Source: Nitrospirales bacterium | Lineage (GTDB): Bacteria > Nitrospirota > Nitrospiria > Nitrospirales > UBA8639 | Length of the DNA stretch: 64,000 nt | Direction: 5' to 3' | Assembly: GCA_031315865.1 (NCBI GenBank) | Contig: JALDRJ010000002.1 | Span: 2,826,001 to 2,890,000, forward strand | Shown here: one piece after another, positions 1-64,000 of the stretch | How positions within the stretch are numbered: position 1 is the stretch's first letter | Layout: each line of letters begins with the position of its first letter | Position numbers and translations under genes: made by a program | The notes under the pieces: generated by a model | Seen by the model: only the letters and a program-made list of their open reading frames with translations | Database searches by the model: none | What the model was told of the DNA's origin: nothing

Positions 1-1
1 T

Positions 2-187
2 TCACGTCTTGAATATGGTCTCTCCCGGGTTGACGTGCTCTCTTTCATTCGCGAAGTGGCTGACGGATCGAATGCAGGATTCTCGGTATGGATCGAGGTT
101 CAATCCATCGACATTGGCGAGCGTCTCATGAGAGTGAACAGTGAAGCGGGCTTGGCAAGTCAGAGAGAACGGAATACGAACATATAA
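2..187 (+). CDS. 3' end of an unrecognised gene (partial)
   Basis: An open frame enters from the left edge and ends at the TAA at 185-187, giving 61 residues of a C-terminus. I do not recognise the family. The tail is polar and ends in a basic, Gln/Asn/Arg-rich stretch with no membrane segment. The next gene starts about 20 bases later on the same strand, so it probably belongs to the same sugar-modification operon. Only the frame and the stop are visible; codon use resembles the following genes. Confidence 0.5.
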   Translation, partial: SRLEYGLSRVDVLSFIREVADGSNAGFSVWIEVQSIDIGERLMRVNSEAGLASQRERNTNI

Positions 188-208
188 GCGACTTGTGAGG
201 GGATGAGT

Positions 209-1141
209 ATGAAAGTCCTAGTGACCGGTGGCGCTGGATACATTGGCTCAATATTGGTTCCGGCTTTATTGGAAAAAGGGTATTGCGTAACCGTTCTTGA
301 TAACTTTTTTTACCGTCAGAACAGTCTGATGAATTGCTGCGGAGATCAAAAGTTCGAGGTCGTACGGGGTGATTGTCGGGATGAGCGTCTTTTGTATGAT
401 TTAGTCACTCAGCATGACTGCTTTATTCCGCTCGCCGCATTGGTTGGTGCGCCACTCTGCGATCAAGATCGCTTAGGGGCCCAGTCGATCAATTTCGAAG
501 CGGTTCAACTGCTGTGTAAGCTGCTTTCTCCTTCTCAGATGATGCTGTTTCCCGTGACGAATAGCGGCTATGGCATCGGTGAACAGGGACAGTACTGCAC
601 GGAAGACTCCCCACTACGCCCACTGACCTTATATGGGGAGAGCAAAGTGAAAGCCGAACGGGCCGTGTTGGATCGGGAAGCGAGCATCACGTTTCGCTTG
701 GCGACTGTCTTTGGAGCATCTCCCCGCATGCGGATGGATCTGTTAGTGAACGATTTCGTGTACCGGGCCGTGCATGACCGGGCCGTGACGATTTTCGAGG
801 GACATTTCAAACGTAATTATGTGCATGTCCAAGATGTCGCACGGGCCTTTCTCTTTGGCATTGAGCATTTCGATTCGATGAAAGGCAGATCATACAATTT
901 AGGGTTGGATGAGGCAAACCTTTCGAAAATTGAATTGTGTCAGGCTATTCAAGCGGTATTTCCTCAGTTCGTCTACCTTGAAGCGCCAGTCGGAGAAGAC
1001 CCGGACAAACGGGACTACATCGTGTCGAACGCGCGGATTCTCGAAACGGGGTTTCGCACCCAGTGGTCGTTGGAGGATGGGATTCGGGAGTTAGGGAAGT
1101 GCTTTACCATCTTGCGAAAGAATCAATATGCCAATGTATAG
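209..1141 (+). CDS. NAD-dependent sugar epimerase/dehydratase (extended SDR)
   Basis: This is an extended short-chain dehydrogenase of 310 residues acting on a nucleotide sugar. The N-terminal Rossmann motif TGGAGYIGS binds NAD(P), and the catalytic YxxxK appears as YGESK near residue 147. The C-terminal half has the usual substrate-domain pattern, with NYVHVQDVARAF and a YNLG segment. I chose the ATG at 209 over the one at 203, because the AGGGG at 198-202 abuts the earlier ATG but sits six bases before the later one. Exact substrate and product cannot be read. It opens the heptose-type cluster, so a GDP- or ADP-heptose epimerase/reductase is plausible; it resembles the SDR at 8674. Confidence 0.85.
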   Translation: MKVLVTGGAGYIGSILVPALLEKGYCVTVLDNFFYRQNSLMNCCGDQKFEVVRGDCRDERLLYDLVTQHDCFIPLAALVGAPLCDQDRLGAQSINFEAVQLLCKLLSPSQMMLFPVTNSGYGIGEQGQYCTEDSPLRPLTLYGESKVKAERAVLDREASITFRLATVFGASPRMRMDLLVNDFVYRAVHDRAVTIFEGHFKRNYVHVQDVARAFLFGIEHFDSMKGRSYNLGLDEANLSKIELCQAIQAVFPQFVYLEAPVGEDPDKRDYIVSNARILETGFRTQWSLEDGIRELGKCFTILRKNQYANV

Positions 1142-1150
1142 GGAACAATC

Positions 1151-1894
1151 GTGTATGGCCAACAGACCATGGACGTGGTGATTCTTTGCGGAGGAAAGGG
1201 CAGCCGTTTGCGGCCGCTCGTCTCAGATCGTCCGAAGTCCATGGCCTGCTTGCGAGGACGTCCATTTTTGGAGTGGCAGCTATTGGCGCTTCAGGCGAAA
1301 GGATTCTTCCATGTCGTTCTTTGTACGGGATACATGAAGGAGAGCATTCGAAGCTATTTTGGCGAGGGAGAACGAGTGGGGCTACAGATCAGCTACTCGG
1401 AAGAATATGAAGCAAGGGGAACTGGAGGGGCACTCAAGCAGGCGGTGTCCCATCTCCATGCCGACTCAGCATTGGTGCTCAACGGGGATTCCTGGTGCGA
1501 TGTGGACGTGCATCGATTGGTACAGTTTCATGAGTCTCATGAGGCGAAGGGCACGCTCACCTTGACGACGGTCGCTCAGCCGCAACGGTATGGGCAGGTT
1601 GCTTTGGGTCGTCATGGAGAAATCGAGCGGTTTTGCGAAAAGGAAGAGACCAGGTCGTGCGGACGTATCAACGCCGGCATCTATGTGCTGTCGTATGAAC
1701 TGCTTGCCGCGATTCCTTCCGAGACCCATGTCTCGTTGGAATACGATGTGTTTCCAAACTGGGTAGGGAAGGGGCTTTATGGATATGAGGGCGCGCATAG
1801 ATTTTTTGATATTGGAACTCCCACGTCTTACATTCAAGCTGAACGGGAATTTGAAGACGTGTTTCAAGGACTGAGCGTGGAACATCACGTATGA
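1151..1894 (+). CDS. sugar-1-phosphate nucleotidyltransferase, HddC-like
   Basis: This 247-residue protein belongs to the NTP-transferase family that couples a sugar 1-phosphate to a nucleotide. The signature GGKGSRLRPL with the following RPKSM lysine lies near residues 14-30, and the metal-binding LNGDSWCD is near residue 115. Size and pattern match D-glycero-alpha-D-manno-heptose 1-phosphate guanylyltransferase (HddC), and the HddA-like kinase and GmhA-like isomerase downstream support that. A generic mannose- or glucose-1-phosphate transferase remains possible. The start is a GTG with AGGGA seven bases upstream; an ATG six codons later is an alternative. Confidence 0.8.
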   Translation: MYGQQTMDVVILCGGKGSRLRPLVSDRPKSMACLRGRPFLEWQLLALQAKGFFHVVLCTGYMKESIRSYFGEGERVGLQISYSEEYEARGTGGALKQAVSHLHADSALVLNGDSWCDVDVHRLVQFHESHEAKGTLTLTTVAQPQRYGQVALGRHGEIERFCEKEETRSCGRINAGIYVLSYELLAAIPSETHVSLEYDVFPNWVGKGLYGYEGAHRFFDIGTPTSYIQAEREFEDVFQGLSVEHHV

Positions 1895-1904
1895 AGGCAC
1901 CAGT

Positions 1905-3113
1905 ATGAACTGTAGAATTTGCCATTCGAAGGATTTAGATCTCGCCATCGATCTTCAAGATCAGCCATGGTGCAACCATTTTTTACGCGTGGACGAAATC
2001 GGGACTGAACCGTTTTATCCCCTGCGAGTCGTGTATTGCCACGCCTGTCATACTCCACAGCTTGACTATACCGTGCCCAAGGAAGTGATGTTCGGAAATC
2101 ACACGTATTTGTCCGGTGTGACTCGCACGCTCAACGCACATTTTCAGGCTGTCGCGCAATGTGTGGATGACAGTTTTTGTAAACACCTCCAGCACAAGCG
2201 AGTGTTGGATATCGGGTCCAATGACGGGACGCAGCTCAAACACTATCAAGAGCTCGGGTATGACGTGCTCGGCATCGAATCGTCGAAGGGGACGGCTGAC
2301 ATCGCAACACAAGCAGGTATAGAAACGATTCATGCCTTTGCCGATGGGGATCTTTTGAGAGGCCTGCCGCATCAATTTCATGTCATCAATGCCGCCGGCG
2401 TGTTTTTCCATTTAGAAGAACTGCATTCGATAACGGATGGAATCCGTGCAGCGTTGCACCCTGACGGAGTCTTCGTCGTGCAATTTCTCTACATGAAACA
2501 AATCGTCGACAACATGGCGTTCGATCAAATCTATCATGAGCATTTGCTGTACTATAATCTTGAGACCATCGAGACCCTATTGAACATGCATGGGTTATCC
2601 ATGTTCGATGGGTATCTTTCTCCTATCCATGGCGGCTCGATCATCGGGTTTGTCGGACCAACTGGGAAACGGGAACCTTCTCAACGATTGCAGAAACTTC
2701 GGCAGGAGGAAACCGTTCAACACAGCAATCAGTTTTCCACGTATCAGACATTCGCCGAACAGATTCAATGCATGAAATCCTCCAATCAGGAGTTTCTTCA
2801 CGCGGCGAAAGACCGGGGGCTGACCATTTACGGATTTGGAGCCCCGGTCAAGGGGAACACGCTGTTAAATTATTTTGAAATTGGCCCTGCGCACCTGGAC
2901 TGTTTAGTGGAAAAGAATGCGTTGCGCCGTGGGCTGTACTCTCCGGGCCAGTATATCCCCATCGTCATGGAAGACGAACTCGCTCATCCGCCCGACATGT
3001 ATTATGTCCTGGCATGGAATTTCAAGGAAGAAATTCTGGCCAATAACCGAAAACTGATCGAGCAGGGTGTCGAGTTCTATTTCCCGATCGATCCCAGGCC
3101 CGTTCTCGCATGA
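1905..3113 (+). CDS. sugar C-methyltransferase with N-terminal zinc cluster (TylCIII/NovU type)
   Basis: A three-domain, 402-residue SAM-dependent methyltransferase of the type that puts a methyl branch on the carbon of a keto-sugar nucleotide. Two CxxC pairs (CRIC at residues 3-6 and CHAC near 47-50) form the N-terminal zinc site. The SAM motif VLDIGSNDGTQ is near residue 100 and the family's EHLLYYNL near 212. The C-terminal domain carries the typical FGAPVKGNTLLNY. The substrate would be a 4-keto sugar made by a neighbouring dehydratase. It ends in a 4-base ATGA overlap with the next gene, so translation is probably coupled. Confidence 0.9.
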   Translation: MNCRICHSKDLDLAIDLQDQPWCNHFLRVDEIGTEPFYPLRVVYCHACHTPQLDYTVPKEVMFGNHTYLSGVTRTLNAHFQAVAQCVDDSFCKHLQHKRVLDIGSNDGTQLKHYQELGYDVLGIESSKGTADIATQAGIETIHAFADGDLLRGLPHQFHVINAAGVFFHLEELHSITDGIRAALHPDGVFVVQFLYMKQIVDNMAFDQIYHEHLLYYNLETIETLLNMHGLSMFDGYLSPIHGGSIIGFVGPTGKREPSQRLQKLRQEETVQHSNQFSTYQTFAEQIQCMKSSNQEFLHAAKDRGLTIYGFGAPVKGNTLLNYFEIGPAHLDCLVEKNALRRGLYSPGQYIPIVMEDELAHPPDMYYVLAWNFKEEILANNRKLIEQGVEFYFPIDPRPVLA

Positions 3114-4045
3114 AGATTCTCGTCACCGGCGCGACAGGATTTCTTGGGCAGACGTTGTGTCGCCACTTATCCGATGCCGGTCATATGGTCGTGGGGTTGG
3201 GGTCGAAGGATGCCGACCTGACCGACGCAACGAGTCTCTTGCGCTATAACCAGCATCGTTATGATTATGTGTATCATCTGGCGGCTTGGACTCAGGCGGG
3301 AGACTTTTGTCTGCGGCATCCGGGCGAACAATGGATTAAAAATCAACAGATCAACACCACCGTGCTCGCGTGGTGGCGTGACTGTCAATTTCAGGCCAAA
3401 ATGGTCGGAATTGGGACCAGCTGTTCCTACGCGCCTCATCTGGCTACCACCGAAGAGTCCTACCTTCAGGGAATGCCGATCGACAGTTTGCTGGCCTATG
3501 CCATGACTAAGCGAATGTTGTATGTCGGGTTACAAGCCATTCAACGTCAATACGGTGGTTCATTCGTCTATGTCGTGCCCTCCACTCTTTACGGACCCGG
3601 GTACCATACCGATGAACGGCAATTGCATTTCATCTTTGATTTGATCAGAAAAATTCTTCGCGGAAAGTATCATGGAGAGCCGGTCGTCTTATGGGGCGAT
3701 GGCGAGCAAACCCGGGAGCTCATCTACTTGGAGGATTTTGTTCATTGCCTCCTCGACGTGGGTGAACGGTGTGAGAACGACATCATCAATATCGGGACCG
3801 GTGAAGCAAGGAGCATCAAGTATTTCGCGAACAAAATTTGTGAGTATGTGGGATATCCATTTGAACGCGTTCAGTTTGATCCTGCGAAGTACGTGGGAGC
3901 ACGGTCAAAATTTTTGAATATCGACAAGTTGAAAAAACACATTCCTCAACTCAGCTTTACGAAGCTCGAAGCGGGTTTGGCCAAGACGATCGATTGGTTT
4001 CACGCGCAGAAGGGGTGGGAGAAATCCATAGGGATGGAAGGCTAA
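3110..4045 (+). CDS. NAD-dependent epimerase/reductase, GDP-L-fucose synthase-like
   Basis: This extended SDR of 311 residues has the N-terminal TGATGFLGQ NAD(P) motif and the YAMTK active-site tyrosine and lysine near residue 137. The arrangement GIGTSCSYAP followed by YAMTK, with a following VVPSTLYGPG segment, resembles GDP-L-fucose synthase and related GDP-sugar epimerase-reductases. In this context it could act on a GDP-4-keto-heptose or deoxysugar rather than on fucose itself. It overlaps the methyltransferase stop by four bases and is followed after seven bases by the GHMP kinase. Confidence 0.8.
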   Translation: MKILVTGATGFLGQTLCRHLSDAGHMVVGLGSKDADLTDATSLLRYNQHRYDYVYHLAAWTQAGDFCLRHPGEQWIKNQQINTTVLAWWRDCQFQAKMVGIGTSCSYAPHLATTEESYLQGMPIDSLLAYAMTKRMLYVGLQAIQRQYGGSFVYVVPSTLYGPGYHTDERQLHFIFDLIRKILRGKYHGEPVVLWGDGEQTRELIYLEDFVHCLLDVGERCENDIINIGTGEARSIKYFANKICEYVGYPFERVQFDPAKYVGARSKFLNIDKLKKHIPQLSFTKLEAGLAKTIDWFHAQKGWEKSIGMEG

Positions 4046-4052
4046 GCATCCG

Positions 4053-5042
4053 ATGATTATCACTCAAACGCCGGTGCGAATCAGTTTCTTCGGCGGGGGA
4101 ACTGACTATCCAGAACATTTTGACAAGTATGGTGGCGCCACATTGGGAGCTTCCATCGATAAGTACACCACCATCTCCGTGACGCCACTCACCAAGTTTT
4201 TCGATCATCGAATTCGTATCAGTTATTCTCAGATGGAATTGTGCGGTTCGATCGATGAGATTCGGCACCCATCCGTTCGAGAATGTCTGCGGTATGTCCA
4301 CATCGATGGCGGGGTCGAAATGAGCGTCGTCAATGATCTGCCCGCTCGAACAGGTCTCGGGTCGTCCTCGTCTTTTACGGTCGGTCTCCTGCATGCCCTT
4401 CATGCCTTTAAAGGTGAATTAGTCAGTACGGAGCAGCTCGCCCGCGAAAGTGTGTACGTTGAACGCGAACTGATTAAGGAACGGGTCGGTTTGCAGGATC
4501 AATACACCTGTGCGTTGGGAGGAGTCGTCAATCTGGAGTTTCGTGATGGCGGCAAAGTTGTCGTGAATCCACTGATCGTTCAGAAAGAGCGTCTTCATGC
4601 CCTCGAAGAACGGCTGCTCTTGTTCTATACCGGCTTGCAGAGGAATGCTCACGATATTCTTGAGCATCAAATTTCCCGGACGGCAAAAGGAGAGGTCGTT
4701 TCTCAACTCATCCACATGCAGGCGCTGGTCGAAGATGGTGCGCGGATACTCTGTAACGGTCGCGACCTGCGGGAATTTGGAGAGTTATTGCACGAAAGTT
4801 GGACGTATAAACGACAGCTTTCCGAGGCCGTGAGTAATCCCTTGATCGATGAGGCTTATGAACATGCTCGTGGTGCGGGCGCGGTAGGGGGGAAATTGCT
4901 GGGCGCAGGCGGCGGAGGATTTTTATTGTTGTATGTCGAACCGTACAATCATGAATCTGTCCGGCAGGCCCTGGCGAGCATGCTGGAGGTGAATTTTCAT
5001 TTTGAAGACCAAGGTTCCCGTTTGATTTTCTACCGGCCATGA
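4053..5042 (+). CDS. GHMP kinase, D-glycero-alpha-D-manno-heptose 7-phosphate kinase-like (HddA)
   Basis: A 329-residue GHMP-family sugar kinase. The N-terminal RISFFGGGTDYPEHF is the mark of the HddA/FKP-like branch. The ATP-binding motif TGLGSSSSF lies near residue 100 and the third motif GAGGGGFLLLY near residue 290. HddA phosphorylates heptose 7-phosphate at C1 on the way to GDP-heptose. The isomerase gene follows directly and an HddC-like transferase lies upstream. No GmhB-type phosphatase, which the route needs, is seen in the window. Confidence 0.87.
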   Translation: MIITQTPVRISFFGGGTDYPEHFDKYGGATLGASIDKYTTISVTPLTKFFDHRIRISYSQMELCGSIDEIRHPSVRECLRYVHIDGGVEMSVVNDLPARTGLGSSSSFTVGLLHALHAFKGELVSTEQLARESVYVERELIKERVGLQDQYTCALGGVVNLEFRDGGKVVVNPLIVQKERLHALEERLLLFYTGLQRNAHDILEHQISRTAKGEVVSQLIHMQALVEDGARILCNGRDLREFGELLHESWTYKRQLSEAVSNPLIDEAYEHARGAGAVGGKLLGAGGGGFLLLYVEPYNHESVRQALASMLEVNFHFEDQGSRLIFYRP

Positions 5043-5138
5043 ATCAGAAATTCTCTGAGATTGTTTGTGATGTGTACCGGTGGAGGCTTGTTGGTCTGGA
5101 TATTGCTTGATATTGGCTCAGAGTCGTGAAGGCAGAGA

Positions 5139-5816
5139 ATGACCGCAACACTATCCAAGGACCTCAATGTGACCATCAAACGAAAACATGCGACGAACGA
5201 TGCACGGTTCTTAGAGCATTATTTCTCTCAATACCGGAAGGCCTTGGAAGAAATGGATGTGTCAAGACAATTGGTCGAGCTGAAAGACATGATGGTGCAT
5301 GCTGAGAGAATCGACAAGAAAGTGATCATCGTTGGCAACGGCGGAAGCGCTGCCATCGCGAGCCATTGTTCGATCGATTTGAATAAGGTCGCGGGAATTC
5401 GTTGCATGACCTTTAACGAGGCCTCCCTGATTACTTGTCTGGCGAACGATTATGGGTACGAGTCCTGGGTCGCCAAAGCCCTTGAATTTCATGCCCAAAA
5501 AGAGGATGTCGTTGTTTTGATCAGTTCCAGCGGGAAGTCACCGAATATGATTCGTGGCGCCGAGTACGCACGTCGTCTCGGGGCCAAGCTCGTGACGTTT
5601 ACGGGCTTTTCAAAGAACAACCCTTTAAAGGTTCTCGGGCATATCAACTTTTGGATGAATAGTAAAGACTACAATATGATCGAATGCTTTCATCAGCTCT
5701 GGCTGTTGTCCGTTTGCGATCTGATCGCAGAAACCCGTCAAGAACGAATCCAACCTTCCTTGCGAGCGCTACCCAATACGCACCCGGTTTCCCCCACTGT
5801 TCCTACCGCGGCATAA
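5139..5816 (+). CDS. SIS-domain phosphoheptose isomerase, GmhA-like
   Basis: A 225-residue SIS-domain protein that would convert sedoheptulose 7-phosphate to D-glycero-manno-heptose 7-phosphate. The phosphosugar loop VGNGGSAAIASH sits near residue 66, the second loop ISSSGKSPN near 130, and an ECFHQLW segment near 180 fits the GmhA catalytic histidine helix. It has a slightly longer N-terminus and C-terminal tail than E. coli GmhA (192 aa). It follows the kinase by 96 bases and is probably co-transcribed. Confidence is high for the SIS isomerase family and moderate for the heptose substrate. Confidence 0.83.
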   Translation: MTATLSKDLNVTIKRKHATNDARFLEHYFSQYRKALEEMDVSRQLVELKDMMVHAERIDKKVIIVGNGGSAAIASHCSIDLNKVAGIRCMTFNEASLITCLANDYGYESWVAKALEFHAQKEDVVVLISSSGKSPNMIRGAEYARRLGAKLVTFTGFSKNNPLKVLGHINFWMNSKDYNMIECFHQLWLLSVCDLIAETRQERIQPSLRALPNTHPVSPTVPTAA

Positions 5817-6045
5817 CTGCTGAATTTGTTGACAGTATCGTCAGGGGCTTGACGCGACGTTCCGTCGAATTGACGGATGGTTGATATATTCTTGGGCATT
5901 TCTTGCCTTTTTCCTTTCTCGAATACCAAAAACGATGAGTAGTTTGAGGGTCTGATATTTGCAGAATCTTCGTGTATATGGATTTCGTGAATGTGATGGA
6001 GTTGTCGGTGTGAAGAGTGAACGGGTGTCCTGTAATGAACAAATC
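5817..6045. other. 229-base gap in the heptose cluster
   Basis: There is no convincing gene here. It holds a small hairpin (CGACG and CGTCG around a 3-base loop, near 5855-5868) and an AT-rich stretch, but I could not fit a well-spaced sigma-70 promoter. The frame of the next gene stays open through the second half from a TTG at 5959, but that part does not resemble an epimerase N-terminus. Confidence 0.4.
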
Positions 6046-7089
6046 ATGAGGCGTATTCTTGTTACGGGAGGGGCGGGCTTTATCGGCAGTCATCTTGTCG
6101 ACCGCTTGATTCACGATGGGCATCATGTATGGGTTCTGGATAATTTTTCAACGGGAAGGCCTGAAAACCTGGCTCATCTCTCTGGTCATCCACGCTTGTC
6201 GGTCTCTCAGGGCGACGTGACGGATCGGAAGGTTGTCGATGAGGTGATGACGGACATCCATTGGGTCTTCCATCTGGCTTCGCTGGCTGACATCGTGCCT
6301 TCCATGGTGAACCCCTTAACCTACTATCACGCCAATGTGTCCGGGACAGCCACCGTCGTGGAAAGCGCTCGTCAGGCCGGTATTCAACGATTCGTCTATA
6401 CGGCGTCTTCTTCCTGTTATGGCCTCCCTGATGTGTATCCAACTCCAGAGACTGCCGAGATCCGGCCACAATACCCGTATGCCTTAACAAAAAACCTTGG
6501 CGAGCAAATCGTGATGCATTGGGCTCAGACATATGGGCTGCCTGTCGTATCGCTTCGTCTCTTTAATGTGTATGGACCGCGGGCGCGCACATCGGGAACA
6601 TATGGGGCGGTCTTTGGCGTGTTTTTAGCGCAAAAACTCGCTCGAAAACCGTTTACGGTGATCGGTGACGGTACCCAAACGCGTGACTTTACGTATGTGA
6701 CGGACGTTGTGGATGCGTTCGTGAAAGCTGCCGAATCGCAGTGTGCCGAGGAAATTTTTAACATTGGCTCGGGTGGGACCTATAGCATCAATCATTTAGT
6801 CGATCTGTTGCGAGGTCCCGTCGTGCACATTCCCAAACGCCCGGGAGAGCCGGATTGCACGTTCGCCAGTATTGAAAAAGCGAGGAGCATGTTGAATTGG
6901 ACTCCAACGATGACGTTTGAAGAAGGCGTTAGCGTCATGCTGCAGCATATACAGGCTTGGGAAAAGGCGCCGGTCTGGGACCCTGAATCGATCGCGGTAG
7001 CCTCGGCGGACTGGTTTCGCTATCTCGGTCGAGGCACGACTGAATTAGCCAATTGTGGGGGGCAGGTGTGGGTCGAATCGCGATATTGA
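6046..7089 (+). CDS. NAD-dependent nucleotide-sugar epimerase (UDP-glucose 4-epimerase-like)
   Basis: An extended SDR of 347 residues. TGGAGFIGSHLVD at the N-terminus binds NAD, TASSSCYG holds the catalytic Ser/Thr and YALTK the Tyr and Lys. The C-terminal half has RDFTYVTDVVDAF and FNIGSG, typical of GalE/UDP-glucuronate decarboxylase relatives. The ORF is open from a TTG at 5959, but the ATG at 6046 places the Rossmann motif at the usual distance from the N-terminus, so I chose it although its ribosome binding site is weak. It overlaps the following gene. The substrate is not determined. Confidence 0.85.
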   Translation: MRRILVTGGAGFIGSHLVDRLIHDGHHVWVLDNFSTGRPENLAHLSGHPRLSVSQGDVTDRKVVDEVMTDIHWVFHLASLADIVPSMVNPLTYYHANVSGTATVVESARQAGIQRFVYTASSSCYGLPDVYPTPETAEIRPQYPYALTKNLGEQIVMHWAQTYGLPVVSLRLFNVYGPRARTSGTYGAVFGVFLAQKLARKPFTVIGDGTQTRDFTYVTDVVDAFVKAAESQCAEEIFNIGSGGTYSINHLVDLLRGPVVHIPKRPGEPDCTFASIEKARSMLNWTPTMTFEEGVSVMLQHIQAWEKAPVWDPESIAVASADWFRYLGRGTTELANCGGQVWVESRY

Positions 7090-8603
7090 GCAAAACTCGT
7101 TCGCTTGAAGATTTGTCGGCACTTCTCGATGAAGCACGCCTGCAAGGAAAAACGATCGTCCATTGTCACGGAGTGTTCGATTTGCTGCATGTCGGACATA
7201 TCCGGCATTTGGAGGAAGCGAAAGCGCTCGGTGATGTCCTGATCGTCACGGTCACTCCCGATTGCTACGTCAATAAAGGCCCTCATCGTCCCGCGTTCCA
7301 ACAGGACTTGCGAATCGAAAGCATAGCGGCGTTGGATGCCGTCGATTATGTCGCGGTCAATCGTTGGGAAACCGCGGAAAATGCGATCAAAATATTGAAA
7401 CCGGACATTTATGTGAAGGGCCCTGACTATGGTCAAGGACGCCCGGACTTAACCGGTGGATTGTCGAAAGAAGAAGACGCGGTTGAATCAGTTGGAGGGC
7501 GGCTGGAGATCACCAATACGGTCCAATACAGTTCGACCAGTTTGCTGAATCGGTACGTTCCCTTGTTTCCCCCTGACATGAATGGCTGGTTGGGAGAGTT
7601 TCGCGACGAGTATACGTCCGGAGAGATATTGGACTATCTGGAGCGACTACGCGAACTTCGCGTGGTGGTCATTGGCGAGGCCATTATCGATGAATATGTC
7701 TATTGTAATGCGCTCGGCAAGTCATCGAAAGAACCGATATTGGCGATGCAGTTCGATTCCAAGGAAAAACATCTGGGCGGCAGTTTAGCGATTGCCAATC
7801 ATCTGGCTGATTTCTGCGGGGAAGTCAGGCTAGTGACCTATTTAGGGACTATTCATCCGCACGAACGATTCATCCGGGAGAATCTCAAGCCCAATGTCCA
7901 GCCAGAGTTTGTGATGAAGTCTGGCTCATCCACGATCGTCAAACGTCGATTTATCGAGCAATATCAATTCTCCAAATTGTTCGAAGTCTATGAGATGAAC
8001 GATGCCTTCCTGACGCCACACGAGCATGCACAATTGAGCGAGATCCTAGCGAAAGAACTGGCCCATGGTGATGTCGCTATGGTGGCGGATTTCGGGCACG
8101 GACTTTTATCCCCGGAGGCCATTCGCATGGTCGAAAGCCGGGCGCGATTTTTGGCCGTCAACACGCAAATCAACGCTGCGAATCTGGGTTACCACACGAT
8201 TTCGAGATACCGGAAAGCTGATTATATTTCCATTCAGGAAAAAGAGATACGAGTGGATCGGCGGGACCCGCGCGGGAAGCTCAATCCTCTCGTCGAATCC
8301 TTATCGAGGGAGTTGCAATGTCCATCGGTGATGGTGACGCAGGGAAATAAAGGCACCTTGCTGTACCAGCAAGGCCAAGGGTTTTTCGAAAGTCCCTCGT
8401 TGGCGACTAAAGTCGTCGACCGCGTGGGGGCGGGGGATGCGCTCTTCGCTTTGACCGCCCCATGTGTGGCGATGGGAGTTCCAGCGGATGTGGTCGGATT
8501 TATCGGAAACTTGGCGGGAGCGCAAGCGGTTATGACCGTCGGAAATAGTCGAGCCCTGGACCGTGTTCAACTTCTGCGAAGTGTGGAGTCGCTGTTGAAG
8601 TAA
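7068..8603 (+). CDS. bifunctional heptose adenylyltransferase-kinase, HldE-like with reversed domain order
   Basis: This 511-residue protein fuses the two activities of HldE, but in the opposite order to E. coli HldE. The N-terminal third is a nucleotidyltransferase of the cytidylyltransferase fold with HGVFDLLHVGH (HxGH at residues 41-44) and a VKGPDY segment. From about residue 200 it is a PfkB/ribokinase-type kinase, ending with VGAGDALFA near residue 450, the catalytic-base motif. The likely role is phosphorylation of heptose 7-phosphate at C1 and nucleotidyl transfer. I start it at the GTG at 7068, preceded by a G-rich site at 7056-7062; the frame is open from a TTG at 7053. It overlaps the epimerase by 22 bases. 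Confidence 0.85.
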   Translation: MGRIAILSKTRSLEDLSALLDEARLQGKTIVHCHGVFDLLHVGHIRHLEEAKALGDVLIVTVTPDCYVNKGPHRPAFQQDLRIESIAALDAVDYVAVNRWETAENAIKILKPDIYVKGPDYGQGRPDLTGGLSKEEDAVESVGGRLEITNTVQYSSTSLLNRYVPLFPPDMNGWLGEFRDEYTSGEILDYLERLRELRVVVIGEAIIDEYVYCNALGKSSKEPILAMQFDSKEKHLGGSLAIANHLADFCGEVRLVTYLGTIHPHERFIRENLKPNVQPEFVMKSGSSTIVKRRFIEQYQFSKLFEVYEMNDAFLTPHEHAQLSEILAKELAHGDVAMVADFGHGLLSPEAIRMVESRARFLAVNTQINAANLGYHTISRYRKADYISIQEKEIRVDRRDPRGKLNPLVESLSRELQCPSVMVTQGNKGTLLYQQGQGFFESPSLATKVVDRVGAGDALFALTAPCVAMGVPADVVGFIGNLAGAQAVMTVGNSRALDRVQLLRSVESLLK

Positions 8604-8673
8604 AATACGAGAACGCCGCTTACAGCATTTTCAAACAGACTTTGAAACACAACGGCGTTGCCGAATTGGAGCG

Positions 8674-9687
8674 ATGTATATGATCACTCAACCCAGATTC
8701 AAGACCGTTTTGGTGACTGGTGGAGCCGGCTATGTGGGTTCCGCTTTGGTGCCCCGATTACTCGATGAGGGGTATCGCGTCAAAGTATTGGACCTGTATT
8801 TGTACGGGGAAAGCGCTTTGCGGGAAGTGAGAGCCCACCCCCATCTGGATGAAATCAAGGGAGATATACGCGATCATCAGCTCCTGGCTCGCATTATTCC
8901 AGGTTGCGATGCCCTCATCCATTTAGCCTGCATTTCCAACGACCCCAGCTTCGAGCTGAACCCCGAGCTTGGCCGCTCGATTAATTATGAGGCTTTTCGC
9001 GGACTGGTGGATCGAGCTTGTGAAGGCGGAGTCAAGCGGTTTATCTATGCGTCTTCCTCGAGCGTGTACGGAGTCAAAGCAGAAGAACATGTCACAGAAG
9101 ACCTTCCGGTCGAACCGTTGACGGACTATTCCAAATACAAGGCGATGTGCGAAGAAATCTTACTGAACGAACCATACGATGGATTGGAACGCGTCGTGAT
9201 CCGGCCCGCTACCGTGTGTGGATATTCCCCCCGACTGAGACTGGATCTCACGGTCAATATTCTCACGAACCATGCGGTGAATAACAGAAAAATTATGGTG
9301 TTCGGCGGGCAACAAAAGAGACCGAACATCCATATCAAGGATATGGTCGAGGTGTATGTTCAATCTCTCACGTGGCCGGCGGAAAAGGTCAATGGGCAGG
9401 TATTCAACGCCGGGTATCACAATCTTCGTGTGGATGACATAGCACAGATGGTGAAACAGAACGTGGGCGAGGACGTCGAGATCGTTCACATGGAAACAAA
9501 TGATCATCGGTCTTACCATATTTCCTCTGAAAAGATCGCCCGGACGTTAGGGTTCACTCCACAGCATTCCGTTCAAGATGCGATCGGAGATTTGCTTAGC
9601 GCGTTTCGAGAAGGTCACATTCCAAATTCTTTCGACGACAGTCGATATTTCAACATCAAGCGCATGCAAGAAGTTCAGCTTGTGTGA
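8674..9687 (+). CDS. NAD-dependent epimerase/dehydratase
   Basis: An extended SDR of 337 residues with TGGAGYVGSALVPRL at the N-terminus, ASSSSVYG with the catalytic serine, and YSKYK as the YxxxK motif near residue 150. RPNIHIKDMVEVY matches the conserved region before the substrate-binding domain. It is closely similar in layout to the SDR at 209, including the RLDL/RMDL segment, so the two are probably paralogues working on related nucleotide sugars. Starts at 8674 and 8680 are both possible; GGAG lies a few bases upstream. It precedes the TPP dehydrogenase pair by 36 bases. Confidence 0.85.
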   Translation: MYMITQPRFKTVLVTGGAGYVGSALVPRLLDEGYRVKVLDLYLYGESALREVRAHPHLDEIKGDIRDHQLLARIIPGCDALIHLACISNDPSFELNPELGRSINYEAFRGLVDRACEGGVKRFIYASSSSVYGVKAEEHVTEDLPVEPLTDYSKYKAMCEEILLNEPYDGLERVVIRPATVCGYSPRLRLDLTVNILTNHAVNNRKIMVFGGQQKRPNIHIKDMVEVYVQSLTWPAEKVNGQVFNAGYHNLRVDDIAQMVKQNVGEDVEIVHMETNDHRSYHISSEKIARTLGFTPQHSVQDAIGDLLSAFREGHIPNSFDDSRYFNIKRMQEVQLV

Positions 9688-9723
9688 TTGATATCACCGC
9701 ATGGCAATCGAGGTCTACCACTC

Positions 9724-10761
9724 ATGAGCATAGTCCACGTAAAACCCTCGGAATCTGAAAACTTCTCCACTGATCTGTTGCGTCGCCTGTATGTGGAGAT
9801 GTTACGGATTCGGCTGGTGGAAGAACGCATCGCGGATCTGTATGCGGAAAAAGAAATGCGTTGTCCGGTGCATTTGTGTATCGGGCAGGAGGCCATTCCC
9901 GTGGGCATGAGCGCGACATTACATCGGGAAGATGTTGTGTTGAGTGGGCATCGTTCGCACGGACATTACTTGGCCAAGGGTGGGGATTTAGGACGGATGT
10001 TCGCGGAAATCTACGGCAAAGCCTCAGGGTGTGCCAAAGGAAAAGGCGGGTCCATGCACTTGGTTGACCGTTCGGTCGGATTTCTGGGCGCGACGCCGAT
10101 TGTCGCCAGTTCCATCCCGATCGCTGTCGGCGCCGCATTTGCGGCGAAGCGACAACATATGAATGCCGTCACCATCGTGTATTTTGGTGAGGGCGCGACG
10201 GAAGAGGGCGTTGTGTACGAAAGCATGAATTTTGCCGTCCTGCATAATCTTTCCATTGTCTTTGTCTGTGAAAATAATCGGTATTCCGTGTATTCACCGC
10301 TATCGGTTCGTCAACCGACCACCAGAGACATCATCGAGATTGCCGAGGCGCATGGGTGTGAAGGCAAGCGGGTCGATGGAAACGACGTAGAGGCCGTCTA
10401 TGAAGCATCCCGGCAAGCCGTGGCGAAGGCCCGAAGTCATGGAGGCCCGACGTTTTTAGAATGTCAAACCTATCGATGGCGTGAGCATTGCGGACCGAAC
10501 TTCGATAATGATCTTGGTTACCGGCACAAGTCGGAAACTGAGCATGGGCAGGCTGATTGTCCCATCGAGTATGCCAAATCTGAACTCATCCGACTCGGAG
10601 AATACCGTGATGCATGGGAGTGTGAGCAAAGAGATCGCATCAGTGCTCAGATTGAAGCAGCCGTTCAATTTGCCAAACGGAGTCCTTTCCCAAGCAGGGA
10701 GCAGGTTTTTCATCATGTGTATGATGAATGCGCTATGACATCAGAAGAACAAGCGGCATGA
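9724..10761 (+). CDS. TPP-dependent dehydrogenase/transferase alpha subunit (PDH E1 alpha-like)
   Basis: A 345-residue protein of the E1-alpha family, which binds thiamine diphosphate together with the beta subunit encoded next. The TPP motif begins at GEGATEEG and ends at CENN near residues 154-182. The N-terminal HLCIGQEAIPVG and the GHRSHGHYLAKGG loop are typical. No E2 or E3 subunit gene is nearby, so a full 2-oxo acid dehydrogenase complex is unlikely. E1-like pairs without E2/E3 are known to transfer two-carbon units onto sugars, as proposed for AviB1/AviB2 in avilamycin synthesis, which fits a sugar cluster. The frame is open from 9688; I chose the ATG at 9724. Confidence 0.87.
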   Translation: MSIVHVKPSESENFSTDLLRRLYVEMLRIRLVEERIADLYAEKEMRCPVHLCIGQEAIPVGMSATLHREDVVLSGHRSHGHYLAKGGDLGRMFAEIYGKASGCAKGKGGSMHLVDRSVGFLGATPIVASSIPIAVGAAFAAKRQHMNAVTIVYFGEGATEEGVVYESMNFAVLHNLSIVFVCENNRYSVYSPLSVRQPTTRDIIEIAEAHGCEGKRVDGNDVEAVYEASRQAVAKARSHGGPTFLECQTYRWREHCGPNFDNDLGYRHKSETEHGQADCPIEYAKSELIRLGEYRDAWECEQRDRISAQIEAAVQFAKRSPFPSREQVFHHVYDECAMTSEEQAA

Positions 10762-11816
10762 ACCGGCAATTGACTTATATCGAAGCCATTCGAGAAGCCT
10801 TAACCCTGTGCCTGGATCAGGACCCTTGCGTGTATGTCATGGGCTTGGGCGTCCCTGATCCAAAGGGCATATTCGGGAGCACGCGCGGACTACAGGAGCG
10901 ATATGGCGAGCATCGGATCATGGATATGCCGACTTCTGAGAACGGGATGACGGGAGTAGCTCTAGGCTCCGCCTTGATGGGCATGAAGCCTGTTCTGACT
11001 CATCAACGCATGGATTTCGCGTTGCTAGCCATGGAACAAATGGTGAATCAAGCAGCCAATTGGCGCTACATGTTCGGAGGGCAGCATCGCGTGCCCCTAG
11101 TCATTCGACTGATGATTGGAAGGGGCTGGGGACAGGGGCCTCAGCATTCTCAAAGTTTGCAGGCATGGTTTGCCCATGTTCCAGGCTTGAAAGTCGTGAT
11201 GCCGACGACGGCTTATGATGCCAAAGGATTGCTCATCGCGAGTATCGAGGATCCCAATCCCGTGATTTTTCTTGAACATCGTTGGCTGCATGAAACGGTC
11301 GACGATGTGCCGGCAGGCCATTACACGGTGCCGTTGGGGAAAAGCCGTATCCTTCGCCATGGAAATGATGTCACGATCGTCGGGACATCCTACATGGCCT
11401 TGGAGAGTGTTCGAGCCGCCGATAGGCTCGCCGAGGATGGGATTAACGCGGATGTCATCGACCTTCGGAGTCTTCGTCCGATGAATGATTCACTCATCCT
11501 GGCTTCGGTGCGTCGAACCGGACGTCTTCTCGTAACGGATACGGGCTGGACTTCATTCGGCGTGACGGCAGAAATTATCTCCAGAGTCGTTGAAGGAGCG
11601 TTTTCTGCACTCAAATGCCCACCGAAACGAATCGCGCTGCCTGATTGTCCGACGCCAACGTCCCACGCATTAGCCGAACATTATTATCCGCGGGCCACGC
11701 ACATCATGAATGCCGTTCGTTTGCTCATGGAGAAAGAAGCGATCCCTGATATGCCGTTATCCCATTCCTCTTTACCCTGTGATGTGCCCGATCTCAGTTT
11801 CGCCGGGCCATTTTAG
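10758..11816 (+). CDS. TPP-dependent dehydrogenase/transferase beta subunit (PDH E1 beta-like)
   Basis: A 352-residue transketolase-like beta subunit and partner of the preceding alpha subunit. It has the pyrimidine-binding domain with PTSENGMTGVALGSAL, the G-rich MIGRGWGQGPQHSQ loop, and a C-terminal transketolase domain (DVIDLRSLRP, LLVTDTGW). The ATG at 10758 overlaps the alpha-subunit stop as ATGA, which indicates coupled translation and equal amounts of both chains. An in-frame ATG ten codons earlier would add a basic stretch unlike the family. Absence of E2/E3 genes argues for a free two-subunit enzyme. Confidence 0.87.
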   Translation: MNRQLTYIEAIREALTLCLDQDPCVYVMGLGVPDPKGIFGSTRGLQERYGEHRIMDMPTSENGMTGVALGSALMGMKPVLTHQRMDFALLAMEQMVNQAANWRYMFGGQHRVPLVIRLMIGRGWGQGPQHSQSLQAWFAHVPGLKVVMPTTAYDAKGLLIASIEDPNPVIFLEHRWLHETVDDVPAGHYTVPLGKSRILRHGNDVTIVGTSYMALESVRAADRLAEDGINADVIDLRSLRPMNDSLILASVRRTGRLLVTDTGWTSFGVTAEIISRVVEGAFSALKCPPKRIALPDCPTPTSHALAEHYYPRATHIMNAVRLLMEKEAIPDMPLSHSSLPCDVPDLSFAGPF

Positions 11817-11827
11817 AAAGAACGTGT

Positions 11828-12859
11828 ATGGACAAATTGCCGTCACAAGATTGTGTCGAATCCCCCGGGCCTAGAACTATCGCGGTCATCGGCAGCAACT
11901 CGTTTTCGGGAAGCGATTTTATCGATCTTCTTTTAGAAGACCCTCGGAATCGAGTGGTCGGTATCAGCCGATCCACAGAAAAGCACAAGGAGCTGCTGCC
12001 TTATACCCGCCACAAGAGATCAAACTTTACGTTTCATCGGATGGATATGAACACGGATGGGGATCGCCTGATACGACAATTGGACATGCTGAAACCTGAC
12101 TATATCGTCAATTTCGCTGCGCAAAGTGAAGTGGCGCCCAGTTGGCGGCATCCAGAGCACTGGTTTCAAACCAACGTGGTCGCTCTGTCCAAACTTACGA
12201 ATGCTCTTAAAGAGCGTGACTATCTGAAGCGATACGTCCACATCTCATCCCCAGAAGTGTACGGAACGTGTGAAGGTCGTGTGACTGAAACGGCTCCATT
12301 GAACCCAAGCACTCCGTATGCCGCGTCAAAGGCCGCCGCCGATCTTTTTCTCTTTACACTCGTGAAGAACTACAGTTTTCCTCTCGTCATGATCCGTGCC
12401 ACCAATGTCTATGGCGCGTACCAGCAATTATTCAAGATTATTCCGCGGACGATCATTTCATTGAAAACAGGAAATACGATTCAATTACATGGCGGAGGAA
12501 CGGCGGTCAAATCGTATATCCATATTCGTGACGTGTCGCGGGGAGAGCTGTTGGCCATGGAGAAGGGGGAGCTTGGTGCCATCTATCATTTTTCTCCTGA
12601 ACATGGAATCGCTGTGAAAGAGGTGGTTCAAAAATTATGTCACGTTTTGGGAAAAGACTTCGAGCGTTCGACCATTTGCGTCGAGGAACGATTGGGCCAG
12701 GATGCCGCTTATGTCATCGATTCGAGCCGAAGTCGAACCGAGCTCGGATGGGAGCCTCGAATTACACTCGATGAGGGGTTGCAGCGCACGGTGGATTGGA
12801 TCGCAAGGAGCTGGCCGATCATTGCCCATTGTCCATGGGAATATCAGCATGCGGCATGA
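11828..12859 (+). CDS. NAD-dependent dehydratase, dTDP-glucose/GDP-mannose 4,6-dehydratase-like
   Basis: This 343-residue extended SDR has an atypical NAD motif, IGSNSFSGS, in place of GxxGxxG. The rest of the fold is normal: VNFAAQSEVAPSW, ISSPEVYG with the catalytic residues, and YAASKAAADLF as YxxxK. The patterns around AAQSEV and SPEVYG resemble 4,6-dehydratases. A 4-keto-6-deoxy nucleotide sugar from such an enzyme would be a suitable acceptor for the TPP-dependent enzymes and C-methyltransferases around it. It begins 11 bases after the E1-beta gene. Confidence 0.8.
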   Translation: MDKLPSQDCVESPGPRTIAVIGSNSFSGSDFIDLLLEDPRNRVVGISRSTEKHKELLPYTRHKRSNFTFHRMDMNTDGDRLIRQLDMLKPDYIVNFAAQSEVAPSWRHPEHWFQTNVVALSKLTNALKERDYLKRYVHISSPEVYGTCEGRVTETAPLNPSTPYAASKAAADLFLFTLVKNYSFPLVMIRATNVYGAYQQLFKIIPRTIISLKTGNTIQLHGGGTAVKSYIHIRDVSRGELLAMEKGELGAIYHFSPEHGIAVKEVVQKLCHVLGKDFERSTICVEERLGQDAAYVIDSSRSRTELGWEPRITLDEGLQRTVDWIARSWPIIAHCPWEYQHAA

Positions 12860-12907
12860 GATCGTGCTATGCGTCGTTGACAGCGATTTTGAATGGTGTG
12901 GTGACAA

Positions 12908-14677
12908 ATGAAGCTTTCAGACTATGTGGCCGATTTCCTTGCTCGTGAGGGCGTGAAGCATGTGTTTTTGATTTCGGGAGGAGCGGCCGTTCATCTTGTC
13001 GATTCTATCGCGAGGCATCCATTTTTGACGTATGTATGTACTCAACATGAACAAGCAGCAGCTATGGCTGCAGATGGATATGCTCGGAGCAATGGCAATC
13101 TGGGAGTAGCTTTGACGACGAGCGGTCCTGGCGCTACCAACCTGATGACTGGGGTCTGTTGTTCCTATTTTGATTCAATCCCAACGTTACTATTGACGGG
13201 GCAAGTTGCTCGGCATCGTCTAAAAGGCCGTTCGGCCTTGCGGCAAAAAGGATTTCAAGAAACGGACGTCGTTTCTATGTTTAAACCTGTCACAAAATAT
13301 GCAGTGCAAGTCACAGATCCCTTGAAGATTCGATGTGAATTACAAAAAGCCGTGTTCATCGCCAGGGAAGGTCGACCCGGCCCGGTCTTAGTCGATATCC
13401 CTGATGATCTTCAGCGGGTTGAGGTTCGTGTAGACGATCTTGAAGTCTATCAACCTGAGAAGTCTTTATATCCATTTGCCCATAAACCTGAATGGTGTGA
13501 GAAACTTCAAAGCCTTCTGGATGAGGCAAAGCGACCGGTTCTTATTTACGGAGCTGGGATTCGTATTGGAAAAGCTGAGCAACAAGCTAGGGCGTTCGCA
13601 AAGAGATTGGACATTCCAGTGCTTCTGACTTGGGGGGGCGCAGATCTGCTTTCATCAGATGATCCGGTCAATGCGGGAAGGGTAGGGGTTTGTGGCCCAC
13701 GAGGGGGGAATTTTACGGTCCAAAACTCAGATTTAGTGATTGCGGTAGGGACGCGATTGAATCAGATGGTGATTGGTGGACGCCCGGACCTTTTCGCACC
13801 CAACGCCTCAAAAGTGATGGTCGATATCGATTCTCAAGAATTAGAAAAATTTCAAGATCATGAAATCAAAATCGATTTAAAAATTCAGGAGACGGCGACA
13901 ACTTTTTTTGCGGCTTGTTCGAGTTTGAACTGGAATCCTGACAGCCGATCACATGAAACGTGGTGGAACTGTATTAGGAGCTGGAATAAGGACTATCCCA
14001 TATGTCCTGATGAATATCGGGATCGTGAAAAAGATGTTGATGCCTATGTGTTTTTAACCAAGTTGTCTGAGCGACTCAAAAGCGATGATATCGTAATTAC
14101 CGATGCCGGAGGGAACTTAAGTTGGACGATGCAGACGATAGGTATTAACGAAGGGCAACGTGTGTTTTCGGCATGGAATCATTCCCCGATGGGTTATTCG
14201 CTTCCTGCCAGTATTGGGGCAGCATTGGCGACGGGACGACGGGTCGTCTGTATTATCGGAGATGGTGGCCTCATGATGTGCCTAGAAGAGTTAGCGACAG
14301 TCATGAGGCATCAACTGCCAGTCAAGATTTTTGTATTCAATAATCACGGACATGGAATTCAGAAACAGACGCTGGAAGCATGGTTGGATGCCCGCTTCGA
14401 AGCAGTAGACGAAAAAACGGGGTTGTGTTTTCCTGACTTTCAACTTGTAGGCAAGGCTTTTCGAATTCCGACTAGTCACGTTCAAACCCATCAAGAGCTG
14501 ACAAGATCCCTTCTCGAAATATTTGAAGATGATAGTCCGGAGTTATGTGAAGTTGAGATTCGTTCAGATCAGAAGATTACTCCGATGTTGAAATATGGAG
14601 CAGGGCTCGAGGACTTAGACCCCAAGATCCCTCACGAGGAATTACACAAGATCATGAATATGCGTGAGCGTGCATGA
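12908..14677 (+). CDS. thiamine-diphosphate enzyme, acetolactate synthase-like
   Basis: A 589-residue single-chain TPP enzyme with three domains. The N-terminal pyrimidine domain has the catalytic glutamate in QHEQAA (E48) and GPGATNL. A central FAD/NAD-like domain follows, and the C-terminal PP domain has GDGGLMMCLEELAT and FNNHGHG for Mg-TPP binding. Relatives include acetolactate synthase, benzaldehyde lyase-type enzymes and YerE, which attaches a two-carbon branch to a keto-sugar in yersiniose synthesis. No IlvH-type regulatory subunit is adjacent, which makes a housekeeping role in branched amino acids less likely. The reaction here is not determined. Confidence 0.85.
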   Translation: MKLSDYVADFLAREGVKHVFLISGGAAVHLVDSIARHPFLTYVCTQHEQAAAMAADGYARSNGNLGVALTTSGPGATNLMTGVCCSYFDSIPTLLLTGQVARHRLKGRSALRQKGFQETDVVSMFKPVTKYAVQVTDPLKIRCELQKAVFIAREGRPGPVLVDIPDDLQRVEVRVDDLEVYQPEKSLYPFAHKPEWCEKLQSLLDEAKRPVLIYGAGIRIGKAEQQARAFAKRLDIPVLLTWGGADLLSSDDPVNAGRVGVCGPRGGNFTVQNSDLVIAVGTRLNQMVIGGRPDLFAPNASKVMVDIDSQELEKFQDHEIKIDLKIQETATTFFAACSSLNWNPDSRSHETWWNCIRSWNKDYPICPDEYRDREKDVDAYVFLTKLSERLKSDDIVITDAGGNLSWTMQTIGINEGQRVFSAWNHSPMGYSLPASIGAALATGRRVVCIIGDGGLMMCLEELATVMRHQLPVKIFVFNNHGHGIQKQTLEAWLDARFEAVDEKTGLCFPDFQLVGKAFRIPTSHVQTHQELTRSLLEIFEDDSPELCEVEIRSDQKITPMLKYGAGLEDLDPKIPHEELHKIMNMRERA

Positions 14678-14697
14678 CGAAAGGAGAGTGAGGCGGT

Positions 14698-15654
14698 ATG
14701 AGTCAGAAGCTGAATACTACGCAGGGAGCAATCTCCGAAATGCACAAGGTTGGACAGGACAAGCGAGAGCGGGCCAAGACCACGTTGGTCACCCTAGAAA
14801 GAAAAAAAGCCAAGAAGGAAAAGGTGGTTGCGGTTACGGCCTATACGTATCCTGAGGCACTGCTCGCAGATCGGGCCGGTGTCGACATTGTCTTGGTCGG
14901 CGATTCGTTGGGTATGACGACGCTCGGGTATAAGACCACGATTGCCGTGACGATGGAGGATATGATCAGTCACTGTCGTGGAGTCTGGCGTGCGAACAAA
15001 AAAGCCATGCAAATTGGTGATATGCCGTTTATGTCGTACCAACCATCCAATGAGATCGCCATTAAAAACGCCGGACGGTTTTTGCAAGAAGGTGGATGTG
15101 ACGCAGTCAAGATTGAAGGGGCCATGATTGATCGAGTCAAGGCTATTGCCGATTCAGGCATTGTCGTGATGAGTCATCTTGGATTAACTCCCCAAACCCG
15201 TGCACTGCTTGGAGGCTACCGTGTGCAAGGAAAAACAAAATCTGATGTCGATAAGATTTTAGAGCAAGCCGTCGCTTTGCAAGATGCGGGATGTCGTCTG
15301 TTGCTGTTGGAGGCTGTTCCGCGTGAGTCAGCGGCTTACATTGCCGCCAACTTAGCGATTCCTGTTTACGGCATCGGTGCAGGAGAAATGGTCGATGGGC
15401 AATTGGTCATCATGCATGATTTGATCGGAATGTTCTTTGAATTTAAATCAAAGTTCGTCAAGCGATACTGTGAAGTCGGAAAGCTCATTGAAGAGTCATT
15501 GGCTCTATATGCTGATGAGGTGCGAATGGGGACATTTCCATCCCAAGAAAATTGTTATGAGATCAATGACGGCGAATTAGAAAAACTGCTGGCCGATCCA
15601 AAATGGAAATATGTGACAGAAGAAAAAGGGGCCACTCTTCCACATGCCTGTTAA
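14698..15654 (+). CDS. 3-methyl-2-oxobutanoate hydroxymethyltransferase family protein (PanB-like)
   Basis: A 318-residue PanB homologue. PanB adds a hydroxymethyl group from methylene-tetrahydrofolate to a 2-oxo acid to make ketopantoate. The core is well conserved: VTAYTYPEA, the metal-ligand VGDSLGMTTLGY, KIEGA, SHLGLTPQ, GGYRVQGK, LLEAVP and YGIGAG. It is longer than usual (about 265-280 aa), with some 40 extra basic residues at the N-terminus and a longer C-terminal tail. A GAGG site precedes the ATG. No other pantothenate gene is near, and a TPP enzyme and a methyltransferase flank it, so it may be a dedicated paralogue acting on another 2-oxo acid. Confidence 0.87.
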   Translation: MSQKLNTTQGAISEMHKVGQDKRERAKTTLVTLERKKAKKEKVVAVTAYTYPEALLADRAGVDIVLVGDSLGMTTLGYKTTIAVTMEDMISHCRGVWRANKKAMQIGDMPFMSYQPSNEIAIKNAGRFLQEGGCDAVKIEGAMIDRVKAIADSGIVVMSHLGLTPQTRALLGGYRVQGKTKSDVDKILEQAVALQDAGCRLLLLEAVPRESAAYIAANLAIPVYGIGAGEMVDGQLVIMHDLIGMFFEFKSKFVKRYCEVGKLIEESLALYADEVRMGTFPSQENCYEINDGELEKLLADPKWKYVTEEKGATLPHAC

Positions 15655-16900
15655 CGAACGATCCTCAAGCATGGTGGAGGAATGGGACGAGGTCAAGCAT
15701 ATTGCGTCTGACGTGAGGACGACATGTTCTGCTTGTGGGAATCGGCTTTCATCGCCTCTGCTTGACCTTCCAGACCTTCCATTAACTGAAATGTATTCCG
15801 CTCAACAAGTCCATGAGAAAATAGGTTTCGTGGATCAGGCATTTCATTTTTGCACGGTGTGTGGGCATGGGCTTTTGGCTCATGTGCTGGATCCGCAAGT
15901 CGTATATGGTTCGCAGTACACGTTCAGATCATCGACGAGTCATACTGCGATCAAGGCCTTGGATATGTTCAATACATTCATCTGCAGAGTTGTTAGGGAT
16001 CGAACCTTCGACATAGTCGTCGAGATCGGTTGTAGTGATCTCAATCTCCTGAAAAAACTCAGAGGGCGGGCGTCTCGGTTGATTGGCATTGATCCGATCT
16101 TTGCACATGAGTCTTACCCAGACACAGATTTTACCCTCATTGGAGATCTCGTTGAACACGTCAACGTGCACGACATAACTGAAGGGACAGACTGTCTGGT
16201 CGTGAGTAGTCATACCCTGGAACATCTGTCCGACCCGAGAGCGCTGATTGAAAAATTGCTTCACGAGACTTCGGATAACACGATATTTTGTTTTCAGTTT
16301 CCTGGACTTGAGTATTTAGTCGCAGACTGGCGGTTCGATCAGATCTTTCATCAGCACCTCAATTATTTCAGCCTGCGTTCATTAACTCATATGTTGGAAA
16401 ACTTGGGTGGAGAGTTAATCGGGTATGACGTGAACCCTCATCATTGGGGGACGTTGCTCGTAGCCTTTAAAAAACGATCGCACACAAAAAATGAACCTCG
16501 CTTTCGAGCCTCTAGTTTTCAGAAGCTTCAGGAAGAAGAGATTCTCAAAAACTATTCAGGATTTCGTTTGACGATGGATTCCGTATCTACGCGCTTGACC
16601 AGTTTTCGGGATTCAAAACGAGTGGGATATGGGGCATCTCTTATGCTGCCAATTTTGAGTTATTACCTTCAAAACGATCTCTCCTGTCTGGACTGCATTA
16701 TGGATGATGATCCTCAAAAGGACGGCCAATTTTATGTGAACCTTCCCGTTCCTATCCAACATTCCTCTCATGTGGCCTCATTGGAAGATACCGTGTGTTT
16801 GTTGACGTCGGTCGCTTCTCGGGCGAATGTGAGACCGATGATGAAAAAGTTATTCGACCGTCATGTGCGTGAAGTTATTGTGCCATTGAGCTCGGTATAA
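15644..16900 (+). CDS. zinc-cluster SAM methyltransferase (C-methyltransferase-like)
   Basis: A 418-residue protein with the layout of sugar C-methyltransferases. Two CxxC pairs (CSAC near residue 28, CTVC near 71) would bind zinc. VVEIGCSDLNLL near residue 125 is the SAM-binding loop, with the variant S-D-L in place of the usual D-G, and FHQHLNYFS corresponds to the family's EHxxYY segment. The C-terminal part has VGYGASLMLPILSYY, parallel to the GAPxKGNTLLNY motif of the paralogue at 1905. The changed SAM loop and C-terminal motif suggest a different substrate. It overlaps PanB by 11 bases; an in-frame ATG at 15671 would avoid the overlap. Confidence 0.8.
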   Translation: MPVNERSSSMVEEWDEVKHIASDVRTTCSACGNRLSSPLLDLPDLPLTEMYSAQQVHEKIGFVDQAFHFCTVCGHGLLAHVLDPQVVYGSQYTFRSSTSHTAIKALDMFNTFICRVVRDRTFDIVVEIGCSDLNLLKKLRGRASRLIGIDPIFAHESYPDTDFTLIGDLVEHVNVHDITEGTDCLVVSSHTLEHLSDPRALIEKLLHETSDNTIFCFQFPGLEYLVADWRFDQIFHQHLNYFSLRSLTHMLENLGGELIGYDVNPHHWGTLLVAFKKRSHTKNEPRFRASSFQKLQEEEILKNYSGFRLTMDSVSTRLTSFRDSKRVGYGASLMLPILSYYLQNDLSCLDCIMDDDPQKDGQFYVNLPVPIQHSSHVASLEDTVCLLTSVASRANVRPMMKKLFDRHVREVIVPLSSV

Positions 16901-16918
16901 GAGAGACAAGACTAAAAC

Positions 16919-17695
16919 ATGGATCTAGGTATTCAAGGCAAGTTAGCGGTCGTGACGGGTGCCAGTCGAGGCATTGGCCGTAATGTCGTGAAGGTGCTGG
17001 TGTCCGAGGGGACAAGGGTCATTGCGATTGCGAGAAATAAGGACGATTTGGATTCACTCGCCGGGGAAGTGAAGGATGGTCAGCATGAACTTGTCTGTAT
17101 CGTGGCCGATTTGATGGCAGCAGGGGTGCCGACATGCGTGATGGAGGAGATTCAACATTCGCATGGTGATCCTGACATTCTCGTGAACAATGTCGGAGGC
17201 ACGCTAGACATTAAAGATCCGTATTGTTCCCTCGATGATTGGTCAAAAGTCTATCGATTTAATTTGGAAATTGCTTTGGAGATGAATGGAAACGTCATTC
17301 CGGCTATGACACGAAACGGATGGGGGCGTATCGTCAATATCGCGTCTACGGCTTCGCTCGAAAATAATGGCCCAGTGACCTATTGCACGATCAAAGCTGC
17401 ACTTGCGGCCTACACTCGATGTATGGCGAGGATTTTAGCTCCCGATGATGTCGTCATGTCTGCGGTGCTTCCCGGAGTGGTCGTGACCGAAGGAGGGCAT
17501 TGGGAAAGAGCGCAACGCGAGCGCCCGGAACATGTTGAGAAGTATATTGCCGAGCGTTGTCCGTTAGGAAGATTTGCTGTCCCGAGCGAGGTAGGTCCGC
17601 TCGTAGCATTTTTATGCTCTCAATTCGCCACGTTCTGCCAAGGCTCTCTCGTGCCTGTCGATGGGGGACAAAGCCGCCACTATTTCGGTCAGTGA
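16919..17695 (+). CDS. short-chain dehydrogenase/reductase (FabG-like)
   Basis: A classical SDR of 258 residues. TGASRGIGR near residue 15 binds NAD(P), NNVGG is the structural NNAG equivalent, and the Ser...YCTIK pair supplies the catalytic triad. The PGVV and VPVDGGQS segments at the C-terminus complete the family pattern. It most resembles 3-oxoacyl-ACP reductases, but the context suggests reduction of a keto group on the cluster's own intermediate. It follows the methyltransferase by 18 bases. Confidence 0.88.
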   Translation: MDLGIQGKLAVVTGASRGIGRNVVKVLVSEGTRVIAIARNKDDLDSLAGEVKDGQHELVCIVADLMAAGVPTCVMEEIQHSHGDPDILVNNVGGTLDIKDPYCSLDDWSKVYRFNLEIALEMNGNVIPAMTRNGWGRIVNIASTASLENNGPVTYCTIKAALAAYTRCMARILAPDDVVMSAVLPGVVVTEGGHWERAQRERPEHVEKYIAERCPLGRFAVPSEVGPLVAFLCSQFATFCQGSLVPVDGGQSRHYFGQ

Positions 17696-17791
17696 TGAAG
17701 GCGAAATCCCCATTCGTGAGAGGCGAGTGCAGGTGTCGTTGGGTATCGATTCTGCCTGTTTTTGAAGATAGATGGATTGAGGAAAAAGACC

Positions 17792-19885
17792 ATGAAAAAA
17801 ACGATTAGCTTTGCAGACTTAACCCATACAGGTCAGTTGATCGCGTCGAACACGTTTCCCTATGGCGCTTCTCTCATCGCAGAGTATATTCAGCAGGAAA
17901 TCCCCGATTATTTTGAATCGTTCGTCTGTAAGTATCCCGAAGATCTCAGCCAATATCTTGATCACGTCATACCTGATTTGGCGTGCTTCTCGAATTACTC
18001 GTGGAACTTTTCCTTAGCGTACGAATTTTGTACGCGAATCAAAGAACATTCTCCGGATACGATCACAATTTTCGGAGGACCGAATTTTCCGATCTCCAAC
18101 GAAGAACAAGCAGAATTTTTACTCGATCATCCGAATATTGATTTTTATATCCAATTTGAAGGCGAACAGGCTATGGTCTCTCTCTTGCAGGAGCTGAAAG
18201 CCTGTGATTGGGATTGTAAGAGATTTAAGAGGACGAGAACAAAACTCTCCAATACGCATTATCGAATTGATGACACAGTCATTCATGGAGAACTCGGACC
18301 AAGGATTGCCAAGCTTGGAGATATTCCCTCTCCGTATTTGAGTGGGCGGTGTGACAAGTTTTTCGATGGTGTGCTCATTCCGATGTTGCAGACGAATCGA
18401 GGATGTCCCTTTCTTTGTACATTTTGTACTGAAGGGCAATCGTTCTACAACAAGGTGAATAAGTATAGCCGGGAACGAATATTCCGCGACCTGGATTACA
18501 TTGCCGAACGTGTGACCGTTCCTGACCTCTATATTGTTGATTCGAATTTTGGCATGTTCAAAGAAGATTTAGAGGTATGCCGGTATATCTCAGATCTTCA
18601 GAAAACATATGGTTGGCCCAAGTACCTGCATGTTTCAACGGGAAAAAATAATAAGGAGTTGGTGCTAGAGGCGGCTTCAATTTTGGATGGAGCGATGAGT
18701 TTTTCTGCCACGATACAAACGAGTGATCAGCAAATCCTCAAAAACATCAAACGGTCAAACATTTCACTCGATCAGCTGATTGAAGCTGCCAAAACGGCTC
18801 AGGGAGTTGGAGCGAACAGTTATTCGGAAGTGATTATGTGTCTTCCGGGTGATACGAGAGAAAAACATGTTGATTCCATATTGGCGCTCGTGGATTCCGA
18901 TGTGAATTTTGTACGGATGTACCAACTGATGATGTTGCCGGGGTCGGAAATGTCTCAGAAACAAACTCGGAATGAATATGGCATGAAGACGAGCTATCGT
19001 GTGATGCCAAGGAATTTCGGTATCTATCGATTTCTTGAGGACACGTTCAGCTGTGGGGAAGTAGAAGAAATTTGTATCAGTAATGCGACGTTCTCATACC
19101 AGGATTATGTGGCCTGTCGAGAATTTCAATTAACCATTGAAATGTTTTATAACGGCGGGATTTTTCGTGAACTCATGCAACTGCTGAATCGAAAAGGCCT
19201 GACGACTTCTTCATTTATACAGGCGGTTCATGCCCATGCGGTCTCTCACGAGACCTTGCAGGGACTCTACAGAGGTTATGTGCAAGAAACCGAAGGCTCG
19301 CTGTGGAGCGATAAGGAAGAGGTCAAGACCTTATTAACCAACCCAGAGCAGGCTCGGCGATATGTGTCTGAAGAAGCCGGAAATAACGAACTCTTTAAAT
19401 ATCGAGCCTTAGGATATTTCTTTCACATTGATGCTCTTCATGAAGTTGCATTTCATATTGCTGCGCAGCTCCTCAAACAACATGCTCAGGATGATGAATT
19501 GACGGGTCAATACTTGGTGGAATTGAAAAGCTATAGCCTCCTCAAGAAACAGGGGATATTAGATCACGGACAATCTATCAATGAGTATTTCCATTTCAAT
19601 TTTTCTGAACTCGAGGAGCAAGATTTCAAGCTTGATGTCGATCAGGTGTATTGCTCTGAAGGATTATCTTTCGAATTTTTTCAAGACGAGGAGCAACAAA
19701 CCGCTATCGAAGGGTATCTCAAACAATATGGAAAGTCAGTCACGGGTCTAGGACGCATCTTGCTACGAAGTCACATTAAAACACTGTATCGAAGAATGAA
19801 GCCTGCCAGGGTTGCGGTCCAAGCTGAACGAGGACCTGTGTCATTGCCTCAACAATCAGTTGATAACAAGGCTGCAGTTGCATGA
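17792..19885 (+). CDS. B12-binding-type radical SAM protein
   Basis: A 697-residue radical SAM enzyme. The N-terminal 140 residues form a cobalamin-binding-like Rossmann domain (YGASLIAEYI, ITIFGGPNF). The 4Fe-4S cluster ligands are C205, C209 and C212 in the CxxxCxxC motif, followed by a TIM-barrel core with SATIQTSD and VIMCLPGDT. A C-terminal region of about 250 residues has no family I recognise. Such proteins often methylate or rearrange unactivated carbons. I start at the ATG at 17792, nine bases after GAGG; an in-frame TTG at 17762 has no such site. It overlaps the next radical SAM gene by four bases. Confidence 0.87.
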   Translation: MKKTISFADLTHTGQLIASNTFPYGASLIAEYIQQEIPDYFESFVCKYPEDLSQYLDHVIPDLACFSNYSWNFSLAYEFCTRIKEHSPDTITIFGGPNFPISNEEQAEFLLDHPNIDFYIQFEGEQAMVSLLQELKACDWDCKRFKRTRTKLSNTHYRIDDTVIHGELGPRIAKLGDIPSPYLSGRCDKFFDGVLIPMLQTNRGCPFLCTFCTEGQSFYNKVNKYSRERIFRDLDYIAERVTVPDLYIVDSNFGMFKEDLEVCRYISDLQKTYGWPKYLHVSTGKNNKELVLEAASILDGAMSFSATIQTSDQQILKNIKRSNISLDQLIEAAKTAQGVGANSYSEVIMCLPGDTREKHVDSILALVDSDVNFVRMYQLMMLPGSEMSQKQTRNEYGMKTSYRVMPRNFGIYRFLEDTFSCGEVEEICISNATFSYQDYVACREFQLTIEMFYNGGIFRELMQLLNRKGLTTSSFIQAVHAHAVSHETLQGLYRGYVQETEGSLWSDKEEVKTLLTNPEQARRYVSEEAGNNELFKYRALGYFFHIDALHEVAFHIAAQLLKQHAQDDELTGQYLVELKSYSLLKKQGILDHGQSINEYFHFNFSELEEQDFKLDVDQVYCSEGLSFEFFQDEEQQTAIEGYLKQYGKSVTGLGRILLRSHIKTLYRRMKPARVAVQAERGPVSLPQQSVDNKAAVA

Positions 19886-21462
19886 TTGACAAGGTTCTCA
19901 TCGTCGTTCCTCCGCTCGTGAATAGTGAAGGGAAGAAAGACTCCAGTCACCACCGTCCAGATTTTGAATCTTACCGATTGGTCTCGCCAATCGAACCGAC
20001 CCTTGTCGCATCTGATTTACGAGAAAAAGGATTTGAGGTTCGAATTGTGGACTTAGGGGTCTACACCAATGATCGTTTTGATCATTTAGCGACGATAATT
20101 GAGAACTTTAAGCCCGATGCTGCTGTCGTGATTCAATCCATTTTGACCTTTGCCACAGCCCAAGATTGGGATGCTAAGCGAGTGTTTGACATAGCAAAGG
20201 AACAAATGCCCGATATCGTTACTATTTTAACAGGGGGGCATGCCAGTAATTACCCTGGACAAGCCGTCAAGGAAGGCATCTGTCAGTATTCGATTAAGGG
20301 GGAGGTCGATTTTGCTGTTAGTCAGCTGCTACTTGCCATCAATAACGGTAGCAATCTTTCCAGTGTTGCCGGTTTATCGTTTCAATATGAAAGTAAAGTC
20401 AGGGTTTCACATGAATATCCATTGGTCGATGTGAGTGAACTTCCCTTGCCAGCTTATGATCTCTTAGATGGGGACCATAAGCTTGGTTATTCCTCGGTTC
20501 TAGAATTTGGAAAAATTCGATTTCCTGAACGCAGTAATCAATATCGAGACATTATGACCTCCCGAAGTTGTCGACTGCGTTGTTCGTTTTGTAGCGTTGC
20601 TCATTTACGCGGGGAGAAACAGCGATATCGAAGAAAACCAGTGGAAAAGGTCATCCATGAAATAGAAGTCGCTCTTGAAGAGGGAATTAAAGAAATACAC
20701 TTTTTTGATGATTTGTTTGCTGAAACAGAAACGCAGATACTGGAATTGACGAATGAAATCATGAAAAGAAACCTGAAATTTCCTTGGTTTGTCGCTCAAG
20801 GTATGCCACTTTGGCCTCTCACTCACCATGTCTTGAGTGCGATGAAAGAAGCTGGGATGTACCGGCTCATTTGTCCATTAGAGTCAGGGAATGATCGGGT
20901 ATTGAAAAAGGTCATTGGCAAAAGTTTTTCGACAGTTCAGCATCACCATAACGTCATCATGTGGGCGCACGATCTCGGCTTAGAAGTCATTGGAATGTTT
21001 GTGATCGGCATGCCTGGAGAAACTCGTGAAGAGATTTTGGATACCTTGACGTTTGCCGAGGGCCATCCGGAAATCGATTATTCGGTCTTTTCCATCGCAA
21101 CTCCCATGATGGGGACACGATTAATGAAAGCAGTAAGGAAGTCCGGGCAATTAGAAGATTCAGGGAAGATCAATCGAATTATTAAACGAACCGTTGCACT
21201 ATATAGTACCGAGGCATTTAGCGAGTACGAGTTGGGAGTGATTCGGGCATTTGATTGGGATCGTATTAATTTTTCTTCAGAATCTCGTCGTGTGAAATAT
21301 GCCGCGATGGTTGGCGTTAGTCTTCAGCAGCTCGAGGAGCTCAGGACGCATGCGAAAGACACCTTCTTTCACTTTTTCCCAAACTATGACGGTCCTTGGT
21401 CTTTTCGAGAGCTGTATTACCAACCAGATCTTTATCGATCGATTGCCCCGAAAATTGCTTAA
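19882..21462 (+). CDS. B12-binding-type radical SAM protein (class B-like)
   Basis: This 526-residue protein is the second of two adjacent radical SAM enzymes. It has an N-terminal B12-binding-like domain (SPIEPTLVASDLREKG, ILTGGHASN), C230, C234 and C237 as CxxxCxxC, and a barrel domain with LESGNDRVLKK and FVIGMPGET, typical of cobalamin-dependent methyltransferases and B12-radical oxidoreductases. The ATG overlaps the previous stop as ATGA, which suggests that both enzymes are made together. The substrate is unknown. A 111-base gap with a 10-bp palindrome (CGTCATGACG, near 21481) follows. Confidence 0.87.
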   Translation: MIDKVLIVVPPLVNSEGKKDSSHHRPDFESYRLVSPIEPTLVASDLREKGFEVRIVDLGVYTNDRFDHLATIIENFKPDAAVVIQSILTFATAQDWDAKRVFDIAKEQMPDIVTILTGGHASNYPGQAVKEGICQYSIKGEVDFAVSQLLLAINNGSNLSSVAGLSFQYESKVRVSHEYPLVDVSELPLPAYDLLDGDHKLGYSSVLEFGKIRFPERSNQYRDIMTSRSCRLRCSFCSVAHLRGEKQRYRRKPVEKVIHEIEVALEEGIKEIHFFDDLFAETETQILELTNEIMKRNLKFPWFVAQGMPLWPLTHHVLSAMKEAGMYRLICPLESGNDRVLKKVIGKSFSTVQHHHNVIMWAHDLGLEVIGMFVIGMPGETREEILDTLTFAEGHPEIDYSVFSIATPMMGTRLMKAVRKSGQLEDSGKINRIIKRTVALYSTEAFSEYELGVIRAFDWDRINFSSESRRVKYAAMVGVSLQQLEELRTHAKDTFFHFFPNYDGPWSFRELYYQPDLYRSIAPKIA

Positions 21463-21573
21463 GGCAAAAATTTATAACGCGTCATGACGTGGCTCTCGGC
21501 ACGACAGTAAAAGCAAAATCTTTTTAAGACGTGTATATGTAGAACCACGCAACAAAAAACAAGGAGAAGGTTA

Positions 21574-22233
21574 ATGAGTGAAGTGAATCTGTTAGATCGG
21601 TATCCGCAGGCAACACGACCAATCGAGGAACGAGGGGCACATATTCAAGAAGATCATCGTCAGATCGCACGTCAATTTGGAAGAGAATACTTCGATGGAG
21701 ATCGTCTACATGGATACGGTGGCTATTCATATCATCCCAGATTTTGGCGGGAAACGGTTAAGCGGTTTCGAGATTTCTACGGTTTGACGAATGAATCCAG
21801 CGTGTTAGATGTCGGCTGTGCCAAAGGATACATGCTCCACGACTTCAAGGAACTTCTTCCTGGATTGACCATCGCTGGTATCGATATCTCACCTTATGCA
21901 CTCGAACACAGTCTTGAGTCCGTGCGGTCTGATCTTCAGCTTGGCAATGCGAAAGACTTACCATTTGCAGACAACTCTTTTGATTTAGTCATTTCGATCA
22001 ATACCATTCATAATCTCGATTTAGAAGAATGCCGACAGGCATTGAAGGAAATTCAACGCGTATCGAGAGGTCCGGCTTTTGTTACGATGGATGCATGGAG
22101 GAATGAAGAGGAGCGAGAGCGGTTACTCAAGTGGAATCTCACTGCGTTGACCTACATGGATGTGCAAGATTGGGAAAAAGTCTTTGAAGACGTGAAATAC
22201 ACAGGGGATTATTACTGGTTTATTGCCGCGTGA
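21574..22233 (+). CDS. class I SAM-dependent methyltransferase
   Basis: A 219-residue methyltransferase with a standard Rossmann fold: VLDVGCAKGYML near residue 72, GIDISPYAL near 97, and AKDLPFADNSFDLVIS near 125. The pattern resembles Methyltransf_11 enzymes acting on small molecules. AAGGAGAAGG just upstream is a strong ribosome binding site. Its stop overlaps the start of the alcohol dehydrogenase gene by four bases, so both probably act in the same pathway as the radical SAM enzymes. Confidence 0.88.
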   Translation: MSEVNLLDRYPQATRPIEERGAHIQEDHRQIARQFGREYFDGDRLHGYGGYSYHPRFWRETVKRFRDFYGLTNESSVLDVGCAKGYMLHDFKELLPGLTIAGIDISPYALEHSLESVRSDLQLGNAKDLPFADNSFDLVISINTIHNLDLEECRQALKEIQRVSRGPAFVTMDAWRNEEERERLLKWNLTALTYMDVQDWEKVFEDVKYTGDYYWFIAA

Positions 22234-23345
22234 TGGACGAAACAATCATGAAAACGGAGTCGAAGAAGAAAATCAATGACGATCATCGTCCTTCCCTCGT
22301 TGGGGTATCGACGACGCAAGCCGCCGTGTTAACTCAAATTGGTTCTCCTCTCTCCATTATGACTCTTTCTCTGCCCCCGTTGAATCCGGGACAGGTGCTA
22401 GTCCAGGTGACATACAGTGGCCTCTGTCGGACTCAAATGATGGAGATGCAGGGAAAGAAAGGACCTGACAGGTATTTGCCCCATACGTTGGGACATGAAG
22501 GGTCTGGGATTGTCATGGATGTCGGATCGGCGGTCAAGAAGGTTAAGCCTGGAGACCATGTCATCTTGTCATGGATCAAAGGTACGGGGGCCGAAGTTTC
22601 GTCAACACAATACCAGAGTGACATGGGCATCATTCATTCAGGTGCCGTCAGTACGTTTATGAGGCATACGATTACTTGTGAAAATCGAGTGACGCCTATT
22701 CCGTCATCAATGCCCCTGCGAGAAGCTGCGTTGTTGGGCTGTGCGGTCCCGACGGGTGCAGGCATTGTTTTCAATACGGCACAGATTCAACCTGGAAGTC
22801 GTGTGGCGGTCTTTGGGCTTGGAGGCATTGGACTGAGTGTGTTGTTGGCCGCCAGTAGTGTAAAGGTCAAGTCTCTTATCGCGGTTGATATCTATGATCA
22901 CAAATTGGAACAAGCCCGTTTGTTGGGTGCGACGCACACATTCAATGCACGGTCAACGAATGTGAAAAAAGAAATCATGGACATGACCGACAATCAAGGT
23001 GTCGATTATGCGATTGAAGCGGTCGGACGTCGGGAAGCCATGGAGGACGCATTTCATGTCGTGCGGCCCAAAGGCGGATTGTGCGTCCTTGCGGGGAATG
23101 TCGCATACGGAGAAAAAATGTCCATCGATCCGTTCGATTTAATCAAAGGGAAACGACTGATTGGTACCTGGGGAGGCGAATCGGTTCCTGAACGTGACTT
23201 TCAACAGTATGTAGAGAGATTTTTAAACGGCGATTTTCCGTTGATGCGTCTCATCACACACGAGCAACCACTCGAAGAAATCAATCGAGTAATTGAGGCG
23301 ATGGAAATGGGGCAGGTTGGCCGAGCTTTGATAACAATGAGATAA
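22230..23345 (+). CDS. zinc-dependent alcohol dehydrogenase lacking the structural zinc site
   Basis: A 371-residue medium-chain dehydrogenase. Catalytic zinc ligands are visible as C66 (GLCRT), H89/E90 (GHEGSG) and C171 (GCAVPTG). GLGGIGLSVLLAA binds NAD(P), and VDIYDHKLEQA ends the coenzyme strand. The four-cysteine structural zinc lobe that normally follows the GHE motif is missing; that stretch reads WIKGTGAEVSS with no cysteines. The N-terminus carries about 25 extra charged residues. It shares a 4-base overlap with the methyltransferase and closes the cluster; the next gene is 75 bases away. Confidence 0.88.
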   Translation: MMDETIMKTESKKKINDDHRPSLVGVSTTQAAVLTQIGSPLSIMTLSLPPLNPGQVLVQVTYSGLCRTQMMEMQGKKGPDRYLPHTLGHEGSGIVMDVGSAVKKVKPGDHVILSWIKGTGAEVSSTQYQSDMGIIHSGAVSTFMRHTITCENRVTPIPSSMPLREAALLGCAVPTGAGIVFNTAQIQPGSRVAVFGLGGIGLSVLLAASSVKVKSLIAVDIYDHKLEQARLLGATHTFNARSTNVKKEIMDMTDNQGVDYAIEAVGRREAMEDAFHVVRPKGGLCVLAGNVAYGEKMSIDPFDLIKGKRLIGTWGGESVPERDFQQYVERFLNGDFPLMRLITHEQPLEEINRVIEAMEMGQVGRALITMR

Positions 23346-23420
23346 GGTTTATGGAGGCAATTGAATTATTCACTGCCTGGCTTATGAAGAATTGTAACCT
23401 TTTTCAATAATAGCTCCTTT

Positions 23421-25865
23421 ATGTCTCAGCTCTCTCTTTCTGCCGTCATGGCAAATTATAACCATGGTTGCTACCTGCGTGATATGTTGTCGTCCATATT
23501 AGGGCAGAGCCGGAGACCGGAAGAATTCATCGTCATTGACGATGGGTCAACCGATCATAGTGTGTCAATTATGGAAGAAATGAGCGCACAGGATCCCATT
23601 ATGAGATTTGTCCGTCACGATCAAAATCAGGGCGGCGTCGAATCGGTGAGAGAAGCCATTGGGTTGTCTTCAGGAGAATATTTAAGCATTCCCTCAGCGG
23701 ACGATAAATATTCGACTGAATTTTACGAAAAAGAAATGGACATACTCGCTCAATTTCCTGAGGCGGGGCTCTGTATGTCTGATTATTCTTTTTTGTTCGT
23801 CGAATCAGGAAAAGAAGTTACCAAACGGCACGAATGGGGTGACACCTCCCGGTATTTTTCGCCAGACGAACTGGCTCACGTGATGAACGGAAATTACATT
23901 GCAGGGATAACCGCTATTTTGAAACGTTCCGCCGTTGAAGAAGTTGGTGGGTTTTTAGAGTCATTAAAATGGCACTGTGATTGGTTCACAAATTTAGCTG
24001 TGGGATTTAGGTATGGGGTATGTTATGTGCCTGAAGCATTGGGTGTCATTCGCGTGCAAAATCGTAGCTATTCTGCGTCCGGAAAGCGAGATTGGAGTGA
24101 GCAAAAAATAGTTCTTCATCGGATACTTTCGTTGTTGAAAGGTTTAGAATTTCAGGACATCCTTCCGTATTTTATTAAGGGCAAAGTGATGAATCATTTC
24201 GGTGATGAAATTATTCGCGCTGTGCTCGAGGCGCCTGAGCATTGGGATCTGAAGACCTTACAACTCATTCACTACCCGTGGTGGCAGTGGAGTCAGCATA
24301 TTCAAAGAAAAACCGCCACGAAAAGAGGATGGGCGGCGCTTTCTCCATTGGAGCCAAACGTCGCGTTTACGGCTGGATGTTGCGATGAGGCAATTGCCCG
24401 AGCATCCCTCAACGAGGCATTGCCACTGGGAATGCAATTCCTGCGGGAAGTCCCCGAGAGAGTCGAAGCATATCTTTCTTTAGCGTTTACTGCATTTGCC
24501 TTAAACAATATCAACATTGCCGTCGAGACGTTGAAAAACGGAATATCCAGGTTTCCGGATTATCTCCCACTACATCATGGCTTGGCGGAAACGTATTCAC
24601 GCTTGGGAGAAACCGAATTGGCCATGAAGAGCTATAAAAACATGCTTGAGCTCGATCCCGAGAACTCCCAAGCTGAGCGAGGACTTCATGATCTGCGAAT
24701 GCTTGCACCAGCTGTTCAGGAAATTTATTCCTCACCTAAACAAGGTGAGATTTCCACGGGGTGTCAACAAGACTCACTCATGATCAACTGTAGCACGAAG
24801 AGCCGTCCAAAATTTTCCATCGTGACACCATCTTTCAACTGTGGTTCTCTTATTCGTCACTGTATTGAGAGTGTGCTGAGACAAAATTTTGAGAGTGTTG
24901 AACATATTGTCGTCGATGGTGCATCCAAAGATAGTACGGTTGATATTCTCAAAGAATATCCCCATGTAACGTGGATTTCTGAGCCTGACAATGGAGAAGT
25001 TGAGGCGCTGAATAAAGCGTTGAAAATGGCAACTGGAGATATCATCGGATGGCTCAACGCCGATGATTGTTATGTAGATGGTGCCCTAACGCGAGTGGCC
25101 GCTGAAATGACTGTCATCCCAGACTGCCATCTCGTGTACGGGAAAACCATGTTTATTAACGATGACCGGCAGCCCACACATTGGGTCATGCCAGCCGTAC
25201 CGGTCAATATGGTGACCTTGCCGCGTTGGTTCCGGTTGAACCTCTTCCAACCTTCTATGTTTTTTTCTCGAAAACTCTTTGAAGACGTTGGGTATTTTGA
25301 TCAGCGTCTTTCCTATGGAGTGGATTATCAGTACTGGTTTCGGATTGCCATGAAAAAGTATTCATTCCATTTTCTTGATCACGTGTTTTCTCAATCAATG
25401 ATTTATCGTTCCGGTGGCAAAACGGAAACGCCCTATGCCGTGAAGGCCAAAGAATGGTTCAACATCTGCACAGATTACCTTCCCTGCCTCACATCTGGAG
25501 AGCAAATTCAATTTTTCAAAGACTTTTACGCGTTTCGTATCTCTATGAGCAAAACGTATTATGACGATGCCCCTATCGAAACGCCCGATACTTCAGAAAA
25601 ATTATCTGGGCTCATTCTGGCCTTTAAAGAATTGATAAACATAAGTCCGGAGACGTTCTTCAGTGTTTTGATTAAGACCCCACAACTTATCACGGCAGAT
25701 ATTATTGGGGCATTCGCTGAAAACTTGTATCGTCATGGGGAATTCACAGAAGCAAAAAAGGCTTTTGAGTGGGCCTTGGCATTAGAGTCGTGCGATCCCT
25801 TCGTGCGTAAGAGGTTTGGCATATCTCCGTTGGATTCGGTGGGAGACGAAACTGTGCCCACTTGA
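23421..25865 (+). CDS. two-domain glycosyltransferase family 2 with TPR-like repeats
   Basis: An 814-residue modular glycosyltransferase. Residues 5-220 are a GT2 domain (VMANYNHG, IDDGSTD, PSADDKY). Residues about 315-430 look like TPR repeats (AETYSRLGETELAMKSY). Residues about 460-690 are a second GT2 domain (VTPSFNC, VDGASKDSTV, WLNADDCY), and the C-terminus returns to TPR-like helices. The second GT2 module closely resembles one in the next gene. Both GT2 domains retain their DxD-type motif. The likely role is assembly of a surface polysaccharide or glycan chain in the cytoplasm; sugars are not predictable. No strong ribosome binding site is seen. Confidence 0.85.
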   Translation: MSQLSLSAVMANYNHGCYLRDMLSSILGQSRRPEEFIVIDDGSTDHSVSIMEEMSAQDPIMRFVRHDQNQGGVESVREAIGLSSGEYLSIPSADDKYSTEFYEKEMDILAQFPEAGLCMSDYSFLFVESGKEVTKRHEWGDTSRYFSPDELAHVMNGNYIAGITAILKRSAVEEVGGFLESLKWHCDWFTNLAVGFRYGVCYVPEALGVIRVQNRSYSASGKRDWSEQKIVLHRILSLLKGLEFQDILPYFIKGKVMNHFGDEIIRAVLEAPEHWDLKTLQLIHYPWWQWSQHIQRKTATKRGWAALSPLEPNVAFTAGCCDEAIARASLNEALPLGMQFLREVPERVEAYLSLAFTAFALNNINIAVETLKNGISRFPDYLPLHHGLAETYSRLGETELAMKSYKNMLELDPENSQAERGLHDLRMLAPAVQEIYSSPKQGEISTGCQQDSLMINCSTKSRPKFSIVTPSFNCGSLIRHCIESVLRQNFESVEHIVVDGASKDSTVDILKEYPHVTWISEPDNGEVEALNKALKMATGDIIGWLNADDCYVDGALTRVAAEMTVIPDCHLVYGKTMFINDDRQPTHWVMPAVPVNMVTLPRWFRLNLFQPSMFFSRKLFEDVGYFDQRLSYGVDYQYWFRIAMKKYSFHFLDHVFSQSMIYRSGGKTETPYAVKAKEWFNICTDYLPCLTSGEQIQFFKDFYAFRISMSKTYYDDAPIETPDTSEKLSGLILAFKELINISPETFFSVLIKTPQLITADIIGAFAENLYRHGEFTEAKKAFEWALALESCDPFVRKRFGISPLDSVGDETVPT

Positions 25866-25871
25866 GAACCC

Positions 25872-28800
25872 ATGAAGGAATACGACGTGAACTCTATGAA
25901 CACAGCAATTTCGAAAGCTCTTGTCTTCTGGCCATTTTATGCCTTCGGCGCACGAACCGGAGCCCATCAAGTTCAATTGTCGGATTTAATGGCTTTGATC
26001 GGTTTAGGGTATCAGGTCACGTTGTTCGGTTCTGAACTATTCGGTGATCCCGATACAGCCTGGAATATTAAGGACATTGGCAAGCTCGAAGATGCCTGGG
26101 GAATCAAAGTGCATCTCAGCACACCTGGCCCGATCGATCGGTTGTTTCATGCACATCAACGAGCGACGAGGCTCGAGCATTGGGATATGTATCACACTCC
26201 ATGGTTGCTTGATGAATATCGAACGGTCTTTAAGGATCTCAATCCAGATCTTGTGGTGATTTATTATGCGTGGTGGGGAAAGTTTGCCATCGGTGATGAA
26301 TTCCATTCAGCGACCAGAATTCTTCGGAGTCTTGATGTGCTAAGCCACAACGACCAGATTATTCAAAAAGTCCTACCTTATTTAAAAGAACCCTCTTTCC
26401 CTGAGTACGTTGACCCGATTATCACCGAGGAGGATTTCTTTTCAAATCTACAAGATGGACAGACAGTACAGTCAGAAGAGTATCGGATATACGATGCCTA
26501 TGACTGCACCATCGCTATCACGCCTGCGGATGCGCGCATCATCAAGCAACAGACTTTACAGACAACTGTTTGTGATGTTCCTCCTGCCTTATCCGTTCAA
26601 GCACTCTCCAATGCCTATGATGGGAGCCCCATTTTCGTTGGATCAGATAATCCGCTCAATATTCAAGGGTATGTGTTTTTTGCGCTGCAAGTGTTACCCG
26701 CGGTCTTACACCACTGTCCGGACTTTTCCTTAAAAGCCATAGGAGGGTTTTCCAAAAAGGTTGCTCATGTGCGTGGGGTGGAATTATTAGGATATGTTCC
26801 AAATTTAAAGCCTTACTATGCTTCAGCCCCCTTTTCCATCTGTCCCATGCTTGGCGGAACCGGTATTCAGATTAAAATTCTTGAGTCTATGGCTCATGGA
26901 GTTCCGGTCGTTGCCATGAAGCAAATCGCTCAAGCCTCGCCTCTTGAGCATGGAGTCAACGGTTTTATCGCCAACAATGCTGAAGAGTTCAGTCGATATG
27001 TTATTCAACTATCGACTGACCGAAGTCTCTGTCGAAAATTAGGAGAAGCTGCACGAGACACCATTGCCGGACAATTTTCATTGAACCGAATAGTGAAAAA
27101 ATGGAGGGAGGCGATCGAGTCCGCTCAGTGCAATAGGGAAAAAACAACGACATTGCTGCTCCCCGCGATCATGGAATCCCGATCTTGTAAAGAGGAAAAA
27201 CAGCCTATGACGTCCTCAGACAAAATAGACATAACTCATCCAAAAATTTCAATCGTTACACCGACCAAAAACTGCGCTCATTATTTACGTGAATGTATTG
27301 AGAGTGTGCTGGCGCAAAATTATGAAAACTTTGAACACATTATTGTTGACGGGGCCTCCCATGATGGAACGGTCGAAATTTTAAAAAGTTACCCACATGT
27401 CAAATGGATATCCGAGCCGGATAACGGAGAAGCCGAAGCGCTCAATAAGGCGCTGGGGATGGCAGAAGGCGATATTATTTCCTGGCTCAACGCGGATGAT
27501 CATTACGTCGGTACGGATGTCTTGCGACTCGTGGCTCGAGCAATGAGTGAAACGGAAGGACGGCATCTTGTCTATGGAAAGACGTTGTTGACGGATGAAC
27601 GAAAAACGATTTCGTGGCTGCAAATTCCGAGGGTTCCAATCACTTTGCCTGTTTTAATGCGGTGGTGGGATCTTCACGAGCTCTATCAACCGTCGATCTT
27701 CTATTCAAAGGCATTGATCGATGACATAGGGAAGTATAGAGAAGATTTGTATTTTTCGATCGATTATGAATATTGGCTTCGTATCGCCGCAAAGGGATAT
27801 TCATTTCATTATGTGGACCAGGTGCTTTCGCAATCGCGATTATTCCGGCAAAGCGGGAAATCAGCGCAACCGAGAAAAGAGCAAGAAGAAAGCTGGACGC
27901 AAACGGCTGCGGCTTTTCAAGATCATTTGAGTGAAGTCGAACGTATTCATTTCTGGAAGGATTACTATCGCTATCAGTTACCTTATTTGAAGCAGTCTGA
28001 TGAGCCGATTACTCCGCCAAATGATGAATGGGCGCAGATAGGGCTGGCCTTAGTGCTTCGAGGGTGCGGTGTTGGGTCTGAAGTCGTGAAACTTCTTGAG
28101 AATACAATAACGTTGGCACCGGAAAACGCTGATGCTCATTGGTTATTGGGTGACGAGTTCTTGCGTGGTATGAAGGACATTGATCGTGCAACGCCCGTGC
28201 TGGATAAAGCTCAATCTCTATCCTTCAATTTGCAAAAAATAGCCACCAAAAGAGACTTTGACATCGGGCGAAAGACGTACGGAATGTCATGTGGAAATGG
28301 CAGTGAGGAGGTGACGCATAGCGTCACATCATCTCGTCCTCACACGATCTCTCAAGAAAATCGTTATGTGGATCAAGGAAATCGTCCACTCAGGGTCTTA
28401 TTCCAGAATCGTCCTAACGCAATGTCTCAGCCCGGTGGCGATACATTACTGATGAATAATTTCAAGAGAGGACTGGAGCGAGCAGGTGTTCATGTCGATG
28501 TGGCGTTGGGGCAGGCTCAATCTCATGACTACGACTTGGTTCATGTGTTTAATTTCGCAACGCCAGAATTCACGGAGCAATGTGCGAGGGATGCGGTTCA
28601 AGCAGGAGTACCTTTCGTGGCAACTGCCTTGTTTGAAGACTGGCCACGGTTTCTCTCGAAAAGTTCTGCGACTATTGATGTGTTTAGACAATATTTTGCC
28701 AGTGGTTTCGACGAGCAACAGTTTTCTACTGCTTTGAAGCAGTTACATGGCCTTTCATCGTCTCCTCCCTCTGGTAATGCCTTTGTCGCACAGCATGCAG

Positions 28801-30212
28801 GGTGCGTGTTTGCGAGTGGTGAAGCCGAACGACGTCGCTTGCTTGAAGTCTATCCTCAATTAAGGCGAGTGGAGATCGTGAAGATGGGCATGGATCATCT
28901 GAGCACTCAAGGCGGCTCATCGTTATTCTGCGATCAATATAACGTGACGGACTATGTGTTGTGTGTTGGACGTCTTGAAACCCGAAAAAACCAGCTCATG
29001 CTCTTGAAGGCTCTTCAATATGAGTCTCTTCCGATCGTATTTGTCACCGGTGGAGTCTCCTACCAACCGGAATACGAAGATCTTTGCCGACGATTTCCAA
29101 GAACAGCTCCGACCATCTTTGTTGGCCGCTTGTCTGATGAGATGTTAGCGTCCTGTTACCAGGGGGCAAAAGTCTTTTGTTTGCCCAGCTGGTATGAGTT
29201 GCCGGGGATCGTGACAGTGGAAGCAGCTCGATTCGGGTGTGCCATTGTGGCAACTTCTTGGGGGACCTTGAAAGATTATCTTCCTTATGGTGTTCATTAC
29301 TGTGAGCCTGACGATCCGAATAGTATTCGCGATGCCATCCTCGATGCGTTCCGCATTCCGCCTCCGGCCATTCTTCAAACCGATGCCGCGCAATTTTGTT
29401 GGGACAAGACTGCCAATCGGTTGAAAAGTTTATATCTCGAAGTTTTAGCGCAAGCGCGAAAGACTTCTTCTCAATCTAGAGGGCGCTCTTCTGAAGGCTC
29501 TGATTCTCCTCACTCCGTGAGGTCCGAACTAAGCCTCGAATTACAAAAAGTCCAAGTTGCCATTACAAGAGGAAGGCTTGATGAAGCCCAGGATAGTCTT
29601 GAAAAAATCATCCGACATAATCCTACCGAATCAGACGCCTGGCTATCGTCTGGTGTCTTGTCTATGCAGCGGCAAGACTATCGAAGTGCGGTTGATGCCT
29701 TTATGAGAGCACTGAAATATGGAGGAAATGATCGAAAGTGCCGTATGGGACTCGTTATGGCATGGATGGGGGCCGAAGAAGCCCCAAAAGCGTCGAACGA
29801 GGCCTTAGAGATTCTGAAGGCGTATCCCGATGATGAAGAGGCTATTCATTGGTTAATCCGGGCTTGCACTGCCCTTGAAGATTGGAAAACGCTCGAGACG
29901 GCACTTTCTTACTATTTACAACGGAACCCTGCGAATTGTTCAGTTCGATTTGCCTTGGCGAGTGTGTATGTTCGTCTTGGCGAAAAAGAAGCTGCCAAGA
30001 CGCATATCAACACTTTAAAACTTCTTAGTCCGAACTTTGACGGGATGGACGAATTAGAGCGGTTGATGAACGCGCGCCCTAATTCCTCAACCCATTTTCA
30101 GCACAACGTTGGTACGCATCATATGACAGCAGTTGAAACTAAGGGTACCTATGGCAGAAATTTAGGAGAGAGCAATGTCCTGCAGGATTTGGAGATAGGA
30201 AGACCAGTGTAG
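25872..30212 (+). CDS. giant multidomain glycosyltransferase (GT4-GT2-TPR-GT4-TPR)
   Basis: A 1446-residue protein with five recognisable parts. An N-terminal GT4-like domain ends with GTGIQIKILESMAHGVPVVA near residue 340. A GT2 domain at about 455-690 has VTPTKNC, VDGASHDGTV and WLNADDHY. A helical TPR-like linker follows. A second GT4 domain at about 840-1190 has VGRLETRKNQ and LPSWYELPGI. Tandem TPR repeats run from about 1215 to 1400. It probably adds several sugars in succession on one scaffold. A GTG five codons in (25887) is better spaced from AAGGAA than the ATG at 25872, so the true start may be slightly later. The previous gene ends six bases upstream. Confidence 0.83.
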   Translation: MKEYDVNSMNTAISKALVFWPFYAFGARTGAHQVQLSDLMALIGLGYQVTLFGSELFGDPDTAWNIKDIGKLEDAWGIKVHLSTPGPIDRLFHAHQRATRLEHWDMYHTPWLLDEYRTVFKDLNPDLVVIYYAWWGKFAIGDEFHSATRILRSLDVLSHNDQIIQKVLPYLKEPSFPEYVDPIITEEDFFSNLQDGQTVQSEEYRIYDAYDCTIAITPADARIIKQQTLQTTVCDVPPALSVQALSNAYDGSPIFVGSDNPLNIQGYVFFALQVLPAVLHHCPDFSLKAIGGFSKKVAHVRGVELLGYVPNLKPYYASAPFSICPMLGGTGIQIKILESMAHGVPVVAMKQIAQASPLEHGVNGFIANNAEEFSRYVIQLSTDRSLCRKLGEAARDTIAGQFSLNRIVKKWREAIESAQCNREKTTTLLLPAIMESRSCKEEKQPMTSSDKIDITHPKISIVTPTKNCAHYLRECIESVLAQNYENFEHIIVDGASHDGTVEILKSYPHVKWISEPDNGEAEALNKALGMAEGDIISWLNADDHYVGTDVLRLVARAMSETEGRHLVYGKTLLTDERKTISWLQIPRVPITLPVLMRWWDLHELYQPSIFYSKALIDDIGKYREDLYFSIDYEYWLRIAAKGYSFHYVDQVLSQSRLFRQSGKSAQPRKEQEESWTQTAAAFQDHLSEVERIHFWKDYYRYQLPYLKQSDEPITPPNDEWAQIGLALVLRGCGVGSEVVKLLENTITLAPENADAHWLLGDEFLRGMKDIDRATPVLDKAQSLSFNLQKIATKRDFDIGRKTYGMSCGNGSEEVTHSVTSSRPHTISQENRYVDQGNRPLRVLFQNRPNAMSQPGGDTLLMNNFKRGLERAGVHVDVALGQAQSHDYDLVHVFNFATPEFTEQCARDAVQAGVPFVATALFEDWPRFLSKSSATIDVFRQYFASGFDEQQFSTALKQLHGLSSSPPSGNAFVAQHAGCVFASGEAERRRLLEVYPQLRRVEIVKMGMDHLSTQGGSSLFCDQYNVTDYVLCVGRLETRKNQLMLLKALQYESLPIVFVTGGVSYQPEYEDLCRRFPRTAPTIFVGRLSDEMLASCYQGAKVFCLPSWYELPGIVTVEAARFGCAIVATSWGTLKDYLPYGVHYCEPDDPNSIRDAILDAFRIPPPAILQTDAAQFCWDKTANRLKSLYLEVLAQARKTSSQSRGRSSEGSDSPHSVRSELSLELQKVQVAITRGRLDEAQDSLEKIIRHNPTESDAWLSSGVLSMQRQDYRSAVDAFMRALKYGGNDRKCRMGLVMAWMGAEEAPKASNEALEILKAYPDDEEAIHWLIRACTALEDWKTLETALSYYLQRNPANCSVRFALASVYVRLGEKEAAKTHINTLKLLSPNFDGMDELERLMNARPNSSTHFQHNVGTHHMTAVETKGTYGRNLGESNVLQDLEIGRPV

Positions 30213-30631
30213 AGTTCCCTAGATGATACGTTTATTACCGGGTGCGTGGAGCTGTCATTCAAGTTAGTCGCGTCCTTGATCAAATGGACCGTTGTTGTGC
30301 CTTCCAAGTATTGCCTTCCGAATTTTCTGGGGTTGATTAGAATTCCAAGAGCTGTTCCAACCAGAAGCCTTACCATAAATTCCTCAACATTCGTATTTTA
30401 AGAGTAGCTCAATTAATCCCCATATTGATCATTGGTACAGTCATTTTATCTTCACTACCCTAAAGAAACCTACAAGAATTTCCGAGAACAGTAAAAGAGT
30501 CCATCGAGTCCGTTGGTAGCACTTTTCTAACAATGGCGTTTTTTAGGTTTGGAATCCAGGCCAAACATAGAAGCATGTGAGACATGTAGCCAAAGGACCC
30601 CTTTATTCATAACCACATTGCTTGGTGATCT
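30213..30631. other. AT-rich 419-base non-coding gap
   Basis: There is no convincing gene. The one line I counted (30421-30480) is about 32 percent GC, much poorer than the genes on either side. A short minus-strand frame at its left end overlaps the preceding gene and is probably chance. I saw no clear terminator or well-spaced promoter. The gap separates the large glycosyltransferases from gmd and could mark an old junction. Confidence 0.45.
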
Positions 30632-31642
30632 ATGAAAGCACTCATTACGGGAATTACAGGACAAGATGGATCATATTTAGCTGAGCTTTTGCTTGAGAAA
30701 GGCTATGAAGTCCATGGCATTGTTCGGCGAGTGGCGCTGGAGGATCCTGACCGACGTTTATGGCGAATACGGCATATAAAAGACGATGTATGCTTGCATG
30801 CGGCCTCATTAGAAAGTTTGCCGAGTTTGTATCGGGTTTTCAAAGAAATCGTGCCGGATGAGTGTTATCATTTAGCCGCGCAAAGTTTCGTCACGTACTC
30901 GTTCGAAGATGAGTTTTCCACGTTGCAGACGAATATCAACGGGACCCATCATGTCTTATCCGCGCTCAAGGATTGTGCTCCGGATTGTCGATTCTATTTT
31001 GCCGCATCGAGCGAAATGTTTGGGAAGGTAGCAAACGTCCCGCAAGACGAGCAGACACTTTTTCACCCACGTTCCGCCTATGGAATTTCGAAAGTGTCCG
31101 GGTACCATCTGACAAGGAACTATCGAGAGGCGTATGGTATTCGTGCCTGGTGTGGGATTTTATACAATCATGAATCCCCGCGCAGGGGATTTGAATTTGT
31201 GACTCGGAAAATTACGTCTCACGCCGCGGCGATCAAACTCGGGCTGAAAAACGTGTTGCCATTGGGCAACCTTGATGCCTTGAGAGATTGGGGCCATGCT
31301 CAAGAGTATGTGTATGCGATGTGGTTGATGCTTCAACAAGATGATCCGGATGATTTTGTTATCGCGACAGGAGTCCAACATTCAGTTCGAGAATTTGCAG
31401 AAGAAGCCTTCGGATGTCTGGGGTTGGACTATCGTGACTATTGCCGGACCGAATCCCAGCTCTATCGACCTGCCGAGGTCGAGACGTTGCTCGGTGATGC
31501 GGAGAAGGCCAGAGTCAAGCTTGGCTGGTCTCCTCAAATTACCTTTTCCCAACTTGTGGAAGAAATGGTCGAGGGAGATTTAGAATTTCTGGAAAAAGGC
31601 CGTGCTCAGATCGTCGAGGGCCAGATGTTGAGTGCGGTCTAA
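30632..31642 (+). CDS. gmd: GDP-mannose 4,6-dehydratase
   Basis: A 336-residue extended SDR that converts GDP-mannose to GDP-4-keto-6-deoxymannose, the precursor of GDP-fucose, GDP-rhamnose and related sugars. The family marks are clear: ALITGITGQDGSYLAELLL at the N-terminus, LAAQSFV, ASSEMFG, YGISK as YxxxK, NHESPRRGFEFVTRKI, and RDWGHAQEYV. Length is slightly under E. coli Gmd (373). A GDP-heptose 4,6-dehydratase, a Gmd relative, is an alternative given the heptose genes upstream. No GDP-fucose synthase gene is adjacent; the SDR at 3110 could be its partner. Confidence 0.9.
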   Translation: MKALITGITGQDGSYLAELLLEKGYEVHGIVRRVALEDPDRRLWRIRHIKDDVCLHAASLESLPSLYRVFKEIVPDECYHLAAQSFVTYSFEDEFSTLQTNINGTHHVLSALKDCAPDCRFYFAASSEMFGKVANVPQDEQTLFHPRSAYGISKVSGYHLTRNYREAYGIRAWCGILYNHESPRRGFEFVTRKITSHAAAIKLGLKNVLPLGNLDALRDWGHAQEYVYAMWLMLQQDDPDDFVIATGVQHSVREFAEEAFGCLGLDYRDYCRTESQLYRPAEVETLLGDAEKARVKLGWSPQITFSQLVEEMVEGDLEFLEKGRAQIVEGQMLSAV

Positions 31643-31736
31643 GAAAGAACTTTTGCGTTCTGAACGCGTGCCAATAATTCTGTGCATAATTTTAGCATTC
31701 ATCATGCCGATGCATTCATAAGTTTTGATAATTTCT

Positions 31737-31766
31737 ATTCCATTGGAATGTGAAGTCCAATGGAAT
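31737..31766. repeat. perfect 11-bp inverted repeat
   Basis: ATTCCATTGGA at 31737-31747 and its exact reverse complement at 31756-31766 flank an 8-base loop. No T-run follows on either strand, so it is not a standard intrinsic terminator. It lies between gmd and the TylF-like gene and could be an RNA hairpin or a protein-binding site. Confidence 0.6.
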
Positions 31767-31937
31767 GAAACCCTGCGCTCAGACTATTCCTTCACGTCAG
31801 ATTGTTCTTTTAGCGATCTACCTTTTCCGTAATAACGCTTCCTGGCAATGTGCTCATATCTTACATGCTTATTACTCTACAGGCGACAACCTGGCTGTGT
31901 CAGAAAGTACTCTTATGCTTAGAGAAGGGATATATTA

Positions 31938-32969
31938 ATGGATACATTGCTGCTTACTTCATTAAATAGATATATGCACGAATCTATGGACCTTGTGCTT
32001 TACGATCTCTACGGGACTGCCTTGTCAGCGTTTTCTAGGAAACCATCATTGCGAGTGGCGGTTATCGGCGTGGATCAGTCGATATTTGAGAATGCCGAAG
32101 CCATTCATGATTATCGATTGGCAATCGAAGGATATTATGCAGGCCGTCCGCATGACATCTTTCATCCGAGCAAATCGATTCAAGAACTTCGAAGCTCTGA
32201 TTATGATCTTTTAATTGTCGGTGCGAATTCACAAGCTGAAGAAACCTCGCTTCTTCAGGAAATGAGCGATTATTTTTCTGGTGTCAATCGTTTAACATGC
32301 CCAGTCCTCTTAGCGAGAAGATTACGATCGGGTGTGAAAAATGCCTTTTTGAAGATTGGCCGCTTGGATACCTGTTTGAATATGAGAAAACTTGGGCTTG
32401 TTGCTCAGGCCCTGCTTTCGACTTACGACGGATGCATTTTAGAGTGTGGGGCTTTCAAGTGTAGCACGACGGTGTTTATGGGGCAGCTCTTGAGGGAGTG
32501 GGATGATGTCAGGCGCATCTATGCTCTGGATACCTATTCCGGTATGCCTTCCCCGACAACTTCAGATCAAGAGACGATTTATCAGCCTGGGACCTTTACT
32601 GAGACTTCGTTAGAGAGCGTGACGGGCTATGTCCAGGGACAAGGATTATCGAAGCAAATCAATCTGGTGAAAGGGCTGATCCAAGAGACGTTGCCAAAGG
32701 TTTTAGAACAAGAACCGCATGTCTCATTTGCCTTAGTCGATACCGATCAATACCAAGGAACTTTTGAGAGTCTTAACCTTATCGTCCCGAAACTTCAAGA
32801 AAATGGGATCGTTCTTATCGATGATTATAATGTCGAGGGTGTCAAGAAGGCTGTTTCCGAGATACAGGCTCTCTACCCCACTGTTGGCGGCGCAGAGATG
32901 TCGATGAATTTTTACATGCTCTGGAATCGGACAAATTCCTATTTCTTATCGAGTTGTCAGCCCTGCTGA
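31938..32969 (+). CDS. TylF/MycF-type sugar O-methyltransferase
   Basis: A 343-residue protein whose C-terminal two thirds match the TylF (macrocin O-methyltransferase) family: ILECGAFKCSTTVFM near residue 170 for SAM, LDTYSGMP near 200, and the metal-binding FALVDTDQYQGT and VLIDDYN near 265-300. These enzymes methylate hydroxyls of bound or free sugars and use a metal ion. The first 140 residues are an extra domain I do not recognise, with VIGVDQS and LLIVGANS suggesting a small alpha-beta fold. GAGAAGGG precedes the ATG. It is probably part of the surface or flagellar glycan set. Confidence 0.83.
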   Translation: MDTLLLTSLNRYMHESMDLVLYDLYGTALSAFSRKPSLRVAVIGVDQSIFENAEAIHDYRLAIEGYYAGRPHDIFHPSKSIQELRSSDYDLLIVGANSQAEETSLLQEMSDYFSGVNRLTCPVLLARRLRSGVKNAFLKIGRLDTCLNMRKLGLVAQALLSTYDGCILECGAFKCSTTVFMGQLLREWDDVRRIYALDTYSGMPSPTTSDQETIYQPGTFTETSLESVTGYVQGQGLSKQINLVKGLIQETLPKVLEQEPHVSFALVDTDQYQGTFESLNLIVPKLQENGIVLIDDYNVEGVKKAVSEIQALYPTVGGAEMSMNFYMLWNRTNSYFLSSCQPC

Positions 32970-33110
32970 ATACATTCGTTCTCAGTCAATAATCTTCACA
33001 ATCTCTTCTTCATCATATCCCTAGCCCTTTGCCGTATTGTGATTCTTGGTAGTCACCCTAGAGCATTTCTCTTGTCTTCCGCCACGCCTTGACCATTGCT
33101 GGCAAGAAAT

Positions 33111-33138
33111 TAAAGAAATATCGAAAAAGCGCCGACAA
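33111..33138 (+). promoter_or_regulatory. sigma-28 (FliA)-like promoter candidate
   Basis: TAAAGAAA at 33111-33118 and GCCGACAA at 33131-33138 match the FliA consensus boxes TAAAGTTT and GCCGATAA, with a 12-base spacer where 11 is usual. A transcript from here would start very close to the ATG at 33150, leaving almost no leader, so the match may be fortuitous. Confidence 0.35.
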
Positions 33139-33149
33139 CGAGAAAGAAT

Positions 33150-34430
33150 ATGCTCAATCGTCTCGTTATTCAGCTGGCGAGATTAGGTGATCTCGTTCAA
33201 ACTTTGCCGGCTGTCGTCGCTTTACAGGCCGCTTACACTGAGGATCAGTTTGATCTTTTGTGTGCGGCGCCTCTGGTTTCGGTCGGCAAATCTTTCCCAG
33301 GCGTGAAACAGGTCTTGCCATGGGACGGAACCGAATGGGAGCAAATGGCGCAAAAAGTCTCATCTGAGACTGATACCGCGCTGTCTCAAGCGGCTGCATA
33401 TCTAGAACGGTATCAAAACAGTGCGTATGCCTTGGCCTATAACTTGAATAATCATTCTCGGGCCATCTTGACCGCGCATCTGTTGGCGGCCAAGGTGAAT
33501 GGCCCCGGTTGTTATGGACCTCTTTCATCAGAACTTCCAAACTGGAGCCGGTATTTGAATTTGGTCGGAGCGCATCGAGGAAGGAATCGTGTCCATCTGG
33601 CCGACGCGTTTTGCGGTCTGTGCGGGGTCAAACCTCCACGGACCGTTCCCATGTTGTGTCTGTCAGCCGCGAACCATGTGGAAAGGCTCGACGGTTTTAT
33701 GGCGCAGGATGCGCTGCGCGTGGCCGTCATCATCGGGTCGGGTGATCCTGAGCGACGCCTCCCGCTTCGTACCTGGGAGGAATGGATCACTACGTTTTTT
33801 TCTGCTTCCGCGCGGGGCCGTGTGGTCCTGGTTGGCGGGCCGGGAGAGCGGGAATTGGCTCGCGCGCTCTTGGATCTGGTGCCTCCGTTGTACATCGGGC
33901 GGATTTGGGATGTGTGCGGTCAAACGACGATTCCGCAGTTGGCGGAGCTCTTTTCTCGATGCGCATGGGTGGTCGGGTCTGATACGGGTCCGCTTCATCT
34001 GGCTGTGGCCAGCGGCGCCAGGGTACAAGGTTTCTATTTTTCGCGTGCCCGCGTTCATGAGACAGGGCCGTATGGGAAGGGGCATTGGGTATGGCAGGCG
34101 GAACGAACACCACCGCGACATACGTTGTGTGACATGCCGAATATGGGAGAGCCCGGGGTATGGCCGGAGTATTGGCCGGTACGGGAAAGTGTGGAACTGA
34201 TGCTGACGGAAAGATGTGCAAAGCTCCCGGCGGGATGGAGTCTCTGGCGAAGCCAGAAAGACGATTGGGGTGCTCATTTTTTCGGGTATGCCGCCTCCAG
34301 TCAGGAGCCGTCTGCCTATCGTCAACAAATCTGGGACATGCTCCATGAGCAAGAGAACGTGGATTGGGATGGCGTGTCCGCGCTCCTTCATGATGCAACC
34401 CGCGTGTCTGTGCCGTCCGGTGAGCTATGA
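33150..34430 (+). CDS. glycosyltransferase family 9 (heptosyltransferase-like)
   Basis: A 426-residue GT9 enzyme. The N-terminus (MLNRLVIQLARLGDLVQTLP) is typical of ADP-heptose transferases, and the donor-site motif SDTGPLHLA lies near residue 276, followed by a conserved HETGPYG. GT9 members usually transfer heptose from ADP-heptose. The gene sits at the head of a chain of glycosyltransferases that leads to the flagellin gene, so transfer onto flagellin is more likely than onto LPS core. Sequence here is visibly richer in GC than at 18-30 kb. It overlaps the next gene by four bases. Confidence 0.85.
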   Translation: MLNRLVIQLARLGDLVQTLPAVVALQAAYTEDQFDLLCAAPLVSVGKSFPGVKQVLPWDGTEWEQMAQKVSSETDTALSQAAAYLERYQNSAYALAYNLNNHSRAILTAHLLAAKVNGPGCYGPLSSELPNWSRYLNLVGAHRGRNRVHLADAFCGLCGVKPPRTVPMLCLSAANHVERLDGFMAQDALRVAVIIGSGDPERRLPLRTWEEWITTFFSASARGRVVLVGGPGERELARALLDLVPPLYIGRIWDVCGQTTIPQLAELFSRCAWVVGSDTGPLHLAVASGARVQGFYFSRARVHETGPYGKGHWVWQAERTPPRHTLCDMPNMGEPGVWPEYWPVRESVELMLTERCAKLPAGWSLWRSQKDDWGAHFFGYAASSQEPSAYRQQIWDMLHEQENVDWDGVSALLHDATRVSVPSGEL

Positions 34431-35527
34431 ATATTCTTCTCTTAGGGTTTCCCGTCTTGAAACATGCGTTCCTGGAGTGCGGCCATGATGTGCGTACGTG
34501 CACTACGGATCAAACCGGCGATCTGTGGATTCCTGAATTTCCTGTCCCGGCTGAGCAGGTTATTCAGGCGCTCCCTTGTGGATGGAAGCCAGACCTTGTC
34601 CTGCTCATGGACGAAAGTACGGAGCCGATGTTTTTAGGGTTGGAACGCCTCGATATTCCACTCGCCTGGTATACGATCGATGCTCATCTGCATTTGGACT
34701 GGCACAAAGCCTACACAGCCGTATTCGATTATGTGTTCGTGGCCCAAAAAGATTACGTGCCGGAGTATGCGTATGATGCCTCCCGTCAGGTTGTTCAATG
34801 GCTGCCGTTGTTCTGTAATCCTGAGAAAGATCGTTATGCGCCCTTGACGAAAATATATGACCTGAGCTTTGTGGGGTACCTGAATCCACGATGGAAACCT
34901 GAACGCAGCCGGTTGCTCGAGGCGATTCAAGAACGAATTCCCATTCATTTGACCACTGGAGAATATGTGAGCGTTTTCAATCGTTCGAAGGTTGTGTTGA
35001 ATGAGAGCGCGGCCAATGACGTCAATTTTCGCGTATTCGAGGCCCTGGCATGCGGAAGCTTTCTGTTGACGGAAAAAGTCGGAAACGGCTTTGAAGAATT
35101 ATTCCAAGATCGGACGCATTTGGCGATGTACGAACGGGAGAATGTCGATCAGATCGTCGAACTCGCGAACTTCTATGCGAGTCATGATTCGGAACGTGAA
35201 GCCATTGCGCGGGAAGGAAGAGCCAGAGTGCTCGCTTCTCACACAACCACGCACCGGGCGCAAACCATCGTTCACACGATACGGCATGCTGACTCCCAGG
35301 CGCTGGTCAGACAAAGACAGGCCCGGCTGCCGGACATCTATCGTCAGTTGGATCGTGTCTATGATCACGCTGGAAAGGTCTATGAGTTGGTCGGTTCCCA
35401 GTACGCGAATTCTTTCTTAAAGTCGCGCGATTATTTTCGGACCGCAGCGGCGTATCGAAACGCCAGAGTCCATGTCGTTCAGAAACTGAGCGAGGAACGA
35501 TCATTCGCACGATCGAACGGCCCATGA
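34427..35527 (+). CDS. CgeB-like glycosyltransferase
   Basis: A 366-residue protein of the CgeB/spore-type glycosyltransferase group (GT-B fold). It has PDLVLLMDESTEP and LAWYTIDAH in the N-terminal half. LSFVGYLNPRWKPERSRLL and a C-terminal VNFRVFEALACGSFLLTE with GNGFEELFQD mark the donor-binding half. It overlaps both neighbours by four bases (ATGA at each end). The following gene is a tandem paralogue with the same motif series. It is probably involved in adding sugars to flagellin; donor and acceptor are unknown. Confidence 0.8.
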   Translation: MNILLLGFPVLKHAFLECGHDVRTCTTDQTGDLWIPEFPVPAEQVIQALPCGWKPDLVLLMDESTEPMFLGLERLDIPLAWYTIDAHLHLDWHKAYTAVFDYVFVAQKDYVPEYAYDASRQVVQWLPLFCNPEKDRYAPLTKIYDLSFVGYLNPRWKPERSRLLEAIQERIPIHLTTGEYVSVFNRSKVVLNESAANDVNFRVFEALACGSFLLTEKVGNGFEELFQDRTHLAMYERENVDQIVELANFYASHDSEREAIAREGRARVLASHTTTHRAQTIVHTIRHADSQALVRQRQARLPDIYRQLDRVYDHAGKVYELVGSQYANSFLKSRDYFRTAAAYRNARVHVVQKLSEERSFARSNGP

Positions 35528-36594
35528 AGATACTATTGTTAGGATTACCGGCGTTGAAGGATGGTTTTCGCGAGTTGGGGCATGAGGTACTGACGTGTCC
35601 CACGGATAATACCGGCGATATTCAAGTGCCGGAATGGCCGATATCCATCGATCGGTTGTGGCATTGCCTGCCCAAGCGATGGGACCCTGATCTGGTTTTG
35701 CTGACCGATGAAAGTACGCATCCGCTGTTTTTCGGGCTGGAACGTCTTGAAGTGCCGTTAGGATGGTATGCGATCGATTCACATATCCATCATCGGTGGC
35801 ATCAGGCCTACGCCGCCGCGTTCGACGCGATCTTTGTCGCTCAACGGGACTTTATACCAAGTTACATGCGCGACGAGTCCAGACAAACGGTCAGGTGGCT
35901 GCCTCTGTTTGCTCCGATCATCCCCGCCGTCGATGAAGATAATCCTCGGGTACATGATTTGAGTTTTGTCGGCAGCATGAACCCTGCCCACAATCCTACG
36001 CGGTGCCAATTTCTCCGAATGTTGCAGGCAGCGTTTCCTCTGCATGTTTCGACCGGAGATTATTGTTCCGTGTTTACTCGGTCCAAAATGATCCTCAACC
36101 AATGCGTCAACAACGACATGAATTTCCGTACGTTTGAAGCGATGGCATGTGGAGGGCTATTGCTGATGGAACGGGTGGGAAATGGCTTGGAAGAGCTATT
36201 CCAGGACAAGACCCATTGTGCGATGTACGAAAAAGGCAATATCGACGAAGTTATTCAGATCGCTGAATATTATGCTTCACATAGGGAGGAGCGTGAGGCC
36301 ATTGCTGAGCGTGGACGTTCAGAAGTGAGGGAGAAACACACGGCGGTTCATCGCGCACAGTCCATTCTTGATTCGTTCGAGGCGATGGATGCGCAATATA
36401 TTCTTCGCCAGCGTCGTGATCGTCAAGGTGAGATTCTTTTTTTATTGGCTTCCATCTATGAATACTGCGCCTCCTGTTACGACGGAATCTCCCAATGGCC
36501 TCAGGATAACCCTTCGCGGTCCAGGCGATACGTAGAGGTTGGGAAAAGGTATCGGGAGCTGAGTCATCAAATCCATCATGAGATAGGGGTCTAA
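35524..36594 (+). CDS. CgeB-like glycosyltransferase, tandem paralogue
   Basis: A 356-residue paralogue of the preceding protein. Shared landmarks include PDLVLLTDESTHP, LGWYAIDSHIH, LSFVGSMNPAHNPTRCQFL, MNFRTFEAMACGGLLLME and GNGLEELFQDKTH, in the same order and at the same spacing. It arose by tandem duplication and has since diverged, chiefly in the C-terminal 60 residues. The 4-base overlap with the previous gene and the 13-base gap to the next indicate one transcript. Confidence 0.8.
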   Translation: MKILLLGLPALKDGFRELGHEVLTCPTDNTGDIQVPEWPISIDRLWHCLPKRWDPDLVLLTDESTHPLFFGLERLEVPLGWYAIDSHIHHRWHQAYAAAFDAIFVAQRDFIPSYMRDESRQTVRWLPLFAPIIPAVDEDNPRVHDLSFVGSMNPAHNPTRCQFLRMLQAAFPLHVSTGDYCSVFTRSKMILNQCVNNDMNFRTFEAMACGGLLLMERVGNGLEELFQDKTHCAMYEKGNIDEVIQIAEYYASHREEREAIAERGRSEVREKHTAVHRAQSILDSFEAMDAQYILRQRRDRQGEILFLLASIYEYCASCYDGISQWPQDNPSRSRRYVEVGKRYRELSHQIHHEIGV

Positions 36595-36607
36595 GGAACG
36601 TGTTGCG

Positions 36608-38425
36608 ATGAGCCTGTTACAAGAAAATCTTGAAATTGTTCGTCTTCATGATCCTCAGCTAGCTCAACAACTTCTTGTTGAGAGAGGAGGGGCTCTCAAG
36701 GTTGAAGACGCCAAAAACGGGATGCTGACCGCGAAAGCTGGAGGACAGTGGATCCATAGCGCGTATGATCCCCTCAAAGAGGCCAATACTTGGGCAGAAG
36801 GGGTCGTGGCAAAAATCCAACCGGATGAAATTCCGCTCATCATGGGAGTGGGCCTCCTTTATCACGTTGAGGCCTTACAACAGCAGATTGCACATGCGAC
36901 CTCAATTCTGGTGCTCGTCCCGGATTTGAGAGAATTATATGATGCGCTTTCCGTGAGAGCGCTTGGTCGATGGGGGGAGCGTATCCAGTGGCTATGGGGC
37001 GAAAGTCAAGACGTGGCTGCTTCTGTCTCCCAAACGCATGCCAGGCTCCATCTCATTCGTCATGAGCCATCGTCAGCGTTGCATGAAGAATATATCAGGA
37101 CGTTTCAACAGCACCTGCGTGAGCGAGTGTCACATGAACGGGGAGGCAGGCTTCATGTTGCCGTTGTGGGGCCGATTTATGGCGGGTCTCTTTCGGTCGC
37201 TCACCATGTCGTTGCAGCCTTGGAACATCTCGGACATCGAGTCAGCTGGATCGATCATTCTCTTCATTATCCTGGTTATAAAAGTTTGGAGAACCTTCGC
37301 GATCCACAATTACGATTGACGATGCAGAGCCGTTTCGGCGAGACGCTTGGAGTCGTCAGCCTTGCTCATATCGCGGACGATCCGCCCGACCTTGTTCTGG
37401 CGATGGCGCAGGCGCCGTTGTCCATGCCGGTTTTGGAACAGCTTCGGAAGAAGAAAGTGCTCACGGCCATGTGGTTCGTCGAAAATTTCAGACATTTTAC
37501 CTATTGGCAGCAAGTGGCCGCCGGCTATGAGTTCTGGTTTGTCATGCAGCAGAAGCCCTGTATCGATGCGTTATCGCATGCCGGGGCCAGGCATGTGAGT
37601 TACTTGCCGCTGGCGGCGAATCCGGAGATTCATCGCCCACTCGTCTGTTCGCCGGACGAGGAGGCGGAATTCGGTGCGGACGTCTCGTTTTTGGGCGCGG
37701 GCTATCCCAATCGCCGTTTCCTGCTTCAAGCACTCCTGCATCAGGGTTGGTCATTCAAAATCTGGGGAAATGAATGGGAGAAGGCCGGTCCGCTTGAGGC
37801 TGTCTTGCAACGAAACGGAGCGCGTATCGATTCAGACACGAGCGTCAAGATCTTTAATTGTACGAAGGTGAATATCAATCTTCATTCGTACACGGGAGAA
37901 GGATTCGATCCAGACGGTGATAGCCTCAATCCCAGGATGTTCGAACTGGCGGCATGCGGTGCCTTTCAAGTCTCCGATGCCAGGTCGCTGTTATGGGAGC
38001 ATTTTGATGACACGATGCTGGCGGTCATCAAAAGGCCTGAAGAATTGGTAACGACCGTGACGCAATACCTCGCCGATCCACATGCGCGTCAGAGTATGGC
38101 CGATGCGTCACGGTCGCACGTACTGCGGCATCATACCTATGTGCATCGTATGGAAACCTTATTGCGTGAAGTCGGTCTTCATCAGCCTGATCGTGTGGGG
38201 GCGGTTTTGCGAGGCGAACGCAATGCATCTTCTTTGATCGTGAAAAGTCAGGCATCCCCAGAATTGATTCCGTTACTACGGCCGTTCCGCGCGGAGGAAC
38301 GTGTCGAGTTGAGCGATGTCGCGGCCAACATTCGCGCGAAGGGGCCGACAGCCGTTTTAAGCCGAGAGGAATTGCTGGTCTTGATGATGGATGAATATCG
38401 GCAAGAAACTCGGGATTTTGTCTAG
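36608..38425 (+). CDS. large CgeB-like glycosyltransferase with Maf-like N-terminus
   Basis: A 605-residue protein. The first 170 residues contain WIHSAYDPLKEANTWAE and PLIMGVGLLYHVEAL, which recall the N-terminal region of Maf-type flagellin glycosylation proteins (HSxYDPxKEA). From about residue 180 on, it is a CgeB-like glycosyltransferase with VGPIYGGSLSVAHH, VSFLGAGYPNRRFLLQ and NPRMFELAACGAFQVSD. The join of the two suggests a dedicated flagellar glycosylation enzyme. The Maf likeness is based on short motifs only. Confidence 0.75.
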   Translation: MSLLQENLEIVRLHDPQLAQQLLVERGGALKVEDAKNGMLTAKAGGQWIHSAYDPLKEANTWAEGVVAKIQPDEIPLIMGVGLLYHVEALQQQIAHATSILVLVPDLRELYDALSVRALGRWGERIQWLWGESQDVAASVSQTHARLHLIRHEPSSALHEEYIRTFQQHLRERVSHERGGRLHVAVVGPIYGGSLSVAHHVVAALEHLGHRVSWIDHSLHYPGYKSLENLRDPQLRLTMQSRFGETLGVVSLAHIADDPPDLVLAMAQAPLSMPVLEQLRKKKVLTAMWFVENFRHFTYWQQVAAGYEFWFVMQQKPCIDALSHAGARHVSYLPLAANPEIHRPLVCSPDEEAEFGADVSFLGAGYPNRRFLLQALLHQGWSFKIWGNEWEKAGPLEAVLQRNGARIDSDTSVKIFNCTKVNINLHSYTGEGFDPDGDSLNPRMFELAACGAFQVSDARSLLWEHFDDTMLAVIKRPEELVTTVTQYLADPHARQSMADASRSHVLRHHTYVHRMETLLREVGLHQPDRVGAVLRGERNASSLIVKSQASPELIPLLRPFRAEERVELSDVAANIRAKGPTAVLSREELLVLMMDEYRQETRDFV

Positions 38426-38453
38426 GCCTGAAGGGCTAGGGTTCTGACGGGAA

Positions 38454-40109
38454 ATGAGTAGACAAGTTCTGATCATTAACGTGACAAGGATGGGCGACTT
38501 GGTACAGATGACGCCATTGTTGCAGCGCTTGGAATATGAATGGCCCGGCGTCGCGATCGATCTGGTCGTCGATACAGAGTTTGCTGAAATGGCAAGCCTT
38601 CTTCCCAGAATTCGGCATGTGCTCTCGTATGACTTTCAACTGCTCATGGACCAAACGCGTGTCCGGGCCCGTGATTTGGTTGCGCTCTATCGCGGTGTTG
38701 CCCTGTGGGCCAAACCTCTGGCCGATATTCAATATGATCGTGTCATCAATCTCACGTTTAACCGCCGAAGCGCATATTTGACGGGCTATATTGGCGCTCA
38801 TGATACTCGAGGGCTCACCACCGCGCCGGACGGAAATATCATCGTCAGAAATCCGTGGATGCGGTATTTTCTCGACATGCATACCTATCGAAAGTTTAAT
38901 CGTTTTAATCTTGTCGATGTCTATGCGTTGGGCGGAAGCGGTCAGGGTCCTTTTGCGCCTATTGAATTAAAACATCCCGCCGCTGAACAGCAGCAATGGG
39001 CAAACGCCCTGCTTGCTTCATGTGGAAAGCCATCAGCCTGGATAGCCGTGCAAATCGGTGCGAGCGATGTGATGAAGGCCTGGCGTCCGGGCTATTTTGG
39101 TCAGGCCATGGCCTTGATGAGTCAACGCCTGAATGTCGGCTTTGTCCTGATTGGAAGCAAAAAAGAGTCGGCAGTCGTTCAGTCTGCGTTGCAGGCTTTT
39201 AAGCAGGCAGACGGCGCGGCGCCCATGTGCAATGCTATCGGAAAAACAAATCTTTCTCAGTTGATCGCTTTGCTTACTCACTGTCATCTCATGCTGACGA
39301 ATGATACGGGACCCATGCATCTCGCTGTCGGCGAGAAAGTCCCAATCGTCAACCTGTCGGTCGGGCATGTGGATTTTCGAGAGACGGGTCCCTATGGACG
39401 CAATCATTGGATTATTCAACCAGAGATCGAATGCGGACCGTGCGGGTTTGATCAAGTCTGTGCGCATCAAAGTTGCAAAGACCGGCTGCTGCCTCGTCTT
39501 GTTGCTGAGGTTTGCCTTCACGCGTTGGGGAAAGGTGGAGTGCCAACATCGACGGGAGGGGCCCGCCTGTATACGTCCGGTATCGATGAGGATCAGCTTG
39601 GAACCTATACGCTGCTCCGCGGAGTCGAGGATCCACTTCAGCAGTGGTATGGAACATTTTGGAGAAGGTTTTGGTATGACGACTGTACAGGGCAGATGAG
39701 TCGAACCCCGGGACCATCCGGGCAACCACCGGATTTTGATCAGGTCCAAGAAGTCTTCACGAAGCTCGAACCCTTGCTGACATTCCTGTGTGAGGCGGCG
39801 GATGAGATGGTGGCCCTGACGTCACAGCCGTCTTTGTCAGTCGACCGGATCACATCTTGTCATGCGCGCGTGAATCAGGTCGCGCATGAGGCTCGCGTCC
39901 TGGGTCGAATGTGTCCGGCATTCAGCCCGATTACGTCCGCCGGCTTTCGAGATACGTACAATCTTGGTGATTCAGATCTCCATGGAATGGCTCGTGAACA
40001 GGCGAAGGCCTATGCGACGTGGCAGAGTCGTACACGGGAGGTCATTCGTCAGTTAACAACCAATCATACGCCAACAAGGAGGGATGTGTATGCAGGTTCA
40101 ACTCGATGA
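38454..40109 (+). CDS. glycosyltransferase family 9 with C-terminal extension
   Basis: A 551-residue GT9 protein. The N-terminal VLIINVTRMGDLVQMTPLL and the NDTGPMHLAVG motif near residue 283 are those of ADP-heptose transferases. A cysteine group follows (CGPCGFDQVC, near residue 325), a feature seen in some GT9 proteins. The last 180 residues are an extension that I do not recognise and that lacks membrane segments. It is the last glycosyltransferase before flagellin and overlaps the small unknown gene downstream. Confidence 0.82.
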   Translation: MSRQVLIINVTRMGDLVQMTPLLQRLEYEWPGVAIDLVVDTEFAEMASLLPRIRHVLSYDFQLLMDQTRVRARDLVALYRGVALWAKPLADIQYDRVINLTFNRRSAYLTGYIGAHDTRGLTTAPDGNIIVRNPWMRYFLDMHTYRKFNRFNLVDVYALGGSGQGPFAPIELKHPAAEQQQWANALLASCGKPSAWIAVQIGASDVMKAWRPGYFGQAMALMSQRLNVGFVLIGSKKESAVVQSALQAFKQADGAAPMCNAIGKTNLSQLIALLTHCHLMLTNDTGPMHLAVGEKVPIVNLSVGHVDFRETGPYGRNHWIIQPEIECGPCGFDQVCAHQSCKDRLLPRLVAEVCLHALGKGGVPTSTGGARLYTSGIDEDQLGTYTLLRGVEDPLQQWYGTFWRRFWYDDCTGQMSRTPGPSGQPPDFDQVQEVFTKLEPLLTFLCEAADEMVALTSQPSLSVDRITSCHARVNQVAHEARVLGRMCPAFSPITSAGFRDTYNLGDSDLHGMAREQAKAYATWQSRTREVIRQLTTNHTPTRRDVYAGSTR

Positions 40110-40623
40110 AGAGACGTGGGAAATGTCCGATACCGCCAAACTTGAAGAAGTGATCGCTCGTCTGAGTGACAAAGCCCATGAAAGAGGGTGCCTGGTCACG
40201 AACCTGAAAGTGGGTCAACGGTCGTTTACCGATCGGGATCTCGTGCCGTCGGTCCTTGCGCAAGAAGCTGGCGCCTGGGGAAGAGTCGAGGCGACGAGTC
40301 AGCCCCTTCAAACGATCGTCGAAAGTGGGGCGCGAAGCGCCAAGGAATTCGGCGTTGGTCTGAAGGATGAGGCTGAAACATTAGTGCGGGCTTTCCGTCA
40401 TGGGGAAAAACGGTTCCGGCAACTCGATGATTGGTTCGGACGTCTCGCGGATTATGTGGAATGGACGGAACTCGCGAAATCAGTCGGGACGACGCAGTCT
40501 TCGTCTGATTCGATCGTCAAGTGGTTGCCTGACATTATTGATGCCCGGGAACGGTCGGCTATCGTGGAATTGGCCGACTATTTGGAATTTGAAGTGGTTC
40601 CACGATTACCGTCGCGTAGCTAG
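40090..40623 (+). CDS. uncharacterised protein upstream of flagellin
   Basis: A 177-residue, mostly charged and helical protein without signal peptide or membrane segment. I do not recognise its family. The ATG at 40090 is chosen over the one at 40084 because AAGGAGGG at 40076-40083 touches the earlier codon but is well spaced from the later. It overlaps the end of the GT9 gene by 20 bases and ends 252 bases before flagellin. The position suggests a role in flagellar assembly or glycosylation, possibly as a chaperone or regulator, but that is inference only. Confidence 0.65.
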   Translation: MQVQLDEETWEMSDTAKLEEVIARLSDKAHERGCLVTNLKVGQRSFTDRDLVPSVLAQEAGAWGRVEATSQPLQTIVESGARSAKEFGVGLKDEAETLVRAFRHGEKRFRQLDDWFGRLADYVEWTELAKSVGTTQSSSDSIVKWLPDIIDARERSAIVELADYLEFEVVPRLPSRS

Positions 40624-40727
40624 ATCGTGGTCGTGTTCGAGTTACTGAATCGATGATGTCACATAATAGGCCGATGTTCATGATTCTATCCTGTTGGTGT
40701 CTGTTCGTTGATACGTGTATTTGGCCC

Positions 40728-40754
40728 TCAAGTCTTTCGTGTTTGATCCGATAC
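40728..40754 (+). promoter_or_regulatory. sigma-28 (FliA) promoter of flagellin
   Basis: TCAAGTCT at 40728-40735 and TCCGATAC at 40747-40754 match the FliA boxes TAAAGTTT and GCCGATAA in six of eight positions each, with the canonical 11-base spacer. The site lies about 120 bases before the flagellin start, which is normal for a flagellin gene with a leader. Confidence 0.65.
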
Positions 40755-40875
40755 AGTGGAGGACATCCGAAGTCGATCATTCATCGTCAAGAAGGAGGGC
40801 TTTGGGCCACACTTACATCCACAATCCTTCAGAGTACGGATATTCTGAAGAGATACACTATCAAGGAGGATCTCT

Positions 40876-41703
40876 ATGGCACTTGTCGTTAACACTAACA
40901 TCGCGTCTATCAACGCTCAGCGGAACCTTGAAGTCAACACGAATTCATTGAACGGTTCGGTTGCGCGTCTCTCCTCAGGTCTTCGAATTACCCGGGCTGC
41001 AGACGATGCCGCGGGATTGGGTATTTCTGAAACACTTCGTGCGCAAATCAGAAGTATTAATCAAGCCGCTCGAAACGCGAACGATGGTATCAGTCTGTTG
41101 CAGATCGCTGACGGTGGCGCCGCCAATATCGGGAATTTGTTGGGACGGCTCCGGGAATTGGCAGAACAGTCGGCGAGTGGAATCCTGGGGGCGACCGAGC
41201 GGTCGTACCTGGATCAAGAGTTTGTCGCACTTCGCTCGGAAATTGACCGGATTGCCTCAGTGACAGAATTCAACAATGTGAAACTGTTGAGCGGTTCGGA
41301 CAATAATAGTCTTTCAATCCAGATCGGATTTCGAAGCTCATCGAACGATACGTTATCGATCGCGCTCAATGATTTGACAACGAGTGATTTGAGTCTGAGC
41401 TCCGTCAACGTCTCAACCTCTTCCGGAGCGTTGAGTGCGCTGTCAAACATCGATAGCGCGATTAGCGCGGTGGCGAGCGCTCGAGCGACGATTGGTTCGT
41501 TGCAGAATCGTATTGATGCCGCTGTTCAGAATCTGCAAGTCGCCAATGAGAACATCACGGCTGCAGAATCACGAATCCGTGATGCCGATATTGCGTTTGA
41601 AACGTCACAATTCGTGCGAAATCAAATCTTGGTGCAAGCTGGGACATCGATTTTGGCACAAGCCAATACCTTGCCTCAGCAAGCGCTTGCGCTGCTGCAG
41701 TAA
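40876..41703 (+). CDS. fliC: flagellin
   Basis: A 275-residue flagellin, the filament subunit, exported by the flagellar type III apparatus. Its N-terminal D0/D1 region (NTNIASINAQRNL, VARLSSGLRI, ADDAAGLGISE) and C-terminal region (AAESRIRDADIAFE, FVRNQILVQAGTSILAQAN) are complete. The variable centre is short and rich in serine and threonine, giving possible O-glycosylation sites; five glycosyltransferase genes lie just upstream. AAGGAGGA precedes the ATG. A sigma-28 promoter candidate lies upstream and a strong hairpin follows the stop. Confidence 0.96.
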   Translation: MALVVNTNIASINAQRNLEVNTNSLNGSVARLSSGLRITRAADDAAGLGISETLRAQIRSINQAARNANDGISLLQIADGGAANIGNLLGRLRELAEQSASGILGATERSYLDQEFVALRSEIDRIASVTEFNNVKLLSGSDNNSLSIQIGFRSSSNDTLSIALNDLTTSDLSLSSVNVSTSSGALSALSNIDSAISAVASARATIGSLQNRIDAAVQNLQVANENITAAESRIRDADIAFETSQFVRNQILVQAGTSILAQANTLPQQALALLQ

Positions 41704-41717
41704 ACCAGGTAGGGATT

Positions 41718-41745
41718 CCGGCAAGGCCTTACAAGGCCTTGCCGG
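41718..41745 (+). terminator. strong hairpin between fliC and flaG
   Basis: CCGGCAAGGCCTT at 41718-41730 is followed, after AC, by its exact complement at 41733-41745, so a 12- to 13-bp GC-rich stem can form. No U-run follows, so it is more likely a partial terminator or an RNA-stabilising stem that keeps flagellin mRNA abundant relative to flaG-fliD-fliS. Confidence 0.6.
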
Positions 41746-41778
41746 TCCGGCTCCGAACGTGAGCGGAGGGAGGGGAAT

Positions 41779-42171
41779 ATGATACAAGGCGTTCCAGAAT
41801 CTACATCGGTGGTGTTGTCGATCGGACAACACGGACGCGATCGTTCTGGAGCCAAGGCGATTTCTGAACAGACTGAAGTTCCGGAAAAAAGGGAAGCCGT
41901 TCGTTTGTCGTCATTATCGGAATCGAAGAGTCGCCAGAATGCTTCAGAGGTACAGAATCTTGAACAAACGGTAGCGAAACTCCAGGATACGCTTAATCAG
42001 ATCGATCCGAAGATTCAGTTTTCCGTCGAAGAGGACTTGAATCAAGTCGTGGTCAAAGTGGTTGAACGTGATTCTGGCGAGCTCATTCGTCAGTTTCCAC
42101 CGGAAGAGGTCCTGCGCGTTCAACGGTTTTTCGAAGAACAACGAGGGTTTCTTCTCAAAGAAGAGGCCTAA
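41779..42171 (+). CDS. flaG: FlaG family protein
   Basis: A 130-residue protein of the FlaG family, which affects filament length and cap function in polar flagella. The C-terminal half has the defining pattern IQFSVEEDLNQVVVKVVERDSG followed by IRQFPPEEVLRV, while the N-terminal half is low in structure. It lies between flagellin and fliD, the standard place for flaG. Confidence 0.88.
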   Translation: MIQGVPESTSVVLSIGQHGRDRSGAKAISEQTEVPEKREAVRLSSLSESKSRQNASEVQNLEQTVAKLQDTLNQIDPKIQFSVEEDLNQVVVKVVERDSGELIRQFPPEEVLRVQRFFEEQRGFLLKEEA

Positions 42172-42245
42172 CATCACAGTCCATTGGTCGCGAGAACCAT
42201 GTGTCATGAAATGAAGGCTGGACTCTCGGTTTCTCTTCTAGAGGT

Positions 42246-42261
42246 CTTCGAACGTTCGAAG
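42246..42261. repeat. 16-bp perfect palindrome before fliD
   Basis: CTTCGAACGTTCGAAG reads the same on both strands. It lies between flaG and fliD, about 40 bases before the fliD start. It could be an operator or a small RNA hairpin; no known regulator site is assigned. Confidence 0.5.
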
Positions 42262-42299
42262 GCAGGCAGGATGCTCCAACATAACAGGGAGTGTTTGAG

Positions 42300-43688
42300 A
42301 TGAACATCAGTTTTGGCGGATTAGGCAATGGAGTCGACTTTGGGCAGATCGTGGACTTTTTAGTCAAGGCCGAGCGGATTCCCATTGACCGATTAACCGA
42401 GAAAAAGCTCGCCTCCCAGAAAAAACTCACCGACTTCGGGTCAGTGGGGACCAAGTTGCTGAGTCTGCAGAGCACTGCGAATAGTCTTCGAACCCGCCTG
42501 AGTTTTGATAAGACCAAGGTTGATGTCAGCACGGCGAGCACGCAGAATATCTTGTCCGCGACCTCCTCCTCAACGGCCACAGCAGGGACGCATACGGTAA
42601 CCGTCAATCAATTAGCCACGGCGCACCAAGTGGCTTCGAAGTCTACGACAACCGTGGCCTCGACCACGACGGATATTGTCAGCGGTTCCTCGGGGACGTT
42701 CTCCTTCACGGTTGCAGGAGGCGCTACGCAGACCGTGACCCTTTCGAGCGATGCCACGCTCGACGATTTAACGAATGCCATCAATGACCTGGGAGCCGGT
42801 GTGAGCGCTTCCATATTGAACACTGGCAGTGAGTCTTCTCCAGCCTATCGGTTGATCCTGACCGCCAATGATACTGGGGCGGCGAATACGATCGCGATTA
42901 CAGCAGATGATACGACGCTCGACACTGTTTCGTCGGGGGTGGATACGTTGCAGGCGGCGCAAGATTCAGAAGTGGTCCTAGGCGCGGCAGGGCAGGATCA
43001 AGTGACGCTTCAACGTTCCAGTAATACACTGACCGATGTCATTACGGGTGTGACCTTGAATCTTCAGGGAACGGATACCAACAATCCTGTCACGATTGCC
43101 GTCACACAGGATGTCGAGGCCGTCAAAGAAGGAATCACCTCGCTCGTTGATGCCTATAACGATGTAGTGTCGTTCATTAATGAACGGACCGTCTATAACG
43201 CCGAAACCGAGGAGCGCGGCATCTTCGTTGGAGAGACCGTCGTGCGAACGGTCTTGGATAAAATCCGTCGCGCCCTTTCCGACCAGGTGAGTGGCCTGTC
43301 TACTGTCTCGTCCGCAGGTCAGATCGGGTTTCAGACGCAGCCCCATGATGGGACCATCGAGATAGATGAAACTGATCTTGACGCGCGTCTGAGCGACTCG
43401 TTCGATGAAGTCCGTGAGCTCTTTATCAATAATCCGGTCAATGGGACGACAGGAATCGCGGAACGGCTGGTTGACGCCATCGATGTGCTGGACGATCTAG
43501 AGTTTGGCGCACTGGCTCTCAGGCAAAACTCACTTTCCGATGAAGTGAACGATTTCGACGAGCAAATTAATGTTCTTGAAACCCGTTTGGTGACGTTTGA
43601 AGAACAACAGCGAATTAAGTTCGCCAATCTTGACGGATTGCTAGCCAGTTTACAGTCCCAGTTGGACAGTTTGAATTCACTGATATAA
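42300..43688 (+). CDS. fliD: flagellar filament cap protein
   Basis: A 462-residue FliD, which caps the growing filament and guides flagellin insertion. The N-terminal GLGNGVDFGQIVDFLVKAER is typical. A long Thr/Ser-rich middle follows (TATAGTHTVTVNQLATAHQV), and the C-terminal part carries the coiled coil (DEVNDFDEQINVLETRL, LDGLLASLQSQLDSL). The ATG at 42300 is preceded by AGGGAG at a good distance, whereas the in-frame GTG at 42291 would overlap that site. Length is normal for a short-type FliD. Confidence 0.93.
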   Translation: MNISFGGLGNGVDFGQIVDFLVKAERIPIDRLTEKKLASQKKLTDFGSVGTKLLSLQSTANSLRTRLSFDKTKVDVSTASTQNILSATSSSTATAGTHTVTVNQLATAHQVASKSTTTVASTTTDIVSGSSGTFSFTVAGGATQTVTLSSDATLDDLTNAINDLGAGVSASILNTGSESSPAYRLILTANDTGAANTIAITADDTTLDTVSSGVDTLQAAQDSEVVLGAAGQDQVTLQRSSNTLTDVITGVTLNLQGTDTNNPVTIAVTQDVEAVKEGITSLVDAYNDVVSFINERTVYNAETEERGIFVGETVVRTVLDKIRRALSDQVSGLSTVSSAGQIGFQTQPHDGTIEIDETDLDARLSDSFDEVRELFINNPVNGTTGIAERLVDAIDVLDDLEFGALALRQNSLSDEVNDFDEQINVLETRLVTFEEQQRIKFANLDGLLASLQSQLDSLNSLI

Positions 43689-43714
43689 CCTCAGCCTAAG
43701 GAAGGGTACGTGGT

Positions 43715-44107
43715 ATGATGCAAGGTGCGCAATTGTATGCCAAGACGCAAGTCCAGACGGCCTCCTCTGTGCAAGTTGTCGTGTTGCTCTATGACGGCGT
43801 CATTCAGTCCCTGAAGTTAGCGCAAGAGGGCATCCAGACGAACAACATGAAAGATAAAGCCCGGTTCCTGGATCGAGCGCTTGCGGTGGTGAATGAATTG
43901 TCGGCCGCGCTCGACATGGAGCAAGGTGGAGCCATCGCAGCCGACCTTCGTCGTTTGTATGAGTATGTTCAGCATGAAATCACGCAATCGAACCTTCATC
44001 ATGACTTTCGACGATTGAATAGTCCGATTCGGTGCATGGGAGTGATTCGAGAAGCCTGGGTGGAATTGGCCAGACAGGGAGTCATGCCTGAGGCTGTTGG
44101 CGTTTGA
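43715..44107 (+). CDS. fliS: flagellar export chaperone FliS
   Basis: A 130-residue helical protein that binds flagellin in the cytoplasm and prevents early polymerisation. The N-terminal YAKTQVQTASSVQVVVLLYDGVI matches the FliS signature, and ALDMEQGGAIAADLRRLYEYV is the conserved helical core. It is placed directly after fliD, as in most flagellar operons. The ATG at 43715 and a second at 43718 are both possible, with AAGGAAGG upstream. Confidence 0.93.
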   Translation: MMQGAQLYAKTQVQTASSVQVVVLLYDGVIQSLKLAQEGIQTNNMKDKARFLDRALAVVNELSAALDMEQGGAIAADLRRLYEYVQHEITQSNLHHDFRRLNSPIRCMGVIREAWVELARQGVMPEAVGV

Positions 44108-44123
44108 GCGGGTTTGGCCTTCT

Positions 44124-44435
44124 ATGAGCTCTGAGCATCCCATCGAGATTTTAACACGAACCATTTTATCCGCTTCGGAGGCCGGACATTGGGATCAAGT
44201 GGCGTGCCTGTATCAACGCCGGTCCTTGGAATTTGTGCTTCGTGAACTGCCGGTTCGCGTGATTCGACGACTGATCGACATGGATACGTTGATCCAAGAG
44301 CGCGCCCGTGTCGTGCATGCGGCGACCCGGCAAAATCTGTTACAGGTTCAGGAGCGTCGCCGTAAGCTGCTGCAATGGAAACAGCAATGGGCATCTTCCC
44401 CGGTTGAGAGTGGTCGCTTTGTTCGGACCGCATAA
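44124..44435 (+). CDS. small protein in the fliT position
   Basis: A 103-residue, basic and helical protein directly after fliS, where many flagellar operons carry a FliT chaperone. The helical pattern with an Arg-rich central helix (RVIRRLIDMDTLIQERARVV) fits a FliT-like fold, but the sequence is not close enough for a firm call. The frame is open from a TTG at 44097 inside fliS; the ATG at 44124 is taken as start, with no strong ribosome binding site. Confidence 0.6.
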   Translation: MSSEHPIEILTRTILSASEAGHWDQVACLYQRRSLEFVLRELPVRVIRRLIDMDTLIQERARVVHAATRQNLLQVQERRRKLLQWKQQWASSPVESGRFVRTA

Positions 44436-44489
44436 TTTCGCGCCAAGTAATATGTCCTCCACGTTTCATGAATTCCCGTGTCAAAGACC

Positions 44490-44521
44490 TGACGGTTTGA
44501 TGGATTGAACCGTCATTTTTT
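44490..44521 (+). terminator. intrinsic terminator of the flagellar filament operon
   Basis: TGACGGTT at 44490-44497 pairs exactly with AACCGTCA at 44508-44515 around a 10-base loop and is followed by six T residues at 44516-44521. This is a standard rho-independent terminator closing fliC-flaG-fliD-fliS and the fliT-position gene. Confidence 0.8.
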
Positions 44522-44596
44522 CCTCTCATTTTGTTCAATTGTCCCTTCCTTGACTCGTTCTTGTTGAAAATTCAAGACATTTCAGCTCTGTTCCCC

Positions 44597-44612
44597 TGGT
44601 ATGACAATTGCC
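44597..44612 (+). promoter_or_regulatory. sigma-54 (RpoN) promoter candidate
   Basis: TGGTATG, a 4-base spacer, then TTGCC gives GG and GC separated by exactly ten bases, as in the -24/-12 consensus TGGCACG-N4-TTGCW. It lies about 95 bases before the next gene and after the flagellar terminator, so it could drive the genes from 44706 to 47326. Confidence 0.6.
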
Positions 44613-44705
44613 CTTCATCATAAGGATGAATGATGACTCGAAAGCGTAGGTCAGCGATGTGCATCTCGTTCTGCGTTTCCTTCAAACCCTCTAGCGTTTT
44701 GTAAG

Positions 44706-44954
44706 GTGAATGAGTTGAAGACTACAGAGTGTGATTTAAAAGAGCGCATGCATGTGTTAGCGAATAAATTGTTGCCGATTACGGTCTTTTCCCAGCTTGC
44801 CGTTCGACATTGCCAGGACCCTCAGATTCTTAATCATTTGCGGAAGATTCAAATGGCCGCCGAGGAGGCAAGAGTCATCGTGGCTGAAATTCAAAGCTTG
44901 GATCGACGGGAAACAACGCTTTCGATGTCGCAGGAACCGATTTCTAGAATGTGA
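44706..44954 (+). CDS. small uncharacterised protein
   Basis: An 82-residue, mainly helical protein. Its middle (LLPITVFSQLAVRHCQDPQIL) loosely recalls the dimerisation helices of histidine kinases, but no kinase domain follows and I do not assign a family. The GTG at 44706 or a TTG at 44715 may be the start; AAGGTGA at 44703-44709 favours the latter. The sigma-54 candidate just upstream, and the PilZ-like gene that follows, suggest a motility or signalling link. Confidence 0.5.
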   Translation: MNELKTTECDLKERMHVLANKLLPITVFSQLAVRHCQDPQILNHLRKIQMAAEEARVIVAEIQSLDRRETTLSMSQEPISRM

Positions 44955-45030
44955 TTGCAAGATCCTCGAGCTAAGGAATCCAGCATCATTTCCGGTATCG
45001 CAACAACGACGACCAGTGGTGAGGGGGGCC

Positions 45031-45642
45031 ATGACTGAACCAGGAGGAGATGAACGTCGAAAAGATGTCCGAAGTTCGGTCAACGTCTGTGTGTCCGTTG
45101 ACGTACCTCTCGCTTTGTCGTATGAGTCTGAGACGAGCGATGAAGGCGCCTGGCCGAAATGGCAATGGGAAGACCTGGCTCTGTCGCCGGATTTTGTTCG
45201 CGCGATGGTTGATGAAAAAGACCTTACCGTTAAAGATCCACTGATGCTGCAGATGCTCTGCCGGGTGGATTGGTTGCTGGGCAATGTCCTCAAAACGTTA
45301 GCCAAAGATGAACGTCTCAAAGATTCGCTTCCTCAATTCATGAACGTGAATCTAAGCGGGTCAGGCATCCGGTTTGCGACGGAAAAAGAGTTTCCGGTTG
45401 AGAGTCGTTTAGCCCTCTGTCTTATCCTTCGACCCTTTATCCCTATCCGGGCCATCGGGAGGGTCGTGCGTACTGCCGAGCGTAAAATGGTCCGGGGGGG
45501 AGGATTTGAGACAGCCGTTGAATTTGTCGACATTGCGGAAGATGATCGGGAGGCGATTATTCGTCATGTCATCCGTACGCAGGCCCTGACCCTGCGCCAC
45601 CGTCAGGACTCATCTCACTCTTGGGTCTCAGGTCAACTTTGA
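45031..45642 (+). CDS. PilZ-domain-like protein
   Basis: A 203-residue cytoplasmic protein with the two c-di-GMP contact motifs of PilZ proteins: RRKDVR (RxxxR) at residues 9-14 and NLSGSG (N/DxSxxG) near residue 111. About 95 residues lie between the two, more than usual, so this is an atypical, interrupted PilZ protein. A beta-rich tail (LALCLILRPFIPIRAIGRVVRT) fits the PilZ barrel. The frame is open upstream to 44797, but the ATG at 45031 has a GAGGGGGG site and starts just before RRKDVR. It would respond to c-di-GMP and affect motility; this is inference from the family. Confidence 0.72.
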   Translation: MTEPGGDERRKDVRSSVNVCVSVDVPLALSYESETSDEGAWPKWQWEDLALSPDFVRAMVDEKDLTVKDPLMLQMLCRVDWLLGNVLKTLAKDERLKDSLPQFMNVNLSGSGIRFATEKEFPVESRLALCLILRPFIPIRAIGRVVRTAERKMVRGGGFETAVEFVDIAEDDREAIIRHVIRTQALTLRHRQDSSHSWVSGQL

Positions 45643-45649
45643 TTTGCGA

Positions 45650-47326
45650 ATGCCGTTCTTTCTGCTCAGTGCGATCGTGGCTGGGCTTCTGAGTTGTTCA
45701 GTTCCACCCTCTCATCAACCTGACCTGCAACGTACTGCACCGCCGAGTTTTCCCGCCGAGTTTCTGCCTCTTCCTCATACCGTCGGGGTCTTGCCTTTCG
45801 ATTACCATGGTCACGCCGAGAATTGGTCATGGCTGAGACATGGTCTTCCAGATATGCTGATCACCGATCTGGTGTCGCGTTTTGGCATGAAAATCATCTC
45901 ACGCGACTCACTGGGTGAAGTCCTACGAGAACAGTGGCTGCAGCATCGTGGCATGTCAGAGGCGGGACAGGCCGTCAAGCTCGGACGGCTGAGCGGCGCT
46001 CGCTACCTTTTAAAGGGGAGCATTTACGACATTCAGAAGGGCGTCGCGGTTGATGTTCATATGCTTGATGTCGAGCGCGGCAGTGTGATTCGTACAGGCC
46101 GTACTGTTGGATCGTACGATGATTTGCCTGCTCTGGAACGACAGCTTTCAGCCCAGATTCAGAACTGGTTTCCCTTACGTTACGTAGAAAAATTTTCCGA
46201 TCCTGAAGACGTTCCACCATTGCTTCGAAACGAAACATCGCAAGAACCCACCGATCCGCATCCAGTATCAGACGTCTCGATTGAGCTACGGCCTCAGAAG
46301 CCGCCTTCCTATGTGTCGGGCCTGGACCTTCAATTGAGTTTCGAACGGAACCAACGCATGCGAGAAGAGGCATGGTATGTGGCGTCAAAAGCCTGGGAAA
46401 CCGCTCTTTCCATTGAAATGAGCCCTCCAGAATTTGCCGATGGTTTCTTGGATTCAGGGTCGATCGCACGCAATGAAGAGGTCGTCATTCCAGTGACCTC
46501 CTATTTTCATTCTGAGGATCTGAATACTCTTCATCCTGAGTTAGAATTATCGTTTCTGGCGACGGACCAACAGAATCGAGGAAAGGGAAGGCTTGTTTGG
46601 AAGGGAGATGCAAGTACGAGTCGACTGTTCGCTGAACAGTTTCGGGCGCCCCGGCGTTTGTTTATCCGCGCGATTGCAGAATCCGGTCAAATCATCGGCG
46701 TCTCTTCGTCGTGGGCCTGGCGGGCTGATCAGGCTGTTCATGTTCACGACTCTGGCATCATTGATATCGCGATTTGGCCAACTCCCATCATTCATGGACA
46801 AGCTGTCTTTATGGGAGATCTTTTAGCGCGTGACCAGGCTATCAAATACTTTGACGCCATCATGGTCTTGGTTCCTCAAGAGCGAAAAAGCATTTCAGTT
46901 GAATTGATTGAATCAGCCGGGGTTAAGGCACGAGAACACTCCATGAGTTCAGACGCGGAAACGTCCGCGGTCAGGTTCCAGCGAGCGCTTACGGATTGGT
47001 TTGAGCAACACTGGACTCCGCCGGTCTCCGAGTTCTTGCCTGTTCATGGATATCTTCCCGGGAATAGACGAAGTATTCAATTACGAGTCACCGGACGTCA
47101 CAACACCGTGATGACCGCACAGATTGGCCAGACTGGTGATGAACCTCACTTGCTCCAAAACGTAAAAAGTCTGATTGGGCGACTGACACAGTCTTGTCTG
47201 TTCGATTGTCGAAACGGTTCTCAGGACCTCGAACAACATGACCCTGTGGAAGTGCGGGTGCAGTTAGATCTACACAAAGACCTTCAGCATGTGGGCCTTG
47301 GAGAAACAGTTTCTGGCATCCCTTGA
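45650..47326 (+). CDS. CsgG/FlgO-like lipoprotein
   Basis: A 558-residue predicted lipoprotein. A short signal peptide ends in the lipobox LLSC at residues 15-18. Residues about 45-170 form a CsgG/FlgO-like domain (VGVLPFDYHG, ITDLVSRFGMKIISRDSLGEVL, GARYLLKGSIYDIQKG, LDVERGSV), known in outer-membrane secretion and flagellar outer-membrane lipoproteins. The remaining 380 residues are beta-rich and unrecognised. It follows the PilZ-like gene by seven bases and may link the cell envelope with the flagellum. The frame is open from a TTG at 45644; the ATG at 45650 is used. Confidence 0.75.
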   Translation: MPFFLLSAIVAGLLSCSVPPSHQPDLQRTAPPSFPAEFLPLPHTVGVLPFDYHGHAENWSWLRHGLPDMLITDLVSRFGMKIISRDSLGEVLREQWLQHRGMSEAGQAVKLGRLSGARYLLKGSIYDIQKGVAVDVHMLDVERGSVIRTGRTVGSYDDLPALERQLSAQIQNWFPLRYVEKFSDPEDVPPLLRNETSQEPTDPHPVSDVSIELRPQKPPSYVSGLDLQLSFERNQRMREEAWYVASKAWETALSIEMSPPEFADGFLDSGSIARNEEVVIPVTSYFHSEDLNTLHPELELSFLATDQQNRGKGRLVWKGDASTSRLFAEQFRAPRRLFIRAIAESGQIIGVSSSWAWRADQAVHVHDSGIIDIAIWPTPIIHGQAVFMGDLLARDQAIKYFDAIMVLVPQERKSISVELIESAGVKAREHSMSSDAETSAVRFQRALTDWFEQHWTPPVSEFLPVHGYLPGNRRSIQLRVTGRHNTVMTAQIGQTGDEPHLLQNVKSLIGRLTQSCLFDCRNGSQDLEQHDPVEVRVQLDLHKDLQHVGLGETVSGIP

Positions 47327-47401
47327 GATGTCCTGGCATTCCGAAGGAATGTTGGAGAAGCTTCTTGTCTCAGTCTCCAGGAACAATCTTGGACGAGCTC
47401 A

Positions 47402-48793
47402 TCACCCATCCTTCAAGACCTTTTTCGCGGCCTTGCTCAGTTCTGCATCTGCTTCATGAGTGGTGGCATAAATGCGGAGTTGCATCATGCGTGCCGGAAG
47501 GTATTTGAAAAAAGTGTTCAGGCTCTCTTTCGCCACATGGCGTGTCGACGGTTCATAGACAAAAATCTGAAACCCTCCCATATTCAGCAGATTAATCGGG
47601 CGCGGGTCTTGATGAGCAATGTCGATTCGAAAATCAAGGTCCTTGAAGGCGAGAGGAAGCGCCGAGCGAATGCGTTGTTCGAGCCGAAGGGGCTCGGTGC
47701 GTTTGCGCGTTCGTGCGTCCGAGGGAATTGGGACGAGTGTTGAAAAGGCCATTTTCCATTTGACGTTTCTCGTTAGAATTTTGGCCCATTCGCGTCCGAG
47801 CCGATTTTTGGTGCGGTGCGGGTCATGCTGCCATTGTCTGACTGATTCAATGAGCGACCAATCGGTGAGCGGGAGATAACTCTGGAGCTGATCCAGCGGA
47901 TTTTCACGGTATAGGTAGGACATGGTTTTGGAGAATATTTCCTGTAGGTGAATATCGATGGCGCGAGTCGTCCGATGATAGTACACGTTCGAATAGAGAT
48001 AGAGGCGGGCATTCAAAAACATTTGTAACGCCGGCAGACCGGACTGATGGATCGTGAGTCCCTTGTGGGTGAAAAAGGTATAGTGAATTAATCGTTCGAT
48101 ATCGATCGGTCCGATCGCAACCCCGCACATGTATGAATCTCGAAGGATGTAATCGCAGTTATCAGCGGTATAGACTCCGCCGATCAAGGGTTGGAGGGCT
48201 GTGAGCCATCGAGGGTAGTCTTGAGTTGGTTTATGCGGGTCTTTGAGTATGAGGAAGGCAATATGGTCTGGATTCAGCCGCTCTCCTGGGGCAAACATCC
48301 CTGATGGACTACGGGAGATTCGTAGAATGGTGGACGCCAGTTGAGTGCGAATGATGGCTTGCCCGATGTGTTCGTGTGTCAGGTGAAATTTGGTGAGATA
48401 GTGATGATCAAAAAAATGACAAAACGGTCCATGCCCAACGTCATGCAGCAAGGCCGTGACGCGCAGCAATTCTTCGATGTACGGTTGGGATGGCACATTG
48501 GGCACGGTCTTGGCGAGTGTCGGGTATAAGTGGGTGGCCATTCGGCCAGCCAGATACATGGCGCCTAATGAATGTTGGAACCGGGTATGTTCAGCCGCCG
48601 GGTAGACCCAGTGCGCGCTTTGGAGTTGATAGATGGACCGTAGTCGTTGGACCCAAGGAGAATCGATGAGATCTTTTTCTGTCTGTTCTTCTCGCGCTTC
48701 ATCTGAGCGTGGTACGGTAAATGTAATGTACCCATGAATGGGGTCAGCGATCAGGGAAGTTCCGTCATGAGGAAGGCGTGGGTTTCGCGTCAC
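47402..48793 (-). CDS. HD-domain phosphohydrolase
   Basis: A 463-residue member of the HD superfamily of metal-dependent phosphohydrolases, near the dGTPase/SAMHD1-like branch. The metal ligands are visible in EHTRFQHSLG and LLHDVGHGPFCH (the HD pair) near residues 67-120, with DYILRDSYMCG as a further conserved block. The start is a GTG with AGGTGA six bases upstream. Its substrate is not known; dNTPs are a guess from the family. It is convergent with the lipoprotein gene on the + strand, about 75 bases away. Confidence 0.85.
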   Translation of the reverse strand: MTRNPRLPHDGTSLIADPIHGYITFTVPRSDEAREEQTEKDLIDSPWVQRLRSIYQLQSAHWVYPAAEHTRFQHSLGAMYLAGRMATHLYPTLAKTVPNVPSQPYIEELLRVTALLHDVGHGPFCHFFDHHYLTKFHLTHEHIGQAIIRTQLASTILRISRSPSGMFAPGERLNPDHIAFLILKDPHKPTQDYPRWLTALQPLIGGVYTADNCDYILRDSYMCGVAIGPIDIERLIHYTFFTHKGLTIHQSGLPALQMFLNARLYLYSNVYYHRTTRAIDIHLQEIFSKTMSYLYRENPLDQLQSYLPLTDWSLIESVRQWQHDPHRTKNRLGREWAKILTRNVKWKMAFSTLVPIPSDARTRKRTEPLRLEQRIRSALPLAFKDLDFRIDIAHQDPRPINLLNMGGFQIFVYEPSTRHVAKESLNTFFKYLPARMMQLRIYATTHEADAELSKAAKKVLKDG

Positions 48794-48814
48794 GGTCGTT
48801 CACCTGTTGGGGCT

Positions 48815-48924
48815 GTTGAAACAAGCCGTCAGCGGCGTTCTCGGCATTTTGCCGTGCTCACGTAATGCCAGTGCGCTTCGCGCGTCAAAATCCCTGTGGC
48901 CTTGCTGAACGGACTTTTTTGAAC
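48815..48924. repeat. interspersed repeat with imperfect inverted ends (MITE/REP-like)
   Basis: The element begins GTTGAAACAAGCCG and ends with TTTTTTGAAC; its right end, read on the other strand, starts GTTCAAAAAAGTCCG. The ends are thus imperfect inverted repeats of about 20 bases. From memory, short elements with the same kind of ends (GTTCAAAAAG, CCAGCAAGGC) recur in Nitrospira genomes. It carries no gene; a 61-codon minus frame across it is not credible. It lies upstream of the HD-domain gene. Confidence 0.55.
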
Positions 48925-49054
48925 TGCCACGAAGCTGCTGGGTCACAACGTTGTTCTGACGAAATATGGCCTTTGATAACTTCATTATTCAACACTCACT
49001 TGTTTGAAGAAGCGCTTGCTGGTGGAAGTGAATGAATAGGCAGCTCATGATGGT

Positions 49055-49504
49055 CTATGGCGTTCTGGCGGAACGATAGCGAAGGATCACAAAGAGCATG
49101 ATGGGATAAGCCAGGATTGCCCCCAAGAGACCCAGTACGCATCCTCCCAGGATAAATGGGAGTAAGTACGGTGTTAAGAGTTCAAAAATATTGTCAAGAT
49201 GCATGCTTGAAAAATCCAAATCAGAGGTCGGCGCAGACCCGTAGAATGTGAACCCCGTATACAACGTGAGTCCGAGAATGGGAGCGATGGTCCATGGATT
49301 ATTGATGAAGGCCCCCATGAACATGGCGAGGTAGTTCAATCTCAAGGCCCAGGCGAGGAAGACGACGCTGATCGTATGAAAACCGTAATGCGGGGCGAAC
49401 GCGATAAAGACGCCGATCGCAAAGGCTATCGCGGTTCGTTGTGGCGATTCTTTGAGATGTAGGACCTGAATGAGTTGATCGCGAACAGTCTGAATTGAGA
49501 GCAC
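49055..49504 (-). CDS. DUF2062 integral membrane protein
   Basis: A 149-residue inner-membrane protein of the DUF2062 family. Three hydrophobic segments are visible (AIAFAIGVFIAFAPHYGF, ISVVFLAWALRLNYLAMFMGAF, LLPFILGGCVLGLLGAIL), and the conserved FxPxxG-like and NNPWT motifs are present. The function of this family is unknown, though it is often linked to glycan metabolism. The GTG start has AGGAAAGG upstream. It is 25 bases from thiL and is probably co-transcribed with it. Confidence 0.85.
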   Translation of the reverse strand: MLSIQTVRDQLIQVLHLKESPQRTAIAFAIGVFIAFAPHYGFHTISVVFLAWALRLNYLAMFMGAFINNPWTIAPILGLTLYTGFTFYGSAPTSDLDFSSMHLDNIFELLTPYLLPFILGGCVLGLLGAILAYPIMLFVILRYRSARTP

Positions 49505-49529
49505 GTGCCTTTCCTGGATGGTCTGCCGG

Positions 49530-50573
49530 TCACGAGTGAAAATGTGTGTAACTCTGTTGGGTCAGCGGTTGTGAGGATCCATCTTCCCGCCTGAGTGAAA
49601 TGCCGTGTTTCTGATGACGAATGCTGCCGATGCACGTGATAGATTGCCTGATGTCAGAGGCCAGCGATTCGAGCTGCGAGCGTTTCCGCGACGGAACGGT
49701 AAACAGTAATTCATAATCTTCTCCCCAATGAAGGATGAGATCCTTCGATAAATTTCGATGGGCCGCCAGAAATGCGGAACATTGTCGAGAGACTGGCAGT
49801 TGTGCCAGGTCGATGAGGGCCCCGACGTGACTCGCGCGGCAAAGGTGCGATATGTCTCCCGACAGACCATCTGACAAATCGATCGCGGCGGTCGCAAGCC
49901 GGTGTTGGGCTAACAATTGACCCAGATGGATTTTGGGGGATGGCTGTAGATGACGTCTTTTCAAAAATCGTACGACAGACTGAGGAACATGTCCAGTCGA
50001 GCCCTTTGTCTGGCGCTGAAGGAGGCGAAGACCGGCACCGGAGTCTCCGAGCGTGCCTGTCACAAAAATGAGGTCGCCACGTTTAGCTCCTCCACGTGAA
50101 AGTGCATGGTGTGTCTTCACGGATCCAAGGATGGTGAGGCTGATGACGATATCCCTACGAGAGGCACACGTATCGCCTCCGACGATCTTCATGTCATACC
50201 GTTTGCAGAGTTGGCGTATTCCCCTGTAAATAGCCCGAATCTGTGCCAATTGGCATGAGGAGGGTACGGCGAGCCCCGCTAGCAGGTAAAGGGGAGCGGC
50301 TCCCATAGCTGCCATGTCACTCACATTGACGGCTGTGGCTTTATACCCAATATCTGAAAAAGTCGAAAATCGTCGATCAAAGTGAATGCCTTCTATGAAC
50401 AGATCTTTCGAGATCACACACTCATAGCCAGCTTTCTGTGGAAGGACAGCTGCATCATCACCGATTCCGTAGGGCGACACGAGATTGCTGTCCCCGATCG
50501 TTGCTTGCAAGGCGCGTATGACTTCAAACTCGCCTGTATCTGCAACGGTTCTCCGGGAGGGAGTCGGTGGCAT
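49530..50573 (-). CDS. thiL: thiamine-monophosphate kinase
   Basis: A 347-residue ThiL, which phosphorylates thiamine monophosphate to the active thiamine diphosphate using ATP. Conserved blocks are GIGDDAAVL near residue 37, FDRRFSTFSDIGYKATAVNVSDMAAMGA, KIVGGDTC, TGTLGDSGAGL, DLSDGLSGD and HWGEDYELLF. The frame stays open into lon, but the ATG at 50573 is four bases past the lon stop and gives the usual length. Several TPP enzymes in this window depend on its product. Confidence 0.92.
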   Translation of the reverse strand: MPPTPSRRTVADTGEFEVIRALQATIGDSNLVSPYGIGDDAAVLPQKAGYECVISKDLFIEGIHFDRRFSTFSDIGYKATAVNVSDMAAMGAAPLYLLAGLAVPSSCQLAQIRAIYRGIRQLCKRYDMKIVGGDTCASRRDIVISLTILGSVKTHHALSRGGAKRGDLIFVTGTLGDSGAGLRLLQRQTKGSTGHVPQSVVRFLKRRHLQPSPKIHLGQLLAQHRLATAAIDLSDGLSGDISHLCRASHVGALIDLAQLPVSRQCSAFLAAHRNLSKDLILHWGEDYELLFTVPSRKRSQLESLASDIRQSITCIGSIRHQKHGISLRREDGSSQPLTQQSYTHFHS

Positions 50574-50577
50574 GTGA

Positions 50578-53043
50578 TTAACGCGTGGAAGATTTCCGGC
50601 TGGCAATTTTTCGTCGCGGGGAGGTGTGCGAGCGGCCAAGGGGCTTGAGTTTTCTCCGGGTCGCGGGCGTTTTCGCATTGATGGATCGTAAGGTCGCGCG
50701 AGGTTTCGACTGGCTTTGCAGCGCGGCCGTTAACACTTCATCCATGGATTCCACGAAAATAAATGTCAAGTCTTCTAGCAGATGCTTCGGGATATCGTCC
50801 AAATCTTTTTCGTTGCGCTTGGGAAGAATGAGGCGGGGAAGCTTTGCGCGTTTGGCTGCAAGGATTTTTTCTTTCAGTCCGCCGATTGGCAGCACACGTC
50901 CGCGTAGTGTAATTTCTCCAGTCATGGCCACATCGCGACGGGTTGGGATGTTACTCAAACTTGAGGCCAGGGCAGTGGCCATAGTGATTCCAGCCGACGG
51001 GCCATCTTTGGGAATGGCTCCCGCGGGGACATGGACGTGAATGTCTTTTTTTGAAAATGCATCAGGGCTAATGTGTAAGGATTTTGCTTGTGTTCGAATA
51101 TAACTCAACGCGGCCTGAGCTGATTCCTTCATCACGTCACCCAAGTGTCCGGTTAATGTGAGCTGTCCCTTCCCCTTGGTTGATGAAGCTTCGATGTACA
51201 GCACATCGCCACCATTTTCAGTCCAGGCTAATCCCGTGACCACTCCCACCTCGTCATGTTCCAACTCCTGATCGGGCAAATACTTGGGAGCGCCTAAGTA
51301 TTTATAAAGCGTGCTGGGCGTGATGATGGACCGACCGGTTTGTCCCTCTGCGACCTTCTTCGCGACTTTTCGCAGGACATTGGCGATTTCACGCTCAAGA
51401 TTTCTGACTCCGGCTTCTCGTGTGTATTGAGAAATGATCATTCGTACGACGGGCTCGGTCAGTCGAAGATGGTGTTCAGTGATCCCATGTTCTTCGAGTT
51501 GACGGGGAATGAGGTATCGGTGGGCAATACCTAGCTTCTCTTCTTCGGAGTAGCCTGGGATTTCGATGATTTCCATTCGATCTCGCAGGGCAGACAGAAT
51601 GGGATCCGTCAAGTTCGCCGTAGTGATAAACATGACATCGCTTAAGTCGAATGGAACGCCGAGATAATGATCGGTGAAGTCATGATTCTGTTCTGGATCG
51701 AGGACTTCAAGGAGCGCGGCGGAAGGATCTCCACGAAAGTCCATGCCCACTTTGTCGATTTCATCGAGCATGAACACCGGGTTTAGAGTCCCTGCTTGTT
51801 TTAACCCCTGGATAATCCGTCCAGGCAATGAGCCAACGTAGGTTCGCCGGTGTCCACGAATCTCTGCTTCGTCTCTCGTGCCTCCCAGACTGATCCGAAC
51901 GAATTCGCGGCCGAGGGCTCGTGCGATCGATTTACCCAATGAAGTTTTGCCAACTCCCGGTGGACCGACAAAACACAGGATTGGTCCCTTCATTTTTTCT
52001 TTGAGTTTTCGGACGGCCAGGTATTCCAAGATACGGTCTTTGACTTTTTCAAGATCGTAGTGATCTTCATTGAGCACCTTCGAGGCTTTCTTGATATCCA
52101 GGTTGTCCTGGGATCGTTTGCTCCAAGGAAGATCAACCATCCATTCCAGGTAGGTTCGCACGGTCCCGGATTCAGCCGCATCGGGATGCATTTTTTCGAG
52201 TCGTTTGAGTTGCTTTTCGCATTCTTTCAAGACGTGGTCTGGCATGTTGGCTTCTTTGATGCGCGTGCGAAACTCAGAGGCTTCTTCGGTGCGGTCATCA
52301 ATCTCACCCAACTCTTTTTGGATTGCTTTGAGCTGTTCACGAAGAAAATATTCACGTTGGGTCTTATCCATCTCGCCTTTCGCTTGCGCCTGAATTTTTT
52401 GCTGCATCGAAAGCACTTCCTGCTCTTTGGCAAGAATTTCTCTGACACGCGTAAGGCGAACGAACGGGTCTTGAATTTCCAGGACTTCTTGAGTTGTTTC
52501 GACTTTTAACCCTAGGTTGGAGGCGATGATGTCGGCTAGACGACCTGGTTCTTCCAGGTTTTCAATGACGGTCAAGACATCAGGCATGATGACTTTCCCC
52601 AAGCTCACTAGCTGTTCAAGCGCTTCTTTCGTCGTCCTCATGAGGGCTTCATGTTCAAGCTCGGATCTTGAGACTTGGGTATCCACGATTTTCTCGATGT
52701 TGACGGTATAGAAAGGTTCTGATTGCGTATAGTCCAGAATTCTCGCCTTCGCGAGTCCTTGCACTAAAATTTTGATACGCTCATCAGGCAACTTGAGCAT
52801 ACGCATAATCACGCCGACTGTCCCGACCCGATGCAGCTCTTCGGGTTTGGGTAATTCAGTTTCCTGTGTCTTCTGAGTCGTCAAGAAGATCATTCGATTA
52901 TCGGCCAAGGCCGATTCGATGGCCTTGATCGAGACATCTCGACCAACAAAAAGAGGAAGCACCATGTATGGGAAGACCACGATGTCACGCACGGGTAAAA
53001 GGGGAAGCGAAGAGGGGATTTCTGCTTGAGGTGAACCTTCCAT
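50578..53043 (-). CDS. lon: ATP-dependent Lon protease
   Basis: An 821-residue LonA protease that degrades misfolded and regulatory proteins. The N-terminal substrate domain ([19 protein letters not shown]) is followed by a coiled region, then the AAA+ module with GPPGVGKTS near residue 360 and FMLDEIDK. The protease domain has the catalytic Ser-Lys dyad at S683 (KDGPSAG) and K726. It is about 35 residues longer than E. coli Lon because of a strongly basic C-terminal tail. It is read divergently from bamA, with thiL close behind. Confidence 0.96.
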
Positions 53044-53170
53044 AATATCAAAGTGAATGGTCTGAACGGACCAGCGATTCTGATCGCGAGAGTGGGAAAA
53101 TATGTAGGACTGGGGAATAAAACCAAGATTTGCGAGTCGGACGTTTCTTCACGTTCATCATCAAGTCATG

Positions 53171-53200
53171 ATACTAGGAGAAGGGCAAAAAAAATGTCAA
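53171..53200 (-). promoter_or_regulatory. sigma-70-type promoter for lon
   Basis: On the minus strand TTGACA (53195-53200) and TAGTAT (53171-53176) are separated by 18 bases. The -35 box is perfect and the -10 differs from TATAAT at two positions. A run of eight T residues lies just after the -35. The transcript would have a leader of about 120 bases before lon. Confidence 0.6.
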
Positions 53201-53248
53201 GGTAACCTCATACGCCAAGCATGCTGCCAGGCTGTTTTTATTCATGAC

Positions 53249-53278
53249 TTTACAAAAATCGCATATCGACTATATAAT
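53249..53278 (+). promoter_or_regulatory. sigma-70-type promoter for the bamA-lpx operon
   Basis: TTTACA (53249-53254) and TATAAT (53273-53278) with an 18-base spacer form a good sigma-70 promoter. It would leave a leader of about 230 bases before bamA, which is long and contains a short ORF. Confidence 0.6.
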
Positions 53279-53445
53279 TCAAAGACCTCCTAATAATTAT
53301 TCTATTCTTACAAACCGTAGACTTCCTGCCCATTCGTCGAGCGCATATCATGGCAAAGGCCCACAACTTCTCTGGCGAGTATGGCCAATCAATGTTCCTT
53401 GTCTAGGTTTCCATCATTGTAACCATTAACCATTGTGTTTTTACC

Positions 53446-53517
53446 ATGAAGTACGCCGAGCCGGGGAAGGTGTTAGAGCAGCGGTCCCATGAAGCCGGTC
53501 GCTGGAAACATGAATGA
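53446..53517 (+). CDS. possible 23-codon leader ORF coupled to bamA
   Basis: An ATG at 53446 opens a frame of 23 codons that ends at the TGA at 53515-53517, overlapping the bamA ATG (53514) as ATGA. No clear ribosome binding site precedes it. If translated, it could couple or attenuate bamA translation; the peptide is polar and charged. Chance cannot be excluded. Confidence 0.25.
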   Translation: MKYAEPGKVLEQRSHEAGRWKHE

Positions 53518-55844
53518 ACGGCTGGTGGCGTCGAATTGTTGATTCAGGGAGACGTTTGAGCTTTCTCGATGCCAAGAGGGTTCTTACGAGCTGTCTTGTG
53601 GGGATCGTGTTATCTGCCGGGGTTGTGACATCACCGACGCGTGCATGGGGGGAAACCACTCGTATTCGAGCGATCGATATCGAGGGAGCCCAGCACATTG
53701 AAGCGCAAGCCATCGCATCCAAATTGACGCTGAAGATTGGCGAGCCGTTCATCCCTCAGAAAATCCGGACAGAGATTCAACGTATTTATGGAATGGGATT
53801 TTTTGAAGATGTTCAGGTCGAGACGACTAAATTCTCCGATGGAATTCAGGTGACGTTCCACGTCAAAGAAAAGCCCTTCAATGTTGAGACGGTGTTTGAC
53901 GGAAATCACGAATTATCTGAAGACACCCTCAAAGAAAAAGTTACGGTACAAAGTCAGGTATTCCTGGACCAAGAGCAAGTCAACACCAGTGCCGAAAATA
54001 TTCGTCAAGCCTACCAAGATGAAGGCTATTATCACGCATCCGTCATCCCGGTTATTGAGGTCATCGGGGAAAATCGCGATCGTTTGACATTTTTCATTCA
54101 AGAAGGCCCGCAGGCTCATATCAAACATGTCACCTTTGAAGGCCGAAGCGTCGTGTCGCGAAAGGAATTACTGGGGGGGATGGCGACACGTGAGTGGTCT
54201 CTTCCCTGGTCCTGGTTTACGGATGCCGGGATTCTCAAGAAAGAGGAAATCCCTAACGATGTTGAGCGGATCAAAGAGGCCTACATGAACAGGGGCTATC
54301 TGGACGTTCAAGTCGGGACGCCATCGATTACGCTCGATGACAATAAAGAATCATTTGATGTGAATTTCCCCATTGTTGAGGGCGAGCCCTACATCGTGAG
54401 TCGAGTGACGTTCAAAGACAACACTGTTTTTACGGATAAAGAATTGAAAGAGGGGCTGTCCATTCATTCAGGAGAAGTGTTCCAACGAGCCAAAGTTCGG
54501 GAAGAAATTACTCGATTGACAGACCTCTATGGGGAGCGGGGGTACGCGTTTGCGGAGCCGATACCTTCTATTCAACCTGACCCTGAGAGTCGGAGCGCAG
54601 AGATTGTGTTCACGATCAAAGAAGGGGAGTTAATTCGCATCCGTAATATTCAAATCACGGGAAATAATAAAACTCGTGACAATGTGATTCGTCGGGAGTT
54701 GCGAGTCGATGAACGCGATATGATCGATTCTGTGGCCATGAAGCGGAGTTTTGAACGTTTAAATAATCTCAACTTTTTCGAAACCGTTGAAATTTTGCCA
54801 GAACAGATTAGTGACGGAGAAGTTGACCTGGAAGTCAAGGTGAAAGAGAAGCCAACCGGATCATTCAGCGTCGGCGGAGGGTTTAGCACCCTTGATCAAT
54901 TCACGGCGATTGCAGACATTACTGAAGGCAATCTTCTGGGGCTTGGGTATACGGCAAGAATTCGAGGGCAGGTTGGAGGACGCAGAACTTTGGGGGTGCT
55001 GACATTTCGGAATCCCGCTTTGTACGATGGATTGACGTCCATGCAGATTGATGGATTTCAGACGAACACAGACTTTGTCACCTACCGTGAGAAGAAAACG
55101 GGTGGGAATATTACGTTCGGCCGTGCCTTTTCCGAATACATTTCCGGAAACTTCACGTTGGTTGGGGAGCGCATTCGAATTTCGCATCCGCGTTCGGATG
55201 CCCCTGAACTGATCCTCGATCAGGTTGGCACGCAGACGACGACCGGATTTAGAACCGCCTTGTTTCGAGATTCACGTGATTTTTATCTGGACCCGAGATC
55301 GGGAACACGGGTCGGGGTTAACGCGAGTTTTGGTACCGAGCTGCTCGGGGGAACGAACGATTTTTACTCATTTGCGTTTGACGCACTGAAGTACACACCG
55401 TTGCCGTTCTGGGATCTTCGTATCGCCACGCGGGGACGGGTCGGTCTAGCTAAAGGATACAATGGGGATGCCGTGCCATTATCTGAATTATTCTTCGTCG
55501 GAGGCATTAACACGGTCAGAGGTTTTAAATTTGGACGAGCCGGTCCGGTAACGTCAAGAGGAACGCTGGTCGGAGCCACTAAACAGCTCATTTTTAACGT
55601 GGACTTGATTTTTCCGGTGTTGCCTGAAGCCAAGTTCAATGGCGTGGTGTTCTTCGATTATGGTGAGGGATTTTCGGAAACTCATTTTTTTAAGATATGT
55701 TGCAACCTCAGGCCGACGACTGGTCTTGAAGTGCGGTGGATTTCTCCTTTCGGACCTCTTCGTGCTGCGTATGGAATACCGTTATCCAGAAGAAATGGAG
55801 AGAAAAAGGGTGTGTTTGAATTTTCAGTGGGCTCTGTATTTTAG
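53514..55844 (+). CDS. bamA: outer-membrane protein assembly factor BamA
   Basis: A 776-residue Omp85 protein that folds beta-barrel proteins into the outer membrane. A signal peptide (about residues 18-45, ending near PTRAWGE) is followed by five POTRA domains to about residue 430 and a 16-strand barrel. The VRGF motif of loop 6 appears as NTVRGFKFG, and the last residue is Phe (FSVGSVF), the beta-signal for its own insertion. Skp follows 29 bases downstream. It lies at the head of the lipid A operon, as is common outside the enterics. Confidence 0.95.
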   Translation: MNGWWRRIVDSGRRLSFLDAKRVLTSCLVGIVLSAGVVTSPTRAWGETTRIRAIDIEGAQHIEAQAIASKLTLKIGEPFIPQKIRTEIQRIYGMGFFEDVQVETTKFSDGIQVTFHVKEKPFNVETVFDGNHELSEDTLKEKVTVQSQVFLDQEQVNTSAENIRQAYQDEGYYHASVIPVIEVIGENRDRLTFFIQEGPQAHIKHVTFEGRSVVSRKELLGGMATREWSLPWSWFTDAGILKKEEIPNDVERIKEAYMNRGYLDVQVGTPSITLDDNKESFDVNFPIVEGEPYIVSRVTFKDNTVFTDKELKEGLSIHSGEVFQRAKVREEITRLTDLYGERGYAFAEPIPSIQPDPESRSAEIVFTIKEGELIRIRNIQITGNNKTRDNVIRRELRVDERDMIDSVAMKRSFERLNNLNFFETVEILPEQISDGEVDLEVKVKEKPTGSFSVGGGFSTLDQFTAIADITEGNLLGLGYTARIRGQVGGRRTLGVLTFRNPALYDGLTSMQIDGFQTNTDFVTYREKKTGGNITFGRAFSEYISGNFTLVGERIRISHPRSDAPELILDQVGTQTTTGFRTALFRDSRDFYLDPRSGTRVGVNASFGTELLGGTNDFYSFAFDALKYTPLPFWDLRIATRGRVGLAKGYNGDAVPLSELFFVGGINTVRGFKFGRAGPVTSRGTLVGATKQLIFNVDLIFPVLPEAKFNGVVFFDYGEGFSETHFFKICCNLRPTTGLEVRWISPFGPLRAAYGIPLSRRNGEKKGVFEFSVGSVF

Positions 55845-55873
55845 GAATACACGTATGGGGAGTTCTACAAGTT

Positions 55874-56452
55874 ATGGATAGGTCTTCCATCGAATATCTT
55901 ATCCCGTGCCAAACGATGGTCAGACTCTGGCTCGTTGCTGGCCTTTTGGGGCTGGTGAATATTACGGGTTGCACGACGATGAGTCCGGCTATCGAAACTC
56001 GCTCAACGGTTGCCGTCGTGGATTTTCAGCGCGTGATCGAGGAGACGAGCACTGGAAAGTCCCTTAGAGAGTCGTTTGATGCCTTTGTGAAGGACCGACA
56101 AGTGCTACTTGAACTTGAGCAGCAAGAAATTCAAAAATTGCGGAATGATCTCTTGAACCAGGGAAGCGTGCTGAGCGAAGCGGCGAGACAGCAACGGGAA
56201 GAAAAGTTTCAACGTCGTGTTCGGGAGTATCAGATCAAAGAAGCGGAACTGTCACGTGAGCTCCAAGAAAAACAGCAGGAACTCATGCTCGAATTTCGCA
56301 CGGCTGTCAAACGGGTGATTGCAACCCTTGCTGAAGAACGTGGGTATGATATGGTGGTTGAATATGGAGAACGATCATCGACTCTGTATCATCGTCCTCA
56401 ATTGGATATCTCTGATGAGATCATTGAGGCTATTGATCAAGATGCCTTGTGA
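55874..56452 (+). CDS. skp: Skp/OmpH family periplasmic chaperone, probable lipoprotein
   Basis: A 192-residue Skp-like chaperone that would hold outer-membrane proteins on their way to BamA. A hydrophobic segment (VRLWLVAGLLGLV) ends in ITGC, a plausible lipobox, so the mature protein may be lipid-anchored rather than soluble as in E. coli. The rest has the Skp pattern: VAVVDFQRVIEET, then a long coiled coil (about residues 75-150), then a short beta end. The ATG at 55874 adds 14 residues before the signal; an ATG at 55916 gives a more normal signal peptide. Confidence 0.85.
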   Translation: MDRSSIEYLIPCQTMVRLWLVAGLLGLVNITGCTTMSPAIETRSTVAVVDFQRVIEETSTGKSLRESFDAFVKDRQVLLELEQQEIQKLRNDLLNQGSVLSEAARQQREEKFQRRVREYQIKEAELSRELQEKQQELMLEFRTAVKRVIATLAEERGYDMVVEYGERSSTLYHRPQLDISDEIIEAIDQDAL

Positions 56453-56560
56453 GTGTGAAGCCCCTAGGGTGTCGTGATGTGTCCATGAGAATGCTAGACA
56501 AAATTCTCGCTGATATTCGCACTGTTCTCATCTATCCACTGTTAGGGAAGGAGTGTAATC

Positions 56561-57013
56561 GTGGCTGGCGTTGACATCACTGCTCAAGAAATCCTCTCTA
56601 TTCTTCCTCATCGGTATCCGTTTCTCTTGGTCGATAAAATTATCGAGTATGAAGCTGGTCGACGCATTGTCGGCCTAAAAAATGTGACGTGTAACGAACC
56701 CTATTTCCCCGGGCACTTCCCTGGACAACCGGTCATGCCCGGGGTGTTGCAATTGGAAGTGATGGCCCAAGTGGGCGCGATTTTGGCCTTAAAAGATGCG
56801 GAAGGAGAGCGGCGGCGGATGGTCTACCTGACAGGGGTTGACAAGGCCAAATTCAGAAAGCCCGTTTTCCCAGGTGATCAACTTCGAGTGGAAGTGGAGC
56901 TACTCAAGCATAAGGCCGCGTTTTGGAAGATGCAGGGGAGAATCGTGATTCAGGCCGCGCTGGTCTGTGAAGCGGAAATGACGGCAGTGGTCACTGACGA
57001 GCCTACATCCTAG
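56561..57013 (+). CDS. fabZ: 3-hydroxyacyl-ACP dehydratase FabZ
   Basis: A 150-residue hot-dog-fold dehydratase of fatty acid synthesis. The catalytic pair is H52 (YFPGHFPG) and E66 (GVLQLEVMAQ), and HRYPFLLVD at residues 17-25 is the family start. It feeds 3-hydroxyacyl chains to membrane and lipid A synthesis, which explains its place before lpxA. It starts at a GTG preceded by AAGGAG. Confidence 0.95.
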   Translation: MAGVDITAQEILSILPHRYPFLLVDKIIEYEAGRRIVGLKNVTCNEPYFPGHFPGQPVMPGVLQLEVMAQVGAILALKDAEGERRRMVYLTGVDKAKFRKPVFPGDQLRVEVELLKHKAAFWKMQGRIVIQAALVCEAEMTAVVTDEPTS

Positions 57014-57043
57014 GTTTTTCATCTCTCATCGGAGTTTGCCACA

Positions 57044-57859
57044 ATGAGTATCCATCCCACAGCGGTGGTTCATCCCAAGGCCGAGTTGGAAGAGAATGTC
57101 AGTATTGGCCCATACTGTGTGGTTGGGGAGCACGTGCGGCTTGGTGACGGGACCGAGTTAGTCTCTCATGTCACGATCGAAGGCCATACCGATATCGGCA
57201 GACGGTGTAAGCTCTTTCCGTTTTCCTCGATCGGGTCCCCCCCGCAGCATCTTCAATATCAGGATGAACCGACCCGAGTGGTCATCGGAGATCACAATAT
57301 TTTTCGTGAATATGTCACAGTGAATCGTGCGACGAGTTTTGGCGGTGGCGTCACGAGGATCGGGCATCATAATTTTCTGATGGCCTACGTGCATATCGCG
57401 CATGATTGTGACTTGGGCGATCACATCGTCATGGCCAACGCGGCGACATTGGCCGGCCATATCTCCATCGGCCATCATGCTGTGATCGGGGGGCTGGTCG
57501 GCGTGCATCAATATGTGCGTATCGGGGACTATGCCATGGTTGGGGGGTGCTGTGCGGTCTCGCGGGATGTGCCGCCATTTATGAGGGCGGCCGGGGGGTA
57601 TCCAGCCCGTCTGTTCGGGGTCAACTCTATCGGGCTGCGTCGGCATAAATTTGGCACGAAGCGAATCTCGGTCATTAAAGAAGCTTATAATTTACTGTTC
57701 CGGCAGCAGTATCGTTTGAATGAAGCGGCCAAAATCGCCCGTTCACAATATGAACACAGTCAAGATGTGTTGCAACTCCTCACCTTTATTGAAAGCTCCA
57801 GACGCGGGATAAGTCGTCCGGGAAAACAAGGCGATGAGCATGAAGAGAATCTTCTGTAG
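57044..57859 (+). CDS. lpxA: UDP-N-acetylglucosamine acyltransferase
   Basis: A 271-residue left-handed beta-helix enzyme that performs the first step of lipid A synthesis, acylating UDP-GlcNAc at O-3. Hexapeptide repeats run from residue 4 to about 190 (IHPTAVVHP, VSIGPYCVVG, HNIFREYVTV). The catalytic histidine is H120 in HIAHDC. The C-terminal helical part (GLRRHKFGTKRISVIKEAY) is normal. It lies 30 bases after fabZ. Confidence 0.95.
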   Translation: MSIHPTAVVHPKAELEENVSIGPYCVVGEHVRLGDGTELVSHVTIEGHTDIGRRCKLFPFSSIGSPPQHLQYQDEPTRVVIGDHNIFREYVTVNRATSFGGGVTRIGHHNFLMAYVHIAHDCDLGDHIVMANAATLAGHISIGHHAVIGGLVGVHQYVRIGDYAMVGGCCAVSRDVPPFMRAAGGYPARLFGVNSIGLRRHKFGTKRISVIKEAYNLLFRQQYRLNEAAKIARSQYEHSQDVLQLLTFIESSRRGISRPGKQGDEHEENLL

Positions 57860-57897
57860 TCGGCCGTGTATGAAGAAATGACAAAGGTCAGGCCACC

Positions 57898-58749
57898 GTG
57901 TCGATAAGCATGGCCCGAAATGAACGAATCGGACTGATCGCCGGGAGTGGCCGTTTCCCCATCATTTTTGCTGAAAATGCCCGTCGACTCGGCTACACCG
58001 TGTCAGCCGTGGCTCATATCGGAGAGACCGCGCCTGAACTTGAACAGGCGGTCGAGCGGATTCATTGGATCAAGATTGGTCAACTGAATAAAATCATCAA
58101 TGCTTTCAAAAAAGACAATATCCATCAAACGGTCATGCTTGGAGGGGTACAAAAGACACATGCCTTCTCGACGCTCCGGCCGGACCTTCGTACGTTGGCA
58201 GTACTGGCACGGTTGAAAAATTGGAACGATGATGGAATTTTGCGGGGTATCGCCGAGGAACTTGAAAGCGAAGGGATTACCATTTTGGAGTCGACCTTTG
58301 GGTTGGACAACATCCTTGTCGAGGCCGGTCCGATGACCAGACGGGAACCGACGAAGAAAGAATGGCAGGATATTCAATTTGGATGGAACGTGGGATATCA
58401 TATTGGACACTTAGACATCGGACAATGTGTGGTCGTGAAGAATCGATCAGTCGTAGCGGTAGAGGCGGCTGAGGGCACTGACCAAGCCATTCAACGTGGA
58501 GGAGCGTTGGCACAGGGTGGCGCAGTGGTCGTCAAGCGCTGCAAGCCCACTCAAGACTTGCGTTTTGATCTTCCAGCGATCGGCCCCATGTCCATCCAGT
58601 CCATGATTCATGCAAAAGCCTCTGTCCTCGCGTTAGAAGCCCGACGAACGGTGATTCTCGATCGTGACCTCGTTCTTGAGCAGGCGAATGCCCATCGTAT
58701 CGCCATTGTCGGAGTCAACGGTGCTGGTGACCGATTGAGTCTTGAATGA
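57898..58749 (+). CDS. lpxI: UDP-2,3-diacylglucosamine pyrophosphatase LpxI
   Basis: A 283-residue LpxI (formerly DUF1009), which hydrolyses UDP-2,3-diacylglucosamine to lipid X and replaces LpxH in many non-enteric bacteria. The N-terminal LIAGSGRFPIIFAENARRLGY and the C-terminal VVVKRCKPTQDLRFDLPAIG are the family signatures. It starts at a GTG at 57898; an ATG four codons later is also possible. Its place between lpxA and lpxB supports the call. Confidence 0.93.
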   Translation: MSISMARNERIGLIAGSGRFPIIFAENARRLGYTVSAVAHIGETAPELEQAVERIHWIKIGQLNKIINAFKKDNIHQTVMLGGVQKTHAFSTLRPDLRTLAVLARLKNWNDDGILRGIAEELESEGITILESTFGLDNILVEAGPMTRREPTKKEWQDIQFGWNVGYHIGHLDIGQCVVVKNRSVVAVEAAEGTDQAIQRGGALAQGGAVVVKRCKPTQDLRFDLPAIGPMSIQSMIHAKASVLALEARRTVILDRDLVLEQANAHRIAIVGVNGAGDRLSLE

Positions 58750-58830
58750 ATCGACTCTCAGGACTGCCGAGAAACAGGGCAGAGGCTTTGAGCCGATTCC
58801 CCTCGTTACATTGAAAGTGATTGTCTAGCG

Positions 58831-59775
58831 ATGAATCAACTCAGAGTTGGGGTGATTGGAGTTGGGCATCTTGGACGACATCACGCCAGGATCTACTCTT
58901 CCCTTTCAGATGCAGACCTTGTTGCCATCGTTGATATTGATCAAGCGCGTGGACGGGCGATCGCTGAAGAATTTGCCGTCCCCTTTTACCAACACTTCCA
59001 ACACATGTTGTCGAAGGTTGATGCTGTGAGTGTAGCTGTCCCCACTTCTCAGCATTTCGCGGTTGTCCGAACTTGTTTGGAAGCCGGGGTGCATGTTCTC
59101 GTCGAAAAGCCGATCACGACGAATGTCCCAGATGGTGAACGGCTGGTTTCGCTGGCCAAGGACCAAGGTTGTATTTTGCAGGTTGGGCATGTGGAACGGT
59201 TTAACCCAATCATGGAACTCGTGCGCCCCTTGATTCATGAGCCAGGGTTTCTCGAATGTCACCGGTTAAGTCCGTTTCAACCTCGTGGAACCGATGTTGA
59301 TGTCGTTCTGGACTTAATGATTCACGACCTGGATATGGTGCTCTCGTATGATCTCGGGGCGGTGGTTTCAGTGGAGGCTTCTGGCTTAGCGGTCTTGACT
59401 GAGCAAATTGACATTGCGAATGCCAGAATCAGGTTTGAGAAGGGAGCCGTGGCGACATTTACGGCGAGCCGTATCTCTACCGGTCGGCTTCGAAAGTGCC
59501 GGATTTTTCAGTCTCGCGCATATCTTTCGATTAATTACCAAGAACGGCAAGCGACGATTCACCGTCGAAATGGAAGAACCGGAGAAAAAGCCTGTGTTGA
59601 AACCGAACAATTTTCCGGCTCAGAGGATGAGCCTCTTCAACGGGAGCTCCTCGCCTTCCTTAACACCGTCAGACATCAGTCGACTCCGCTGGTTTCCGGC
59701 GAGGACGGTGTGGCCTCTTTGGGACTGGCGCATCAAATCGTAACGAAGATTCATCTGTCAACTCCTGTCGTATGA
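58831..59775 (+). CDS. Gfo/Idh/MocA family oxidoreductase
   Basis: A 314-residue NAD(P)-dependent oxidoreductase. VGVIGVGHLGRHHARIY at the N-terminus is the dinucleotide motif, and the EKP triad sits in VLVEKPITT near residue 93. The C-terminal domain has LDLMIHDLDMVL. It lies inside the lipid A operon between lpxI and lpxB. In some bacteria a Gfo/Idh enzyme (GnnA) makes 3-amino UDP-GlcNAc for lipid A together with an aminotransferase (GnnB); no such aminotransferase is present here, so this role is uncertain. Confidence 0.85.
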   Translation: MNQLRVGVIGVGHLGRHHARIYSSLSDADLVAIVDIDQARGRAIAEEFAVPFYQHFQHMLSKVDAVSVAVPTSQHFAVVRTCLEAGVHVLVEKPITTNVPDGERLVSLAKDQGCILQVGHVERFNPIMELVRPLIHEPGFLECHRLSPFQPRGTDVDVVLDLMIHDLDMVLSYDLGAVVSVEASGLAVLTEQIDIANARIRFEKGAVATFTASRISTGRLRKCRIFQSRAYLSINYQERQATIHRRNGRTGEKACVETEQFSGSEDEPLQRELLAFLNTVRHQSTPLVSGEDGVASLGLAHQIVTKIHLSTPVV

Positions 59776-59788
59776 ACATCTGACGAGC

Positions 59789-60961
59789 ATGATTGATTCC
59801 TCGCGTTCTTTCAATGTCATGAACAGGAAGCCTCGTATACTCATTCTCACTGGGGAGGCTTCCGGAGACTTGCACGGAGGAAATTTGGCAAAGGCTCTTC
59901 AGCAGTTATGTCCGGGCATTCACATCACAGGGGTCGGCGGAGCTCATATGTTAGCTGCCGGCGTGAACTTGCTTCCTGGTATCGATCGGGTGGACGCGAT
60001 CGGTTTTCCGGGTGTGAAGCAGTTGTGGCAGGGAATGCGGACATTGCAGCGTTTGAAGAACATCATTAGGGAAGAGCCGTATGATGCCATTGTTTTCATC
60101 GACAGTCCTGGCATGAACCTGCGTTTGGCAAAAGTTGCAGCCAAAGCGAAGCAGCAGGTGATCTATTACATTGCGCCTCAAATCTGGGCGTGGGGAAAGC
60201 GTCGTTTGAAAGTCATCCAGCAGTCCGTGAGCCGGATGATCGTCATTTTTCCCTTTGAAGAAGAACTCTACCGAAAGGCAGGCGTCCCCTGTAGCTTTGT
60301 CGGTCACCCTCTTTTGGATACGATGGAACCTTCGTATCAACGATCGGCCGTAAGGGAACGATTGACCCTTCCGGCGGAGTCTCGAGTTTTAGGTCTTTTG
60401 CCTGGAAGTCGGGAGCACGAAGTCCTCAGATGTTTGCCCACGATGTTGGAAGCGGCATGGGAAACGAGGAAGGCTTTTCCCAAATTGCACATCATTATCG
60501 CGAGATCCGCGTCTGTGTCAGAAGACATCATTCATGGTATGGTCAGTCAATATAAGAGCCTGCAAGTCTCGGTCGTCGATCATCAATCTAATGAGGTCAT
60601 GGCTGCGTCGGATTTGTTGTTTGTGGCTTCTGGAACCGCGACTCTACAGGCGGCGGTCATCGGCACTCCGATGTTTATTTTGTACAGAGTTTCATGGTTG
60701 ACGTATGTGATCGCTCGCCAGGTGATCAAGATTCCGTATATTGGGCTGGCCAACATCGTGGCTGGCCGTCTCATTGCGCCAGAGTTCATTCAAGAGGAGA
60801 TGACCGTAAAACGATTGGTGCCGGAAGCGATACGTTTATTGCGGGATCCTCAGCTACTTCAACACATGCGCGACCAGTTTCAGGACGTTCGCGCGGCTCT
60901 AGGGAAACCGGGGGCGTCACGTCGGGCGGCTGAATGTGTGTTGACTGAGGTGCAAGGGTGA
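59789..60961 (+). CDS. lpxB: lipid A disaccharide synthase
   Basis: A 390-residue LpxB (GT19) that joins lipid X and UDP-2,3-diacylglucosamine into the lipid A disaccharide. The motifs GEASGDLHGGNLAKAL near residue 20, IDSPGMNLRLAK, YYIAPQIWAWGKRR, FVGHPLLD and LLPGSREHEV are all present. The ATG at 59789 puts ten extra residues before the usual start; an ATG at 59819 fits the family better. It overlaps msbA by four bases. Confidence 0.94.
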   Translation: MIDSSRSFNVMNRKPRILILTGEASGDLHGGNLAKALQQLCPGIHITGVGGAHMLAAGVNLLPGIDRVDAIGFPGVKQLWQGMRTLQRLKNIIREEPYDAIVFIDSPGMNLRLAKVAAKAKQQVIYYIAPQIWAWGKRRLKVIQQSVSRMIVIFPFEEELYRKAGVPCSFVGHPLLDTMEPSYQRSAVRERLTLPAESRVLGLLPGSREHEVLRCLPTMLEAAWETRKAFPKLHIIIARSASVSEDIIHGMVSQYKSLQVSVVDHQSNEVMAASDLLFVASGTATLQAAVIGTPMFILYRVSWLTYVIARQVIKIPYIGLANIVAGRLIAPEFIQEEMTVKRLVPEAIRLLRDPQLLQHMRDQFQDVRAALGKPGASRRAAECVLTEVQG

Positions 60962-62715
60962 GCATCTTTTTTCGGCTCCTGACCTACGTGCGGGCCTATC
61001 GGTTCCGGTTGATCCTGGCGTTGCTGTGTTCCGTCGGCGTGGCCGGACTACAGGCCATGTACGCCTGGTTGGTACAACCCCTGATGGATGGAATTTTTAT
61101 CGAGCAGGATGAATACGTGTTCCAGGTTTTACCGGTCATTATACTCGGCGTAGCGTTATTGAAGGCGAGTTTTGCCTATGGACAGGCCTATTGTATGAGT
61201 TATGTCGGTAATTGGATCGTCGCGGATGTTCGTCATCAGTTGTTCGTCCAGGTTGTGCGCTTGCCGGTTAAATTTCATGATTCGAACGCGTCAGGACGGT
61301 TGGTGGCTCGGGTGCTCAATGATGTGAATGAAATGGCCAATGCGATCCCAAGCATCATGAAAGATCTCTTTCAGCAAGGCTTGACCTTTGTGGCGCTTAT
61401 GGGGGTCGTGTTTTATCAAAATTGGAAATTGGCGACGATCATGCTATTGATTATTCCCGCGTCCGCGCTCGTGATTGTCCGTCTCGGAAAACGTTTACGC
61501 AAACTCGCGACACGCGGCCAAGAAAGCATGGGCGATATGGCTTCGGTGCTGAAAGAGACCTTCACTGGCATTCGATTGGTGAAAGCTTATGGAGGAGAGG
61601 AGTCGGAAACTCAGAAATTTGACCGGACCAATCATGCGTACCGATCAGCGAGTCAAAAGGCCGCTCAGGTGTCCGCTCTCTCGTCTCCACTCATGGAAAT
61701 CATCGGGGTCACAGGCACCGTCATCATCACATGGTACGGGGGATATTTGATCAGTGTCGGGGCCATGACCCCAGGCGAGTTTTCTTCTTTCTTTGCCGCC
61801 ATGTTCATGGCGTATGCGCCGATCCGCCGTTTGTCTGGGGCGAATCATGCCATTCAACGGGCACTCGCGGCCTCGAAACGAGTGTTTGATGTTCTGGACC
61901 TTGAGAATGAATGCGATCGTGATCATGGAAAAGAGTCACTGCCGAGCATTACCCGGTCGTTAGAGTTTCGAGATGTGTCGTTTTCTTACGAAAGCTCCAA
62001 AGAGCCTGCTCTACGCCATGTCTCTCTGAAGGTCCAGGCCGGAGAAATTGTCGCGTTGGTCGGCAGCAGCGGAAGCGGTAAATCGACACTCGTGAGTTTG
62101 GTCCCCCGATTTTATCGGCCCACTGACGGCATGATTCTGATCGATGGTCAAGATATCCGTGAGGTCGATCGAAGATCGTTGCGAAGACAGATTGGGATTG
62201 TGTCCCAGGAAACCGTGCTCTTTGATGACACGATCCGGAATAACATCGCGTATGGTCGTCCCAGCGCGAGTGCCCAGGAGATTCTCGAAGCCTCCCAATC
62301 CGCGTTTGCCTGGGAGTTTATCGAACGACTCCCTAACGGATTTGATAGCCGTGTGGGGGAGGATGGTGTCAAGCTTTCAGGCGGACAGCGTCAACGGCTT
62401 GCGATCGCACGAGCGATTTTGCGTGATCCTCCGATTTTGATCCTCGATGAAGCGACGTCAGCATTAGACTCAGAGTCGGAAAAACTCGTCCAGGCGGCTT
62501 TGACGAATCTGATGCGTCATCGGACGACTCTCGTGATCGCTCACCGTCTCTCGACCGTACAACATGCGAATCGTATCGTTGTGCTCGAGCGAGGAGAAAT
62601 CGTCGAAGTGGGTACACACGCGCAATTGCTTCAGTTTGGCGGTGCGTACACGCGGTTGTACCATACCCAGTTCGAACAGACTATGATGGGAACATTGGAG
62701 CCGAATACGGTTTAG
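60958..62715 (+). CDS. msbA: lipid A export ABC transporter MsbA
   Basis: A 585-residue half-transporter that flips lipid A-core across the inner membrane. Six transmembrane helices lie within residues 15-310. The ATPase domain has Walker A GSSGSGKST near residue 370, the LSGGQRQR signature near 473 and Walker B ILILDEATSALD near 497. It starts with a GTG overlapping the lpxB stop. It is adjacent to lpxB and the DUF374 gene, a common order in non-enteric Gram-negatives. Confidence 0.93.
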   Translation: MSIFFRLLTYVRAYRFRLILALLCSVGVAGLQAMYAWLVQPLMDGIFIEQDEYVFQVLPVIILGVALLKASFAYGQAYCMSYVGNWIVADVRHQLFVQVVRLPVKFHDSNASGRLVARVLNDVNEMANAIPSIMKDLFQQGLTFVALMGVVFYQNWKLATIMLLIIPASALVIVRLGKRLRKLATRGQESMGDMASVLKETFTGIRLVKAYGGEESETQKFDRTNHAYRSASQKAAQVSALSSPLMEIIGVTGTVIITWYGGYLISVGAMTPGEFSSFFAAMFMAYAPIRRLSGANHAIQRALAASKRVFDVLDLENECDRDHGKESLPSITRSLEFRDVSFSYESSKEPALRHVSLKVQAGEIVALVGSSGSGKSTLVSLVPRFYRPTDGMILIDGQDIREVDRRSLRRQIGIVSQETVLFDDTIRNNIAYGRPSASAQEILEASQSAFAWEFIERLPNGFDSRVGEDGVKLSGGQRQRLAIARAILRDPPILILDEATSALDSESEKLVQAALTNLMRHRTTLVIAHRLSTVQHANRIVVLERGEIVEVGTHAQLLQFGGAYTRLYHTQFEQTMMGTLEPNTV

Positions 62716-63388
62716 TGATGCGGCTGACGAATCGAATGACTTTGCGGTTGGCTCCGAAGTTTGGCGCCTGGCTGATTCAATGGCTCGGTCGTTCGTTGGA
62801 GATAAGCAGACAGGGAGAAGAGCCTGTGCTCGACCTGTATCGGAATGGTCAGTCGATGATTTTTGCGTTTTGGCACGGTCGACAATTGATGATGCCATGT
62901 GTGTATCGCGGGCGCAAGGCATATGTCTTGATCAGTCAACACCGCGATGGTGAGCTGATTCACCGGCTCATCGGTCGATTAGGGTTTCGGTCCGTTCGCG
63001 GATCGACGACGCGTGGTGGAACGGCTGCCTTGCGAGATTTGATTCGGTATGGACGGGAAGGGGTGGACCTGGTCGTGACCCCGGATGGGCCCCGGGGGCC
63101 AAAATGGAAGGTCCAGCAAGGGGTCGTGTTTTTGGCCAAGTTGACCGGGTTACCCATTGTTCCCGTTACGGTGGCCTATTCAAAAAAAAACTCTTCTCCA
63201 GTTGGGATCAGTTCGTGATCCCCTATCCTTGCGCTCGTGCCCTGTTCATGTGGGGAAAGCCCATATGGGTCGATAAACATGCTTCACGGAAATCGTTAGA
63301 AGCCAAGCGGGTTGAACTCGAACGGACGTTGCTTCAGCTGACGAATGAGGCAGACGAAGCCGTCATGCTTCGGAAGGGAAAAACATGA
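62715..63388 (+). pseudogene. DUF374 lysophospholipid acyltransferase-like gene, frameshifted at a run of nine A
   Basis: A member of the DUF374 family, putative lipid A or lysophospholipid acyltransferases. The first part (62715-63218) has FAFWHGRQLMMPC, ISQHRDGELI and TPDGPRGPKW, then stops early. The family's C-terminal part (LFSSWDQFVIPYPCARALF, then a helical tail) continues in the -1 frame to 63388. The switch falls at the nine A residues at 63182-63190. One extra A, or a -1 slip at this AAAAAAAAAC site, would restore a full protein of about 224 residues, the normal family length. It may be a real mutation, a sequencing error or programmed slippage. Confidence 0.8.
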
Positions 63389-63464
63389 ACGACATCATGT
63401 GAGGCCTGCATCGGCGCCATACGTGATCTTACGTGAATGTCGACCCTGATGAGAGAGAAAGTGC

Positions 63465-64000
63465 GTGGGATACCTTTTGTACAATATCCTTCTTTGGCTT
63501 GCGTCTCCCTTCATTATCTTGACGTTACTCGCCAAGCCACGCTGTCGTCGTGGCCTTGCCCAACGGTTGGGCCGTGTTCCAAAACATCTTCGAGATCTTG
63601 GCGCTCCAATCATGTGGGTTCATGCCGTGTCACTTGGAGAGGTGACCGCAGCCGTTCCGCTCGTCAAAAGCCTTCACCAACAATACCCGAATTATGTCTT
63701 TATCGTGTCCACCGTGACCGAGACCGGTCGTGAAGCTGTTGAGCAGCGATTAGCGGGGGTGGCTCATCATGCGTATGGACCGTTGGATTTTCCATGGGCC
63801 GTGAATGCGTATGTTCGGCATTTGGGTCCTGTGGCCTATCTGTTCGTCGAAACGGAGTTGTGGCCGAATTTGTTGCGAACAATGTTCCGGCGACAGATTC
63901 CGGCTATCATGGTGAATGGACGGCTTTCCACCGATTCGTTCGAGCATTACCGGTATGTCAAAAAATTCATGGAGCAAGTGTTGTCCTGCATCACTCTCTT
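63465..64000 (+). CDS. waaA: 3-deoxy-D-manno-octulosonic acid transferase (partial, 5' part)
   Basis: The N-terminal 178 residues of WaaA/KdtA, the enzyme that adds Kdo to lipid A. A membrane-anchor segment (LLYNILLWLASPFIILTLLA) is followed by RGLAQRLG, the catalytic region WVHAVSLGEVTAAVPLV, and the ETELWPN motif. The start is a GTG at 63465 preceded by a purine-rich stretch (GAGAGAGAAAG). The gene continues past the window. It completes the lipid A/Kdo set after msbA. Confidence 0.9.
   Translation, partial: MGYLLYNILLWLASPFIILTLLAKPRCRRGLAQRLGRVPKHLRDLGAPIMWVHAVSLGEVTAAVPLVKSLHQQYPNYVFIVSTVTETGREAVEQRLAGVAHHAYGPLDFPWAVNAYVRHLGPVAYLFVETELWPNLLRTMFRRQIPAIMVNGRLSTDSFEHYRYVKKFMEQVLSCITL

Follow-up and report, generated by a model that had tools for sequence, protein, structure and literature searches.

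The closest described relatives of the locus studied here are the Maf systems of flagellin glycosylation, in which the enzyme either carries TPR repeats (Maf-1) or is accompanied by GlfM (Maf-2). As far as the account of Unay et al. 2024 relayed in PMC13317340 goes, GlfM is an adaptor joining Maf-2 to flagellin, and its reported place is next to flagellin on one side and a TPR-less Maf on the other. Maf-dependent glycosylation in Aeromonas caviae is cytoplasmic and precedes transfer to the FliS-type chaperone (PMC4065374). FlmG of Caulobacter, a TPR-bearing cytoplasmic flagellin glycosyltransferase, transfers pseudaminic acid (PMC7591256), and flagellar glycosylation islands have been described in Clostridium, Pseudomonas and Shewanella (PMC13317340, PMC8036289, PMC3765264), where the sfm flagellin-modification operon of Shewanella includes an ilvB-like gene, sfmB, and has a sigma28 box. 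Proteins can also be O-heptosylated, as exemplified by the BAHT enzyme TibC (PMC4358343). Our literature search returned no relevant paper tying CgeB to flagellin glycosylation and none on flagellin glycosylation in Nitrospira.

The genes immediately upstream of fliC in the window (the whole 64-kb stretch of Nitrospirales DNA that was analysed) resemble these systems, and sequence comparison supports flagellin glycosylation by a conserved GT9-Cg3-GT9-P6 core as a variant of the known flagellar glycosylation islands. Variable sugar genes at a flagellar locus are shared with the islands of Clostridium, Pseudomonas and Shewanella; the transferases, however, are others, and the core found here is common to several phyla. 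Likewise, a sigma28-like box and a gene for a TPP enzyme (12908-14677), comparable to sfmB, recall the sfm operon, and TPR-bearing glycosyltransferases upstream in the island recall FlmG, whereas no TPR is detected by Pfam in Cg3 or the GT9 enzymes. We consider it probable that a flagellin O-glycosylation island has its conserved core, the part nearest fliC, in the interval 33150-40623, and that it operates by the mechanism proposed below. That a flagellin glycosylation island lies here had been suggested by an earlier sequence-only reading, and the suggestion is now strongly supported by comparative genomics, by a Maf N-terminal domain and by sigma28-like boxes.

Gene layout, promoter boxes and the surrounding island

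The interval, encoded like the flagellar genes behind it on the forward (+) strand, opens with the core gene GT9a (33150..34430), which specifies a family 9 glycosyltransferase (PF01075, E 4.6e-13). It is followed by the lineage-specific CgeB-type glycosyltransferase genes Cg1 (34427..35527; PF13524, E 1.6e-29) and Cg2 (35524..36594; PF13524, E 5.7e-28), and then by the core gene Cg3 (36608..38425; PF13524, E 1.1e-33, and DUF3880), whose product joins a Maf N-terminal domain (approximately residues 1-180) to a CgeB-type GT-B. The next core gene, GT9b (38454..40109; PF01075, E 2.5e-20), encodes a family 9 glycosyltransferase with a C-terminal extension of about 200 aa. According to the ORF calls, there are overlaps of 4 bp each between GT9a and Cg1 and between Cg1 and Cg2, 13 bp separate Cg2 from Cg3 and 28 bp separate Cg3 from GT9b, and GT9b overlaps P6. 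The tight packing of two GT9 and three CgeB-type genes upstream of fliC, pointed out previously, thus agrees with both the Pfam matches and the ORF calls. The last gene of the interval, P6, had gone unmentioned; it belongs to a conserved family, runs from a conserved start at 40090 to 40623 (40090..40623), and its longest ORF, from 40084, encodes 179 aa of a GlfM-like candidate helper. Beyond a spacing of 252 bp lie fliC (40876..41703; PF00669/PF00700), encoding a short flagellin of 275 aa that is the presumed acceptor, flaG (41779..42171; PF03646), a short form of fliD (42291..43688; 465 aa; PF02465/PF07195) and fliS (43715..44107; PF02561).

A sigma28-like box, TAAAG-N15-GCCGACAA, is located 39 bp before the GT9a start (33111..33138, + strand). 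It occurs at exactly -39 in 5/5 genomes of the genus, with scores of 10.5-12 compared with a null of 8.6 +/- 0.77. A few boxes elsewhere in the 64 kb score equally, such scores being uncommon rather than unique, and the case for the GT9a box consequently rests on its conservation. The spacer between P6 and fliC contains the sigma28-like promoter box of fliC (40728..40754, + strand), which reached at least the 95th percentile of the null in 63/63 orthologous upstream regions. Across the order, the regions before Cg3, GT9b and P6 showed no excess of sigma28-like boxes over the null.

The interval lies at the fliC end of a larger island, about 43 kb long, that starts after csrA and places sugar and glycosyltransferase genes within a flagellar locus. 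Immediately before the window lie flgI, a gene for a rod-binding protein, flgM, flgN, flgK, flgL, a gene for a GGDEF regulator, fliW and csrA. Where a relative has a flgL-like gene and fliC on the same contig, the distance between them is mostly about 20 to 64 kb. The remainder of the island within the window (203..32969, + strand) contains nucleotide-sugar, methyltransferase, radical-SAM and TPR-glycosyltransferase genes. In the HldE-like protein encoded there at 7053-8603 the two domains are reversed, the adenylyltransferase being N-terminal and the kinase C-terminal; a second, diverged copy is found at G000:C2:2546803-2548227. Amid the sugar genes, an E1 alpha/beta-like pair and an acetolactate-synthase-like TPP enzyme (9688-14677) could yield two-carbon branched sugars, and a ketopantoate hydroxymethyltransferase-like gene follows at 14698-15654. 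An adjacent pair of B12-binding radical SAM genes occupies 17762-21462, in an AT-rich part of the island. Two large multi-domain proteins of 814 and 1446 aa, with GT2/GT4 and TPR domains, are encoded at 23421-30212; these TPR-bearing enzymes, FlmG-like in having TPR, diverge strongly among relatives. A very large multi-domain glycosyltransferase upstream is usually present in the order, and it is highly diverged even inside the window's genus. With its conserved core beside fliC and its otherwise variable content, the island suggests a common inner glycan bearing variable outer chains.

Distribution of the core and flagellin length

We searched 117 genomes of the window's order. In those whose flagellin measures about 276 aa, the gene order GT9a-Cg3-GT9b-P6-fliC-flaG-fliD-fliS is constant, and the few missing genes coincide with contig ends; a GT9a orthologue was present in 60 genomes, its absences also falling at contig ends. 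Outside the window's genus, Cg1 and Cg2 occur in just one near relative (G058). The trio of CgeB genes highlighted by the sequence-only reading is therefore present in the window, but it is not conserved, most relatives having Cg3 alone. The core, consisting of GT9a, Cg3, GT9b and P6, recurs in Nitrospirota and in other phyla. A scan with Cg3 found 485 relatives, and neighbourhoods were examined for the best 80 of the 485 loci, which include Nitrospirota, Nitrospinota, Desulfobacterota, Latescibacterota and Calditrichota. Among these best 80, GT9b lies directly 3' of Cg3 in 78/80, in several phyla, P6 was found in 54/80, and the reachable fliC mostly encodes 276-291 aa. A Desulfarculaceae locus (L197) preserves the same order, Cg3-GT9b-P6-fliC-flaG-fliD-fliS, and outside the window's order fliC often lies 10-48 kb away from the core. 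Phylum-wide conservation of gene order rules out chance proximity of the GT9/CgeB genes to fliC. The only core-bearing genome without a flagellin match (G059) has a contig ending beside P6.

The flagellin of the window has almost no outer domain, and the genome's other Flagellin_N match is FlgL. The presence of the core follows flagellin length: within the window's order it was found in 62/62 scored genomes encoding a flagellin of ~276 aa and in 0/10 encoding one of 606-644 aa, FliD measuring about 770-790 aa in the latter ten. In the rest of the phylum, the core (scored by its GT9b orthologue) was present in 29/35 short-flagellin genomes versus 0/42 longer-flagellin genomes (Fisher p 1.2e-15), and the same comparison by genus gave 14/6 versus 0/22 (p 7.3e-7), statistics that are to be read with the genomes not being independent. 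Moreover, three genera (g12, g19 and g111) hold both states, and in each of them the core and flagellin length switch together. Among the six short-flagellin genomes outside the order that lack the core, one (G180) is 72% complete and another (G243) has a fliC contig that ends within a Cg3-like gene. An apparent 501-aa flagellin (L245) proved to be an over-long ORF whose true start gives about 277 aa.

At the position of the core, most of the ten long-flagellin genomes carry an ORF of Maf type, about 880-1190 aa long. Two Maf ORFs of about 885 aa from long-flagellin relatives contain PF01973 and TPR, and one of them also contains the Maf N-terminal domain. One of these long-flagellin genomes encodes NeuB, a UDP-GlcNAc 2-epimerase and a PseB-type dehydratase nearby. 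In four long-flagellin loci (L117, L115, L116 and L118), an ORF of 360-390 aa is situated between Maf and fliC, and the L116 copy is BNR/sialidase-like.

Flagellins both with and without outer domains are known in Deltaproteobacteria (PMC12445082), and in the literature searched we found no connection between flagellin outer domains and a glycosylation core. The strong correlation described above backs the hypothesis that a glycan may replace the outer domains of flagellin. The central region of the short flagellins comprises about 49 aa with an average of 32% Ser/Thr, and at least 93% of the aligned sequences have Ser/Thr at positions S139, S145, S154, T159, S180 and T181, which are candidate sites only.

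Cg3 and P6

The sequence-only reading had described a Maf-like start in one of the CgeB enzymes, and this start is real in Cg3. The first ~190 residues of the Cg3 family align with the Maf N-terminus of long-flagellin relatives (hhalign, probability 97.4%, E 1.5e-11), Cg3 orthologues of other orders match PF20157 (Maf_flag10_N) above the cut-off, with E down to 2.9e-12, and a Foldseek search with Cg3 (AlphaFold2 model pLDDT 87.8) lists the Maf structure 5mu5 (E 1.1e-7). The window's Cg3 protein by itself gives no Pfam Maf match. The remainder of the protein adopts a GT-B fold resembling family GT4, and its catalytic half corresponds to PF13524/DUF3880. Since the catalytic PF01973 (MptE-like) domain is absent, Cg3 is a Maf-N/CgeB chimera and not a Maf. 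Cg3 is likely to be the priming enzyme. The locus thus shares with the Maf systems a Maf N-terminal domain, a flagellar location and a small adaptor-type neighbour of a TPR-less enzyme, but the catalytic half is CgeB-type GT-B here and MptE-like PF01973 in Maf, two GT9 enzymes are added, and no nonulosonic-acid genes were recognised in the annotated part of the island.

P6 matches no Pfam or NCBIfam family. Its family spans the phylum, has a C-terminal motif like DWxxLADLxEYExxP, and is encoded immediately 3' of GT9b in nearly all loci examined. A phylum-wide P6 profile matched a 208-aa protein of the clostridium Acetoanaerobium noterae (E 2.6e-9; none of 2000 shuffles came near), whose gene sits between those for flagellin and a TPR-less Maf. 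In addition, Mafs of Paenibacillus contain a P6-like N-terminal domain, with E ~2e-6 when the profile includes the Acetoanaerobium protein and ~2e-4 when it does not; in Paenibacillus cellulosilyticus (L261:5028-9569), a tandem pair of Mafs was observed, each with such a domain. Further Maf/GlfM pairs were sought on plasmids, yielding two useful records only. We therefore call P6 GlfM-like on the basis of its position and its homology to a protein in the GlfM position. With GlfM as relayed in PMC13317340, P6 shares the adjacency to a TPR-less Maf-domain enzyme and, in Acetoanaerobium, a homologue in the same position; it differs from the GlfM of that account in accompanying a CgeB-type enzyme, the Maf-CgeB chimera. 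P6 was absent from the long-flagellin loci examined, and the scanned Mafs of long-flagellin relatives carry their own TPR.

In the AlphaFold2 model of P6 (pLDDT 90), a small N-terminal domain rich in beta structure is joined to a helical bundle, and comparison with PDB folds gave no clear match. The helical half resembled mostly designed bundles (Z up to 10.7) and the N-terminal half ubiquitin-like folds (Z ~5), similarities of the predicted model that we read as common arrangements only. In profile comparison, no relationship of P6 to FliS, FlaG, FliD, flagellin or a glycosyltransferase domain was supported. An adaptor role of P6 appears likely from its genomic context and homology.

Proposed mechanism, donor sugar and alternative explanations

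Modelling the order of events on A. caviae (PMC4065374), we infer that the P6 adaptor and Cg3, which combines a Maf N-terminal domain with a CgeB catalytic half and has no TPR, would dock on flagellin in the cytoplasm. Cg3 would attach the first sugar to Ser/Thr in a short exposed loop, and GT9a and GT9b would append more sugars, heptose being the probable one. Lineage-specific lengthening of the chain may then fall to Cg1, Cg2 and the large upstream TPR glycosyltransferases. The glycosylated flagellin would be handed to FliS and exported, and the glycan would stand where the missing D2/D3 domains of flagellin would be. More tentatively, with a probability short of even, the locus could represent a second multi-phylum system besides Maf/nonulosonic acid, made up of a Maf-N/CgeB chimera, a GlfM-like adaptor and a GT9 pair, with a heptose chain replacing D2/D3.

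Heptose-containing chains on flagellin had been proposed previously, with the heptose-like genes at the far end of the window as the source of ADP-heptose. The second part of this proposal has weakened: these genes score under the equivalog cut-offs, the reversed HldE-like gene is part of the island in just two genera, the window's own and a related one, and a canonical stand-alone HldC-type gene is located elsewhere in the genome, at 1.24 Mb. HldC-type genes are, moreover, near-universal in the phylum, core-bearing genomes included, so supply from within the window is not needed. Nearly every genome with the core probably has ADP-heptose at its disposal, which would permit use of this donor but does not show it. 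No HldD above the cut-off was found in this genome; D,D-heptose is therefore expected, if any. As to the chains themselves, both the GT9a and the GT9b family keep the G-D and D-T-G-P-x-H motifs invariant; in WaaC these motifs bind ADP-heptose, and this likeness to the LPS heptosyltransferases WaaC/WaaF speaks for heptose. The best equivalog scores of GT9a and GT9b (45 and 72 bits), in contrast, lie far below the cut-offs for heptosyltransferases I, II and III (134.6-185.3). The PDB profile matches of the GT9 enzymes were 3tov, 1psw and 2h1f, TibC not being among them at E 0.1. Judged from motif conservation, heptose in the flagellin glycan is plausible. The opposing reading, that the core glycosylates flagellin with a GT9 donor other than ADP-heptose and a chain free of heptose, draws on the low scores and on the lack of an HldC-type match at E 1e-15 in a few genomes with the core (G048 and G226 among them), for which assembly gaps are possible; given the invariant motifs and the near-universal HldC-type genes, we hold it to be somewhat unlikely.

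The remaining alternatives concern what the core acts on and why it follows flagellin length. GT9 enzymes are classically LPS heptosyltransferases and the island is rich in nucleotide-sugar genes, so that the GT9/CgeB enzymes might make LPS core, O-antigen or capsule beside fliC by accident. Against this stand the essential absence of the core from the phylum's non-flagellated genomes, its restriction to short flagellins and the Maf domain within it. Furthermore, the four strongest GT9 genes of the genome, presumably the LPS set, are located 2-12 kb past the window end. Confinement to flagellated genomes and this separate set lead us to reject an LPS locus, and we give the broader explanation only a very small chance. 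Flagellin might instead be modified as proposed while its link with length merely reflects co-transfer of a block containing fliC, flaG, fliD, fliS and the core; FliD and flagellin lengths do switch together, as block exchange predicts. The association nevertheless spans several phyla and persists where fliC and the core are tens of kb apart, and we regard co-transfer as an unlikely explanation.

If our reading of the locus as a flagellin O-glycosylation core is correct, it would add a widespread flagellin glycosylation machinery in Nitrospirota (including Leptospirillum), Desulfobacterota, Nitrospinota and others. The uncharacterised P6 family would gain a testable adaptor role. Why some flagellins have no outer domains would likewise become a testable question, with a sugar coat that may substitute for them.
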